Below the pieces are notes generated by a model that was not told the origin of the DNA, did not search any database, and saw nothing but the letters and a program-made list of their open reading frames with translations. A program made the position numbers and the translations under genes. A DNA stretch of 64,000 nucleotides from Isoetes taiwanensis (taxonomy: Eukaryota; Streptophyta; Lycopodiopsida; Isoetales; Isoetaceae), in NCBI GenBank assembly GCA_021234155.1, contig JAJEKV010000005.1, positions 11,464,572 to 11,528,571 on the forward strand, given 5' to 3'. Within the stretch, counting starts at the first letter, position 1. Every line of letters starts with the position of its first letter. This document shows positions 1 through 64,000 of the stretch, one piece after another.

Positions 1-1049
1 AACTTCTCTACATTGTACATATGCATGCACAACCATGAAGAGTTATCCTTCGCGGTAACTTCATCCAAAGATAAGGATAAAAATACTGAACCTACATATA
101 AAAAATCAAAATCCATGCTTAAATACAAAAGATTATGAAGCCAAAACTAGGATATTTAATGCAGATCCAACTTGAAGATAACAAGTAGCTATTACACTGT
201 CAACTACAGAGCTGAAACAAATTCTACATGTGCTACAGATCAGTGATAGTGCCTCTTACACTAACCTCAGAGGGCTGGCCATCAGGCCCAAATGGGTGAT
301 TCGTTAGCTCGCATGGATTCTCCAGATTATGGCCATGGTGGTTATCAGAGGTATAGCTAATCTTTCAATAATCCAGCCTGTTTTGGGGCTCTATAGCTAT
401 CACTTTTTTATGATTGAGATTGAAAGGTAACTGCAGTATATGCAGGCTGGTACTTTGAATGCCTTAAGTTAATACATCTTGTATACTTGATATTCTTCAG
501 AAACTATGCCTATAGAGGTGCCTAAAAATCATGCCATGTTTGTTACATACATACATTTTTGTGAATGCCTTGGGATATACAGCAGGAACATGCAAAAGAT
601 AAGTATATGACATACCATACCTCCGCAACTTAATTTAGATTGTCAAAATTTAACTACTAAAATTTAGTCTAGTGAAGCTCATTAGAGATAACTCTTCAGT
701 TGCAAAGGCTGCTGCAAGGTCCTAGTTATCAGATAAAAAATGGTTATCTAGCAGAACATTTGGCAGCAAGTATAACTGGCAGCTATGTCGATAGTAATGG
801 TTTATTGAATCTGGGCAGTAGTTTCTGGTCAGATTTTCTGATTTCCGTGTATAATCTGCTATGGCAGAAAATTTGGATCAACTTTCACCAGGCATGAGGG
901 TCCACTTGCAATCCACTTAATCTAACTGCGTGGATTTGCAAGGGTTTTGTACAGAAAGCTTCATGGGAGGAGATGGTACCTTCTGTTTTTCCATGGCTTA
1001 ATGATCTTAGGCCTACCATGAATCTCATAGTCAGCTACATGCTTGTAGT
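1..1049. other. No confident gene; possible decayed exons
   Basis: I see no intact gene here. The stretch about 740-900 (plus strand) reads in one frame and lies just upstream of the D-Ala-D-Ala ligase-like exon at 1050. It could be a decayed upstream exon of that gene, but no conserved motif supports this. Confidence 0.3.
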
Positions 1050-1160
1050 GTGGCCAAGACGTTTGATTCTCTCGGGGAGTTTATGCAACATCTTCAGTCA
1101 AGCGCAGACATTGTCTTTCCTGTAATTCATGGCTACTTTGGTGAGGATGGACAAATTCAA
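1050..1160 (+). pseudogene. D-alanine--D-alanine ligase-like exon (isolated)
   Basis: The plus frame contains DIVFPVIHGYFGEDGQIQ, which matches the N-terminal Ddl signature (FPxxHGxxGEDGxIQ) of bacterial and plant Ddl-family ATP-grasp ligases. The preceding residues TFDSLGEFMQHLQSSA also fit the segment just before that signature. A GT donor follows at 1161, directly after the glutamine codon, where the frame soon reaches a stop, so this looks like one exon. Plant homologues are long multi-exon proteins with a duplicated ligase module. I could not find the neighbouring exons (the next would carry the ATP-grasp region) within a few hundred bases, so this is probably a gene relic or captured exon. 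The motif is seen directly; pseudogene status is inferred. Confidence 0.6.
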
Positions 1161-1342
1161 GTTATTCAAGTGGTTTAATAAGCTCCTTTTATTTGACATG
1201 CTTATTGACTCACAGCAATAGAAGTAAAGCTTATGTGCTCCACAACATATTGCTTGCTGAATTTAATGCAAAGGCTTTGCATCTTGATGTAACTTTGCAA
1301 GCAATGCCATATATGCACAACCTAGATGCACAAGCTGCATGA

Positions 1343-1437
1343 CCCAGCTGGATTACCTTTTCTCAAAAACCTTGGGTTGGCCAAGGCACATCCCAGCTGG
1401 CTTACCTTTTCTCAAAAACCTTGGGTTGGCCAAGGCA
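1343..1437. repeat. Two-copy tandem repeat, 49-bp period
   Basis: Two adjacent, nearly identical copies begin with CCCAGCTGG at 1343 and 1392, each running through a TTTTCTCAAAAACC core to a GGCCAAGGCA end. A one-base difference (ATTACC versus CTTACC) separates them. No function is apparent. Confidence 0.85.
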
Positions 1438-1779
1438 AGATATAGCTGGTCAAAGACAACTTAACTATTCAGCTCCAGTATAACATATTGGAGCTATGAT
1501 CAAATCTTGGTGCAAATGGTGATTGCTTAATCGCTTTTTGATCATGCCTATCATTGAAGATCCAAAGGTGTATATGGGTAAAAGGCCATTTGATGCCGAC
1601 TTCACGCTAATGGTCTTATTTATGAGCTGCATGCCTGGAATGAGGTGGACATCTAACAAGAGACATTGCTGAGTTAAGAAACATATGCAGAGTGAAGAAT
1701 CTAAAAGGTCTGGCTTCTAAAATAATCTGCCTAATAGGACCAGAGAAAAGATAGAATAGTAAAAGCAAAGAAATTATAC

Positions 1780-2671
1780 CTTCAATAAGATTCCGCAGCT
1801 CATCTTTTGAAACTTCTGCCATATGTCCAGCAAAATCCCAACCTGCACTCTCAGACCAATGTGAAGATGGTATGTTTGGAAGCCCGTGAGCGCGAAGCAA
1901 TGATTCGTGCTCTGGATAGTCTCTCATTGGGCGTCCATGTTGCAGCAAATGCAAGATTGTTCTCATTTGAGTGCATTTGAGTTTGAAATCCAAGAGCTCT
2001 TGCTTTTGAAACATGCAATGGAATATTGTCTCTTTTCGTTCCTTTGCAGCTGCCAATGCTTGATACTTCTCAAATTGTTGAGCATTTCTAGCATGAACAT
2101 TTTTTTCGGGACCTTCCCATCCAGCAAACACATACATCGTGACTCCATCTACTATGACTTTGCTTTTCAGCTTTCCAACATGCCGATCAATGTTATTTTT
2201 CTTGCACTGCAAAGGCTTATGCAATTTGTTCTTCCATGAACAGATATTGCATTTGACCATTGTGCGCCCATCTATATCTATGGGCTCAATGAAAGGATAC
2301 TCAGAAAGCCAATCATTTTTAGAACTTCTATTGGCAGCCCATTTACTACTCTGCCGATCCTTGTATGCTCCACGACGAGGCCTCTTCTTTTTAGCTTGTT
2401 CAATAGCATGCTGATCATGATCGTCAACCGATTCAGGGTCCAAGTAATCCCTATCAATGCCATCATCCTCTTCCAGATCAATATCTGGCTCATTTATTAA
2501 GTCATTTACATTAGTTTCTTCTGCTGAGTCATCCTCTTCTTCTGTCATGGACAAAGTATCTTGAGAAGAGTGATAACTGTCATTATCAGAGATCACCGGT
2601 GTACATCGCTTACTAGAAGAGCGAACACCATTCAAAAAATACGATATACTCCTTTGAGATTTCCTTTCCAT
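1780..2671 (-). CDS. Zinc-finger (BED/TTF-like) protein, hAT-derived, first exon
   Basis: An open frame of about 297 codons runs from an ATG at 2671 to a good GT donor at 1779-1778 (AAG|GTATAA). Readthrough past the donor adds only non-conserved residues. Residues about 40-95 are very acidic, 93-115 are basic (KKKRPRRG), and 143-172 hold CNIC followed by a downstream Cys and DRHVGK, a CxxC...C/H zinc-finger arrangement like the DNA-binding fingers at the front of hAT-type transposases. A later GRPM...HWSESAGWDFA stretch resembles the segment between finger and catalytic core in such plant proteins. I cannot find the following exons or an RNase-H core at lower coordinates, so the gene is partial: a transposase relic or a domesticated DNA-binding protein. 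The family assignment is from recalled pattern, not from a search. Confidence 0.6.
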
Positions 2672-5034
2672 AACTGCAATAGGGTGTTTCTGAGGCTAAA
2701 TCTACAGAAAAGAAAATTGATTAGAATCCATAAATCTTTTGTTTGAAAGTAATTATGACATACAACAGAAAAGAATAAACTGTATCAGAGATGTAAATTA
2801 TTCTTAATACATTGAATATCTGTTGCATAGATCCACTAGAGGCAACCTTTAAAATTCTTAAGAAATGTAAAATTTTTAACCATTCTATACATGACAACAT
2901 TGAACAAGTTTAACCATAAAGGAGAAAAGAGCCATGCTTCAATCCAAAAATTTATTTGATGTAGACTAACCTTGCACCTATAGAATCAGAAATGGGAACG
3001 ATTTCACAGTAGCCAAATTCCCTTTCATTCTGATGGCCCAGCAAGAAATCGATCGGGCGTGAGATGGGGTAGATTCGATCAGATGTTTTTGCCTGGCAAA
3101 AAATTCGTATCCAAAAAAATTCCATTTCATTAATTAGTTACCTCTGAATTGTGAAACGTATATGTAATAACATTATTATGGTAAGTGGCGAATTTGAAGG
3201 CCTTGAAAAACCCCCTTGGAATGTGGCCAAACTCGTATTCTCAATAGGGTATATGTTATGCTAGAATGGCCATTTCCTTGACCATGGTAATCCATCCATG
3301 GGATCCAAATGGCCAAAATTTCGGTGTAAATTGGCGATTTCAATCCTTTAACTATCAATAAACTACTACGAAATGGCGAATCTGCGGCCCGTATAGAGCC
3401 AACTCATCCTACTCAAATCGGCCAGCGCATTTTGCTAAAATAGCTAATTCGGGGCCAAATGGCACGCCGGGGCGACTAAAATTTTCGCTGAGCCCCATTC
3501 AAAAGATTTATTTCTTAGTTAACTCCTTAGAATAGCAACAAATACTAAACCAAAGCAACATAGAATAGAATAGAATATGATTTTATCGTCCACGGAGAAA
3601 AGTAAATACATATAAACAACAGAAAATGAAACATGACCGGTTAGTTCTAAACTTGTAGATGTCCAGTAAAGAAGATTCAAGACATGCCAATCTGTTGATT
3701 CAAGCCCACATTGGCACTTCCCAAGCATTTTCAGATTTTCTTGCCTCTGAATCACCCCTTCTAGATATGTTTCTACTCACTTATCTTCCGTAGCCTTATG
3801 AGCCTCCAACAAATTCATAATATTTGCATGGAAAAATCATGTACAGAGTAATCATGGCAACTCATAGCATCTCAATTGATCAATAGCAAAACCCCACCTG
3901 ATAATTTCTTCATTCATAGACCTCTGGACCCCTTGCAATTGATTGCGCCTCCAAAGATCGTCTTCTAACTCCAAGAATCAAACTGCAGAAGAACATATAT
4001 AGTGTAGTCAATTCTGACTCAGCATCACAATTTCTGTCATAACTTTTGCATACGGATAAGTTTCGGCCTGATCAGACTTATTCCGGAAAGCTTACTTAAA
4101 GAGCTTTCCACCAAAATAAAAATCACCTAAAAAGGATCTCGGGTTGCCGAGATATGATGCTTTAAAGGTCGGGCTCCAAAACTGCCCAGAATTGCTCTCT
4201 GCCTTCATGCTCTGCAACAATCCTTTTGCCAAACAGACAAAACCCTGAACTCATGCTGGATACATGTTATACATATGTACATACGTACATAAGTACATAT
4301 ATTGGCCCATAAGTGCCCAGGTCTGTTACATTGCCCCTGTTGCAGATTCCGACTGTAGGATTCGAACAAAAACACAAAAAACAAATGGGAGGACCCCAAG
4401 GGAAAATGCCAATGGTGCAGACTTTCAGAGAACTCAGGGCTAGAAAACCACAGGCCTCCCTGCAAGCCATCTCTGACTGTGCTCAAACTCCAGCTATGGC
4501 CTCTGCCCTCCATCTACTGTGGCAATGACCTGACTCTTTCGGCATGAAAAGCACAACAAAAACAATGTGTCTACTTCTAACCAGCTTCCAAAATTAGCAA
4601 GATATCTTCCTTTTCTTAACCACTATAAAACAAACTCATCCAAAATACTACAAAATAGAAACACGACACTAAAAGAAACAAGCTCTTCAAACTGCTTAAA
4701 TCGTACAGTTTACAATACAATACACGAATCTTGGTTCCAACCATTACAAGGAAACTCTCCCGCAATACGAAATGGATTGTAAAGTTAATATGAAGTGTGT
4801 GGCTCGTGAAGAACCAAGAAACCCTAAAGAAATATTCGCGGCGGCTTCTAAAGAAATGTTAACAACAGTTTCTGTATATAGGAAAGCCCATTTAGTGGGC
4901 TTTCGTGTTGTGTCAACAGTGCAGGAGCCATGTTGATACATGGCTTTCCTATAACATGGAAATAAGTTAAGGACCATCATGCGATCTAGAATGTGGGGTA
5001 AAATGGCAGGAATGGCTGGGCAAACGGCGGAAAT
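2672..5034. other. Intergenic, with a dispersed-repeat segment near its end
   Basis: I see no gene. About 4680-4775 resembles 40130-40205 (and its copy near 62420-62490): both run from a CTTAAATxxTACAGTTT core through AATACAATAC to CTCCCGCAATA. This indicates a dispersed repeat family. 3000-3480 has short open frames but nothing recognisable. Confidence 0.45.
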
Positions 5035-5099
5035 CACTACAAGAAAGTAAGCAATCTAAGTCACTAGTTTCATCATTTATTTGCTGAAATTCACACTTT

Positions 5100-5745
5100 C
5101 AAATTTTTTTAGATTTTGATACAATAAGTGACGCTAGCTGTCGATGAAATCCCATCATCTATATCGTCATTTGTAGCATCACCAATAACAACAATTGTAG
5201 TATCATAATTTATAGCATTTTAATGGCATAGTAGTATCATTTGTAACATCATCTATAGCTGCAGTTATAATATCATGTATTTTGTCCTTGTGGTGCTATA
5301 ATAGTGTCATCTATAGGATCACATGTATTGCTATAATTAAAACATTCATAATGTCACCACGAGTGCAATAATAGTGTCAGCTATAGCATCATCTGTATTG
5401 CTATAACTAAATGACTCATAATGTCAACACGAGCGTCATCCTTTGTATCATCATTTCTAACATGATTAGTATAAGATGTATCATCATTGACAATGCCACA
5501 TATAATATCACGTGGAGGTTATGATTGTATCATTATTAACGTCAAATATAATGTCACGTATTGTTACAAGTTAGACTGTAATTGTATCAATTATAATTTC
5601 ACATTTTTCACCACCTATAATACCATCAATAAGGCCAATTTTATCTTATCCTTAAAACTTATAATGTCAATCATAGATTACGTCACACATAATGTCAACG
5701 AGGATTTCACCTTCAGTAATATTTTGTACATGATTTGCATAATTT
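5100..5745. repeat. Left subterminal repeat field of CACTA 1
   Basis: Short degenerate units built on TATCATxxxTAGCATCA and ATAGTGTCATCTATA recur many times. In CACTA elements, arrays of short motifs just inside the termini bind the TNPA-like protein; that role is inferred from position. The related field on the right side covers about 9210-9560 and 11020-11150. Confidence 0.65.
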
Positions 5746-5759
5746 ATTAAGGCATTGAT

Positions 5760-8376
5760 TATTTCTATATATTATATTGCAAATAAAAATAATAAATACA
5801 AAAACTTTTGATTTATGAAACCAAAAAGTTATTGCACAAGCCAAAAAACTATATTAAGAAATTCAAATAATCCAAACAAATACGAACAAATCATTAGAAG
5901 GCACAATGAATTTATTAGATGGATTAGGAATTAAGTATACATATAAATAAATAGGCATACATGTTAAAGAAACACGTCCCCTACAATAAAAGATGCTCAT
6001 GTATTTTCTTGGCAAATTAATATCATGACATTCTTATTTACTAAGCAAGTTATAGTGATATGGATTTAGGTGCTTTCTCAAATAAGTTCAATTAATGTTC
6101 CTCAGCAAAGCAGTGGTCTCTAATAGAAAGTTTTAAAAGCATTAAATGTTGGCGCTCCTATTGAGTAGCTTGGCAAAGTGGCAAAAATTGGCCAATGTAG
6201 CACCTTGCAATAGCTCAGTTTGAAGTCTTTCATTTCTCTTTACCATCAAGTGCACAATTTGTTTGTTTTGTAGCCAAAAGAAGACGCCTTGCAAATTGAG
6301 GGCTTTTACACCCATATTTGATCCTAGTAAGTCTATACACATGAACATTTGGTGCAAGCAATAAGCTAAGACTATTGCAACCATAAAAACATCTTAAAAT
6401 CATGTTTGTAGCAATTACCACTGGTTGGTGAATCCGTACCATCATGTCGTTTCTCAAAAGAGTGGTCCGTGTTCACTCTGGAAGCACATGTCATGTCAGT
6501 TGTTCTGAGGAGGATGCATAGAATTGTAGTGGATGAATGAGACAAGGAATGGATTACGGAGGAGGGTTTCTGTGAGAGAGAAGCTTATGTGAAATGATAA
6601 AAATTTCCCCATACCAGGCTTCTTAACTCTTAGCTGAGAACACCAATGCCTGCTATGTTAAATCTTGACGCGCAGTGGCAAACCCAATATCCATCAAAGC
6701 TTCAGTATCTAGCATAGTAATCCATTTTGTGAAAAAGGATTAAGACATGTGAATCAAAATCCAGAATTGCTAATTTTAAGAGGAATTCTTCATCTGTGGT
6801 GTTTCTGTATGAGCTTCTGTAAATACCTTAAGCTTCTAGCTTTTAGAAAAGAACTCTAATGCCTCCTGATGCCTGCTATGCCATATCTTGTTGTGCAGTG
6901 ATGAAACTCTAGTTCCATGAAAACTTAATAACCAGATCATTCTGCCAACAAGCCATGTCACAGAATTAGCTCCTCTAAAACCAGAACCAGGGTTTTCCAC
7001 TATCGTTGCAGCCTCACTCCACTGTCCTAGTTTCGTAGAGCATCTTTCTTCTGCAAACCCTCCAATCCCTCCGTGGTTGCCCTGCAGAAACCATGCCAGA
7101 CGCCCCTGCCTGTGACACTGGGTAAAGCAATTCCTGATAGTTGAAAAACCTTCACTTAGAAGATCCAAACTAAAATATAAGAAGGCCACACATCTTCAAA
7201 AAAGCAAAGCTTCTTGAAAGTAGTAGTAGAAGAAACTTCCTAATGAAATTCAAACCCACAGAAGAATTGCTTCTGCCAAATTTGAAGAAATTCAAATCCT
7301 ATAGAGAAAAACAAATCAAAACCCCCAATTCAGCACGAGAATTCCTTTTTCCAAATTTGGAAGAATTTGAATCCTAAAGGAAAAAACAAATCCAAAGCCC
7401 TGATTCAAACTCGCCGAACAATGTGATGCAATCCTTAATTTAAACTATTTCAAACTGGCAGAAGCAATTCCTGCGGAGGATGGGTGCAACCTCCTGCAGA
7501 TTCGGCTAGCTCCAAAAGCGCAAAACCTCCATGCGTACAAGCTCCTTGCTTTTCAGACATGTCTAATTCTAGGTGCTCCAAATCGGACACCTACAACCAT
7601 CAAACATTTGGAAAGAAAAAGTTTTGTCTGACAATACATGTCATTAAAAAAAAGAAAAACCCAACAAAAGTGAAAGGAAAACCTACTTAATACTTCTAGG
7701 CCTAGGGTGTCAATACGCCTGCATAAGTTTTAGAGCTTTTTGTTAATGGTTTAGACCCATGTATTTCCTTTACATTATACTTTGATATAATCTTTATTGA
7801 TGTGCAGGGCTCGTGAAGTGCATTTTAGGGTTCTTTAGAAGCGGGTTGAATTCCTTTGTGTGGCTATGACTTGCAGGAGCTCCATGGCAACGTCCTCTCT
7901 TCCACTACTGGGTCGAAACAGGACGTCCTGGCTTGGGTTCAATTTTGCTATCCTTCTGTGCTTGCCACGTCTACAACTGTGTATTTTTGTTGCTTTCTAA
8001 TGGTTGGCATATCAATGGTCTTTTTTAATTTTTCATGTAGCAATTTGGATGGGTTTGTAGTGATTAGTTAGGGTTAGTACACTCTGTGCAATAAGACCGC
8101 CAAATCATATCAAAACCATATTAAAAAGTGTAAATATTCGAAAGAAACCCCCTATTATTATGCTACATATTCACAGCCAATTGCTTTATGCTCATGAAGC
8201 ACTAAAAGGAAGCATTTTATGTTCTAGATAATTGAACATGTCCATATAAATGTAAACGTAGTGCTTCAGCTTTTAGAAGAGCTTACAAGCTACATGGACA
8301 ACAGCCCTGTAACCTTTGCAACTTTAGCACATATAAAACAATATGGCAATCATGTAGGTACTATTACTGCATGTAG
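5760..8376. other. CACTA 1 interior without recognisable gene
   Basis: Several open frames of 60-117 codons occur, for example 6836-7189 on the minus strand and 7856-8071 on the plus strand. None carries a motif I recognise. They may be captured host fragments: the 6836-7189 frame contains a Gly-rich stretch (QGNHGGIGGFAEER) that reads like real protein. I make no assignment. Confidence 0.35.
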
Positions 8377-8381
8377 GTATC

Positions 8382-8840
8382 ATGTGGGCAAATGGACAAC
8401 ATTTTTTAGTCACGCACACTGATCAAAGTAGAGTTACATTTGATAGTGGTATTGCAGCATGCTTTGAGCAAAAAGATCAAGCTTCTGCCAGAGACAATCA
8501 ATCGCTAGAAAGTGATGTCAATTATGTTGGTCAAATAACAGATATTATTAAGTGTATTTTCACTCCTTCAAAATCAATTTATTGAAGATAACGTGGTTTA
8601 AAGCATGTTACTGAGGGAAAAACTGCACAATGAGATAATATCCATCGGGTTTTTATGAGGTTAATTCTACTAAATTTTTAAGAGAAATGGATGAGTCGTT
8701 TGTTTGTCCTAGACAAGTTGAACAGGTTTTCTTCTAGAAAAATCAGGTGGATCGTGGTTCATGCAACACCTAGATCTCGTTACATGATCGATCCTTCTAC
8801 TTTGCATATGGGCTTGGCATCTTCTGTGACCAATCCAATT
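8382..8840 (+). pseudogene. Decayed TNP2 C-terminal fragment (DUF4216-like)
   Basis: The frame at 8382-8585 and the following broken frames match the C-terminal part of the TNP2 gene in the neighbouring CACTA (24698-25171). Shared features include WANGQH/WAYGNH, FEQKxQAS, NYVGQITDII, SGFYxxxST and PxQVEQVFF. In TNP2 families this corresponds to the DUF4216-type region that follows the transposase core. Stops and shifts appear after 8585 and again around 8738. The upstream catalytic part is absent, consistent with an internally deleted derivative of an autonomous CACTA. Confidence 0.8.
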
Positions 8841-9559
8841 GTTTTACTTGAGGGAATTGATGTTGTACAAGATGATATCAATCAAATGGTAGATGATTAA
8901 GTAGAGGATCATGATTCGAGCGAGGATTGCAGCATTAAAATCTCGTTTGTCTACTAATAGAGACATCAAATAATAATATTTTAGATTATGATGATGTTGA
9001 AAATGAAGAGATTGGTAATGAGGCCCCACATTTACTACATCTACAGCTTGGTGATGATGAACATGATATAAGAGATGAAGTGGCACTTGGAATCACTTCA
9101 GCTTGGATATTGCACATGATATAAGAGGTGAAGTGGCACTTAGAAATTTGCCCTAATAGAACCTTTTTCTTTCTTCTTCTAATAATATGATTTTGTGTAC
9201 TTTGTCTATGGGAGTTTGAAGAAGATAGTGCCATTACAAATGATATTACAATTATCATAAGCATTAACACGTCTATTATCATTACTAAAATTACAACAAG
9301 TATTGATAGTAAGAGTGATGTACGTCATGATATTATCCATGATGCTATTATCGACACATATAGCGTCATATGCTAGCACTTAGCACAGATATAATATTGT
9401 CAATATGTGATACTATAAATGAAGCTATGTGTGATACTGTAACTCGCATAGGCTATAACACTTATATTATTATTAACATCATCATTGGAGTAATAAATGA
9501 TGGTAAAGTTGATGCAATATATGATATTATTCATGACACTATTAGTAACATGTATATCA

Positions 9560-10066
9560 CCCAACACACAACAACCAACACATAACAACCATCGATATTA
9601 ACAACCAACACATAACTACCATTGACATTAATTAACACAACCATTGGGTCCAACACATTTAAATTAAAATCCCCCTTAAACCCCCTTTGGTTTGGGTGCA
9701 TATTCACACGGGGGGGTGACTCTGGGCAACGAGAGCTGTTGGATAGGCATATTCACCCCTTATTTCTTAATCTACACCATGCGTAAAGTTCCTCGTTTGT
9801 GGGGTATACAAGTACAAAATTTGCTATACTGTATAACAAAATTCGCAAAATACTATAAGATTTCAAGCGGAATACTATATAGTGTTGATTTCGTACGTGT
9901 GAAATACAATTATGAGGGCTCTCGCTGCCCTACGTCACCCCCCGTGTGAATATGCACCCAAACCAAAGGGGGTTTAAGGGGGATTTTAATTTAAATGTGT
10001 TGGACCCAATGGTTGTGTTGGTTGTTAATATCGATGGTTGTTATGTGTTGGTTGTTATGTGTTGGG
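9560..10066. mobile_element. Foldback (long terminal inverted repeat) element
   Basis: The segment about 9560-9722 is the inverted complement of about 9934-10066. Both contain CCAACAC/CATAACAACC units, an ATCGATATTA core, CCATTGGGTCCAACACATTTAA and an AAACCCCCTTTGGTTTGGG run, in mirrored order. The left arm is about 25-30 bp longer because of an extra repeat unit. About 210 bp separate the arms. The shape is that of a foldback or MITE-like element inserted into CACTA 1. I could not define a target duplication. A C-rich run at 10089-10100 lies just outside. Confidence 0.75.
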
Positions 10067-11019
10067 GGATTTAATTTTTATATGTTGGGACGCCCCCCCC
10101 CCGATGTGACAAAACATTTAGAATTCAAACCAGAAAAAAACTAAAATTCTTTTGAGGCTTTCATCACCTGTAGCTTTTGAATTTCATCACAATAAAACAA
10201 ATAGAACATAAGTAAAGGTTACCATAAAGATAGAGCATATTGATCCCATTATTCTGAAAGTCATAAAGTTTGCAACACCCATACACAAACATTTTTCAAC
10301 TGGAATTTGACAGCAATATTTGGCCTCCATGGATTCTTGGGGTGAGAAACCAAAGTGGGAAACTTTTCTGCTTGTTAGCACAAGGATCTAGAAGCCTTGG
10401 AATTTGCTTAATAACTGCCTCAAAATCTAAAAATGCATAGTAATTTTTTGCAAGCTTCATTCGGAATGAGCCTTAAAACAATATCCAATAGCGCAATCCA
10501 TTAATCAGCTGGTAGGATGTGAAAGCCTACCAAACCCGGCCAAAAAATTGCTGTTTTAGCATAGATAACTTAATCAAACATATCCATATCATACACTATC
10601 AAAAAGATCTCGGAGAGAGCTTTCCAACGCAATAAAAATCATCTGAAACAGATCTGGATCAAAAGTTATGATAAGAAATGTGTTGCCAGTGGGGAAACTG
10701 CACTACATGCGCCCTTCAAGCCCTTCATGTGCCCATTATGCACCACACACACAAAAAGAGGGCTTTTGTTGTGAGCCATTAGTTGTTGACCATTATGCAC
10801 CACACGCACAAAAAAAGGGCTTTTGTTGTGAGCCATTGGTTGTTGACCATTGAAAAAAAAAGGGCTAAAATCAATGGCTCAGAAATGGTGCACTCTAGAT
10901 GTACGCATTAGTACATCCATTTAAATACATCACGAAATCATAGGAAAACCTTAGTGAAAAGCGTACAAAAATACAAAGAAAACCCCATGTTATTATGCTA
11001 CATATTGTCCTTAATTATT
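10067..11019. other. Right interior of CACTA 1, no gene
   Basis: No coding frame is recognisable. A phrase around 10978-11000 (TTATTATGCTACATATT) also occurs at 8156-8172, so part of this stretch is an internal repeat of the element. A 57-bp tandem duplication is listed separately. Confidence 0.4.
10733..10846. repeat. Two-copy tandem repeat, 57-bp period
   Basis: Copies begin at 10733 and 10790 with CCATTATGCACCACAC, then GGGCTTTTGTTGTGAGCC. Translated, the copies give near-identical peptides (GFCCEPLVVDH), but I regard the open frame as incidental. Confidence 0.85.
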
Positions 11020-11337
11020 GTTGACCATGTTTATGACGATGCTGATGATGTTATACATGATAGAATCTTGTCAATGGTAGTATCATTGTACCTCAAATAT
11101 CATTAATTATATCATTTAATACATTTTGAGATTTTAGGTGATATTAAAATGATAAAAAATGGCTCTCCGCTTGTAGTGAATGCAGGTAAAAATACTAGAC
11201 TAGCAGCCGCCATATAAGTTCGTCGAAGCACAAATATATTTTTAGTAACATTCCTGAAAATGAAACAATGCTACCTAGCATGACGAGAAGGCAGCATGGT
11301 TCTTAACTGGTTTTTACGTTATGTGGAATGCAAAGAA

Positions 11338-11433
11338 GGAGTGCATTCCGGCCATGGTAGGGCAAACCGCCTACCGCCACTGCAAGCCGGGCCGGCGGTA
11401 GCCATTTGCCCGCCATGGCCGGGAATGCACTCC
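11338..11433. repeat. GC-rich hairpin with ~40-bp arms
   Basis: The left arm (11338-11378, GGAGTGCATTCC...) pairs with the right arm (11394-11433, ...GGAATGCACTCC) with a few mismatches. The loop is about 15 bp. It is far more GC-rich than its surroundings and lies 20 bp outside the left end of CACTA 2. It may be a small MITE; I see no clear target duplication. Confidence 0.8.
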
Positions 11434-11453
11434 ACCCCTTGCGGCGGTCAAGA

Positions 11454-12205
11454 CACTACAAGAGAATAGGCGTTTATTGTCAGTTTTTTTGTCACTTTGT
11501 AGACTACTGCATTTTTCAGAGAACTGACAAAAATGTGACCATAAAAATGACAAAAATTGGTGACGATAGATCGTCAGTTTTTTGCCATTTTTTTTTGGCA
11601 ATTTTTTGACACATCATTTGTCATCTTTATAGCATTTTTTTGTCACTTTTTTGGGCATTTCTTTGACATCTATATTGTCATATTTTAGGCAAATTTTTGA
11701 CACCCTATTTGTCATCTTTGTAGCATTTTTTTGTCACTTCTTTGGGCAATTCTTTGACATCTATATTGTCATATCTTAGGTTGTTTTTTGACAATTTAGT
11801 GTCATCTAGAGTGTCATATTTTATATCTATTTTTGTCACTTTTTTGGCAATTCTTTGGCACCTACTGTGTCAATTTCATATGAGTTTTTGTCACTTTTTT
11901 GGCAAGTCTTTGGCACCTATTTTGTCACATTTTAAGTTGTCTTGGCACCTTTTTGACACCTATTTTAACATCTTTTAGGCCATGTTTGTCACTTTTTTGG
12001 CAATGTTTTGACATATATTTGGCCATATTCTAATTTATTTTTAGCATATTTTTGTCATCTATAAACATATTTGGGTAATTTTTTGTCATTTTTTCTAGCA
12101 AATCTTAGTCACATTTTTGACATATTTTAATTCATTTTTTTGACACATTATTATCGTCTATTTGGCACATGTGTTGTTTTCTTTTTTGACATTTTTTTAG
12201 CATTT
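11454..12205. repeat. Left subterminal repeat field of CACTA 2
   Basis: Many copies of TTTTTTGTCAC, TTTGACATCT, TTTGGCACCT and related units occur at intervals of about 15-40 bp. The core shared with the right end is TTGTCA. These are the likely binding sites for the TNPA-like protein; the binding role is inferred from known CACTA biology. Confidence 0.8.
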
Positions 12206-12254
12206 TGTCTGAGAAGAATACTGAACATGAATTCTTTATGAAAGATAGAAGCAA

Positions 12255-12355
12255 TACACATAGAAGCATAGTTCATAATGTCTCAAATGAACGATACACA
12301 TAGAAACATAGTTCATAATGTCTCATAGAAACGTAGAAGGAATAGTTCATAATGT
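12255..12355. repeat. Short imperfect tandem repeats
   Basis: Three copies of an ACACATAGAAxCATAGTTCATAATGTCT-type unit, the last shortened to its GTTCATAATGTCT end, precede the 3' end of the TNPA-like gene. Confidence 0.7.
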
Positions 12356-12425
12356 CTGGAAAGAACAATACACATGAATTGTTTACGAAGAAGTTTATGA
12401 CAAACCAAATAATAAAGATGTTTGA

Positions 12426-13893
12426 TTAAACACTATCAATTTCAACCTCCTCACTGTCAGCACTAGATGTACTATCTTCACTTCCAGTGCCAGTGCTAGA
12501 TCCATCGCTTGAACTTCCACTGCTTGATGATTTAGACATATCCAACTACATAGGAAAAAAAATAAGTTATATGGCTACAATATTAAAAGTTATAAACATG
12601 TACAACAACTTAGATAAAAACCTACATGCACATCGTCTTCATTCTCCTCACATGGTACTTGATCTGCAACAACTTTCCCCTTGATATCTACTGCTGGGAC
12701 CATGCCCTTACCAACATAATCCTGTGCCATGTGCTACAAGATAATTAAATAGAGTTAATGCTAACTAATATCCATGAATGTATATTTAAATTGTGATTCT
12801 TAAAATTGCAATTGTACCTTTGTTTTCGGAAATACACGTCCTTCATCACTCTCCGTTGGAGCCATTTCTTCCATCCTCCAATTTCCTTAATCTCGAAACT
12901 TGACTTTCTGGGAGTGGGATAACCTCCGAAGTAGGCATACTAAAAATTGCAAATCTGAGGAAGTTATAATTTGTATTTATAGCACTTGATTCTAAACAAA
13001 TAAGATATGATACTTACATAATTGGAGATGATTGATCTATCCCCACGGAGACCCATTGCATGGTCTCGTTTTTCTTTGAGATGCCGCCAACTTCTTCATG
13101 GGGTGCTCCACCGCCGCCAAGTCTAGAAATTTTTCGGTTTGCCTTCTTAATGCATCGAAGGTTTGGAAGTCAAACCTTTTCGCGCCTTTCGTCTTAGATA
13201 ATCCCTACCAATATAATCGAAGAAAATTAAAGCTCTAGATAAAAAAAAAAAAAAAGAATTTGGAAGGTCACATGTCTAACCTGTGATGATTCCATCTACG
13301 TCCCAGTTGTTTCAAGACATCCTTCTCATTAAAACCAAAGACCGAATTGATTCTTCAAGTCATTAATCGCGTCTTGCTTCGGGGCGCAACTTAACTTGTC
13401 GCCAGTTTAGATGTATCTCGTGGCAGTGGTCCAACATGTAACTGCTTGCAATGTCCATAAACTCTTTTCCATGAGCATCAGGATGAATCTTTCCACCACT
13501 AGACACACACACCTACAACGTAATATAAAAAACATTATATTAATCAACGAGATAGGAACAAACACTCAAAACAATTAAAATTGATGTACAATATACCTCA
13601 GTGTCCCCCAACTTCTTAAAGCTCATAGCACGAGAGTTTCCCGATGCCATCGATTCACTACCTTCTACACGTGCATTCTCTTGTGCCTTGGAAGTACCAC
13701 TACCAACGGAAGACCTTCTCCTTCTCTTGGATTTCTTCGATGATGATGCGCCTCCATTTGATAGTTTACGTGCCACTGCATCCTTTTGTTCCTCTGTCAA
13801 CATTGACAAGATTTTTGATAACATCTTAGCTGAAACAACACCTTTCTCCTTCCCCTTTCCATTGTCCTTTCCATTAACCATTTTTAACTGCAT
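12426..13893 (-). pseudogene. TNPA-like CACTA accessory protein gene, six exons
   Basis: Six exons fit GT..AG junctions: 13597-13893, 13281-13512, 13018-13204, 12818-12939, 12626-12733 and 12426-12545. The first, fifth and last keep phase exactly (99, 36 and 40 codons including stop). Exon 1 encodes a Lys/Arg-rich nuclear-signal-like run (SSKKSKRRRRSS). Exon 2 ends with VLKQLGRRWNHHR, exon 3 has FRRQTEK-like helix residues, exon 4 has IGGWKKWLQRRV, and the last is a Ser/Asp/Glu-rich acidic tail. Position, orientation opposite TNP2, and a basic, probably helical middle fit the TNPA/plant-transposase-associated proteins that bind subterminal repeats. Exons 2 and 3 contain stops or shifts, so the copy looks inactive or is miscalled. 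I assign the role from context more than from sequence. Confidence 0.6.
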
Positions 13894-14538
13894 ATAAACG
13901 ACTTACAAGTAAACAAGATATCTCGATGCACATTACCCAACAGAAAATAAAGAACTAAAACACTATTGGAAAAGGTTACTAGTTAACATAGACAACTTTA
14001 ATAAGTAAAATTATAAGTAAAGCAATTTCAACAAAAAGTTTTTCAAAGTACAATATAATAAAAGAAAATTATAACCGACCTTGATAGAGCTTGTTTAGGC
14101 AATGAAAAGGATGGAGGGGCCTTAAAGGTCTGCAACATAAACATAGTACCAGTCAACAACACAACATATTTCCACAGTTGTAAGCAAATGGCACCCATTG
14201 CATCAAAATGAATTAAGTTATTCGCCATAACATGGGAAAGTCAAGGACGTGATAAGATAACTAAAGCTGAAAGGTCAACAAATAAAAAATGGGCGGCAGT
14301 GCCCCGTTACAATATCATGCATTAATCCAAAAATCCTGCTGCACAGCTCCTTTTATTTTCCAAAAACTTGTTTATAAGTTAATAACTCGCTATACAATTG
14401 TAATTTTCGCCTTTAAAAAAGCAACTGAACTACTTCTACAATCAACAGAAAAGGCGATCTGTCATTTTAAGACATCCTATACACAAAACTTATTCCAAAG
14501 AATTTTCCGTGAGAATATGCACAAAACTTTCTGCGGTC
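13894..14538. other. CACTA 2 interior, no gene
   Basis: Probably the promoter side of the minus-strand TNPA-like gene and the 3' side of the PUB fragment. I see no further coding motif. Confidence 0.4.
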
Positions 14539-14985
14539 TCATATGCCCTCATGCTTTTCCAAGCAATCTTTATACGCATTTCTCAAGAACTTAAGCAAAT
14601 CCCCAGCCTTTTGCTTGGTTCTTGGATTGTATCCAATTTGCAAGAAGAAGAAGAGTTTGGCAAATATGCCTGCTTCTATCATTCTCTTCTTGATACCATC
14701 ATCTGGTGAATACTTGCATAGAGCCCATAATGTCCCAATCGCATACTCTGTTGCAGTGTCAGAAACCTTGAACAATCGAGCATGATCACACACTGCTGCT
14801 CTGCCTTCAGCGCATCCACAAATGCATTCTAGCAAAGCAACAAGGGAGATTCTTGGAATGGGGCCAGAGGTTCTTGAGTCAGAGGTTCTTGGAATGGGAG
14901 TTTTTTGTGATGTTTCAAAACTCTGGCCAATTCTACCCCCATTGCAGAATCTACCAAGGATTTGAAGAGGCTTCTCATAAATCAT
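14539..14985 (-). pseudogene. Captured PUB-type (U-box/ARM) E3 ligase fragment
   Basis: The minus-strand frame reads ALLECICGCAEGRAAVCDHA, then a VSDTATEYAIGTLWALCKYS helix pair, then MIEAGIFAKLFFFLQIG, PRTKQKAGDLLKFLR and a stop. This is the armadillo-repeat C-terminus of plant U-box E3 ubiquitin ligases of the PUB20-30 type (CAEGR..., SxxATExAxxxLWxLC, KLxLLLQxG, KTKxKAxDLLKxLR). The U-box itself is not present. Upstream sequence to about 15070 may contain more of the gene in a shifted frame. It lies wholly inside CACTA 2, so it is a transduplicated host fragment (Pack-CACTA style). The last ~100 codons are uninterrupted. Confidence 0.75.
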
Positions 14986-15450
14986 GTGGCTGCTTTCGGA
15001 GCGCCTCTGGGGAAAGCAACACTGCTACGAAGAGCTCACGGATCAGCATGCAATCGATTGAAGAGTTTGCTCATGAAATCAGGATGCGAGATGTGGGTTT
15101 TGGGACTCCGATGCAAAGAGCAGTGTGACCAATTGGTCCGAAGACCGAGGTACTGGTTTAAGAGGGCACAACAGGAGCGCAAGAATTCTTAGATCGAGCC
15201 CTTCTGGTCATGGTAACCTGTTGAAAAACCTTATTCGAAAGAATCCTGTCTGGTAAATTGCAGTATGCAAATTGAGCTATTCAGGCAGGCTAAGCCTTTG
15301 CTGCCGACCTATAAAATGACGAAGCCGAAACTATAAGGTGAATAGATTCTTCAGCGGACTACACAACACAGATTATCGGAGAAATAGAAAAGGCCCCTGA
15401 ATGTCCTGCTACTGCAGACACTAAAACTTTAAATAAAGGACCAAAGAAGA

Positions 15451-15678
15451 ATGGAACATTGCTACGAATCTGGACAGTCAAAGCATGCTTTCAGCCTGTA
15501 CCACAAAATGCAGGATTTTGCCCATTTTTTCTGCAAAAATGAGTTAGAATCTGGCCATGAATTAGAAGACTTACCGTGTTTTAAACAGATGGAACAAGAA
15601 GTTCGTCCTGATGCGTCCTGCTGCGTCCTGATGCAGGTACAAGAAGATTGTATTGCCCGGTTGGCTGCACCGTTGTAG
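15451..15678 (+). pseudogene. Possible PPR-protein fragment
   Basis: The plus frame includes ESGQSKHAFSLYHKMQD and FKQMEQEVRPDASCCVLM, which resemble two pentatricopeptide-repeat units (xxALxLYxxMQ and FxQMxxxxVRPDxxTxxxxL). The spacing is irregular and the opposite strand is also open, so this is weak. If real, it is a second captured host fragment. Confidence 0.3.
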
Positions 15679-15679
15679 A

Positions 15680-16726
15680 AAAAAATTGCCAAAAAAGGAA
15701 ACCAAATGCCGTTTGACACCTACCTCTTCTGCCGAAAACAATTCTTCTTTGCCAACAAGGCTTCATTCCGGAGGCGGGAGGCGGCATTCCTTTCCCTTGT
15801 TTCTTTCTCAGGTGAGTGAGCCAGGTGCTAAAGATTTTTTTTTCTTGATTTTTGTTGTTAGGTGGCGTTGTTTGAGTTATTTAGGCGGGAACAAAAAGAG
15901 TCAAATTCATGTATATTTTGACAAAAATGTGACGAAAATATAGTCACATATTTTTGTCACAAGACCATTACACCTTTGTAAAGTGGTTTTTGTAGGAAAT
16001 AAAAATACATCCACTATAATTTAGTTCTAACTAGCATGCATGTACACATTAGATTAAACAACATCATAATACATACTTGAAAGGCAAGTTGGGCCAACAT
16101 GGGATGTTAAATCTTATTTCAAAGGTCCTCCGTTCCGAAACTCATTGCTTGGGGTTATTATCAATGGGTCAAAGCTAATCAATCCATATACCCGGTTGTC
16201 CGTACTGTCGCATGAGTATTGATATTTATCATCCACCTAAACATGTGCTTATATCAGACACTTGATGTGTATCATAACGTGGTTAGAAAATACCATATGC
16301 AAGGAAACCAGAACATCCCATGGTTGATAATTTATCGTTGAAGACACATCTTGTTTGTCTATCCTTTCTATATGATAAATTTTTCAAACTCTCATTCCAA
16401 ATACAGTCTAAGTTTAGCAAATATTATATTTTAGGCACTTGGTTGTGTACGGCCTAGTCTTGTATTTTAAATTGACTATACTATTAGGATTGGCATCCAA
16501 TGTTTGGATGCATTCATTTTAGGCAGGTGTGGGAGAACTAAAACTCATCTAATTGTGAGGAAGGTTTTGTCACACATTCTTGTCATAAACTTGTAATTGA
16601 AGTTTCTACTACATAAATTTCTCTGTTTTTTTTTCCTAGGACATTGTTATCAATCTTAAAAATTGTTATTAGCACATGCAGTTATGCTTAAGGGGATGCT
16701 ATTGCTAACTTCTTTAATTTATGAAG
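15680..16726. other. CACTA 2 interior between captured fragments and SET-like gene
   Basis: No gene seen. A short inverted motif pair at 15918-15960 (GACAAAAATGTGAC ... GTCACATATTTTTGTCAC) repeats the subterminal TTTTTGTCAC core well inside the element. It may mark an old internal junction or an extra binding cluster. Confidence 0.4.
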
Positions 16727-18149
16727 ATGGCTTCTTCCTCAAGTGGAAAGACAAGCACTGCATCATCAAGCGAGTCAAGTGAGCGAAGTGCAGGGCCCTC
16801 AAGAAAAAATAGGATACGTCGTACTCGTCGAAAACAACGGTTAATTTAATTTTGTAATATTCTTATTTCCAGTACAACTACACCTTTTACAATTGCAATA
16901 TTGGTTAAATGCAGGATGGACTCTTCTTCTTCACATTCTAGTAGAGGTGCACGATCAGATAATGCAAGAGTCGATCCCATCCAAAGTCTATATCAATCTA
17001 AATGGCCTTGTTGGTGCTTGAAGTGTCGTGGTGCGAGAAAACTAGAGTACAGTGTCAGGGAAGATCATAAAATAAGCTTTGGATGGTGTGCAGATGCACC
17101 TCCTCCTGATTATTCTGAAAGACGAATGCGTCGAAAGGCCGATGAGGTACGTCTATAAAGTTTTTCTCTATCTTTGATTTTGGCAACATTAGAATTTGGA
17201 TAATCTTGCCAATCTTGCAGTATATAAGGGGCTTGCAACATAACTCACCAATTGCACCCGAGGATCAAATTGGATTTCCATCCACGTCCTCATCTACACC
17301 ACCTAGAATTCGGCTTCGTAGATGTCGTGAACAAGGTTCAAGTACCTCTTTCAGTGATGCAAAAGAAAAGGTAGTAGACACTAAACAAGTAAGAGGACGT
17401 ACAAGGGGGGAGTCTGCAACACTTTCAATTAAGGCCTAGTTTGGCACATATTCTCTTTCACATGTTAATGAGACTGATGGGGATTACCATACTTATATGC
17501 CAGACAGTCTTAAAAATGCAATTGTTCCATTTGATCGTAGGACATTTGGTTGTTGGGAAGGACAACTTCCACCAATGTTGGAGGAGTTCATCTATTGGGG
17601 ACGTCGATATATGATTGCACCATCTAGAAATATTCCTGAGGCAGGAAGAAGCTTATATATCTTAGAAAGTGTATGTGGTAGTCTTGAAAATCCAACAACT
17701 CTGATGGCATATGGAGGACCCACATATAGTTGGGGTGTTTGGATAAGATTGGCATCATTCATGCCTAGCATGTCTATGGTCTAGTAATGAATTGGTGCAG
17801 ACTGAATAAGCAAAAGGAACATGGAGAAGATGTGTCGATAGCTGACAAGATTTATATCAATGGTCGTCCTAGCGTTCATGGAGATATTGCTGGTCTTATT
17901 AACAGCTCACATGGTCATTTAGAGTTGTCAAATGCTATTTTTTAGGAGACGGATATACATGATTCTAATCATATGGCTGGACATGCTGGATTTTATGTGC
18001 GGGTTTGTGCTATTAAGAATTTGAGACCAGGGGATGAGATATTTATTGACTATAATTTTCGACGACCCATACCAACTCGAAGACGAAGGGAGCTAAACGG
18101 GGGGCCTCTCATTGTTCCATTAGAGAGGCCAAACAAAAAAGCCATGTGA
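16727..18149 (+). pseudogene. SET-domain-like gene carried by CACTA 2
   Basis: Exons 16727-16839, 16915-17146 and 17221-18149 join in phase (CG|G and GAG|TAT). The first encodes a Ser-rich start and an Arg-rich run. The second has WPCWCLKCRGARKLEYSVREDH, a Cys-pair/His motif that also resembles the CxC...H N-terminus of TNP2 proteins. The third contains APSRNIPEAGRSLYI and LMAYGGPTYSW, then INGRPSVHGDIAGLINSS and AIKNLRPGDEIFIDYNF. The order matches the two halves of a SET lysine-methyltransferase domain: N-terminal GxGrGLf, central GxxxrfiNhSC-like segment, C-terminal GEELtxDY. Breaks are TAG at 17437, a shift near 17760-17785 and TAG at 17943. The usual NHSC is NSSHG. SET assignment is by motif recall; methyltransferase activity is untested. 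Confidence 0.6.
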
Positions 18150-18486
18150 AATAAACTTTGTGACTTTAAAAAATTAGATACGATTCTTAAAAATTTTGTT
18201 CTTATTTTCTATTTACGTTAACTAACTACTATTTATTGCATACTACTAATATTTCATTTAATTTGGCAAAAACTACTATTTATTCTGTATTTTGTGATTG
18301 CATAATGTTTTGCTGCTCGAATATTGGTATACCAAGTTTTGTCAGTCTTACCAAATATTGCACTAATGTGGAAATAATTGCAGTTCGATGGAGAGTCCAC
18401 ATCAAGCGGCGAACCAACATCTGCCATGAGGAAGTCTTGGGTAAATTGGTCTAATTGAGACTATTAACAATTATTATGCTGTTATA
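18150..18486. other. Spacer between SET-like gene and TNP2
   Basis: An AT-rich stretch. A possible exon follows an acceptor near 18383 (FDGESTSSGEPTSAM...), perhaps the start of the TNP2 transcript. Confidence 0.35.
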
Positions 18487-18963
18487 GATGGAGAGAATGA
18501 TGATGCCAATCAAGAGGCCAATATTGAAGGTGATAAAGAAGATGCAAGTGTTCTCAAAGATGAGGCAGGCAAACCACTATATCCTGGGGCTAGGATGTCA
18601 CGTCTTGCAACATGCTTGCTAATTCTGAATCTTCAACACAAATTTGCATGGAGTAATAACAGTGTATCAGAGCTACTTAGGTATGTTATTTTTTTGAATG
18701 ATAAATTAGTTTCTTATGAAATCATTTATCATATGCAGCTTGCATCACACTTATTCCTCTTTTCCATGTAGCTTGCTAAGTAAAATACTACCTGCTGGTC
18801 ATTGTCTTCCCAATTCAAGAAGAGAAGCAAGGGAAATCTTGCGTGCATTAGGGTTGGAATATCACTGCATTCATGCTTGCCCAAATGATTGTGTATTGTA
18901 CCGGAATGCATATGCAACATTACATGAGTGCCCAAAATGCAAGGAGCCACGTTATAAGATGGA

Positions 18964-21900
18964 CTAGTAAACGTGTGCCCGGCGTTGCCGGGCTAACGTC
19001 GTTGATTCGAACTGCCCGGCGTGTGCCTGGCGTTGCCGTGCATAAGTAGGTGTGATTATCTAGAGTTTCATGTATTGGGGTTGGTATCCTTTTCACTCAT
19101 GTCAAAGAAGTTGTGGTTGTCTCTCTCAATATAACCTCTCTCTGTATCCGGTTCAAACAAATTATATTCTATAACCTATCGTAATGCTGGTTATAATGCT
19201 ATTCTTGACCTATGGTAGCGACTTATGCTTTGTCTTTTCATATAGGAAAAAATGGAGTAAAATAGAAAATAGCAAATTCTCATGTTTGCATCCAAAGAGT
19301 ATTATCCGTGCTAAGTCTTGTAAACGTTAAATCAAAAGCCCTAAGCCCTATTTGAGATGATGAACCCTAAATCCTAAACTAATGGGTGCAAGGTTTCAAA
19401 GATGTTTGTAGGATGGGCTGATGCCGAGAATCTTGAAATATGTGGAAGTTGGAATTGTTCTCAAGGATGTTGAGAACAATGTCAAAACAATGTCAAGAAG
19501 GAATGTTAAGGAGGGAGGACATGATATACTCCTATACTTGTATAAACATGTCTTACACATTTAAGTAAGAGGGAGGGAGGGAGGAGAGAGGAGCGCTACT
19601 CATAAATCTACACAATTATAAATCTACACAATTGAGAATTTGTTTTCAGATTATTGGCATGAATAAACTCTAGCTCTAAGGATAAATGCTTCAAATTAAG
19701 TCAAATACTTATGTAAGGCAGATTGTTGTGGGAAAGGTGGTTGTCATGGACAACAATTGGTCAATGTGTTTAGTTTTCAATTGTATAGGAGCATACATTA
19801 CTATTTCACCCTACATTTGTTGACTGAGTTCCTTATAGGATTTATTTGAATTTTAACATGCATGTATGGGAAGTGCTTGTGCTCTGAAGTTTAGAGTGAC
19901 TTCTTGTGCTCTGAAGCTTAGAGTGACTTCGTTGGCTCAAGTCCTTGTTGAGGATCTATATAATTAGACACCCATATCGACCTTGAATCTTAAGGGCATG
20001 AGTTGTCGAACCTTGATTATAAAAATTATCACAATCCATTCAACATATGACACGAAGGAAATCATTCAACTGATTTTACAATGAAGAGCACTTTTGAAGA
20101 ATTTAAAGATACTAAATTCAGTTTAACTATTGTTAGTGCATGCTCTTGCATGGCCAAATAAGTGAACAATTCATTTTCTTGGTAAATTGTCTATGGCATG
20201 CGCCCAATGTCAATGATAAGAAGAAACATAAGGTTATGGCTAGCCAAATAATGCTCATGTGAGCTCAGAGAATGAAAGGGGTTGTGCTCCAACGGGTGAG
20301 CAAGAGGGTTGTGCTCAAAGCGGATGCAATATGGGAGGCCGATATATGGTGTGTATCAAGATGGGCTTCGGGATTTACACCAATGCGTTGCTCGCTTCAA
20401 TCTCATTATCGACAATATATTATTGATTGTGGATCGAAAACTGCTCGGAATGTTCATCTACGCCACGATCTCACATATGACACATTTGCAACATTATCAA
20501 AGCTTGGCGATTCCTCAAGATCCACGGCTCGAATCTAAACTATTGCAGAATATTGTCATCCTTATTTGTTGTGACCACATACATCTATCTCTCCAATGGC
20601 ATTATCTCCTTGAGAAAATTGCAAATTTGGTCGTACCTTCTTTGTGTAGGGAAGAAAGGTCAAATCCTCCCCAGTAAGGAAAACAGATGCATTCCGTTTT
20701 AAGCGCAATGTAAAGGGGTCAATAATAGTCATCTTATGTTAACATATGCTAAATGATATATAAGCTGTTTTGAACAAAAGATAGACATGAAAATAATACC
20801 AAAATAAAAATGCATCTTTACGTGCGAACGAAAATGAAAACAACTGGGAGGCGTAAACTATTTGAAGGATCCGGTGAATAAGAAAGCAACCCAAGATCTA
20901 GACCAAAAAGATCTTATCATACTAACAACTTGAATCCAAGTTTCACAAAGCAACAAAATGCCACCAGAAAATGCCTTAGAAAAGAGGGTAAATAAATCTT
21001 ACCTTATATCGCTAGCTCAAAAGATCCGCTCCAAACCAACTGGCTGAAACTTTTATCGGCAGATCTAGTCTTGATCTCTTTCCATCACTGCCAGAACTTC
21101 AGAATATACCATGCGACTTAAAGTAACAACATAGTTTGAGAGTAGATCAAACTATAAATTAAAGCTTCCAAAACAAAGTTCAAAATGCACACATAACCTC
21201 TTTTTAACTCTGCGGCCGGGAATGACTCCTAGACAATACCTCTTTTAAATTAGGTGTTGGTCGCACACGAAGAAGAACGGCTATTGATAGCCCATTGATG
21301 TTTGAGAAAAAGGAGGGCGTTGCTAGCATGCAAGATCGCTTTTTGAATGCGAGCGAGGAAGGTGCCATAAGCGGCATGCAATACATGGGTTCAACATTTC
21401 GAATCCAAACAAATGTATTAGATGACATTGATATCTTACTCGTGCTCAGTGTCAACAGGAACTTGGAACCTGCAAAGAGAACCTGGCGAGTAAGAGTTTT
21501 TGATATTCATCTTCTTATTGAAGCCCATAAGGCCTAGGCGCATTAAAAGAGCAAGTAAATAACCTCTTGCACCAAAAACAAAGCGATTTGGATCTCAAAC
21601 CTAAGATAAAACTTACCTTGAATGGGCGGAGGATAGAAGCTAGAAACGGGGACATTCACCTTGCCCTATGCCATCACCAGAGTTTCTCCTACAATTGCCA
21701 TATTTCTTGCTCAAAAAAAGAAGGCAAACATTGGGCGTAAACAGGAGGAGGAAGGAGGAAAACCGCACTTTAGAAAACCTTGGATCGCCGAAGATTTAAG
21801 ATGCAACGGGCGGGGCAAGAATCATGAAGATTTTATATTTGGATGATGCTTACTCGTTAAAGAAACAAAACATGACATGGCTATCTCTTTGAAGAGTCCT

Positions 21901-22394
21901 ATAAACCGAAATCAGATCAGAGAAAGCTCGGATGCTTCACAAATTCTGCAAGCACAATTACTCCATAAATTTACCTAATGCAGTAGCAAAGCTTTAGGTG
22001 GGAAAACCATCTCAAATCGACAGCTCCTTCTTTACCATTCCAATTTGTGCCTCATGCTCCGGACCTCTACCTTGAAACATGCCGAATAGAAATGCCGCTA
22101 ATCGTAATGTAACGAAAATGTAACGCTTCTTTAAGAAAACGATTTTTGAATCAACTTCTCCACATCTTTATGCAAGCTGTCTCCGTGAAGCCAAAATCAT
22201 TGCGGTGAAGAGGACTTAAGAAACGCTTTGCATGAAAAAACGTTTTAGGGTTAGGCCAATATAAAACACTTTTAAGCTTACGCTCCCAAAAATAATTCCG
22301 GTGCCAAAATCACGCTTTTGGCCGGAAAAAGGAGTGTTACCGGCGACCGGAAAAAGGGAGACACCCCACCCCAAAAACATTTTAAATAAGTAGA
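18964..22394 (-). mobile_element. Helitron (minus strand), 3.4 kb, non-autonomous
   Basis: On the minus strand the element starts TCTACTTATTT after a host A (complement of T at 22395) and ends CTAG before a host T (complement of A at 18963). A 6-bp GC stem with a 3-nt loop (18978-18992, CCCGGC-GTT-GCCGGG) sits 10 nt inside the CTAG. These are the canonical Helitron features: 5' TC, 3' hairpin plus CTRR, insertion between A and T, and no target duplication. Removing it joins ...TATAAGATGGA to TATGAAGAAG and gives an uninterrupted TNP2 frame, which fixes both ends. I see no Rep/helicase protein. Plus-strand open frames at 20309-20677 and 21292-21537 look protein-like but are unrecognised and may be captured cargo. 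Confidence 0.92.
18978..18992 (-). other. Helitron 3'-terminal hairpin
   Basis: A perfect 6-bp stem (CCCGGC/GCCGGG) with loop GTT, 10 nt from the terminal CTAG. A degenerate second copy of the GCCCGGCGTG/TGGCGTTGCCG motif lies at about 19012-19042. Confidence 0.9.
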
Positions 22395-25189
22395 TATGAA
22401 GAAGAAAAATGTTCCGAGAAAAGTTTTGCGACATCTACCCATTATTCCCCGTTTGCAATACATGTTCCGTTCTCCATCTTTGTCAGCATTAATGGATTTT
22501 CATGTGACACATCGAAGTAATGATGGAATTTTAAGAATCCCAGCGGATGGAGAAGCTATGAAACATATAGAAGATAAGTGGCAGGTATTTAAGGATGAAC
22601 CACGCAATTTACGTCTTGCTATTGGAATGGATGGGATTTGTCCATTTGGAACATTGTCATCAAAATATAGCGTGTGGCCTATAGTTGTGATCAACTACAA
22701 CATTCCACCATGGATGGCAACTAAAGCTGGACATTTGATGTTGGCACTACTTGTTCCAGGTTTGTGCATTATTAAATTTCAATATCTCATTTTCGAAAAT
22801 CTTTTATAATATATATTATTACCAGGGAAGCATCAAGTAAAGAACATGGATGTGTACATGGAGCCACTCATAGAAGAGTTAGAGATGTTATGGAAAGGCA
22901 TCCAAATGTATGACATTGTAAGGACGCCACATCAGTTCACTTTACATGCGATATGTTGCTTTACGACACACGATTATCCTGGTTTTGGTGTTGCTTCTGG
23001 TATGTATATGCTAAAATACCGATGCTCTGCAAAATTTCTAACCCATTATCTAATTATAGGCTTGCAAACAAGTGGAATGAATGGTTGCCCATCATGTGGA
23101 ACTTCTTTGAGTTGCTACCGCTCCAAACACCTTAACAAGCAAATATATCGTGGACACAAAAAGTACCTACCATCTAGCCATCCTATGCGAGGAGCAAATT
23201 CTATTGAGAAACCAATCATTATGACACCCAAGGATTGGTTAGAAATATGGAATATGGCTCGTGAGTCACAAGGTGCATTGAATGATGATGAGGTCATACC
23301 ACCACCAGGCATGAAACGTTTATCAATTTTTCACCGCCTTGAGTATTGGAAAGAATTAAAACTTGTGCATCTACTAGATCCCATGCATATCTTCAAGAAT
23401 GTTGGGCAATCACTCTGGAAGCATTTGTGGGGGATTGGGAGAAGTTAAGTGTCGAAGGATTTCTGAGATTGTAATATAATCGTACTTTGTGGCCTATTGA
23501 AGAGGAGGGCAAAGCCATTAGGTTGCCCTGTGCACCTTGGGTTCTAAGCAAAATCTGAGAAGTTACAAGTAACCAATGTTCTATCCAAAATGCGCACCCC
23601 CACTGGCTATAGCGCTTCACTCCGTAAAGCCTTCACAAAAGATGGTGATCTAAGCGGGTTGAAGTCCCATGATTGGCATAAATTCATACAGGTATTGATT
23701 CTATATTAAATATCTTATGGCATATTTTTTTAATTATGTGTGTTTGCTGCATTCTAGCACATTCTTCCATGTGCAATTGAGAATTGTCTTACAAGTAACA
23801 TTAATTGCTATTATATATCGACTTGGAAAGTTTGCAAGGTATGACACAAAACGCTTTTTAGTGGTATATTTTCAATTATGTTGTTAACAAATAGCAAGTT
23901 TGTATGTAGATGGGTGTCAATGAAAGAGATTAGCTTAGACGATATTTCAACAATGGAGGTTGAGATAGCTGAACTACTGTGCATGATGGAGCGAGAGCTC
24001 CCTACAAGTTTCTTTGACCTTCAAGTACACTTATTAATTCATCTACCAGAAGAGATTCGACTTGTTGGACCAGCTCCAAGTCGGTGGATGTTCTTTTTAG
24101 AACGGTACATGAAAATTTTGAAAGGTTACGTTCGGCAAATGGCTGGGCTCGAGGGGTTCTATGGTCGAGGGTCATTTGCTTCATGAAACATTGTTCTTTC
24201 TAAATGAAGCCACACTTTCAATACACAAAAAGATGCCCCAAAGGTTTGGAATGACGAGGAGGATAAGGAAGTAGCGTAAGAGGTTCTACAAGGTCATGGA
24301 GTGCTTAGCATAAATTGAATGAGGAAATGTTTGAAGAAATAACTAAGTTTGTATCACGTATCGAAAGTCTTGAAATGTGGAGGGAGAGATACAAATGTGC
24401 TAGAGAAGAAAAGAGAGGCACGAGAAGAGATTTTGCACATAATAGTATACATCATGGCGAAAACGTATTCTATATCGAGTCTTTGGAAGAATTGTTCGAG
24501 GATATGACTCGTGATTGGTTGCTTGAAGCAATGGAAGATGCACGAGATAAAGGAGAGGATGTTCCAAAGGATGACTTCAACATTGCACTTGGATGTGTTA
24601 AAAAGGTACGTTTTTCTATTTATTGTCAATGTATGTTACATGCATATGATTCATTTTCGTATCCTTCTAAAATGCGTGAGCTCGTTTTCACAATTCAATG
24701 TGGGCTTATGGAAACCATCTTCGGACTATAGAGGTCGACAAAGGTCGCTTGACATATGACTGTGGAATTGCTTCTCAATTTGAACAAAAAAGTCAAGCCA
24801 GTCAACGTGATCGACAACCTATTACCAGTGACCTTAATTATGTTGGGCAAATTACTGATATTATTGATGTTGACTTCCGTTCATTTCATGTAACCATCTT
24901 GAGGGCAAAATGGTTCAAAGTTGTTTATAGAGGTAGAAATCAGACCATGAGATCACATCCTTCAGGTTTCTATCAAATTGATTCAACACAGGTTCTTGGA
25001 GAGATGAATGAACCTTTCGTTTACCCTAAACAAGTTGAACAGGTTTTCTTTTTTGAAAATCCTGTTAACCTAACATGGTGGATTGTAGTCCATGTTGTAC
25101 CCAGGCGCAGACGTCTGATTGATAGTACTACATTAGAGCCTGACAATGATGATGATCAAGAAGATGATTGATGATATCTTGACTTCTCG

Positions 25190-25887
25190 AATAATTTCTT
25201 ATGAGCTTCTTTAAAGTTAGTTTATTGGCACTTATTTGTCATCCTATTGTCACTTCAAAATCTATTTATTGTTATTTTATTGTCGGCATATTGACACTTT
25301 GATGTCAACTTATTGTCAATTTATATTCACTTTTTTGTCAACTTTTTCTCTCCCTCTTGTCACATTTGAGGCATTCTATTGGCACACTATTGACACATTT
25401 GTGCCACTTTTTCTCCAACATCTTTGTCAAATTTATGACATTTTATTGTCACACTATGGTCAAATTTATATCATTTCTTTGTCACTGCTTTTGTCATTCT
25501 AAAGTCAGTCTATTGACACATTTTTGGCACATGGTTTTGTCAACACTTTGTCAATCTATTGTCATAGTTGTGTCATCTGTTGCCACATTATAGTCAGACT
25601 TATAGCATTTGTTTGTCATTACTCTTGTCAGTATTAAGTCAATTTATTGTCAAATTTTTGACACATGGTTTTGTCAAAACCATATCATTCTATTGTCACA
25701 TTATAGTCACATTTGCACCATCCTTTTGTCACTTTCTTTTGTCACTGTTGCATCACTCTATTGTCACATTTAGTGTCATTTAGATTTCACTATTTTTGTC
25801 ATTTTTATTGTCACTTTTACATCAGTTTTTGGACATAATATTTTGGTGACAAAAAAAGTGACAATAAATCACTGTTCTCTTGTAGTG
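25190..25887. repeat. Right subterminal repeat field of CACTA 2
   Basis: Dense copies of TATTGTCAC, TTTTGTCA and TTTTTGGCACA-type units run from just after the TNP2 stop to the terminus, mirroring the left field. Their density (a TGTCA or TGACA core about every 15-25 bp) is striking. Confidence 0.82.
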
Positions 25888-26288
25888 AGAAAAGCACAGC
25901 GGCGATGGAGCTCCAACAATACAGGGTTTCTTTGTTTTTTTTGCCAAGAACACAGATTCGTTGGCTATGGACAGATTTTTTTCGCTAAGAACAGGGCGAT
26001 GGCACAGCCATTAGCTTGTTGCATCTTAATCCGGTGATCGATATGAGCTCCAATAAGCATGGACCTGAATCCGGCAACAAACCTGGAGGCTACGATGCAT
26101 CTGGAGCAACGGGATGCAGCAGGCCAGGTCAAGAATGGAGTGCGAGTTTCCATTCTCAGGTAGAATGTTTGCCACATGTCAACCTCTCATTTGCTAATAA
26201 ACAAGAATGCTCTCCCACTTTCCTTGACGTATAATGGTAATTATTAATATGCAGATGACACAAGTTAAACCAAGGCCTAGCTAATGTA
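25888..26288. other. Flank of CACTA 2, no gene
   Basis: No coding motif seen. Open frames on both strands (for example 26016-26234) lack recognisable features. Confidence 0.4.
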
Positions 26289-26290
26289 TA

Positions 26291-26405
26291 GGGGAATGGA
26301 GGTTGGGACTCCATTCCTGGTTTTGCAGGTGGGGTCCCGCGACCGGCGTTAGCCGGGAGCGGGTCACCTGCAAAACCGGGAATGGAGGACCAACCTCCAT
26401 TCCCC
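26291..26405. mobile_element. TA-flanked foldback MITE, 115 bp
   Basis: The sequence begins GGGGAATGGAGGTTGG and ends with its exact complement CCAACCTCCATTCCCC. Pairing continues inward through TTTTGCAGGT/ACCTGCAAAA to a GC-rich loop, so nearly the whole element folds. TA flanks both sides (26289-26290, 26406-26407), as expected for a mariner/Stowaway-type duplication, though other families are possible. Confidence 0.75.
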
Positions 26406-26407
26406 TA

Positions 26408-26986
26408 CAAAATGGAAATAGGGGAGGCGTTTGAGAGGCTTAAGATCTGGCAGCAAAAACAGAGGTTAGGAAGAAGAATGAGGTTTAGAATGAACAACAA
26501 ACAGTCGTTTAGGATCTGGCAGAACAGAGGTTTTGCAAACAGGGAAGATATTTGACGGCAGCAAAAACAGAGACCTCGGATCTGGCAGCAGATACAGAGA
26601 TTCAGCAAAAGAGACCTGCGCTCAAATCCGGGACACATTATCTAAACTCAGAGCTTAGAGCAGCTGCGAAGAAATAACTCAGAGGTCCGACATCTGATTT
26701 CTGAGCTGCAAAGAAAAGTGACATGCCAAGGAAAACCGAAGAGCTCCGGCACCTGCGAAGAACAAAAAAATTAGAGCTCAGAGCTGCGAAGAACAAAAAT
26801 GAGAGAATATCTTACCTGCGAAGAGGTCGGCGGCAACTAAACCTAAAAACATAACCTAAACCTAAAACCGGCGCAGCCAGTCACACGGAATGGATTAGCC
26901 CAACTTCCATTCCGCAATGGAGGACTGCCACGTGGCAGCACAGAAATGCACGCCAGCGACAAACGCCGACCCTATTTCCATTTTGG
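26408..26986. mobile_element. TIR element, ~580 bp, TA-flanked
   Basis: The left end (C)AAAATGGAAATAGGG at 26408 is the inverted complement of CCCTATTTCCATTTTG ending at 26986. Both are bordered by TA (26406-26407 and 26987-26988), and the left TA is shared with the preceding MITE. The interior has repeated ATCTGGCAGCA and CAGAGCTGCGAAGAA phrases and no transposase. Confidence 0.6.
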
Positions 26987-26988
26987 TA

Positions 26989-27715
26989 CCCGGGAAGTCT
27001 ATATAATTAATATGCAGAAACATGTTTATGCTTCCCGTTGTCAATTCGAAATTGCCAATCTAATCTTAATCTTGGATACAATCTTGTATAATTCTGGCGT
27101 GCTTGTCTGGTGGTAAGTCTCTAGGTCCTGGAGTCTATAACTCGAGCATGATGTGGGCTTTCAGATGCTAAAACCGTTGAACTTAGTTTCTTTTCATGGA
27201 TCAAAGACCCAACAACATAGACCTGTTACAGGATTTATTCATGAAAACGCGTTTCTATTCCAAGTCATACAGCCCGCAATAAACTGCTCTTTTCAATCCC
27301 TGTCGTCGTTTGCGTACATGGTGGATGGAATGAGATTCAATCAGGATTTTGGTTGAAGTATGTATTGATGAATCTATGCACGGTGAGCTACAAACCCAAT
27401 TCAACTAGAAAAGAGAAATCAGCAGTGAATGGTGGTACCAAGCCATAGCTAAGGAGAAGCGAAGGGGATGGAGATAGAGAGAGAATTTTCACACAGAAAT
27501 TTTTAAAGCCAGTGCTGCTGCCCCATAAAAGGAGGCTAGTTTCTACAATACTTGCAATTCATGTTCTAGATCTAACCATGTCGGTCCACCGACATTGCAT
27601 TGCACGTTCGTTCACATGACAAGCACGCCCCCTCAACTAAGTGTCAACGATCAATTTATATCAGAGTAAACACCTGTCACTATTATGCTATAAAGATGGA
27701 GAAGATCACAAACGC
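26989..27715. other. Upstream region of the GT31 gene
   Basis: Contains short open frames without motifs. A tRNA-like phrase near 27105-27150 (TGGTGGTAAG ... AACTCGAGC) could be the head of a SINE, but I could not confirm a B box. The promoter and 5' UTR of the GT31 gene presumably lie here. Confidence 0.35.
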
Positions 27716-28621
27716 ATGCACTCATTCATGCTCTTGCCTATGGCAATACGACCACAAAGTAGTGGAAACAAGCTTTTCCAATTTAGCAAGAGCAGAATTT
27801 TGCAAGGATTCATCTTTTTCTTCACATCCTCGGCCATTTTCTGTCTGAATTTCATCTTCCAATGGCAATCTCCATCAAAATTGCTCCTTCAGTCTCATCC
27901 CAAGCCACCACCCCTCAAGATCTTGATTGGAATCCTCACTACTTCTGCCAAGTTTGAGAGAAGAAGCCTTCTCAGGTTGGCCTACACTTTACAGCCTCCA
28001 CCAATTTCAGCTGATGTCTCAGTTCGGTTTGTTTTGGGAGAACCCAAAAGCAAGGAAGAAAGGGATCTGGTCAGGCTAGAAATATTGAGATATAATGACA
28101 TTCTTCAGCTTGATTGCAAGGAGAATATGAATGCAGGAAAGTCCTTCACTTATTTCTCAACAATACCCTCACTTGGCACAAGGTATGACTATGTGATGAA
28201 AGCAGATGACGATGCCTACATTAGGCTTGAGAATCTGGCACATTCCTTGCAACTACACCCCAGAGAAGATCTCTACTATGGCCTCCCATTACCCAATCCT
28301 TCCACTGGGTTCATGACAGGAGAAGGTTATGTTTTGTCTTGGGATCTGGTAGAATGGATATCTGAGTCTCCAATTCCTAGAAATATGAGCTCTGGAAAGG
28401 AGGATCTGCTCCCAAAGCTTTGGTTCAACCAAGGCAACAAGGCGAAGCATCGGAGCAACATGAAGCACTTGTTCTATGATCATCCTGCTTATGGTGGCCA
28501 ATTTGCCCATGATTTTATTCCTGAAACAATTCTGATTCATCAGTTGAAGAGTTTGGATCGATGGATGGATGTCCTGTCCTACTTCGAGCTCAATGACAAA
28601 AGAAATGAAACTAGAGCATGA
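27716..28621 (+). CDS. GT31 family glycosyltransferase (beta-1,3-galactosyltransferase-like)
   Basis: A single uninterrupted frame of about 300 codons. GT31 enzymes transfer galactose or related sugars from UDP-sugars in the Golgi, in plants onto arabinogalactan proteins and N-glycans; the exact acceptor here is unknown. A signal anchor (ILQGFIFFFTSSAIFCLNFIF, about residues 28-48) follows a short basic cytoplasmic tail, giving a type II topology. The catalytic domain has LKILIGILT, SVRFVLGE, YNDILQLD, the DxD-type metal site VMKADDDAYIRLENL, GEGYVLSWDLVEWI, the acidic KEDLLPKLWF motif and the C-terminal FIPETILIHQLK seen in plant members. I chose the ATG at 27716 because it gives a normal-length tail; the frame is open to an ATG at 27641, which would add 25 residues. 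The length is somewhat short for GT31 but no motif is missing. Confidence 0.85.
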   Translation: MHSFMLLPMAIRPQSSGNKLFQFSKSRILQGFIFFFTSSAIFCLNFIFQWQSPSKLLLQSHPKPPPLKILIGILTTSAKFERRSLLRLAYTLQPPPISADVSVRFVLGEPKSKEERDLVRLEILRYNDILQLDCKENMNAGKSFTYFSTIPSLGTRYDYVMKADDDAYIRLENLAHSLQLHPREDLYYGLPLPNPSTGFMTGEGYVLSWDLVEWISESPIPRNMSSGKEDLLPKLWFNQGNKAKHRSNMKHLFYDHPAYGGQFAHDFIPETILIHQLKSLDRWMDVLSYFELNDKRNETRA

Positions 28622-29553
28622 AATGTCACTGAATGCTTGCAGCCTCTAAAATCTAGTTGTAATGCATCTTTATTAAGGGCAGAATTGTTCCATAGATGCA
28701 TGAGAGCCTAAGAAACTAGCTGATGACTCATACTCTGCCTTCCTAAATGTGGACCCCAATTAAATTCATAATTCATTATCACAAGGAGTTGGGAACTTGT
28801 CCTTCCTTCCAGTTATACTGCAGCACACTATCCCCTTCCAATCATGTTACTTGCATCACATATTTTTCTTCTCAGTCTAGTGAGTGTGATCTGTCATTTG
28901 TAATGACAAGCCAGCTCCTCCTGTCAGAAGATTGTATAATCAAGTTTTACAAGCTATCTGATATAATTCAGCCTTCCCAGTTTATATGACACAACCTGCT
29001 GCCCAAGCAGGCTTCCTCCCTCATGAAATCTTCTGTCTGTACTAAGCATTTTTGTAACTACTAATATTATTCAAAAGAATGTTGCTTCGAATCAATATTT
29101 CAAAACAAGTTAGAAAAAATAGAAGTGGCAAACATTCCAGACTTGGAATGGATACTGCCCAATATTTGTCCACAATGCGGGAACTGGCACTGCTCTTATC
29201 AGAGAGTGCGGATGTAATTTCTTGGAGTAAAATTGCAGGGTAAAGCAAACTTTGAGACATCCCAAACTTAGCTTGGAGAAGATCTGCATATGAAAGGACA
29301 CTGCTTTCACAATGCATATGACAAATCTGGAAGGCTTCAAATTGCTATGGTATACTTTTGACACATGTTATTTCCTGGACCAAATTCCATAAATGGATAT
29401 GTCAATGCAGTGATGGAATATGCCAGAAAACAAAGTCCCATCTGATCTGATGTATTCAGAGTTTAGCCAAAGGTAAGGAACTGCATCACTATATTTTGCA
29501 GCTGGAGTATAATGTTTATTCCACAACCTCCTTTCCAGGATCTTGCCAAAATA
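28622..29553. other. 3' region of the GT31 gene and intergenic DNA
   Basis: No gene seen. The 3' UTR of the GT31 transcript should fall in the first few hundred bases (an AATGCATCTTTATTAA stretch near 28660 is a plausible polyadenylation area). Confidence 0.4.
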
Positions 29554-29621
29554 TACAGTTTTCGAACCACTTTTCCTTATGCAGCATATTACAAACTTAG
29601 AACTGTGGTTCGAAAACTGTA
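29554..29621. repeat. Perfect 17-bp inverted repeat (hairpin)
   Basis: TACAGTTTTCGAACCAC at 29554-29570 pairs exactly with GTGGTTCGAAAACTGTA at 29605-29621 across a 34-bp spacer. It could be a tiny MITE or a transcribed stem-loop. Confidence 0.85.
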
Positions 29622-30009
29622 CTAGAACTGCAATTAAACTTAGAACTAGTACCTATATCTGAATGCGACTAATAATTGCACCCCTGCTGGATGCAATAAC
29701 GCCAATGCTATGGCATGCATATTCTACACCATGAAAGATATTATGGATCTGCAAAAGGACACTGCCTTGTATTAGTTTCAATAACTTGGCTTTAAATGAC
29801 AAACTATTCAGGTGCATTAGACAAAACTTTATAGAAGAATTTCTCGTTGTATAACCTTTTTCTCCAATCCAAGTAGCTCATAGCATAGAGTAAGGACCAT
29901 TCAAATTGGTCATATGGCCTAAGTCAAAATATGCCAACTATCAACCTTAGAAAACAAAAAGATAATACTTAGAGCACGCTCTAGAAGGCTACTTCAAACT
30001 GCAAGATCT

Positions 30010-30060
30010 TAGCATTAAATTCAGCAAGCCACATTTAGCATTAAGTTCAGCAAGCCACAT
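30010..30060. repeat. Two-copy 25-bp direct repeat
   Basis: TAGCATTAAATTCAGCAAGC at 30010 and its one-mismatch copy at 30036 each end in CACAT. Confidence 0.85.
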
Positions 30061-30484
30061 ATGATCTGCTCGTGATTATTCTAGAAAGAAGAGAGATGTG
30101 AAGGCATGGAATTCAAAATAGGACCAATCAAAGTAACAAGCGATGCATGACAAGGAAAATCCTTAATATACCATAGCTTTTTTTAGCAAACCCTAGGTTT
30201 TCAGAGCCGCTTTGCTTCAAATTGCAAGAGATTTGGCCTTGAACTGGAAATTTGCTTTGATCAACACTTTTCCACGATGCCCCAAATAAGTGGAAAAGGA
30301 ATCATCAAAGCAAGAAATTTTAAAGACCATGGCCTTTCAAAAGCTGCCTGCTGGTCGGAATCACCAGCTTGAGCTTGCAGAAGTTCCGCCTATGTGCAAA
30401 GGGGATTTGCACGTCTCCACCCAAAACAAAAAAAAAAAGGGGGGGTGCTGCGCACGAAGGGCCCCTTCTGTGATCCGAGAGCTT

Positions 30485-30578
30485 TTTGTTTTGTTGTTTC
30501 ATAATAGATCTTGTTTGTTCAATAACGAGCCTTTGTTTTGTTGTTTCATAATGGATCTTCTTTGTTTAATATCGAGCC
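30485..30578. repeat. Two-copy tandem repeat, 47-bp period
   Basis: Units starting TTTGTTTTGTTGTTTCATAA at 30485 and 30532 each run to a CGAGCC end, with a few substitutions. Confidence 0.85.
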
Positions 30579-30975
30579 TTCTAAATGCTACAAATATAGG
30601 AATTCATTTTCATAGCCCAGAAGTTCTTAGATTTCATAACTTGTGAGGTTAATTCATATAACTAAAGAAAAAAAGACTATGAACCATGAACGCAATATCC
30701 ACCCTGGTTTTTTAGGCCAGGCCACATCAGGCACCAGGGTTTCCCTTAAGAGAAATCTTTAAATAGGTAAATTTAGAACATGTGGCAAATTATGTAATTT
30801 GAGATTAGCTAATATTGGCAAATTTTCTCTTTTATGCCACATATGATATAGTACCCAAGGCTAATTTCAAAAACTATTCAAAGATACACGTGAAGGAAAA
30901 AAATAAGTTATTTAGAGGATATTAACATTTTTGCAAGCTCAATTGTTATTTATACAATAATGACTAGCAATGGAT

Positions 30976-31017
30976 ACAGAATATTAAAAAGAATATTAAA
31001 AAGAATATTAAAAAGAA
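30976..31017. repeat. Three-copy GAATATTAAAAA repeat
   Basis: Three consecutive 12-bp units, AT-rich; probably slippage. Confidence 0.8.
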
Positions 31018-33544
31018 AAAACAACGCAGAGAGAAGTTACAATATTTTAATGGCACGCATGCTACACATCACCATTCTGAATTACGAGTTCCACATTGTT
31101 CCAAAGTTACACTATTCACCAGACTATTTGCCTTTCCAATACTGTAACAAAACACGTTTTATAGTGAGCCTAACTATTGTATGATCAGCTGCACCTCATA
31201 TGCTATGGTAACCATGCTATGTCAAGACTCAAGGACCTGAAACAATTAAACATCAAATTCAACAATAATTAGACATTCCAAACCTAGAAAATGATGACTA
31301 TTTTATAGTTAACAATAGATTCTAGTAGATCTTAATCGAAAGGAAGTATTAAGTGCTTAAATATCATACTGATTAGATGAGCATGCCTTTGTAGAGAAGC
31401 TGCATATGTAATAAAATGCATGTTTTCTCCTTCACATAAAGATGTCAATATATTATTCCATGATATAAAGATGCATAATAAATGCAACAAAATTCCTGCT
31501 TATGAAATAGTTGCATGTAAAATGTTGGCATTTCAAGATACAATAAGTTAAAAAAAAGGCGTCCCGACTATTAAAGAGAGTAGAATTCAAGAAAAATCTA
31601 TTGAGCTATCAAGAAACATGTTTACATTCTTGTCATGTAAATTAGGGATGGCTACACGTAATTACTAGAAAAAATATAATTATGATAAAAGATGACATTC
31701 ATCAGTAGCCATAACAGATTTTGAGATTTTTTTCAACCATAGAAGGCGAATCTATGAAAATGGGGCTTTCTATAGCAATCGTATGAATTAATCTTGCCTT
31801 ATTTTTACAAGTAGATAGCCAATCAAACATGTTAGAAGGGCGAAATATTTAGCTCGGATACTAACTTCATGCCAATTCTATTTTGTGTAGACTTCTGCTT
31901 GAAATCTTTTGGTATAGAGCGAACCATGAGAGCAGACATATAGAAACAGATTCTTCTATTAAGCGTAATGCATGACCTTTAGAGCATACTTTATCTATAA
32001 TCTTGGCTCTTCCAAGATCCGAGATGACTTGGCATAATTATTTTGAGAGAGCATTTGACAAATAAAAATCAAAGAGTAAAGAATGAGGTTTTCTAGCACT
32101 TGCCAATTCAAGCCATGGTTCCTTAATATCACGGAGCAAGTTGCGGTGAGCATGTATTAAAATTTGAGCTTATTCTTGTTATGCAAGCATCTTTGCTCCT
32201 CGCTTCTTTGGTCCCGCAAATATATATCGACATGTCTTCGTTTCTTTTTCTACAATTTCGAGGGCCAAATATCGTGACCAAGAAAGAATCTAAATACCGA
32301 TCATCATAAATAGCGGGAAGTGGTAAGGTTATAATGTCGACCAAGAATTCACAATCGCTTGTGATAAATTACATTACCTTCCAAATGCATGTGCTCAAAC
32401 TTGGATTGTGCTTGGTCCATAGTGCTTTGGAACTAGCAAATTTACCTAAGATCCACGGATATACTTTTGGCGATCAATGTTATTGAATGATATCCAAGGC
32501 ATTGCCATCGTTTAAGTCAAACTTTTGTGGATCTTGTGCCTCTAATCGGTAAAGCGCCCAACGGCAATTTTCGAAGAATGTGACATTAAAGAAGTTTCTT
32601 CATGAAGATCTTCCATGATGAATAATTGACATGGGTCAAAAGCTCAAATTACGTCAAGGGTATCGCCAAATATCCATCTTTGTAAGATATGCGCCTAAGA
32701 GCTCTCAAAATCTCCTCTCTTGCAAGTACCAGATATCTTGTCAAGAAACCAGAGGAGGACTGAATCTCCCTTCCAATCGACTCTGTACTTCTCAAGAAAT
32801 AATACCCCTCCTCGAAAGCTGGTAAATTTTGCGTAAGAAACAACTACAAAATAGATTAGGGCAGTCAAATTGCTTTTGAAAACCATGCATATTACTAGCT
32901 GCCTTGATGACATGGTGGAGCAAGGGGGGAACATTTACTCGGCCAAAGAGAATAACTAAAAGCATAACAGTCATGAAAACATATAGCGAAAACAAAGATT
33001 GTTCTGTAGTTGTAATGCATAACTTAATCTTTAGAGCATACTTGCCGTCGATACAAGAAATAGCTCTACGTTATAAACACATATTGATAGCTGCCTTATC
33101 CAGCAAAGAGGAAACATTTGCTAGGCCAAAGGAAAGGCAGAACAACAGAAAGTGGAACAGCCCATATCCGATTATGAACAACAAAGTGAAAAAAATGGCA
33201 GAAAGGTGAGAAAGTTAAGAGAAATAGACCTGATTCCTTACAACCTTCACTGTCCTAGCCTAGGAAAATCACGCTTCAGGGCAGAAGCTTCGAAGTCGCC
33301 AGATGCTCTAACAAATGTTTGCAAGTCGCCAGATGCTTCAACAAAGGCCGAAATCGAACTTTAAGCAGCTCACATGTCTAAATCTAAATGATCTGCTCTT
33401 GCGATTTGCTCCTGCGATTGGCGTAGGAAGATCCCTGCCATCTTCTTCCTTCGTAACAGCAACCCTGCCATAGCCACGCCTGCGAAGGAATGGGCTGGAT
33501 GACCGAGCACTTACAGGCACCAGCCAGTTTTTAGCAGTCACCAG

Positions 33545-33695
33545 CATATGCCGGCATATGCCGGCATATACCTGGATATGCCCACATACCCACATAAACT
33601 TAAGTTGATAACATGAAGCCATTCAATATACATGAGAATTACTTAAGTTCATAAACTTAAGTTGATAACATGAAGCCATTCAATATACATGAGAA
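33545..33695. repeat. CATATGCCGG repeats and a 57-bp-period duplication
   Basis: 33545-33572 has three CATATGCCGG-type units. A unit of about 45 bp (ATAAACTTAAGTTGATAACA ...) then occurs at 33594 and again at 33651, nearly perfectly. Confidence 0.85.
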
Positions 33696-33929
33696 GTACA
33701 AAAAATAATTGTTTGATATCCTATGATATGCCATGCATGTTCAAGTTGCATAGTGCCCATCTCCTCTCTCTCCATAGCAAGGTCCTGATGTCCAAGTTTA
33801 TTTTTGCAATCCTCAAGAATGAGCTTGACTCGCCTGGCATGGTCCTGCTTCATCAGTCTCCGTCTCATTCAGTAGTTTTTCATAAGCCTGGCTTTGACAG
33901 GTCACTGACCCCGCCCTGCGCCCCCTTGC

Positions 33930-35640
33930 AATTAGACAGTACCATCTTTTTTGTGGAAGGAAAGAAAGCCAGATATATTGCAGAGCATCAGAGGGAAATG
34001 TTTTACCTACTGGAGCGCCATCCCAGAATATCTTGGAGAAAAGTGTTGAGCAATCCTTTGCAGCCTGTAGGAAATATCAGTCCAGACCTGTGCAATACTT
34101 GCACCAGCTCTATGGTCCTCCTGGGGTTCGGCTAGAGGTACCTCCCAAAAAAAAAAAAAAAAAGGGGGGCCGGCCTTAGAAATCTCAGAGGAAGATATCA
34201 CTTAGGGCCTGCAGCATCTCGCCAATGGCAAGGCGGCAGACTTAGATGGCATGCAAGCAGAGCTGCTCAAGTGGGTGGGACACCAATAGTGCCCATCCTG
34301 ACTGCACTATTTAATAGGGCATTTACAGGGAGGATTTCCCCAACAGTGGACCACTAGCAAAGTAGTCTCCATCTACAAGGCAGGAGACCCACACAGCCCA
34401 GCCAACTACAGGACAATCATGGTTAGTTCACTCTTTGCAAAGCTAGCCAGCATCCTTGAACAGCAACTCACGATGTGGGCGGAGGAGGCAGAAGTGAGAA
34501 CGCTCACACATGCAGGATTTAGGCCCTGATAGTCCACCATTAACCATATATTCACGCTCTGGACCTTGGTTGAGGATAGTAGGAACTGCCGCCAGGATCT
34601 CTACTGCTGCTTTATCGACTTTGCAAAGGCCTTTGACACTGTGCCTAGAGAAAAATTGTGGGAAAGACTCAGACAGTTGGGGGACCCTGAAGACTTGCAA
34701 AATGTGGTATACAGACTCTATGAGACATGTTTCGGCCGGCTGACACCGGCAGGACTACGTGTTACCATGGGGGTGATGGAGCTCGGCTTGTGCACCAGAT
34801 CATTAGGCAGCTCATATATGCAGATGATATGGACCTCCTAGCCCACACCCCCGAGGCCATGTACCAGCACCTACATGCCCTGGATAGCTTCTGTCGGGCC
34901 ACTGGAATGAGGATCAATTTGGCCAAGACTAAAGCCTTGCTTGTCTCATCTTCGCGCCAGCCAAGGCTTCACTCCTTCACTTATCAGAGGCAAAATGTGG
35001 AGGTGGTGCACACTTACAAGTACCTGGGTATAGAGTTTCCCACTGCCAATTACTAGGACACTTCCATTCGATTGCGGGCTACTGCCGGTTGGAAGGCACT
35101 TTATGCAATGCAGAAGAACAGCTACAAAGAAGAGCTATATGACTGGCCCCATCTGTCCCACATGTTCAGGGTTTTGATGGAATGAATTGGAGCAGGTACA
35201 GAAAGCCTTTTTGGCCTGGGCGCTCGAGGTGAATTGTTCCATATCAAATCCTCCTGCAGGAGACCAATTTCTTACCTCTTCAGTGGGCCACACTTGACCA
35301 CTACATTATTTACTTTCAGAAGGTGGCAGGTATGGGCAATGAACGTCTCCCCAACTTGGCTTATATTGTGGCCATGGACCCGCAGCACCTCAAGGCATGC
35401 TAGAAGGAGGGGCGAGCACAGTGGTTCTCCAGATGGGGCATACAAGAGCATAGGTGCATCCAAGTTGAAACTGAAGAGGACCACCATCAGTTGTGGCAAT
35501 ACCTAGATGCTTGCTTCCTCAGCAAGCTTTGGAATACTGGTGCCCTTGAACATGTTAAGACAGTGCACTATAAGGTCCAACACGCTTGCATGTGGTCCAC
35601 AGCGATACCTTCGTGCACATTTTCCGTTGAAAAAGCGTAG
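33930..35640 (+). mobile_element. Degenerate LINE (non-LTR) retrotransposon, reverse transcriptase region
   Basis: Broken frames together read as a LINE ORF2. They contain a pre-RT segment (ARYIAEHQREMFYLLERHP, PVGNISPDL), GKAADLDGMQAELLKW, IYKAGDPHSPANYRTI, CFIDFAKAFDTVPREKLWERL (ends trimmed), then the catalytic YADD at 34817-34828 followed by LDSFCRATGMRINLAKTK and YKYLGIEF. Weaker C-terminal segments run to about 35640. About 70-80 codons between the FDFAKAF-type motif and YADD are missing compared with normal RTs, and stops at 34238, 34528 and elsewhere break it. A 17-18 A run at 34147-34164 encodes Lys in frame. It is dead, and its 5' end is not defined. Confidence 0.82.
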
Positions 35641-36600
35641 AGAGTTTTACCAGAAATACTTTGATTCCGTAGAATATTTTGCAAAGGCGGCAAAGAATAA
35701 AGTACGAGAGGTTTCACATGATGATCAGGAGGAAGAAAATCATACGAATAATAACTCTGCGCATAGTGCAGCTGTACATTGTGATAATGAGAATGAGCAA
35801 TCAATAAGTAATACAAATGAGAATGAATGTTCAACCCTTAGGAACATCGCCTCATGAAGAACCTATGGAGCACTAGAGATTGTCTTCTTCACCTAATATA
35901 CTTTCAGACATTCGTCTGTAATGTCTGAAGCATGTCTTTAATCTTGATGAAAAAACATTTATATTCATCTATTCTCTGAATGTTTTTTGATGTTTTGAAT
36001 TTCCCAGACCTGATGATTTGCATGTTAATGGTACCAAGATATTGAGCCATGTTGTAGCCCCAGAACCAATAGAGGAAGATGTTTTATCCAATCAACCTGA
36101 ACTGGATAGGCAATTAGTACGTGCATTGAATAATAGGCCAAGGAAATTACTTATTTTGGATATCAGTGGTGTTTTAGCATCTGTTGTAACCAAGCAAAGG
36201 GCTTCCACCATTAGGACATTGCAGAAGCCTATTATTTCTGATGTGAAACACATCTATTCTAGGCCACATATACAAGAGTTTATTGGCTTTTGCCTTGAAA
36301 GGTTTGATGTGGTTGTTTAGTCTACAACAACATATAGGAGAATTAAGAGTACACTTAAGCATATGAGTTTATAAAGTGACACTTTGGAGGAAAGTACCAT
36401 GAAGGCAATACCATTATGTTAGATGATAGCCCTTATAAGTGCTATATGAATACAAGCAATAGTATATTTGTCAAGTCATATCGTCCTAAAGAATATATGA
36501 GACAGATGATTACTTTTTCAATGATATTGTCCCTTTGCTTATGGAACTTGAGGAATGTGGAGCGGTTGCTCCAATAATTGACAAGCATCCTTAATTCAAA
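35641..36600 (+). pseudogene. FCP1/NIF-type HAD phosphatase-like pseudogene
   Basis: 36018-36320 encodes RKLLILDISGVLASV, the HAD motif I region of FCP1/SCP-like CTD-phosphatase-related proteins, then RPHIQEFIGFCLERFDVVV. The next codon, where the family has the conserved Trp of VxVWSS, is TAG (36318-36320). After further breaks, 36419-36445 encodes LDDSPYKCY, the HAD acidic motif, then NSIFVKSYRPKEYM, a VPLLMELEECG-like helix in shifted frames, and ALNKLF near the end. The acid Asp at nucleophile +2 is Ser (LDISGVL); plant-specific relatives often have Asn there. 35641-35857 (KKRREFYQKYFDSVEYF then an acidic/Asn-rich tail) may be its N-terminal exon. The gene is broken. It directly follows the LINE. 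Confidence 0.65.
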
Positions 36601-37840
36601 CAAATTGACTACCTAAATGCAAATATTATGAAAGCTTTGAACAAGCTTTTTCATGGTGTATAACTTCAGATATGTATTGAAATGTATTGTTTCTTATTGA
36701 AAGCAAAGTTATTTTATTGCAATTACTTTTAATAACATTGTTTCTTTTTAAACAAGATTGTTTTTGTTATGTTATATTTATAGTGTAAATTGTAGTGAAC
36801 GTTAAGTTGACTTATCTACAGATATATAATTCTTTCTCCTTAGATTCGATTCTTTTGTGCCTTAATATTTGAGTGACATGTACACCATTTTTTTCCTGGG
36901 TACAAATTCTGGCATGATTTTCAGGTGAATTTTTCTTGCATATCAATTGGCAGATCTGTGGAGGCCTTGCGTTTGCAAAGGCAGTTGGGCTTCCGTATTT
37001 GGGGAGGTCACAAGCTCTGCGCATATAGAAGATGGTCATATAGAAGATATAGAAACAAATTGATTTCTATATGTGGATATGGAAGATTGTGGGGCGATTC
37101 AGAGGCCTGAATATATGCAATATGTTCAAGAAATTTGGTCTGTTAAAAACAATGGATGGGGCGTAATCACGGCCTTATATTCGAAAAACTTCAGGCTTCG
37201 TAAAAAACTCTGGACAAGAGCCCATGCCTAGCCGTTGCCGTGTACCATCGCTGTAACTGTAAGCTCTAATTTGTGACAGACTGTGGATTTTCAGTTGTGG
37301 ATAAAGACTTCTTTAATGTTTTCTGGATTGGGGCAGACCCTTTGCTTACCTGCACGATTAAGCTTCCCAATTTTTCATATGTCATATCATATGCATCTTT
37401 GAACAGATGAACAAAAGCAAGGGTTACATCCCAGGGCGATGCAGTGGATTCACATGGCTAGAAGATACGCCGATGGCCTCCACGATATATTTATAGCAGC
37501 AACGTAACCATCTGAAACAGTTGGAAAACATTATTATGGCATCTTAAATTCTAAACCAGCGTTTTGTAAAGAAAAAGAAGCTTGGACGAATCTCCATAAA
37601 TACTTAACATGGCATCTTCTATTTCGGAAGTTCAGCAGAGCTAATTAAGCATCAATTACTTTGCTTCCTTTTGGCAAATTTTGGCAAATTGCTTGATGAT
37701 CAATGAATCAAGAACTTTTTGCGTTGGGCAGAGATTTTTGAAGAAAAAATGAAGTTCTGGAACAGAATACGTTGATGCATTTATTCTACAAAGCTTCTAA
37801 ATATCTATTTGGGCTCCGGCTCCAGATCGGGCTCCGGCTC
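36601..37840. other. Intergenic, no gene
   Basis: Nothing recognisable. A small GGGCTCCGGCTCC duplication lies at 37810-37840, next to the start of the large duplicated block. Confidence 0.4.
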
Positions 37841-40800
37841 CTCTTGTTTATTTTATCCCTTCTGCTCTTAAGGTGAAATTGTTGATCAGATACATAGTCT
37901 CAGAGTTCGATTCTGTGGAGGTATTTTTCCAAGACACCAATTATATCTTCAGCCCAGAGGATGCCACTGCAGCATTGTTAAAGCTGGTAAGATTCAGCAA
38001 CCAAACTTTTAACAATTATGACTCTCTGCAAAACTGATCTTCCTGGATAAACAGTGGTAGTATATCAGTGTTGATTAATCGAATTTATTTGCTTAATTTG
38101 TTGATGATTTAAAAAATCCACTATTATGATAATTATGCTATTCTTTACTGATCATAAGTTGTCAAAGAGACTTTTAATCTCTCATATTAAGATACTGGAT
38201 TCTTTTCTTTGCATCATAGAGTTCTGTGGCATGTTGACAATTTGGGATTTTATTTTTACAGTTGGAAACTAGATTGTCGACCTTGGCCTTCACAAAATCC
38301 GGAAGCTAGAAGATACTCTTCAACTTGGAAGACCTTCCTTCGACCATTTTTCTCTGCTGATTTTGCATGAGGTGAGCATAAAGTTTAAGAACATCATCTT
38401 CAATTATTAGTAAGGCATGCTCGTTTCCTAACTGTTTTTCTTGGTTTCTCAGATCTTACAAGATCATTCTGCAAATATCTCAGTTTCAAACTATTAAATA
38501 TTGTCTCACTTTGCACTTCATGATGCAAATTAAAAAATAAGCCGTATAAAAAGAGAATATGTGATTTGTGTTCACTTTAATGATATTAAAGATTTGATCA
38601 TATTGTCTCTTTGTTTGCAATTAAAAAGTAATGTTTCAAAGGATCCACATAAATTACATTTGTGATAGTGTGGTGGGGGTACTACTCCAGTGTTTTATTT
38701 ATTAACATGATACATCATTAAGACCTTGGTATATTTGTGCCATATTGTCATTGTTCTATCTTAAGCTAGGTAAAACTATAAATTTGGGATTAAACTCTTT
38801 CATGGCATTATATCTTGACTTATGTTGACGAGGCAACCTATGCATCTTTTGCAACAAACTCTCTGGCTCGTGGCACCATCACTCGGGCCACCAATAATTA
38901 GCATAGAAAACATTAATCATGCCAACAATGGCTTAACATAGCAAACATTAATTTAAATATATCTAATTAACTTCAATACCTTCTTTTACAATGTGGCTTA
39001 AATTAGAACAAAGTTCAAATGTCCACACATATCGGCAAACCAAGAAGTGAGCCGGTTGGGAAGAGAAATGTTCGCGGCGGCCCGCGATAAATTTCTTGTA
39101 TATATAATATAGAAACATTGTTTATAATGTCATAAAATGGGAATTGCATGAGTCTCATTTCAATAAAATGGAGCTTCATTTGCTAAGTTAATTTATGTTA
39201 ACCCTTATACTCATTTCGTCCTTATACGCGTTTCGTCCTAACCCTTGTAATATACCAGAGGATATGTCATATCCTCTAACTCTGGCCGTAGAGCAAAAAA
39301 AACGATGGGGTCAACCCTCAATTTCCACGTCAGCCTAGGATTTCAATGCCATGGTACCAAGTCACTATTGTAGTCAAACATATAGTCAATAATACAATAT
39401 TTGTCTAGAGTGTTTACATAGCAGAAGCTCGTCTTCCATAACATACATTGAATTATACAAGAACAAGAACATAATTGAATAACGAGAACAAGAAAGATCC
39501 AGCACAGCAGGTGTGCCAACAATATACACTTCAAATACAAGAAGAGAACCACAACTGACGCAACTCTGGACCGCAATAAAGTGGGCTTCCTGAAGCAACA
39601 TGCACTTCTGCAGAAAAGCGCATGACAGTCTGCCACAAATGATAATCACGCCAGAAATCCTCAGATCTGTTCATCACACTGGGGCTTCAAGAGTGCAAAA
39701 TATTTGTAGCTTCTGGTACATAACAGAAAAAGCTTAATAGAAAGAGCTCTCAACAGTGAAAAAATGCCCTTCATAAATAATTTGTCAACCATAAACAATG
39801 GAAGAAAGTGCGCCTCATAAATAATTTCATAAATCACTTGTGCCTGTGAGTCGCTTTATGAATGACACAACACTGCCAGTCGGAGCCCATGCTCCACAAC
39901 AATGTCTCCACCTCGCACGTTCCACAAGCCTCCCCTGGAGGATTTCATCCTCCAGGCCACAGCCACTTCGCTACGACAAGAGACTATGCATAGTCACCCA
40001 ATCTGCAATCACCATCATGCATGGGCTCCTCATCTTTCTAAAATTAGCCAGATCAGTTTCTTTTCTTATACCATGACAATAAAAAAACCATTCACAACTG
40101 TCTAAAACAGAAACAAGACCTCCAAAACAAGCAAAAGTTTGCTCAAATTGCCTTAAATATACAGTTTTGAATACAATACCCTCCCGCAATATGAAACAAA
40201 TTGGGCAAACTTAATACCATTTGCTAAGTAGTATCGTGCTCAGGAACCCTAAATTTAAAATACTCAGGTATAAGAATACCTCCAAACCCTATAAGAAAAA
40301 CTAAAACTATAAGGTTCCGAAATTCATTTGTGAGTATGATTCGAGCAATGGTTGGGCGACAAAAGGGGGTGGTTTTTTTGTGTTCCAAAGGTACAAATTT
40401 GGAAGGTAAGAGATGAAAAAGGTGTCCTCATAACAGGGACAACAGTACAAAATATTGTGAAGCTAGAGAACCATGATGCCCATGTTCATGTTCCAACATG
40501 CAAAGGGTAATACTATACCTGGAATTATCACTTCTAGAATCTTGATTGTATGTATCCCTAGTACTTGAAGTATCATGGTTTTCTTCACTCTATAAAACAC
40601 CTAGTACTGACAATGCAGCATACCTATTATTGTGAAAGGCTGGAGGATTTGAAGGTGAAGGAGTTGATTGCAAAGAAAACTCCTGCTCATGATTTTGAAG
40701 GCCATGCCTATGGCTATCCATGTAACGTCAATATAATAATGCTAATGTATCTTCCAAAATTCTAGCTGCCTGAGGTTTGATCATCCACCAAAGCGATACG

Positions 40801-41710
40801 AATCATTCAATTATATTCATCTAGTGATGAAACAAATGTTCTGACAGTGAACTGCAAGTGTCTCCATTCCCCACACAAATGCATGTTATTGACAGCATAA
40901 GACAACTTTGAAAGATACTTTAGCTGTAATTTTATAAACATGTGGTTCACTACTTCATGGCTCTAGGACAGCTACCATAAATAACGTGATCATTGATATA
41001 TGTTTTGTCTTTAAATAAATAGTTGTAAGCTTTTGAAAAAAATATACACAACCTTTTTTTTTTCTTGACATAGATGCATGTATAAATCGGATTGCATCTC
41101 AACGGTGATTGTCAGCATCTTATGCATCTAGTAACAAAACTTCTTGTCTCTAGACATCATATATGGACAGGAATAAGATAATCCAATAGAAAAAATAGTT
41201 ATCGTGTCCAAGTGCAGCCAAATCTAATAAATCCAGGTAGAAACTTGTGGAACAGCACTTGGATGCAGGCGAATGCAAATGCATTAAACTTAAGAAATGC
41301 CCATAATGGTAGGTTATAGCCACAAAGTAGATCATACCTGCTAGGAATATCAATCATGCAAATGGTTATGTAAGCTTAATGAATTTGGGGCAAACAGCAC
41401 GCGAGATTTTAAACATTTTAGAAAATATAGATACTCTGTGAAGTTCCAAGAACAACGTGAACGACAACAGCATGATTTAAAGGAGTCCGCAGAAATTGAG
41501 TTTTAGATTTATGGCTTCAGGGCAGGTCTTAAGGCATATCAGACCTATTTTAGAAACCAAGGACAATAACTACCATGTCGCATGGTTTCTATCTAATTGT
41601 AATAAAATCATAATTATCACGTATATATGCAATGATTTTAATTTGCCTAAAAGAGAGCCATTGTTACCTCTGCAACTCTACTTATGTCTAGCATTCCTTC
41701 TGTTGCATCT
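37841..41710 (+). repeat. Large direct duplication, copy 1
   Basis: From CTCTTGTTT at 37841 onward the sequence recurs at 60119 in the same orientation, at an offset of about 22.28 kb. Copy 1 at 41710 corresponds to the last base of the window, so the true right boundary is unseen. No gene is recognised inside. Short open frames such as 40565-40765 are identical in the two copies. A protein-like stretch at about 40384-40509 (VPKVQIWKVRDEKGVLITG...) ends in a stop and is unassigned. Confidence 0.93.
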
Positions 41711-44265
41711 ACTTAAATGCATTTCTGTATACCCATTTCGTAGAAATATGAAGATTGAAAAGAAGGATAAGAGCAGGTAACCTCATGTTGAAGTGCATTG
41801 AGATCAAATAATACCTGGAATAAGGATTAAGATTTTAAGTCCAGCAAATCGAAACTTGAGAATGAATACATAAAGAATGAAGCTAAATTTGCAGATCGAT
41901 TTAGCAGGCCTTCAAAATGAGGCAAAAGCGCCCTTATAGCTCTTTGAAGAAGAAATACCGACGGATCCACTCCACTGACTTCATGTCCAGCCTCGCATAT
42001 GCCAAAAATATTGTAGAGTGCCCTCGTTAGCAGAGCATAAACCAAGAGAGGAATAAAGGTTATCGTAACAAAAGAGTTCCAACTTCTAAAATGGGTTCCC
42101 ATATTAAAGCCAAGGTCTTGCTTTGGTGATGGCCATCGACAATCTTATGCTGCCATCGCCAATCTAATATTCTTCACGGCCGAACTAAGAGGGCTTCATT
42201 GATGCCGCAAAACTCAACTGAAAGGCAATGTGCAGAGATTTTATAAGAAGGATTTGTAATGCAAGGTGCCTTGATATAAAGCATGCATTCCGGCAATCTA
42301 GGATGCTCCACAAACTTTGATCTTTTCGTGTATACTATAAATTTCTAATTCGTATGGTATAGCACCGGCATGATGTAAGGGGAGACGAGAATGACACATG
42401 CGACATTACAAATTTATATAGTATTGCGCCTACATCCTGCAAGGGGAGAAAGGAATGACGCAAAAGGAATGACGCATGCGGCGTTTCGGACACGAAACCC
42501 AAAGCTGTCCCATTTTAAATAAGAAAATTGTTGACTTAATTCTTAAAAAGCCCTTAGTATTTCTGATGATCATAATAGAATTTCTTTAATTCCCAAAAAG
42601 CCCTTCATATTTTTATGATCATAATAAACTGTTGTGATCTGTAAGAAACAGATATCTTTATTTTTAAAACTTGATTTTTGATGATTTTTAAAATACAAAC
42701 CTCCAATGTTTGAGTTTCGTATTAGTTGAGAAGCTTCTCGCAATGGTGTGAACTATGATTCCTGGGATGTATTGTATCCAAAACCATATATATTGCCATG
42801 TTTGAGCAGTTTAATTTCATTTAGAGGTAACGTTTTCTATTTTGGTGTGTTTTTGAATGGATTTTTTTTGGCATGGTTAGAAAGAAGGTATTTTACGTTT
42901 TTTTTTTGAGCCAGACTAGGGCATGGATAAGATGTGACGTTGCTTTCTATTTGCAGCCTGGATTTTAGCGTCCAGAGATGCCTTCATATTTCATTTCTTT
43001 TTTTTATTGCACGGTTCAGTCTAGTTTGTTCCCTTTTGTTTTTTAATTAGGTGACTTTTATTAGGCTGTCCAGGAAGCTCTCTTGCCTATTTGCCTTGCT
43101 ATTACAAATTGCACGGTGTGCCCACAGCCTAGAAATTATCGAATTGCGTCTCCTTGCCATAAATCGGGCCTCAGAACCATCAAAGCAGACCTCTGAGACC
43201 TACACACCTACACAGACAATTTCGATTCTCTGAACTCTTCTGTGCTTGATGGGTCTCGAAATTCGAGTGACAATCCTTAGATCTGGCCTAATAATAGCCA
43301 GATCGGGTTGGCTTGAGCTTGCTCGCTGCCTACAATCACATGCGAACCATTTTCGTGTCTGCAAGCAGCTGCACAACCAATTTCGGTTCAGGGAATTATG
43401 TAGCAGAGGAGTTGCTTTTGGGTAAACAATCTGAGCTTGAAAATGGCCCAACATAGAGTTTGCCAAAGAACAGCCATAGTGCAGTTATCAGAATGCCGAG
43501 CAAAACGGGAGGCCCGACCTCTGTATTCATTCCAGCAGTCCATTGTTTGTATTTTTTTTATTTTTGCGGCACTATGTGATGGTGGTGTACAGTGGTTTTG
43601 ATATGAATATGATGAATGCTGAAATTTCATGTTGACATGTTTGAAAGTAGCCTTAGAAAGTGGCAAAGCATTTTTTTTGGCAAAAAGATGTTAACCGTTG
43701 ATTTGGCATTATGCCCGAGATATGCCAGAGATCAATGATTCATATTGGATCCTAAAAACAAAACCCATATTAAGGGCATTTTGGGAATTTCAAAGATACA
43801 AAAGGGTTTTTAAAATAAATCAACAAATAAAGTTATTTTGATAAATTCCGCTCTACTTTTTATGTCTCTATATAAGTTGGCCTATATCTCAAAACAGTGG
43901 AATCACACTATAACTCGCTAATGCAACTCAAACACATGTAAAAAGCTCCATGGACCTTCAAGGCCCAAATTCAACTCGATTTAATTATTATTATTATTTA
44001 TTCGATTTTGTGACGGTCCTTCGCCCGACACCTAGCGTTACTGAATTACTTCACACAAAGCTCAAGATCCCACGGGTGCAGAACCTCAAGATCGTCCCCA
44101 GACCCCAAGTAATATGTTGCGGTCTTCCTAAGCTATGGGTCTCTAGCTAAGGGAAAACCTTCACCTAGAAGCAACTCGACGTGACCAGTCGTTGAGTCCG
44201 CACTAGCGAAATTTGCATGTTTATACTTTTTATGTTTATACTTTTTCACTTGTTTATTTATATTT
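41711..44265. other. Intergenic, no gene
   Basis: No gene recognised. Imperfect repeats occur at about 42375-42480 (AAGGGGAGA...GAATGACxCATGCG, twice) and 42538-42630 (AAAAAGCCCTT ... ATGATCATAATA, twice). T-rich runs are common. Confidence 0.4.
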
Positions 44266-44312
44266 ACAAGAATGTTCCTTTCGAAGAATGCTTCCGGAAG
44301 GAACATTCTTGT
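44266..44312. repeat. Perfect 15-bp inverted repeat (hairpin)
   Basis: ACAAGAATGTTCCTT at 44266-44280 pairs exactly with AAGGAACATTCTTGT at 44298-44312 around a 17-nt loop that itself contains TCCGGA. It could be a stem-loop RNA or a small MITE remnant. Confidence 0.85.
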
Positions 44313-44387
44313 TATGGAAACAAGTTAGCCTTAATTTATGGCAATAAATCTAACCTAGACTGCAAGTGAATCATACATAATGCTGGG

Positions 44388-44491
44388 TAAATCAGTCGAA
44401 ATGCAAGTAGATCAATCAGAATGCTAGGTCAATCGCTAGAACAGAGGGTAAATCAGCGGCTGGTTAAATCAGTCGAAATGCAAGTAGATCA
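44388..44491. repeat. Two-copy direct repeat, 77-bp period
   Basis: TAAATCAGTCGAAATGCAAG starts at 44388 and 44465, each followed by TAGATCA and a CAxAATGCTAGGT continuation. Confidence 0.88.
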
Positions 44492-44931
44492 GTCAAAATG
44501 CTAGGTAAATCACTAAATCAACCTCAGGACACACTGGCCTGCAAGAACGGCAGCAGCACTAATTTTTTGGTGCAAATCAGGGAAAAGAATTTCTGCCACG
44601 TGGCATGACATCATAAGGTCTCGTGGCAGAATGAAGGCTAACCTGCTTTTATGTCCTGCTTTTAGTTAACGTTTACTTCATTAAAGGTTTATGGCTTAAA
44701 TCTGCTTTCTCTATCGAATTTATTATTTAAAAACTTATATTGCCACATTTATCGCACTGAAAAATCGATAGGTTTTAGATGCTTAGATACTTTAGATTCT
44801 GGCATCTCCTGCATCTATGATTAGATGCTTTTTTGAACTAAGAGGGAAACCTCAAAGAATTTCTTCCTAAAGCTGCATTGCTGGAACCCACCAGTTCACA
44901 GCAATTCCTAATGCAAAGTATTTACAAATGT

Positions 44932-46419
44932 TCAAAACAATACTTCCAACACATTTGTTGCCTTCATCATAGCATATTGAGTGCTTTCTTTTCTTTTAAA
45001 GTCATTGCCAGCATACTTGGAGTATAGAACCGTGTTTCCTGCAGCAATATCAAGAGGCTTCCGATTACCATCTTCTCCAATACCCCCAGGTCCAACAGCA
45101 AGTACCTGCAACACCAACGTGAATTTAAGAAGCTTACCCCAAATGAACAAGCAAGATGATGCATGCATCCTTCCCGCTTTCTTATTAAAGTAGTTGGAAA
45201 CAACTAGAAACAACGTACCTCTCCTATGACAGGCTTTTCTTTTGCAGAGTCAGTTAATAAAACCCACCTGCTGTCTTCTCTTCTGCTTCACAACCTACAA
45301 TGTGATAAAAGCTTCTTTTAACTTATACAAATAAATATTACAACAATTATCTTAGGTGATCAGAAAACGCATTCTACCTTAATGAGCACTCTGTCATTTA
45401 AAGGCTGAAGATCCTTGATATCATCCGTGGCAAGGAGCCCAACAATGTCATCTTCCTTAAGTAGAAGATGGTGGATTTGTCATTGAACTGAACTTCAGTG
45501 CCTGCATATTTTGAGTAGACAATCAAATCCCCAACCTATAGACAACAACAGAAGTCAGGCTAGAACCATTTTTAACAACAAAAAAATCTTTGCAAGGTAG
45601 CGTTTTAAATTATCAACGACCATGTAAAAAAACAATCACCTTTAAAGCAGGCTCAAGCTTTTTGTCACCAACTGTTTTTCCATCACCAACAGCAACTACT
45701 TCCCCTCCTTGAGGCTTGCTTTGAGCTGTGGTTGGTAACAAGATTCCTCCAGAAGTCTTCTCCTCGACTATTTGTCTTTTCACTAAAACCCTATCACCAA
45801 GGGGCTTAAGGGTTTTAAACTGCAAGGGAACATCAAGTGCACATCAACGGCCATCAATCTCCAACTAGATCCTAAGTTACAAGCATGCATCCTAAGTTAC
45901 AAGCAAGCACTGTTAATCGAAGCTGCTTATCCATGAAGTTTAGCAGTCATTAGATCAGAAAGAAAAGTTCCACTTACATTACAACAACACTGATAAATGC
46001 AAAATGCCATCTTGGTTGAACATACCTTTGGAGGTGCAGCAACACTTGTAGCTGCTCTCACTATGAGAGACCTTATCCTTCCTTCTGCCTCCCTGAACGA
46101 AACAATAAAGCAGAGTCGCTTTGAAAAGCACACTTGCTGCTAAGTTTATTTAAGCTAAAGGACAGAGATTTCCCAAGCTCCTGCTACAAAAATGCAGCCC
46201 AATTAACAGAATGAAGATGGGATAAGGCAGAAACATTTGCAGCAATACAAGCTAAGTTACGCATTCCTTTTATTCTTGCCGAAAAGATGGGTAGCTTACC
46301 GATTTAACATGAAACTTAAGACTCGAAGAACAACGAGGTGAGGTTCCACCCGCGAGCTTAGAGGTGCTCAAAGAAACAGAATAGTTAACTGCAGAAGTGG
46401 CCCCAACTGCAGCTGCCAT
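44932..46419 (-). CDS. CPN20: Chloroplast 20-kDa co-chaperonin (two Cpn10 domains), six exons, with frameshifts
   Basis: CPN20/CPN21 is the plastid GroES-like partner of Cpn60 and carries two Cpn10 domains in tandem. Exons by GT..AG: 46300-46419, 46026-46088, 45640-45819, 45378-45535, 45219-45294, 44932-45105. All junctions fall between codons. Exons 1-2 give a transit-peptide-like Ser/Ala-rich leader ([16 protein letters not shown]) ending [11 protein letters not shown]. Exon 3 has [11 protein letters not shown] and the mobile-loop [11 protein letters not shown]. Exon 4 ends domain 1 ([21 protein letters not shown]) and starts domain 2 ([11 protein letters not shown]). Exon 6 has AVGPGG and [14 protein letters not shown]. 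Intended length is about 257 residues, normal for the family. Exon 4 is one base short (158, not 159; shift near 45470-45480). Exon 5 is two short (76, not 78; near 45288-45291 and 45258-45266). Otherwise conserved, so assembly error or a very young pseudogene. Confidence 0.9.
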
Positions 46420-49400
46420 GGCGACTTGACAATCTAAGACAGAGTTAAGCTGGTTAAGGCCACAAATGCATATGCATCCCAACATAATGGGTTACCAGAA
46501 TGAAACTATCTAGTTTTCCTGGGCTAGAATGAAATGGAGAAGAACGGACCTTTTCCTAGACGTTGGGCGCCCGCTGCTGGTAAAAATTTAGAGATGGCTA
46601 TGGAGAATATGTTTCTGGAGATTTCTAGGGCATTAAAGTCCTAGGGTCGACTTTTTGACGCGGAATGTTGGCATGATGAACAGAATGAAAATTATTTTTA
46701 CAATACAATACCATAATGTGGTCACATTCTTTTCCGGTGGTACATTTCTCGCATGCCCACGTCATTTGGGTCAAGAACATGAAATTCGAGTTGGGTCCTT
46801 CAATTCTGCATCATTGGCAATGTAGGTGAGAAATCAGACAAATTTTTGAGCTCGATTGTGATATTATCTAAACATATATAAATCGGTTTCATTTTTTTCG
46901 TAGCTTAAAAAAAATTCATATTTTCTCCGTCGTCAATCGGTTGTGTTTAATTTTCTTTTGAAATCCCCTTTGCTATATGTTAGGGAGAAATCACGGGCTT
47001 TTCTTTGATTCGATCGTTGCTGCCTCGGTCGATCCGATCTAATTACGCCAAATTCTTGATTAGTCTTTTTTAATCCATCAAATCCGGCCTCTTCTCTTAA
47101 TTTATCCAATCCCCCTCTTCTTTTCGCGGATTATCGGGCCTCTTCTCATGCGCCATAGCAAATCTAAGCCCCCTTTCTTGGCGACATCTTGAATCGGCCG
47201 GGATATAGCTACAAATGTTGAATCGGTGTCGGGGTATTGCCTCGCATGTTTATTTGTTGCTTCGAATACATTGGAGCTAGCTTTTAGTTTTTCTTTCTCG
47301 ACCTTCTATCCGTGTTTTCTTTGGTGGGAGTAGTGTGGAAAATTCGGTGTAGATAACTTTCGACAGCGGGCCTCAGATCAAGTCACCAAATTTTGGAGTG
47401 ATATTTACGTGAATAAGTGCGAATAATCGAAATGCTATTGCAGAGCGACCCCCTGTTGAAGGAATTGAAGAAAAAGGGGAGGCTAGATGGGAGGCTAGAT
47501 CCAAAGAGGGAAATAGGGACATGATAGTTTTGGAATTGAACTCAAGAATGCCAATTCTCAACCTTCTACTTTGTTTCCTCTTAGATAAATAAGAAGCGAC
47601 CTACTTCTCCAACTGGCGAGCTCGGTAATCGGATATCCCCAAACCGGCTCCACATTTGAACCGGCAGTCGACAACTTATGCAAGCCGGACATTTCGCGAA
47701 TAATTCAGCGAGATGCTCCAAGCTGTCGGATGCGCGACGAACTCCGTGATGCTTGTGGCGGCCTTTTGGCATCTTGAACCATACGTTTCAATCTAGATTC
47801 TATGAACAAGCGGCCGCTTGCGCTTTATCTTCTCTTAGATCTCACAGCCTTTGTCGAGATTCAATCAAGCACCCGGGCCTTTAGACCGATCTCTTCTTTG
47901 CTTCTATCTCCTCTTCTATGCAGTAGCCCCCATCCGTATTAAGCTATTTGGTTCCGCTTTGTTCACATTTTGTTTTCTTATGAACTTCTCTCATTACCGG
48001 TTTGGTCAACACATGTCAAGTATCCATTTTTCCTTTGTACCAAATGTTTAATTACGAATATGGCATTACCTTAATTCCAACGACAAAGAGGAAAATCTTA
48101 GCCCGGAGGATGGAATCAAGAAGTCAAAGGGATAAGCGAAAAATGGGAAAACCTCAAATGAAGGCGAGGAAAAATTAGCAAGGTTCGGAGAACAAGGACC
48201 CAAATGACCCGAAGAACAAGTAAATTTCACATCACATTTGATTCAAGCAAGAAACACGATTTGGTAGAAAAGATGGTATCTAGAAGCGAAGCAAGCTATT
48301 TGATGAGTTGGTAAAGCAACTCAGGAAAGTGACGAAGAGTAGGCAGCTAGAAGCCAAGCAAAGACCGGAACATATTACAAAAGATAATGCATGGGCAAGA
48401 GAAACTCTTTCTAGCATTTGGCAAACACCAACACATTAGCTTCTTTTAAATATTATTAGTTTAAACATTACTATTACTCTTTCGAGAGGCAATACCAGGG
48501 GACCTTGATGTTATATTCTCGTTTCTTTGTCCACGTTAGAGGATAGCCAATAGTGGGATAGTGGGAATACCACCATCACTATGCACCAAGACCCCTATTT
48601 AATAGAACACCGAACACAAGGCATAGAACACGAACACAAAGGCAATAGCATAGGTTCAAATCTGGCGGTTCTTAAGACATTTTATATGTATAAAGTCGCT
48701 GCGAAGAATATGTTTTACTTAGTCACTATGTCAATATACCGCCTTTCCCAAATGCAAAGGGGGGAAAAGAGAAATGTTAAATGGCGGCCTTGGCCGGATA
48801 AATTCTTACCAGGATAAGTTGTTTGGTCCAACTTTCCCCTTGTTTGCCGGTGAGGTACTCCCGAATGTACGCGCATCGCAACATCCACCGCACTAAAAGC
48901 TGTGAGAATCTAAGGCATATTCTTCTAATTAGCGTCTTATATCTCAAAGAGAACTACTGAATGGAGCATTTCGAGGGACTATGACTTGATCTTGCCATCT
49001 TAATTTGAGCGGGGTCAAGTTTTAGAGTTCAAACAATGGTTTAAGATGGAACAACTTCAAAAAAATCAAGTATCACTAGAAAGAGTGCTCCACAAATTAA
49101 TGACGTTTCCATATTTATACGATATGCATACAAATATATGACACCTCCACCATGAATACTTAATGGTGTATTAGTTATTCATGTTATTAATTAACAAAGG
49201 TAAGGTTAGCTATGTTAGAAGGAAGGAAGGAAGGAGCGAAGGTATTTTTATCGTCCACGAGGGACCAATTGGTATTAAATAGTAATTAAAAATGGCATTG
49301 CAAATTATTAATAACTAGTTATGGTGCGGTTGTCGGAGCCTAGTAACAATTTGAGAAGTGGTTGTTTACTACTAAAAAAGATTTGGAGCATGAAATTTTT

Positions 49401-49940
49401 GCATTTGAGGATTGTAGGAGCAACAATGGAGCACAAAATTTGCATCTTTGCCATATGTATTTCTACATAACAATTTTGGGCATCTCATTTTTAACTATTG
49501 GCATTACAAGGCCTAGAAGAATCTTCTATGTTTGAGGATAGGGTTGCAAAAGCATTGATGTCTAACAATGTCAATCATAATAAGTTGTGTATGTCACATG
49601 TCTCGAATTGTAATATAGGTGTACATTTTATATGTAGAGAGACCAATTTCTTTGACCATTATTGAAATTTCACCATATGCTTTGAGTTAAATAGATATTC
49701 AATGATGCTATAAAAATATTTGGCGGTATATGGGAATATAGATTTTCCATCATTAAACTCATGCACCTAATGGGCTTATTAAAAACATAGTTCAATAAGC
49801 ATACTGGATTCAATTTGAAATCAAAAGAATGCAAAATACTTTTCCAATAATAGATATAAGAACACAAAGCTAAATTGAAATAGAATAGAATCCCATCGGT
49901 CAGAGCCCTCGGATCGACATTCTAGAGGGGGGGCAAGCAT
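46420..49940. other. Upstream of CPN20 and intergenic DNA
   Basis: The promoter of the minus-strand CPN20 gene should lie just above 46420; I see no definite TATA element. The rest has no recognised gene. A short GGAA run lies at about 49218-49236. Confidence 0.4.
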
Positions 49941-50468
49941 GCATGTCTCGCATGCATGCATTACTATCACCTTCTTTGGTTGGAGATCGCTATATTAGGA
50001 GGTTCTTCATCAACGCCTCATTGGCGCTTCCTCTTTCTCTCATAGATTACCTTATTCTCTATTCTTTGAAACCCACCCTCCCCAAATTGTTTAATGCATT
50101 TGTCGTGCACTATGGTGACTATGGTCTCTGGTACAAGTTGGCAAGCGGAAGCACCGACTTCTCCATTCGTGGGTTTTGGGAGAGATTCTCAGCCTTACAT
50201 TTGTCCAAAGCCCTTGTCAAGGCTTATCACTAGGGTTTTCCTCGAAAACCCCAAAGGTGGGGTTTTTGAATCGTTGATAAGCTTTCGTGTACACCAACCT
50301 AAATATCTATTAGCATTGTATTTCACGGGGTCCAAGTTGTATAATTGGACATTCTCTTTATTTTTCTTCGTGGGTAGTTCGCATGTGTGACGGCTATCCA
50401 TATCTCATATTGAAAAAAAATACGATCATCCCTCGACATCTTTAGTTTGGTTTCAAGATGCTCTATCA

Positions 50469-50738
50469 CGGGTAAAAGCATGTTAGGGCCTACATAAAAA
50501 TTACCAAAAGGTACTTTTACGTGTACTTACGTGCAAGTACATAATTGTATTTTAAAAGTACCTAGACTACAAGATTGACTAAAAGAAATTTGTGTTATGT
50601 TCAAGAGTAGTAGTACATACATGTTGTAGATACTTTGTGATGTCGAGAAGATGTTAAGAACTCAAATATATCATCATCTTTGACTACCAGAGTATTTTCG
50701 GGTAGTTTCAAAACATGTAGGCCTAACATGCTTTACCC
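50469..50738. mobile_element. MITE-like element with ~25-bp terminal inverted repeats
   Basis: GGGTAAAAGCATGTTAGGGC at about 50470 (continuing CTACAT to 50495) is the inverted complement of ATGTAGGCCTAACATGCTTT (to CCC at 50738), with two single-base indels. A similar terminus (GGGGTAAAAGCATG) stands alone at about 57460, so the family is present at least twice. There is no coding capacity. Confidence 0.65.
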
Positions 50739-50987
50739 ATCTGCCAACATGTTCTTCAACATGACAACCATCTCAAAGGAACTAGTTTCTCAGTACAGAA
50801 GGACCTCTCTCCTCTTCAATTGTGTAGCCATAACGAGGAGCTCTGCAAGGTAAGGCCAACCCACATTCAAAAGAAATGGGCAATGTATGGCGAGGTGCAA
50901 CAACCATTACGGACCAATAGCCTTCCTTGGTTGGCTATGTCTAGATAACTTTGGGTCGCATGGCTCTTGGTCTTTGTGTGTGTTAAA

Positions 50988-51029
<42 letters not shown>

Positions 51030-51041
51030 ATATCTATCTAC
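50988..51041. repeat. (ATCT)n microsatellite
   Basis: About 13 ATCT units with one TATATA interruption near 51027. Confidence 0.97.
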
Positions 51042-51303
51042 AATTTGGGTGTTCCACGCAATAGGCGCAATAATCGCCTTCATCCACAAAAGTTATAACC
51101 TCCCGGGCAAGTGACCTCTTTATGCCAAAACTCAATACACTCTCCTTTCTCCTTAACATTTCTCTTCCGTTTCTCCTCTCTCCTAAGCTACTTGGGCATA
51201 CTTATGGAACTTGGGAGAATTTTCTACTTAATATTCCCCTACTAACTATTTGATCTAACAAGTTAGGACATGGCGATGCTATGATCCGCCTACCAAGATC
51301 ATC

Positions 51304-51315
51304 GCTCCGATACCA
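51304..51315 (-). other. Possible LTR-retroelement primer binding site
   Basis: On the minus strand TGGTATCGGAGC differs by one base from TGGTATCAGAGC, the usual plant LTR-element primer site complementary to initiator tRNA-Met. A CA dinucleotide, a common LTR end, sits one base before it. No matching LTR pair was identified. Confidence 0.4.
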
Positions 51316-51835
51316 TTGGCTTCGGCGTTCATGACAAAGATACGGTCCGGGGGATCTTTGCCTTTGCCTAAATCGCGGCGTCACTGCGCCATCGACCCTT
51401 ATTAATACCGCGCCGACGTGTAGCCAAGTAGGTAGCACACCCTAGGGGGGCAACTTGCAAGGTGTGTGCATTTATTAATGTGCACATTTACCCATGTGCA
51501 CATTTATCTAGGTACACATTTTCATGTGAACACCTTATGCCACCGGTCATAAAGGCAAGTGGGCCATACCCAAATATCTACATGCTTAAAGGGATAATTG
51601 GAAACCCTAACCCCAACCCTTTGTCTATATAGGTTGAGAAACCTAACTTGCCATTTTCGTTCATGCCATTTTAGGGCTCTGTTTTTGCTTGCTCCGTGAG
51701 TCAAAACCGCCTCCGGACTTCTGTCACGGCGATCTAGCTTCGTTGGTTTCCCCTTTTTAACCTTCATCTTCTAGCTCAAAGGGGATGGTGAAGTTCAAGG
51801 CGGTGAGGTGTGGGGCAAGAGTGGGGTATTTAGTC

Positions 51836-51892
51836 AATTTAATAGCCTAAACCATCTCGGTTATTGAATCGGTGGGTTTAGCCTATTAAATT
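51836..51892. repeat. 18-bp inverted repeat
   Basis: AATTTAATAGCCTAAACC (51836-51853) pairs with GGTTTAGCCTATTAAATT (51875-51892) with one mismatch. Confidence 0.8.
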
Positions 51893-52884
51893 GCCCATAC
51901 GACCATTTAGATCCCCAGATACCAAGCTCTAACTAAAGAACCCTAACTCCTTCATTGATTTTAGATTAGATCTTGTTCTTTAGTTCTTTCCGTGATATGT
52001 ATCATGATGTATCTCTGAACTCATTGTATTGGGAAGGGGGGTAGAGACCCTAAAAGCACAGTAGTTGATGCTCCTAGCTAGCCTTTTTAGCACACCGTAA
52101 ATTCGGCCCAGTACAAAGAGCCACACGGGTTGTGGGTGAAAGGGCCAGGAGGCGGCTTATAAAGGAGGTTAGTGTTACGACTCATGAACGTCCCTCGGTG
52201 TGTAAAGGTCTGGGGATCATAGTGGACTGGGTCTAATGGCTTTGCCACCTGCAGGTGTGGGCAAGGCATGGGCTCACTGCAGTGGAGTGATGCATCACTC
52301 TCCATTGGGTTCAAGTCGAACACAGGCGGTGGCCCTCTAGTCACCTTGAGTCAAAGATGTAGATCTCCGGGAGGGAGTGATCCTACACCTGCCCCGGGCT
52401 GGGGAGATGCAACCAGGGAATAGCCCCTTTGGCTAAGGCCCGTGGGCTCTGGTCAGTCCCAACACTTTTCAACCTACTCGCAAAGTGTGCGGGGAGGGCG
52501 GATGGAGTGGATTACCCTAAGCCATGTTCTTATGCCGGCCAAATCCATTGCCATGAATTCTCGCCCTAATGACCTCGAGGCCAGCCAAATGGTCGGTCAT
52601 CCCCTTGAGTGCGGGCCTTGGGTAGGGATTCCCATATGTGATGAGCCATCCTTCCGAGATGGTTATGTGATGTTGATGTTGTATCTCGACATGTATGTTT
52701 ACGCTTCCAGCCTAGGTAGGCCTTGAGGGAGACAGGGGGTAAATGACCCCTTCATTCTTCCCTTGGAACTCTTCAAGGTAAAAGGATGATCGTGGAGGCC
52801 CTATATTAGCATGGAGCTGGTATGGGGGATGAACTCTGTTTGTATCTGATGAGTGCACCATATATGAGTAGGGGACGTCCACAG

Positions 52885-52895
52885 TGGTATCGAGC
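52885..52895 (+). other. Possible LTR-retroelement primer binding site (plus strand)
   Basis: TGGTATCGAGC equals the common tRNA-Met primer site TGGTATCAGAGC with one base missing. It follows a CA at 52882-52883 that could end a 5' LTR. The candidate LTR (about 51900-52883) has no second copy that I can find in the window. Confidence 0.4.
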
Positions 52896-53115
52896 AATGT
52901 TCTTGGAGACCAAGAGCAAAGCAGCGGGCTATGCTCCCGGTAGGTACTAACTTGATAGGATCCTCAAACCTCGAAAAAGTGGAAAAATTTTTTTTCCTCA
53001 AACCTCAAAAAATGGGAAATTTTTCTCATTTTTTGTAGTATAGTAAGCTAATTAGCGGAATTGGAACATAAAAAGACTAAAAGCATTATGAGCCAAATCT
53101 TTCTAAGGCAAGAAG

Positions 53116-53885
53116 GTCTCCGCGTCGCCGCCAACAAAACCAAGACTCTGTGTTTTGCCACAGGCATAGCGGCTTGACATAAAACCAAAATCCTTTAGTA
53201 CTTGATGAATTTTAAAAGGTAACATGCTAGATCGAGTTTTAAGGTAAAATTAGTTAGATTTGTATATTGACCCAAGAAGAGTCTGAGAGCGGGATAGGCG
53301 AGAGATACAAGAAGAGGAGAGGGGAGGGAGACAGGAGACCAAAGGAGACAAAGCGGCGAGAAGCGTAGGCTGGTCCAACATTTTGAAACTCAACAGCACT
53401 GCGGTACACTCAAAAGGGTAACCTCAATGAAGAAAGATATGCACTTGGCGGTCATATCAAAGGAGAGCCTTATTAATTTTGTAAATGATAAAATTTTGTT
53501 TAATACAAAGTTTTTGAGTAGATTATGTATAAATGTATTTACCTAAGTTGAATTAGCAAGTAATGGCTTTTGTTTCAGTCAAAATTGGACATTTTTAGAG
53601 CAAGTGAGTGAGGATGTCTCACATGTCGCACAGAGCAAAACCAAGACTAGGTCTTGACACAGGCGCATGTGTGAGACCTTCATACCTAAACTAGTCCTAA
53701 ACTAGACCAAAACACCTCCAAATGTCGACCAAGTAAGGGGTCAGGATTACGCCTAACTAGATGAGTCCTAGCATGATTTGACCCTTAGATCACCAATTGG
53801 ACAAGTTTGACCAAGATAGGGGCCTTGAATGTCTCACACACGTCGCCAGGAGCAAAACCAAGACTCCAAGTTTTGACCTGGGCGC
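53116..53885. repeat. Dispersed three-copy ~55-bp motif
   Basis: A phrase containing GTCGC...AACAAAACCAAGACTC or AGCAAAACCAAGACT followed by TTTTGxCxxxGGC occurs at about 53116-53172, 53612-53668 and 53829-53885. The two later copies share a preceding TGTCTCACA and a following CTCAAACT-type flank. Confidence 0.65.
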
Positions 53886-56800
53886 AATGATGTGAACCTC
53901 AAACTTGAACCTCCATAACTTGAGCCACGAGGCTCCAAAATTGCTGACATTTGTTGCAATAGGACCGTTAGACAGCCTAGAATCCATTTTATGATCTCAA
54001 ATTAGGCTAGAAATGTCAAACCCGACTCAAAATGACCAAAATCTGCTCAAACCCTTGAATTGTTTTCCAAGCTGTGGTTTGTTTGTAAATAGAAGCATAA
54101 CCCATTAGTACCCTGCAAGTATTGCTCTCGGCTCAAGGCTGATGCCTTACTCCTAGATAGAAGTGCTCAAGAACACCCCTTTGTTATAGTCATCTAGACC
54201 TCAAACATAGAAACCCAAGTCCATTTGGTGGTACATCACCTCTTGCTCATGCCAAAGGCATAAACCTCGACCCTAATTACATTGTCCTTCTAATAGAGTT
54301 TGACTTATATAGCAGCCACATTGACACTCCCTATTGCCGGGATATCTAGAAAGGAGCTAGAGTCTAGAGCTGCACCCAAGTCACTCCATGTGTGAGATTG
54401 GACTCCCCAAACCAACTTTGCTAGGACCTTAGAGTATGCCTCAAACATCATGGAGGTTTTGCAAAACAACCCTCATTTCATGCCATACCACACGTCCTAA
54501 TGCCCATAGGTTGTAGATTATAGATATGTCTCCATTAATGCTTTCGAAGCCATCTTGCTTGCTTATAGAGCCCAAAATGTTGTAGGAAGAGCCCTTCAAG
54601 TAGACCCTTAGACTCTAGAATATCTGACGTTGCTTTTTGAAATTTGGGGCGAGCCATGAAGAGCTAGAGGCGCAACTTCTTGAAGACCGAGGTCGGCCGA
54701 TGCAATGAACAGAGATAAAGAGAGACCCAAAAGCGGACCCAAGAGGGAGGAAGCACAGCGACAAACACCTCAATAGACAAGCGAGTAGAAGCGAGGACAC
54801 CACCAGCCTATCATCAATCTTCATCAAATGGGAAGAATATTTGGTAACGGCATCATCAATTTTCTAGATGTCAACCTCCGACTACCGTCCACGAGCTCAC
54901 ATCATAAAAAGAGGATCTCGGCGCCTTACCAACTTCAGCACCATGAGTTTCAAATGGAAGAATGCAAAGCGGACAAAATACGAGTCAGGGGGAAGGCGTT
55001 AGACGCCGATGCCGTTAGCGTCCACGAGCTGGGGCGGGGCCATAATCTTCGTCGAGGGAAAGTCATAGAACCACGGGAGCATATAGAAGCGGAGGGAAGA
55101 CCACCACGACCTTGCGGCCAGCTCAGCGAATGTCGCGGTAATAAAAGGAGCAACCAATCACAGGCAACCACAAAGCACCTAAAGTGACCCGGGCCGAACT
55201 TCCGACTCCTTGCGTAATGGGAGAACTTCGGTGGTTCAAAAAGTAAGGAGACCATGAGGGGAGGAGAGGCGCATGTCGAGGGAAAGGAACATCTCCCCGA
55301 CTTGACTTCTCCCTCGGCGTAGAGCCTGCAAGACCAAGGAGGAGAATATTCCGCTCGAACAAAATTCGGACCCGAGGAAACACCTAGAAACCAAAGGAAG
55401 GGCAACGTTACCTAAATCCCTGACCCGAGTCTCACCCAGACTCGAAGGATAGGACGGGGGCCGGAGGAGATGACCTAGCGGCGGTCTGAATCGCAAAGGT
55501 GACTAGAAGGAGCCATGGTAGAAAACAATGGAGATGACCGCTTCCGGTACCCGGAGAAGTACCTCAGCAGATGACAAAGCCCAAGCAACAGGTCCCGCTC
55601 AGAATTCAACCTGCAGAGGAATGACAATGCCTGCCTATTGACCCACGATCTCAGAGCGAAGACATTCAAAGAATGCCCGGCTACAACAGCGGTGATCTAC
55701 AAAGCGTCAATGGCAGAGCTTACGTCGGCAATCTTACAGCGACACATGTAGGGACGTTGAGTGATCCCGCGCTCTCGGCCGGACATACACCGGGGAGGAG
55801 CATCTTTTTTCAAGGGATCACGCAGTAAACACGAGCTAACGGATCGGATTTCCGGATGAAGCTCAACAATAGTAGCGGCATCTCAGGAATCAGTCAACCC
55901 AGAGGAAGAAGAAGATCACGACCAGAAGCCAAGAAGAATCAAGCGAGAGGATAAAACCCTAAAATTTATAAACATTCAAGTAGATCTTCGTAGTTGTTTT
56001 GGAAAAGTGGATGAATTAAAATCCCAATGTAATCGTATATGTCTGTTGTATATCTCGGGTGCTCACATATATAGTGGAGAAACATAAGTTTAGAGTCATG
56101 TTTACGGTTTGGCAGCTTAGATCGGGAAGCTCCTTCGCTGACTACAAAATGAGAAGCAAGGGAAACACAATGGCCAAGATCAAATGGAAGAGCAGTCACG
56201 AGGGAGAAATGATCAGGAGCCCAAGCAAACCCCGACTCTAAACGCTTGGGAAGTGCCCTCAAGTAGAAGGCCACTCGTTACACCAATGTGAGAAAAGAGA
56301 CACAACAGGTCATGTCAAGATCGTGTTGCACGGGGACATCTCCCGGGGCTCCAACACTACCTCTTGTGCCTTGACAACAGGCATGAACTTATGACCACGG
56401 TAGCCTCAACAATAGAAAGGAGGAGCGGCCGGGCCTGTGGCCAACTAAGAGGCAGCATCTCGTGACCATAATTCCACCTTGTGTGGTAATATAGAATTGA
56501 TGCTATGACATGCGTATTAGATGGAGGCGCCACGAAAACATTCTGACAAGGAGATATGCCTCCAACAACTAGGTGATGGCCGTCCGGTACTCCTACCGAT
56601 AATTAGAAGAGAAAATCATATATCTCAGAGCATGTGGCACATCAAACCCAAGGTAGAAGCATTAGACACCTTAACGACAAAGGATAGCAAGCTGAAGCAC
56701 CTTGCAAAAAGAGAGTTCAAGATAATAGCGGGCTATTCAACGACAAGAGTATATCTAAGGCGGGGTACTTCTTGACTCAAGGGTCAAGCTGCTTGTGAGA

Positions 56801-58764
56801 TATAAGGATCCATCATCCAGGCAATATAGCCGGCGGGGAGGAGAGCCATGATGCTTTGCCCGGCCCGGAGAAAGGCCGACATGCATAGAGGGACAAAGGT
56901 CCGGGGAACTCAAAGGCGGAGAAGTGCAACAGCCCGACTTCTTCCACGAGCTCCCTAGAGGCGGGGGAGATCAAAGCCCGGCGAAACACCAGTCAAAGCC
57001 ACGGAAGGTACCTCCTCAAGACAAAAGGCGGCATAACAGAGGAGGTGACAGCGTCAAGCCATGTGATCGAGGGGATCAAACAAGGAAGATTAGGCTTCGA
57101 TGGGAAGCAAGTTCTAAGCGGCTGGCCAGAATGACTTCTGTGGACTTGCATGCAACTTGGTGAACCCAAGGATCGCCGGTTCAAAGAACAACTCTAGAGG
57201 TATAGCCAAAGGAATCGGCGCGCACAACCTCAAAGGGCGGCTTCCAAATAGCTTCAAGCATCATGAAGGGAACAATTACGCCCAAAACGGGATGAAGCCG
57301 ACCGAAATGTCGAAGCATCAGCGACCAGCACACCTTTAGTTAAGAATGTGATGCAAAGCATGTGGTGCCATAGCCCGGAGAGCCAAGTATATCAACAAGT
57401 TACCCGGATGCACGGTGGCGTACAAATAGGAGGATATAGATCTCGTCAACACCATTGCGGGGTAAAAGCATGAAAGGGTGTCGTACATAAATCTTGAATT
57501 GAAGGGCAATTTGTGCTTTTTTGGGGTACATTTTAGATGTACATCAATACACTATGGTTTGTCGTTTTGTGTCGGATATGCAAGCCATTACAAGATCATC
57601 CACGACATTCCCAGAAATTCTTGGTTAACCCAGAACCAGAACCAATTAGAGATGGATCCGTCCCTCCCTTTCAGAAATTCCCCCTTTCCACCAGGACCCG
57701 AACAGGCAATTCGGAAGCAAACACATACCAATTGGATCTACAAAAATACAAATCAATTTCAATCATTCATGGAGGGTGAAATTCCAATGGAAGTGATGGT
57801 TCTAAAGCGCCTTACCCGACATTGCGAGTGTTATGCCACAAAACAAATAAGCGGCGTGTTGGCCAGTCGATGGGTGCATCTCGATTGCAAACCCGTCGAA
57901 TCAAAGATTAGTTTTTTGTGATCGTTTGTTGCAAGATAGCCGGGCTTTTTACGTTTTCGAACACAGCCAATTGGAAATCCTTAGAAGTTATTGTTATGAA
58001 ATCAATGATGAAACTTGAAGATGGGCTTCAAGTAAAGAATGCTGCTAATTAAAAAGATAAATTGGTAGCAAAACATTCAACATTTATCAATGATTGTTGG
58101 AAAAAAGGAGATATAAACAAGAATGTTTCTTCAAAATTGCTAAAAATCTGACCAAAATTTATCCAAGGCACGACAAGAAGGAAGATAATGTCATTAAGTG
58201 GAGCAAATGTATATGGGCTTTGGCGGGAAGGATGCAGATCAAATAGAAGTGATGATTCAATCAAATGTCGGAGTTCGAATTTTGGCTTGACAATACCAAA
58301 GTTTCACCAAAGTTTAGAATGTCATAAAGAGGAGAACACAAGCAATACAATACCTTGATATCTCACGAGGTTTGCTCTTGTAATTGAATCAATTCAGTTT
58401 GGAGATTATGTTTTTTCTTCAAAATTCTTACGTACATTCTTACGTACATTCTAAATTTGACAATTAATGAATACACATGGTTTTCATGAAATGTATTGCA
58501 TTTTACATTTTTACATTTATACATTGTTTACATAGTGGCAGAAATCTTGCGGTGATATTATATTAGGTACTTTTAGATGTACATCCATTAACACTTACAT
58601 GTCGCCTACATTTGCATTTACATGTACTTGAATATCAAAATTACATCATTTTACATTTTGAGTGTACTTTTCAGTGTTAATGAAGCCAAACCATCCCGGA
58701 CATATGTACATTAGTTGTACTAATGTGTAACATTAATGTGAATGTACTAATATTGGAACGATAA
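53886..58764. other. Decayed repeat-rich DNA, no confident gene
   Basis: About 54600-57400 is GC-richer than the rest and has many short open frames on both strands. The longest (54950-55405 minus, 57478-57921 plus) lack conserved motifs. Position after a possible primer site suggests a shredded LTR retroelement, but I cannot recognise gag, protease, RT or integrase motifs. Confidence 0.4.
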
Positions 58765-58940
58765 TTAGATGTACATTGGATGTACATCCGGATGTACATC
58801 GGATGTACATTAAGTTCATACATTGGATGTTCGATGGAAGCTGTTGGGTACGTACATTAATAGCGATGTACATTAGATGTACATTAGATGTACATCAGTC
58901 TGATAACAGTCGATGGAAGCATTTGGATGGACATTTTATG
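58765..58940. repeat. GATGTACAT-type short repeat field
   Basis: The palindromic core TGTACAT or ATGTACAT recurs about ten times (ATTAGATGTACATTAGATGT and similar). Looser copies extend back to about 58570 and to 57540. The encoded open frame at 58776-58958 is only a translation of the repeat. Confidence 0.85.
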
Positions 58941-60118
58941 TACATAGAACAGCGATAATTGTACAATAGTATAGTTCAATACTCTTTTGGCATCAGTTCT
59001 TGACATCATTTTGCTAACATGGTCTTTAATGCTTTTGTTGTGCGATTGGGCTTTATCAACGGTTTGTATATGAGAATACGTGCAAATTCGCCCGGCCGAT
59101 TAGTGTCTGAAACACGATTGCATAGGAAATTTGAAGGAGAAACACATATTTGTTGTGTCAAATATGAAATGGCAGATCTGTCTGAGAAAAGGCCTTCAAT
59201 GATATGAGGAGATCCCTACCATGTTATTGCACTTCTTTGCTGCGATGTAATGCGGTCTGACAAAACAATGGAGTATGTCAAGCAAACAAGAAGACTTTTG
59301 ATAATGTTGAAAATATCTTGTGGAGGTCAACGGTTTGCGAGAAATATGTGGCGGATGAATGGATAAACTAAAATGCATCAAAGCGAATGTGATGAATGTG
59401 GGTGAAGAAATTGAACATCTGTCCAAGCGAGGAAGATGGAATTCAGAATGTGGGTGGCAAGTATATGCATGTATCAATGAGCAAATCAAAAAGGTACATC
59501 AGAGAAGGCTTAGATTAGTTGATTGAGAATGACAAAGCATACGATTTTTGTTAAGAACATAAAAATCAGCTTGCTAAAGTTCTGAGGATCATAACTTTCT
59601 GACCTGCTTGGCCCGAGCAAAAGCGGTTTAAAAGATGTTGAGAAACTCGGGATAATAGTGTGTTTATACATGCGATTTGACTGACTTAGAGAGAACTACA
59701 CATTGAAAGGAGCCAGGTGCATCCAGAGCATTGGAATCTGATCAAATTAGTATTTGGTCCATATTTCAATGATGAAAATAGAAGGTAAGCTTAAAAAAAG
59801 CGATTGCATTTCTATGTTTTAGGATAGCCCAGGGAAGCATTTTGTGCAACTGGTTTTAAATTACATTTGGGGTGGCTTAAGAATAATGGGTGGACACATA
59901 AACCTTCATTATGTGTGGTCCGGATGGTTGTCATCTCAAGATTCAAATCACACTTGCAGACATGAGTATGGAATCTGTAGATACCATGTTGAAAATAAAT
60001 TCGAGTGATATGGAATTTCTTTGGATGCGGCCATGGGAAAGGCACATGATGGCGAGGTAGTATGTAAGTTGTGGCTTGAGAATGGCCGAGAGAAAACAAA
60101 ATGGCATGCCCGATGGCC
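58941..60118. other. Intergenic, no gene
   Basis: No recognised gene or structured repeat; short open frames only. Confidence 0.4.
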
Positions 60119-63100
60119 CTCTTGTTTTAATTTTATCCCTTACGCTCTTAAGGTGAAATTGTTGATACTACATAGTCTCGAGTTAGGTCTGTGGAGGTAT
60201 TATTTTTCAAGACACCAATTATATCTTCAGCCGGAGGATACCCCTTTGCTGACATTGTTAAAATTTGGTAAGATTAAACAACCAAACTTTTAACAATTAT
60301 GACTCTCCTGCCCGATCTTCCCGGATAAACGGTGGTAGTATATCGGTGTTGATTAATGAATTTATTTGCTTAATTTGTTGATGATTTAAAAAATCCACTA
60401 TTATGATAATTATGCTATTCTTCTTGATCATAAGTTGTCAAAGAGACTTTTAATCTCTCATATTAAGATAACGGATTCTTTTGTTTTGCATCATAGAGTT
60501 ACGTGGCATGTTGACAATTTGGGATTTTATTTTTCACAGTTGGAAACTAGATTGTTTAACCTTGGCCTTCACAAAATCCGGGAAGCTAGAAGATACTCTT
60601 CAACTTGGAAGACCTTCCTTCACCATTTTTTTCTCTGCTGATTTTTGCATGAGGTGAGCATAAAGTTTAAGAACATCATCTTCAATTATTAGTAAGGCAT
60701 GCTTTCGTTTCCTAATCAGTTTTTCTTGGTTTCTCGGATCTTACAAGATCATTCCCCGCAAATATCTGGGTTTTCAAACTATTAAATATTGTCTCACTTT
60801 TGCTTCATGATGCAAATTAAAAAATAAGCCGTATAAAAGAGAATATGTGATTTGTGTTCACTTTAATGATATTAAAGATTTGATCATATTGTCTCTTTGT
60901 TTTGCAATTAAAAGTAATGTTTCAAAGGATCCACATAAATTACATTTGTGATAGTGTGGTGGGGTACTACTCAGTGTTTTGTTATTAACATGATACATCA
61001 TTAAGACCTTGGTATATTTGTGCCATATTGTCATTGTTCTATCTTAAGCTAGGTAAAACTATAAATTTGGGATTAAACTCTTTCATGGCATTATATCTTG
61101 ACTTATGTTGACGAGGCAACCTATGCATCTTTTGCAACAAACTCTAGGGTAATGGCACCATCACTTTCGGGCCACCAATAATTAGCATAGAAAACATTAA
61201 TCATGCCAACAATGGCTTAACATAGCAAACATTAATTTAAATATATCTAATTAACTTCAATACCTTCTTTTACAATGTGGCTTAAATTAGAACAAAGTTC
61301 AAATGTCCACACATATCAAGAAACCAAGAAGTGAGGTTGGGAAGAAGAGAAATGTTCGCGACCCAGCGATAAATTTCTTGTATATATATAGAAACATTGT
61401 TTATAATGTCATAAAATGGGAATTGCATGAGTCTCATTTCAATAAAATGGAGCTTCATTTGCTAAGTTAATTTATGTTAACCCTTATACTCATTTTCGTC
61501 CCTATAATCTGGCGTTTCCCTAACCCTGTAATATACGGAGGATATGTCATATCCTCTAACTCGGCCCGTGAGAGCAAAAAAACGATGGGGTCAACCCTCA
61601 ATTTCCCACGTCGACCCTAGGATTTCAATGCCATGGTACCAAGTCACTATTGTAGTCAAACATATAGTCAATAATACAATATTTGTCTAGAGTGTTTACA
61701 TAGCAGAAGCTCGTCTTCCATAACATACATTGAATTATACAAGAACAAGAACATAATTGAATAACGAGAACAAGAAAGATCCAGCACAACAGGTGTGCCA
61801 ACAATATACACTTCAAATACAAGAAGAGAACCACAACTGACGCAACTCTGGACCGCAATAAAGTGGGCTTCCTGAAGCAACATGCACTTCTGCAGAAAAG
61901 CGCATGACAGTCTGCCACAAATGATAATCACGCCAGAAATCCTGAGACCGGACTCACATTCATCACCGGGGCTTCAAGAGTGCAAAATATTTGTAGCTTC
62001 TGGTACATAACAGAAAAAGCTTAATAGAAAGAGCTCTCAACAGTGAAAAAATGCCCTTCATAAATAATTTGTCAACCATAAACAATGGAAGAAAGTGCGC
62101 CTCATAAATAATTTCATAAATCACTTGTGCCTGTGAGTCGCTTTATGAATGACACAACACTGCCAGTCGGAGCCCATGCTCCACAACAATGTCTCCACCT
62201 CGCACGTTCCACAAGCCTCCCCTGGAGGATTTCATCCTCCAGGCCACAGCAGCCACTTCGCTACGACAAGGGACTATGCATAGTCACCCAATCTGCAATC
62301 ACCATCATGCATGGGCTCCTCATCTTTCTAAAATTAGCCAGATCAGTTTCTTTTCTTATACCATGACAATAAAAAAACCATTCACAACTGTCTAAAACAG
62401 AAACAAGACCTCCAAAACAAGCAAGCTGCTCAAATTGCCTTAAATATACAGTTTTGAATACAATACCCTCCCGCAATATGAAACAAATTGGGCAAACTTA
62501 ATACCATTTGCTAAGTAGTATCGTGCTCAGGAACCCTAAATTTAAAATACTCAGGTATAAGAATACCTCCAAACCCTATAAGAAAAACTAAAACTATAAG
62601 GTTCCGAAATTCATTTGTGAGTATGATTCGAGCAATGGTTGGGCGACAAAAGGGGGTGGTTTTTTTGTGTTCCAAAGGTACAAATTTGGAAGGTAAGAGA
62701 TGAAAAAGGTGTCCTCATAACAGGGACAACAGTACAAAATATTGTGAAGCTAGAGAACCATGATGCCCATGTTCATGTTCCAACATGCAAAGGGTAATAC
62801 TATACCTGGAATTATCACTTCTAGAATCTTGATTGTATGTATCCCTAGTACTTGAAGTATCATGGTTTTCTTCACTCTATAAAACACCTAGTACTGACAA
62901 TGCAGCATACCTATTATTGTGAAAGGCTGGAGGATTTGAAGGTGAAGGAGTTGATTGCAAAGAAAACTCCTGCTCATGATTTTGAAGGCCATGCCTATGG
63001 CTATCCATGTAACGTCAATATAATAATGCTAATGTATCTTCCAAAATTCTAGCTGCCTGAGGTTTGATCATCCACCAAAGCGATACGAATCATTCAATTA

Positions 63101-64000
63101 TATTCATCTAGTGATGAAACAAATGTTCTGACAGTGAACTGCAAGTGTCTCCATTCCCCACACAAATGCATGTTATTGACAGCATAAGACAACTTTGAAA
63201 GATACTTTAGCTGTAATTTTATAAACATGTGGTTCACTACTTCATGGCTCTAGGACAGCTACCATAAATAACGTGATCATTGATATATGTTTTGTCTTTA
63301 AATAAATAGTTGTAAGCTTTTACAGAAAAAATATACACAACCTTTTTTTTTTCTTGACATAGATGCATGTATAAATCGGATTGCATCTCAACGGTGATTG
63401 TCAGCATCTTATGCATCTAGTAACAAAACTTCTTGTCTCTAGACATCATATATGGACAGGAATAAGATAATCCAATAGAAAAAATAGTTATCGTGTCCAA
63501 GTGCAGCCAAATCTAATAAATCCAGGTAGAAACTTGTGGAACAGCACTTGGATGCAGGCGAATGCAAATGCATTAAACTTAAGAAATGCCCATAATGGTA
63601 GGTTATAGCCACAAAGTAGATCATACCTGCTAGGAATATCAATCATGCAAATGGTTATGTAAGCTTAATGAATTTGGGGCAAACAGCACGCGAGATTTTA
63701 AACATTTTAGAAAATATAGATACTCTGTGAAGTTCCAAGAACAACGTAGACGACAACAGCATGATTTAAAGGAGTCCGCAGAAATTGAGTTTTAGATTTA
63801 TGGCTTCAGGGCAGGTCTTAAGGCATATCAGACCTATTTTAGAAACCTTCAGACAATAACTACCATGTCGTACAGTTTCTATCTAATTGTAATAAAATCA
63901 TAATTATCACGTATATATGCAATGATTTTAATTTGCCTAAAAGAGAGCCATTGTTACCTCTGCAACTCTACTTATGTCTAGCATTCCTTCTGTTGCATCT
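60119..64000 (+). repeat. Large direct duplication, copy 2 (cut by window edge)
   Basis: This is the same sequence as 37841-41710. Differences are sprinkled through 60119-61620 and are rare from 61625 to the end. Most of those I inspected lie at CAG, CTG, CCG or CGG. The open frames at 62852-63052 and 63439-63642 translate identically to 40565-40765 and 41150-41353. Confidence 0.93.

Follow-up and report, generated by a model that had tools for sequence, protein, structure and literature searches.

A conserved methyltransferase-like gene beside the transposase suggests that CACTA elements of Isoetes taiwanensis may influence their own chromatin

Transposon-borne SET genes are already in print for other lineages. 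A gene for a SET histone methyltransferase is found in the HarbingerS and MuDR transposons of Phytophthora (Kojima and Jurka 2014, cited in PMC12730594); like the element described here, these are DNA transposons with a SET gene of their own, but they belong to other superfamilies and live in other hosts. SETMAR of anthropoid primates joins a SET domain to a DNA-binding domain that derives from a transposon and recognises the ends of the element (PMC8616336), a combination that resembles the one at this locus, where a finger exon would take the DNA-binding role. However, SETMAR is a single host gene in which the mariner transposase lies downstream of a host SET, whereas here the combination is carried and spread by a transposon. 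In Arabidopsis, the VANC protein of VANDAL (Mutator-like) elements modifies the epigenetic state of the element family that encodes it (PMC10398659, PMC13317346), an activity shown for VANC and proposed here for the SET protein of CACTA elements. VANC works through loss of DNA methylation, however, and is not described there as a SET protein. Together with Spm TnpA and MURA, it is among the plant transposon-encoded counters to silencing that have been described through DNA methylation (PMC10398659).

Within the CACTA superfamily, maize Spm/En has a single alternatively spliced unit that yields four transcripts and encodes both TNPA and TNPD; its TNPA switches a methylated promoter back on (PMC1636069). 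Spm/En is thus comparable to the present element as a CACTA transposon in which one unit gives several proteins and one product, TNPA, alters epigenetic state. To our knowledge, it has no SET domain. Other CACTA elements add a Peptidase_C48 or Transposase_24 domain to a core of TAD, Transposase_21, DUF4218 and DUF4216 (PMC8978399), which parallels the core plus added domain seen here; however, SET is not among the additions named, and the whole word "SET" does not occur in the main text of that paper, which also refers to other combinations, such as SANT, that it does not treat. Fungal transposons bearing TET/JBP dioxygenases, EnSpm families among them (PMC12730594), are likewise CACTA-like elements with a chromatin- or DNA-modifying enzyme, but the enzyme oxidises 5-methylcytosine and the hosts are fungi. 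Our literature search found no report of a SET-bearing CACTA element; its coverage was partial, most subscription journals and Repbase Reports lying outside it, and within that coverage SET in CACTA is seemingly new.

The gene considered here lies in a 64,000-nucleotide stretch of Isoetes taiwanensis contig JAJEKV010000005.1 (the window; Table 1). A preliminary description had placed it inside a 14.4-kb CACTA element, and the element ends bear this out. The terminal inverted repeats form a 42-nt pair, 88% complementary and of the CACTA...TAGTG type; the termini read CACTACAAGAGAA... at the left and ...TTCTCTTGTAGTG at the right, each flanked by AGA. Terminal inverted repeats, a 3-bp target site duplication and a PF02992 transposase, three features of CACTA (En/Spm) membership, are present. 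Pfam matches to PF02992 lie at about 22522-22761 and from 22816 (E 3.6e-28 and 5.9e-23), a DUF4216 match lies at about 24884-25087 (E 4.6e-7), and the TNP2 acceptor of this copy reads AATTGCAG^TTCGAT. The label "TNPA-like", given earlier to a neighbouring gene, was not confirmed; the minus-strand frame at 13540-13902 has no Pfam match. The TNP2 gene is interrupted by an insertion that we take to be Helitron-like from hallmarks of Helitrons, namely, on the minus strand, an A|T target, a 5' TC and a 3' hairpin GCCCGGCAACGCCGGGC followed by CTAG; the close relative L029 has the same TNP2 site without it. The CACTA element also holds a captured ARM-region fragment of a plant U-box (PUB) gene (14539-15024, minus strand; PF25598, E 1.4e-25). 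A second, probable CACTA element at 5035-11178 (CACTACAAG... / ...CTTGTAGTG, with AAT on both sides) stops 275 bp ahead of the 14.4-kb element, and a galactosyltransferase-like frame at 27641-28621 (PF01762, E 6.7e-15), just past the latter, is probably a host gene exon. Both the transposon content (TNP2, transposase-associated domain, DUF4216) and the genes (U-box ARM fragment, galactosyltransferase) have a plant character.

Table 1. Features of the CACTA element and its SET-domain gene, in window positions.
Feature	Position	Strand	Basis or remark
CACTA element	11454..25887	.	14,434 bp, from terminal inverted repeats and target site duplication
Left terminal inverted repeat	11454..11495	+	AGA target site duplication at 11451-11453
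Exon 1, start codon and basic stretch (RKNRIRRTRRKQ)	16727..16839	+	Sequence reading; tblastn relatives
Exon 2, Cys-rich finger (CxCxxC...H), counterpart of the transposase-associated domain	16915..17146	+	Phase-0 donor
Exon 3, SET-domain exon ending in its own stop codon	17221..18149	+	PF00856, 20.4 bits
TNP2 transposase region, broken	18384..25171	+	PF02992 and DUF4216 matches
Helitron-like insertion in the TNP2 gene	18964..22394	-	3,431 bp; outside the SET system
Right terminal inverted repeat	25846..25887	-	AGA target site duplication at 25888-25890

The three exons proposed earlier join in frame across GT/AG borders. Exon 1 has relatives by tblastn at L029 (92.5% identity over 40 amino acids, E 0.26) and L031 (78% over 18 amino acids, E 0.001). 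Exon 2 is 84-95% identical to its counterparts at L029-L031 and 47% identical to those at L032 and L033; its donor reads GATGAG^GTACGT (border 17146^), and the exon 3 acceptor reads TCTTGCAG^TATATA (border ^17221). The two premature in-frame stops and one frameshift that had been noted both fall in exon 3, and the gene in the window is a decayed copy. Stop-free relatives of exon 3 elsewhere in the genome are 93, 87 and 79% identical to it.

From the window copy alone, the claim of a SET domain is marginal. With X placed at the breaks, this copy matches PF00856 at E 6.9e-4, its 20.4 bits being just under the curated Pfam cut-off of 22.4 bits, and only over profile positions 43-105, the C-terminal part and half of the domain; it is filed here in the SET family together with its 93% identical open relative. 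The open relatives score 32.6, 29.5, 25.1, 24.5 and 22.2 bits, four of the five above the cut-off and the last, L033, just short of it, and P0001 scores 28.2 bits. All 14 members of a hand-chosen alignment (A3) match SET at E<=1 (best 1.1e-7), and all carry G[DE]E[LI]F[IV]xY, a GEELxxDY-type motif with its Tyr. When the profile was compared with six SET stretches that presumably belong to host genes of this genome, the probability was 84 over 60 columns, and HGN-INSS-GDELF-Y was paired with GN-INHS-EL-Y. Structural comparison was less informative. The single broken window protein found nothing among PDB sequences at E<=1, and a profile search gave 14 matches at E<=10, none significant (best E 0.062), with LegAS4-type, KMT2 and EZH2 SET domains among them; an AlphaFold2 model from a five-row alignment (P0001, P0002 and window pieces) had a mean pLDDT of 34, too low for a reliable fold. 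Taken together, the sequence comparisons support placing the gene in the SET family, as the preliminary description proposed.

Whether the protein would be an active enzyme is a separate matter. In all 14 members of A3, Ser replaces the His of the NHSC motif (NSS for NHS), so methyltransferase activity cannot be assumed, and on this ground we do not class the protein as a canonical SET lysine methyltransferase. A Cys-rich post-SET cluster was not visible in the same alignment. Both features would fit a catalytically dead SET fold kept as a scaffold or chromatin-binding module. However, A3 shows no variation at the Asn of the NHSC motif, at Gly, Glu and Phe of G[DE]E[LI]F or at the Tyr that follows, and PRDM9-type enzymes are active without NHSC. 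We hold a dead fold to be rather improbable, and methyltransferase activity to be fairly likely.

Counterparts of the gene, which the preliminary description had proposed to look for in related CACTA elements, are numerous in the same genome. In a search of 1.66 Gb, the window protein matched at least 132 stretches at E<=1e-3, the window copy included, with 127 of 1,283 first-look candidates scored, and the counts are lower bounds. Merging of neighbouring stretches leaves at least about 118 places, some copies being split into two or three stretches. At least 73 of the 132 stretches are stop-free, and at least 30 of these span 740 bp or more. Of the two outcomes named beforehand as speaking against the gene, namely no SET match and a single copy with no counterpart, neither occurred.

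We read 25 loci, 20 taken from a Pfam SET list and five from the window-protein search. A relative of the window gene is present in 18 of the 20 Pfam-list loci (L026 and L027 are without one), and a TNP2 gene follows on the same strand within 10 kb in 14 of these 18 and downstream in all five loci from the protein search, that is, in 19 of 23. No TNP2 match was found in the 10 kb read at L010, L018, L025 and L028, which may be deletion derivatives or domesticated genes; L010 and L018 keep 278-aa open frames. The relatives fall into at least five diverged groups (that of the window; L028/L032/L033; a 278-aa group with L009 and others; a 274-aa group with L020-L022; and L035/L043), with 30-61% SET identity between groups in the pairs compared. 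A reverse sample started from TNP2: 15 loci were hand-picked, mostly from the upper half of a list of at least 167 matches (150 of 2,311 candidates scored), and 3 kb upstream was read. SET is present at seven of them (L035, L038, L039, L043, L044, L046 and L048), several copies being broken, and was not found at the other eight by tblastn or a filter-off profile search of those 3 kb. Among the eight, the finger exon is retained at L034, the finger at L041, L042 and L047 belongs to a different lineage, and no finger exon was recognised at L036, L037, L040 and L045. These observations support the SET gene as a recurring component of CACTA elements in this genome. Outside it, a profile search of 3,989 candidates returned two proteins, which lie on three short contigs and are 83 and 82% identical to the 278-aa group. 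As single-sequence queries, a window-group protein found no relative among 1,194 candidates and a 274-aa-group protein none among 229; in viral contigs, 59 stretches fit a pattern and none was confirmed as a relative.

The Cys-rich second exon had been compared with the start of TNP2, and this comparison gains support from related groups, where the corresponding exon matches PF13963 (Transpos_assoc; cut-off 27.7 bits), albeit below the cut-off: L035 at E 2.8e-5 and 24.6 bits, the 278-aa group at E 0.024 and 15.3 bits. Among loci lacking SET, L034 matches at E 1.1e-4 and 22.8 bits and L041, above the cut-off, at E 5.4e-7 and 30.1 bits. In ordinary CACTA elements the Transpos_assoc domain is part of the transposase reading frame (PMC8978399). 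In every one of the five groups, one or more loci have a CxCxxC...H exon ahead of SET, and this exon appears to resemble the transposase-associated (TAD) finger.

The position of SET relative to this finger bears on how the two proteins are made. SET is located in the intron that separates the TAD-like exon from the TNP2 core, and the SET protein and the transposase therefore probably share N-terminal exons. At L034, 22 bp stand where the SET-bearing L021 has 994 bp holding SET, with flanks 79 and 81% identical, and L034 retains the finger exon, the TNP2 core and compatible phases. Positions 2097-2169 of L034, on the reverse complement, offer a natural SET-minus comparison. All 36 splice borders that could be placed are GT or AG at a codon boundary (phase 0); they were picked by eye in 15 sequences, some of which did not supply every border, and comprise 13 finger donors, 14 SET acceptors and nine TNP2 acceptors. 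Since all are in phase 0, the finger exon would be able to join either SET or TNP2 in frame. In the three window-group relatives L029, L030 and L031, the frame leading from the preceding stop into the TNP2 core contains no Met; this core must therefore receive an upstream coding exon. The SET exon closes with a stop ahead of the TNP2 exon, and no single protein would hold both SET and the full transposase, as a SETMAR-like fusion does. We consider it quite probable that one gene with two 3' endings is alternatively spliced into TAD-SET or TAD-transposase.

Several observations count against this model: eight of the 15 TNP2-anchored loci are without SET; the SET-bearing loci L020, L028, L039 and L046 yielded no finger-like exon; Pfam gives no match to the finger exons of the window's group or of the group closest to it; and the SET-less L041 type falls among the window-side groups on the TNP2 tree. 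SET could instead be an independent accessory gene with its own promoter. It does have its own stop codon, an in-frame Met is available in groups other than the window's and could start TNP2 separately, and four of 18 SET loci have no TNP2 in the stretch read. However, the finger exon that stands ahead of SET stands directly before the TNP2 core at L034, a TAD exon precedes TNP2 at the SET-less L041, and the Met is missing from the TNP2 core of the window group's relatives, all of which makes an independent gene doubtful.

Selection among the copies was proposed earlier as a further check, and dN/dS is indeed below one. Among 16 sequences picked for being open, 23 of the 120 pairs were retained (150 or more shared codons, dS >0.03, identity >0.6), and their SET dN/dS is 0.20-0.53. 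The upper limit of the 95% bootstrap interval stays below 1 for 21 of the 23; it does not for L010-L017 and L020-L022, whose members are nearly identical, and L021-L022 has an upper limit of 0.99. Five pairs have dS >1 and approach saturation, and pairs drawn from one group are not independent of each other. The SET gene is thus supported as kept under purifying selection, and a dN/dS below 1, together with the number of matching stretches, points to more than chance. TNP2 core pieces of 93-139 codons gave 0.06-0.41 in the pairs that yielded a value (11 of 12), with an upper bound above 1 in two, and the transposase looks more constrained than SET. Pairwise identities of SET and TNP2 are correlated (r 0.94, 11 loci, pairs not independent), which fits long co-inheritance better than repeated capture. 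On the TNP2 tree, two loci without SET, L034 and L037, cluster with L020-L022 (support 0.90), and a third, L036, clusters with L038 and L039; both placements suggest that SET was lost. The L041 type, also without SET, joins the window-side groups (support 0.97), so a further loss of SET or a second gain must be assumed.

We propose that a plant CACTA lineage gained a SET exon in the intron between the TAD finger exon of TNP2 and the transposase core, and that this exon was retained while the elements diversified. One pre-mRNA would have two splice outcomes: exon 1-TAD-SET, closed by the stop of the SET exon, and exon 1-TAD-transposase. The finger would be common to both proteins. From its place in the transposase we infer that this finger recognises the element; the same finger on both proteins would aim the SET protein at its own family. 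There, at the ends or promoters of family members, it would methylate lysines, most likely of histones and possibly of the transposase. The outcome we favour is anti-silencing, with the element kept open and transcribable, a state that VANC and Spm TnpA reach by different routes, since selection on an element-borne gene should favour spread; an effect in this direction is possible, though tentative. The broader core claim, that a shared-exon SET protein acts on its own family in either direction, has slightly better prospects than its negation. The fuller picture, a CACTA-encoded, self-addressed chromatin writer in which splicing puts an element-recognising finger on either SET or the transposase core, SETMAR-like and spread by a transposon through at least five groups, is plausible, if a shade less probable than not. 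What stood of the preliminary interpretation was membership of the SET family, recurrence in CACTA elements and purifying selection; the suggestion of a histone methyltransferase acting on the element's own chromatin is kept in conditional form.

The opposite effect is also conceivable. A self-limiting repressor would lay a silencing mark of the H3K9 or H3K27 type on the family, curbing copy number and damage to the host. A finger-SET protein without the transposase core could compete with the transposase for the element ends, elements without SET exist, and Spm TNPA represses its active, unmethylated promoter (PMC1636069). However, a trait that only lowered transposition should vanish from the copies that spread best, and the purifying selection in several groups would argue for a benefit to spreading copies, leaving self-limitation unlikely. 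The protein might also have a non-histone target, methylating lysines of the transposase or of a host factor and so controlling transposition. SET is encoded adjoining the transposase, probably in the same unit, and no sequence feature was found that ties the SET protein to histones; but histones are the substrate of most characterised nuclear SET enzymes, which makes this target less likely still. Finally, CACTA elements often carry captured host gene fragments, and this one does hold the U-box/ARM fragment, but a passenger fragment of a captured host gene is highly improbable for SET, because SET occupies one position across five or more diverged groups, keeps long open frames, has a dN/dS far below 1 and diverges together with TNP2. 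A single-copy or passenger pseudogene is ruled out by the many copies, the linkage to TNP2 and dN/dS.

Known plant transposon counters to silencing, such as VANC, are described through DNA methylation, and a SET protein of CACTA elements would differ from them. If the proposal of a SET protein with a shared finger is true, these elements would provide a histone modifier on the transposon side, maintained by selection and fitted with the same finger as the transposase, and they could serve as a natural model for the origin of gene fusions such as SETMAR. The presence of a conserved methyltransferase-like gene beside the transposase suggests that CACTA elements may influence their own chromatin.
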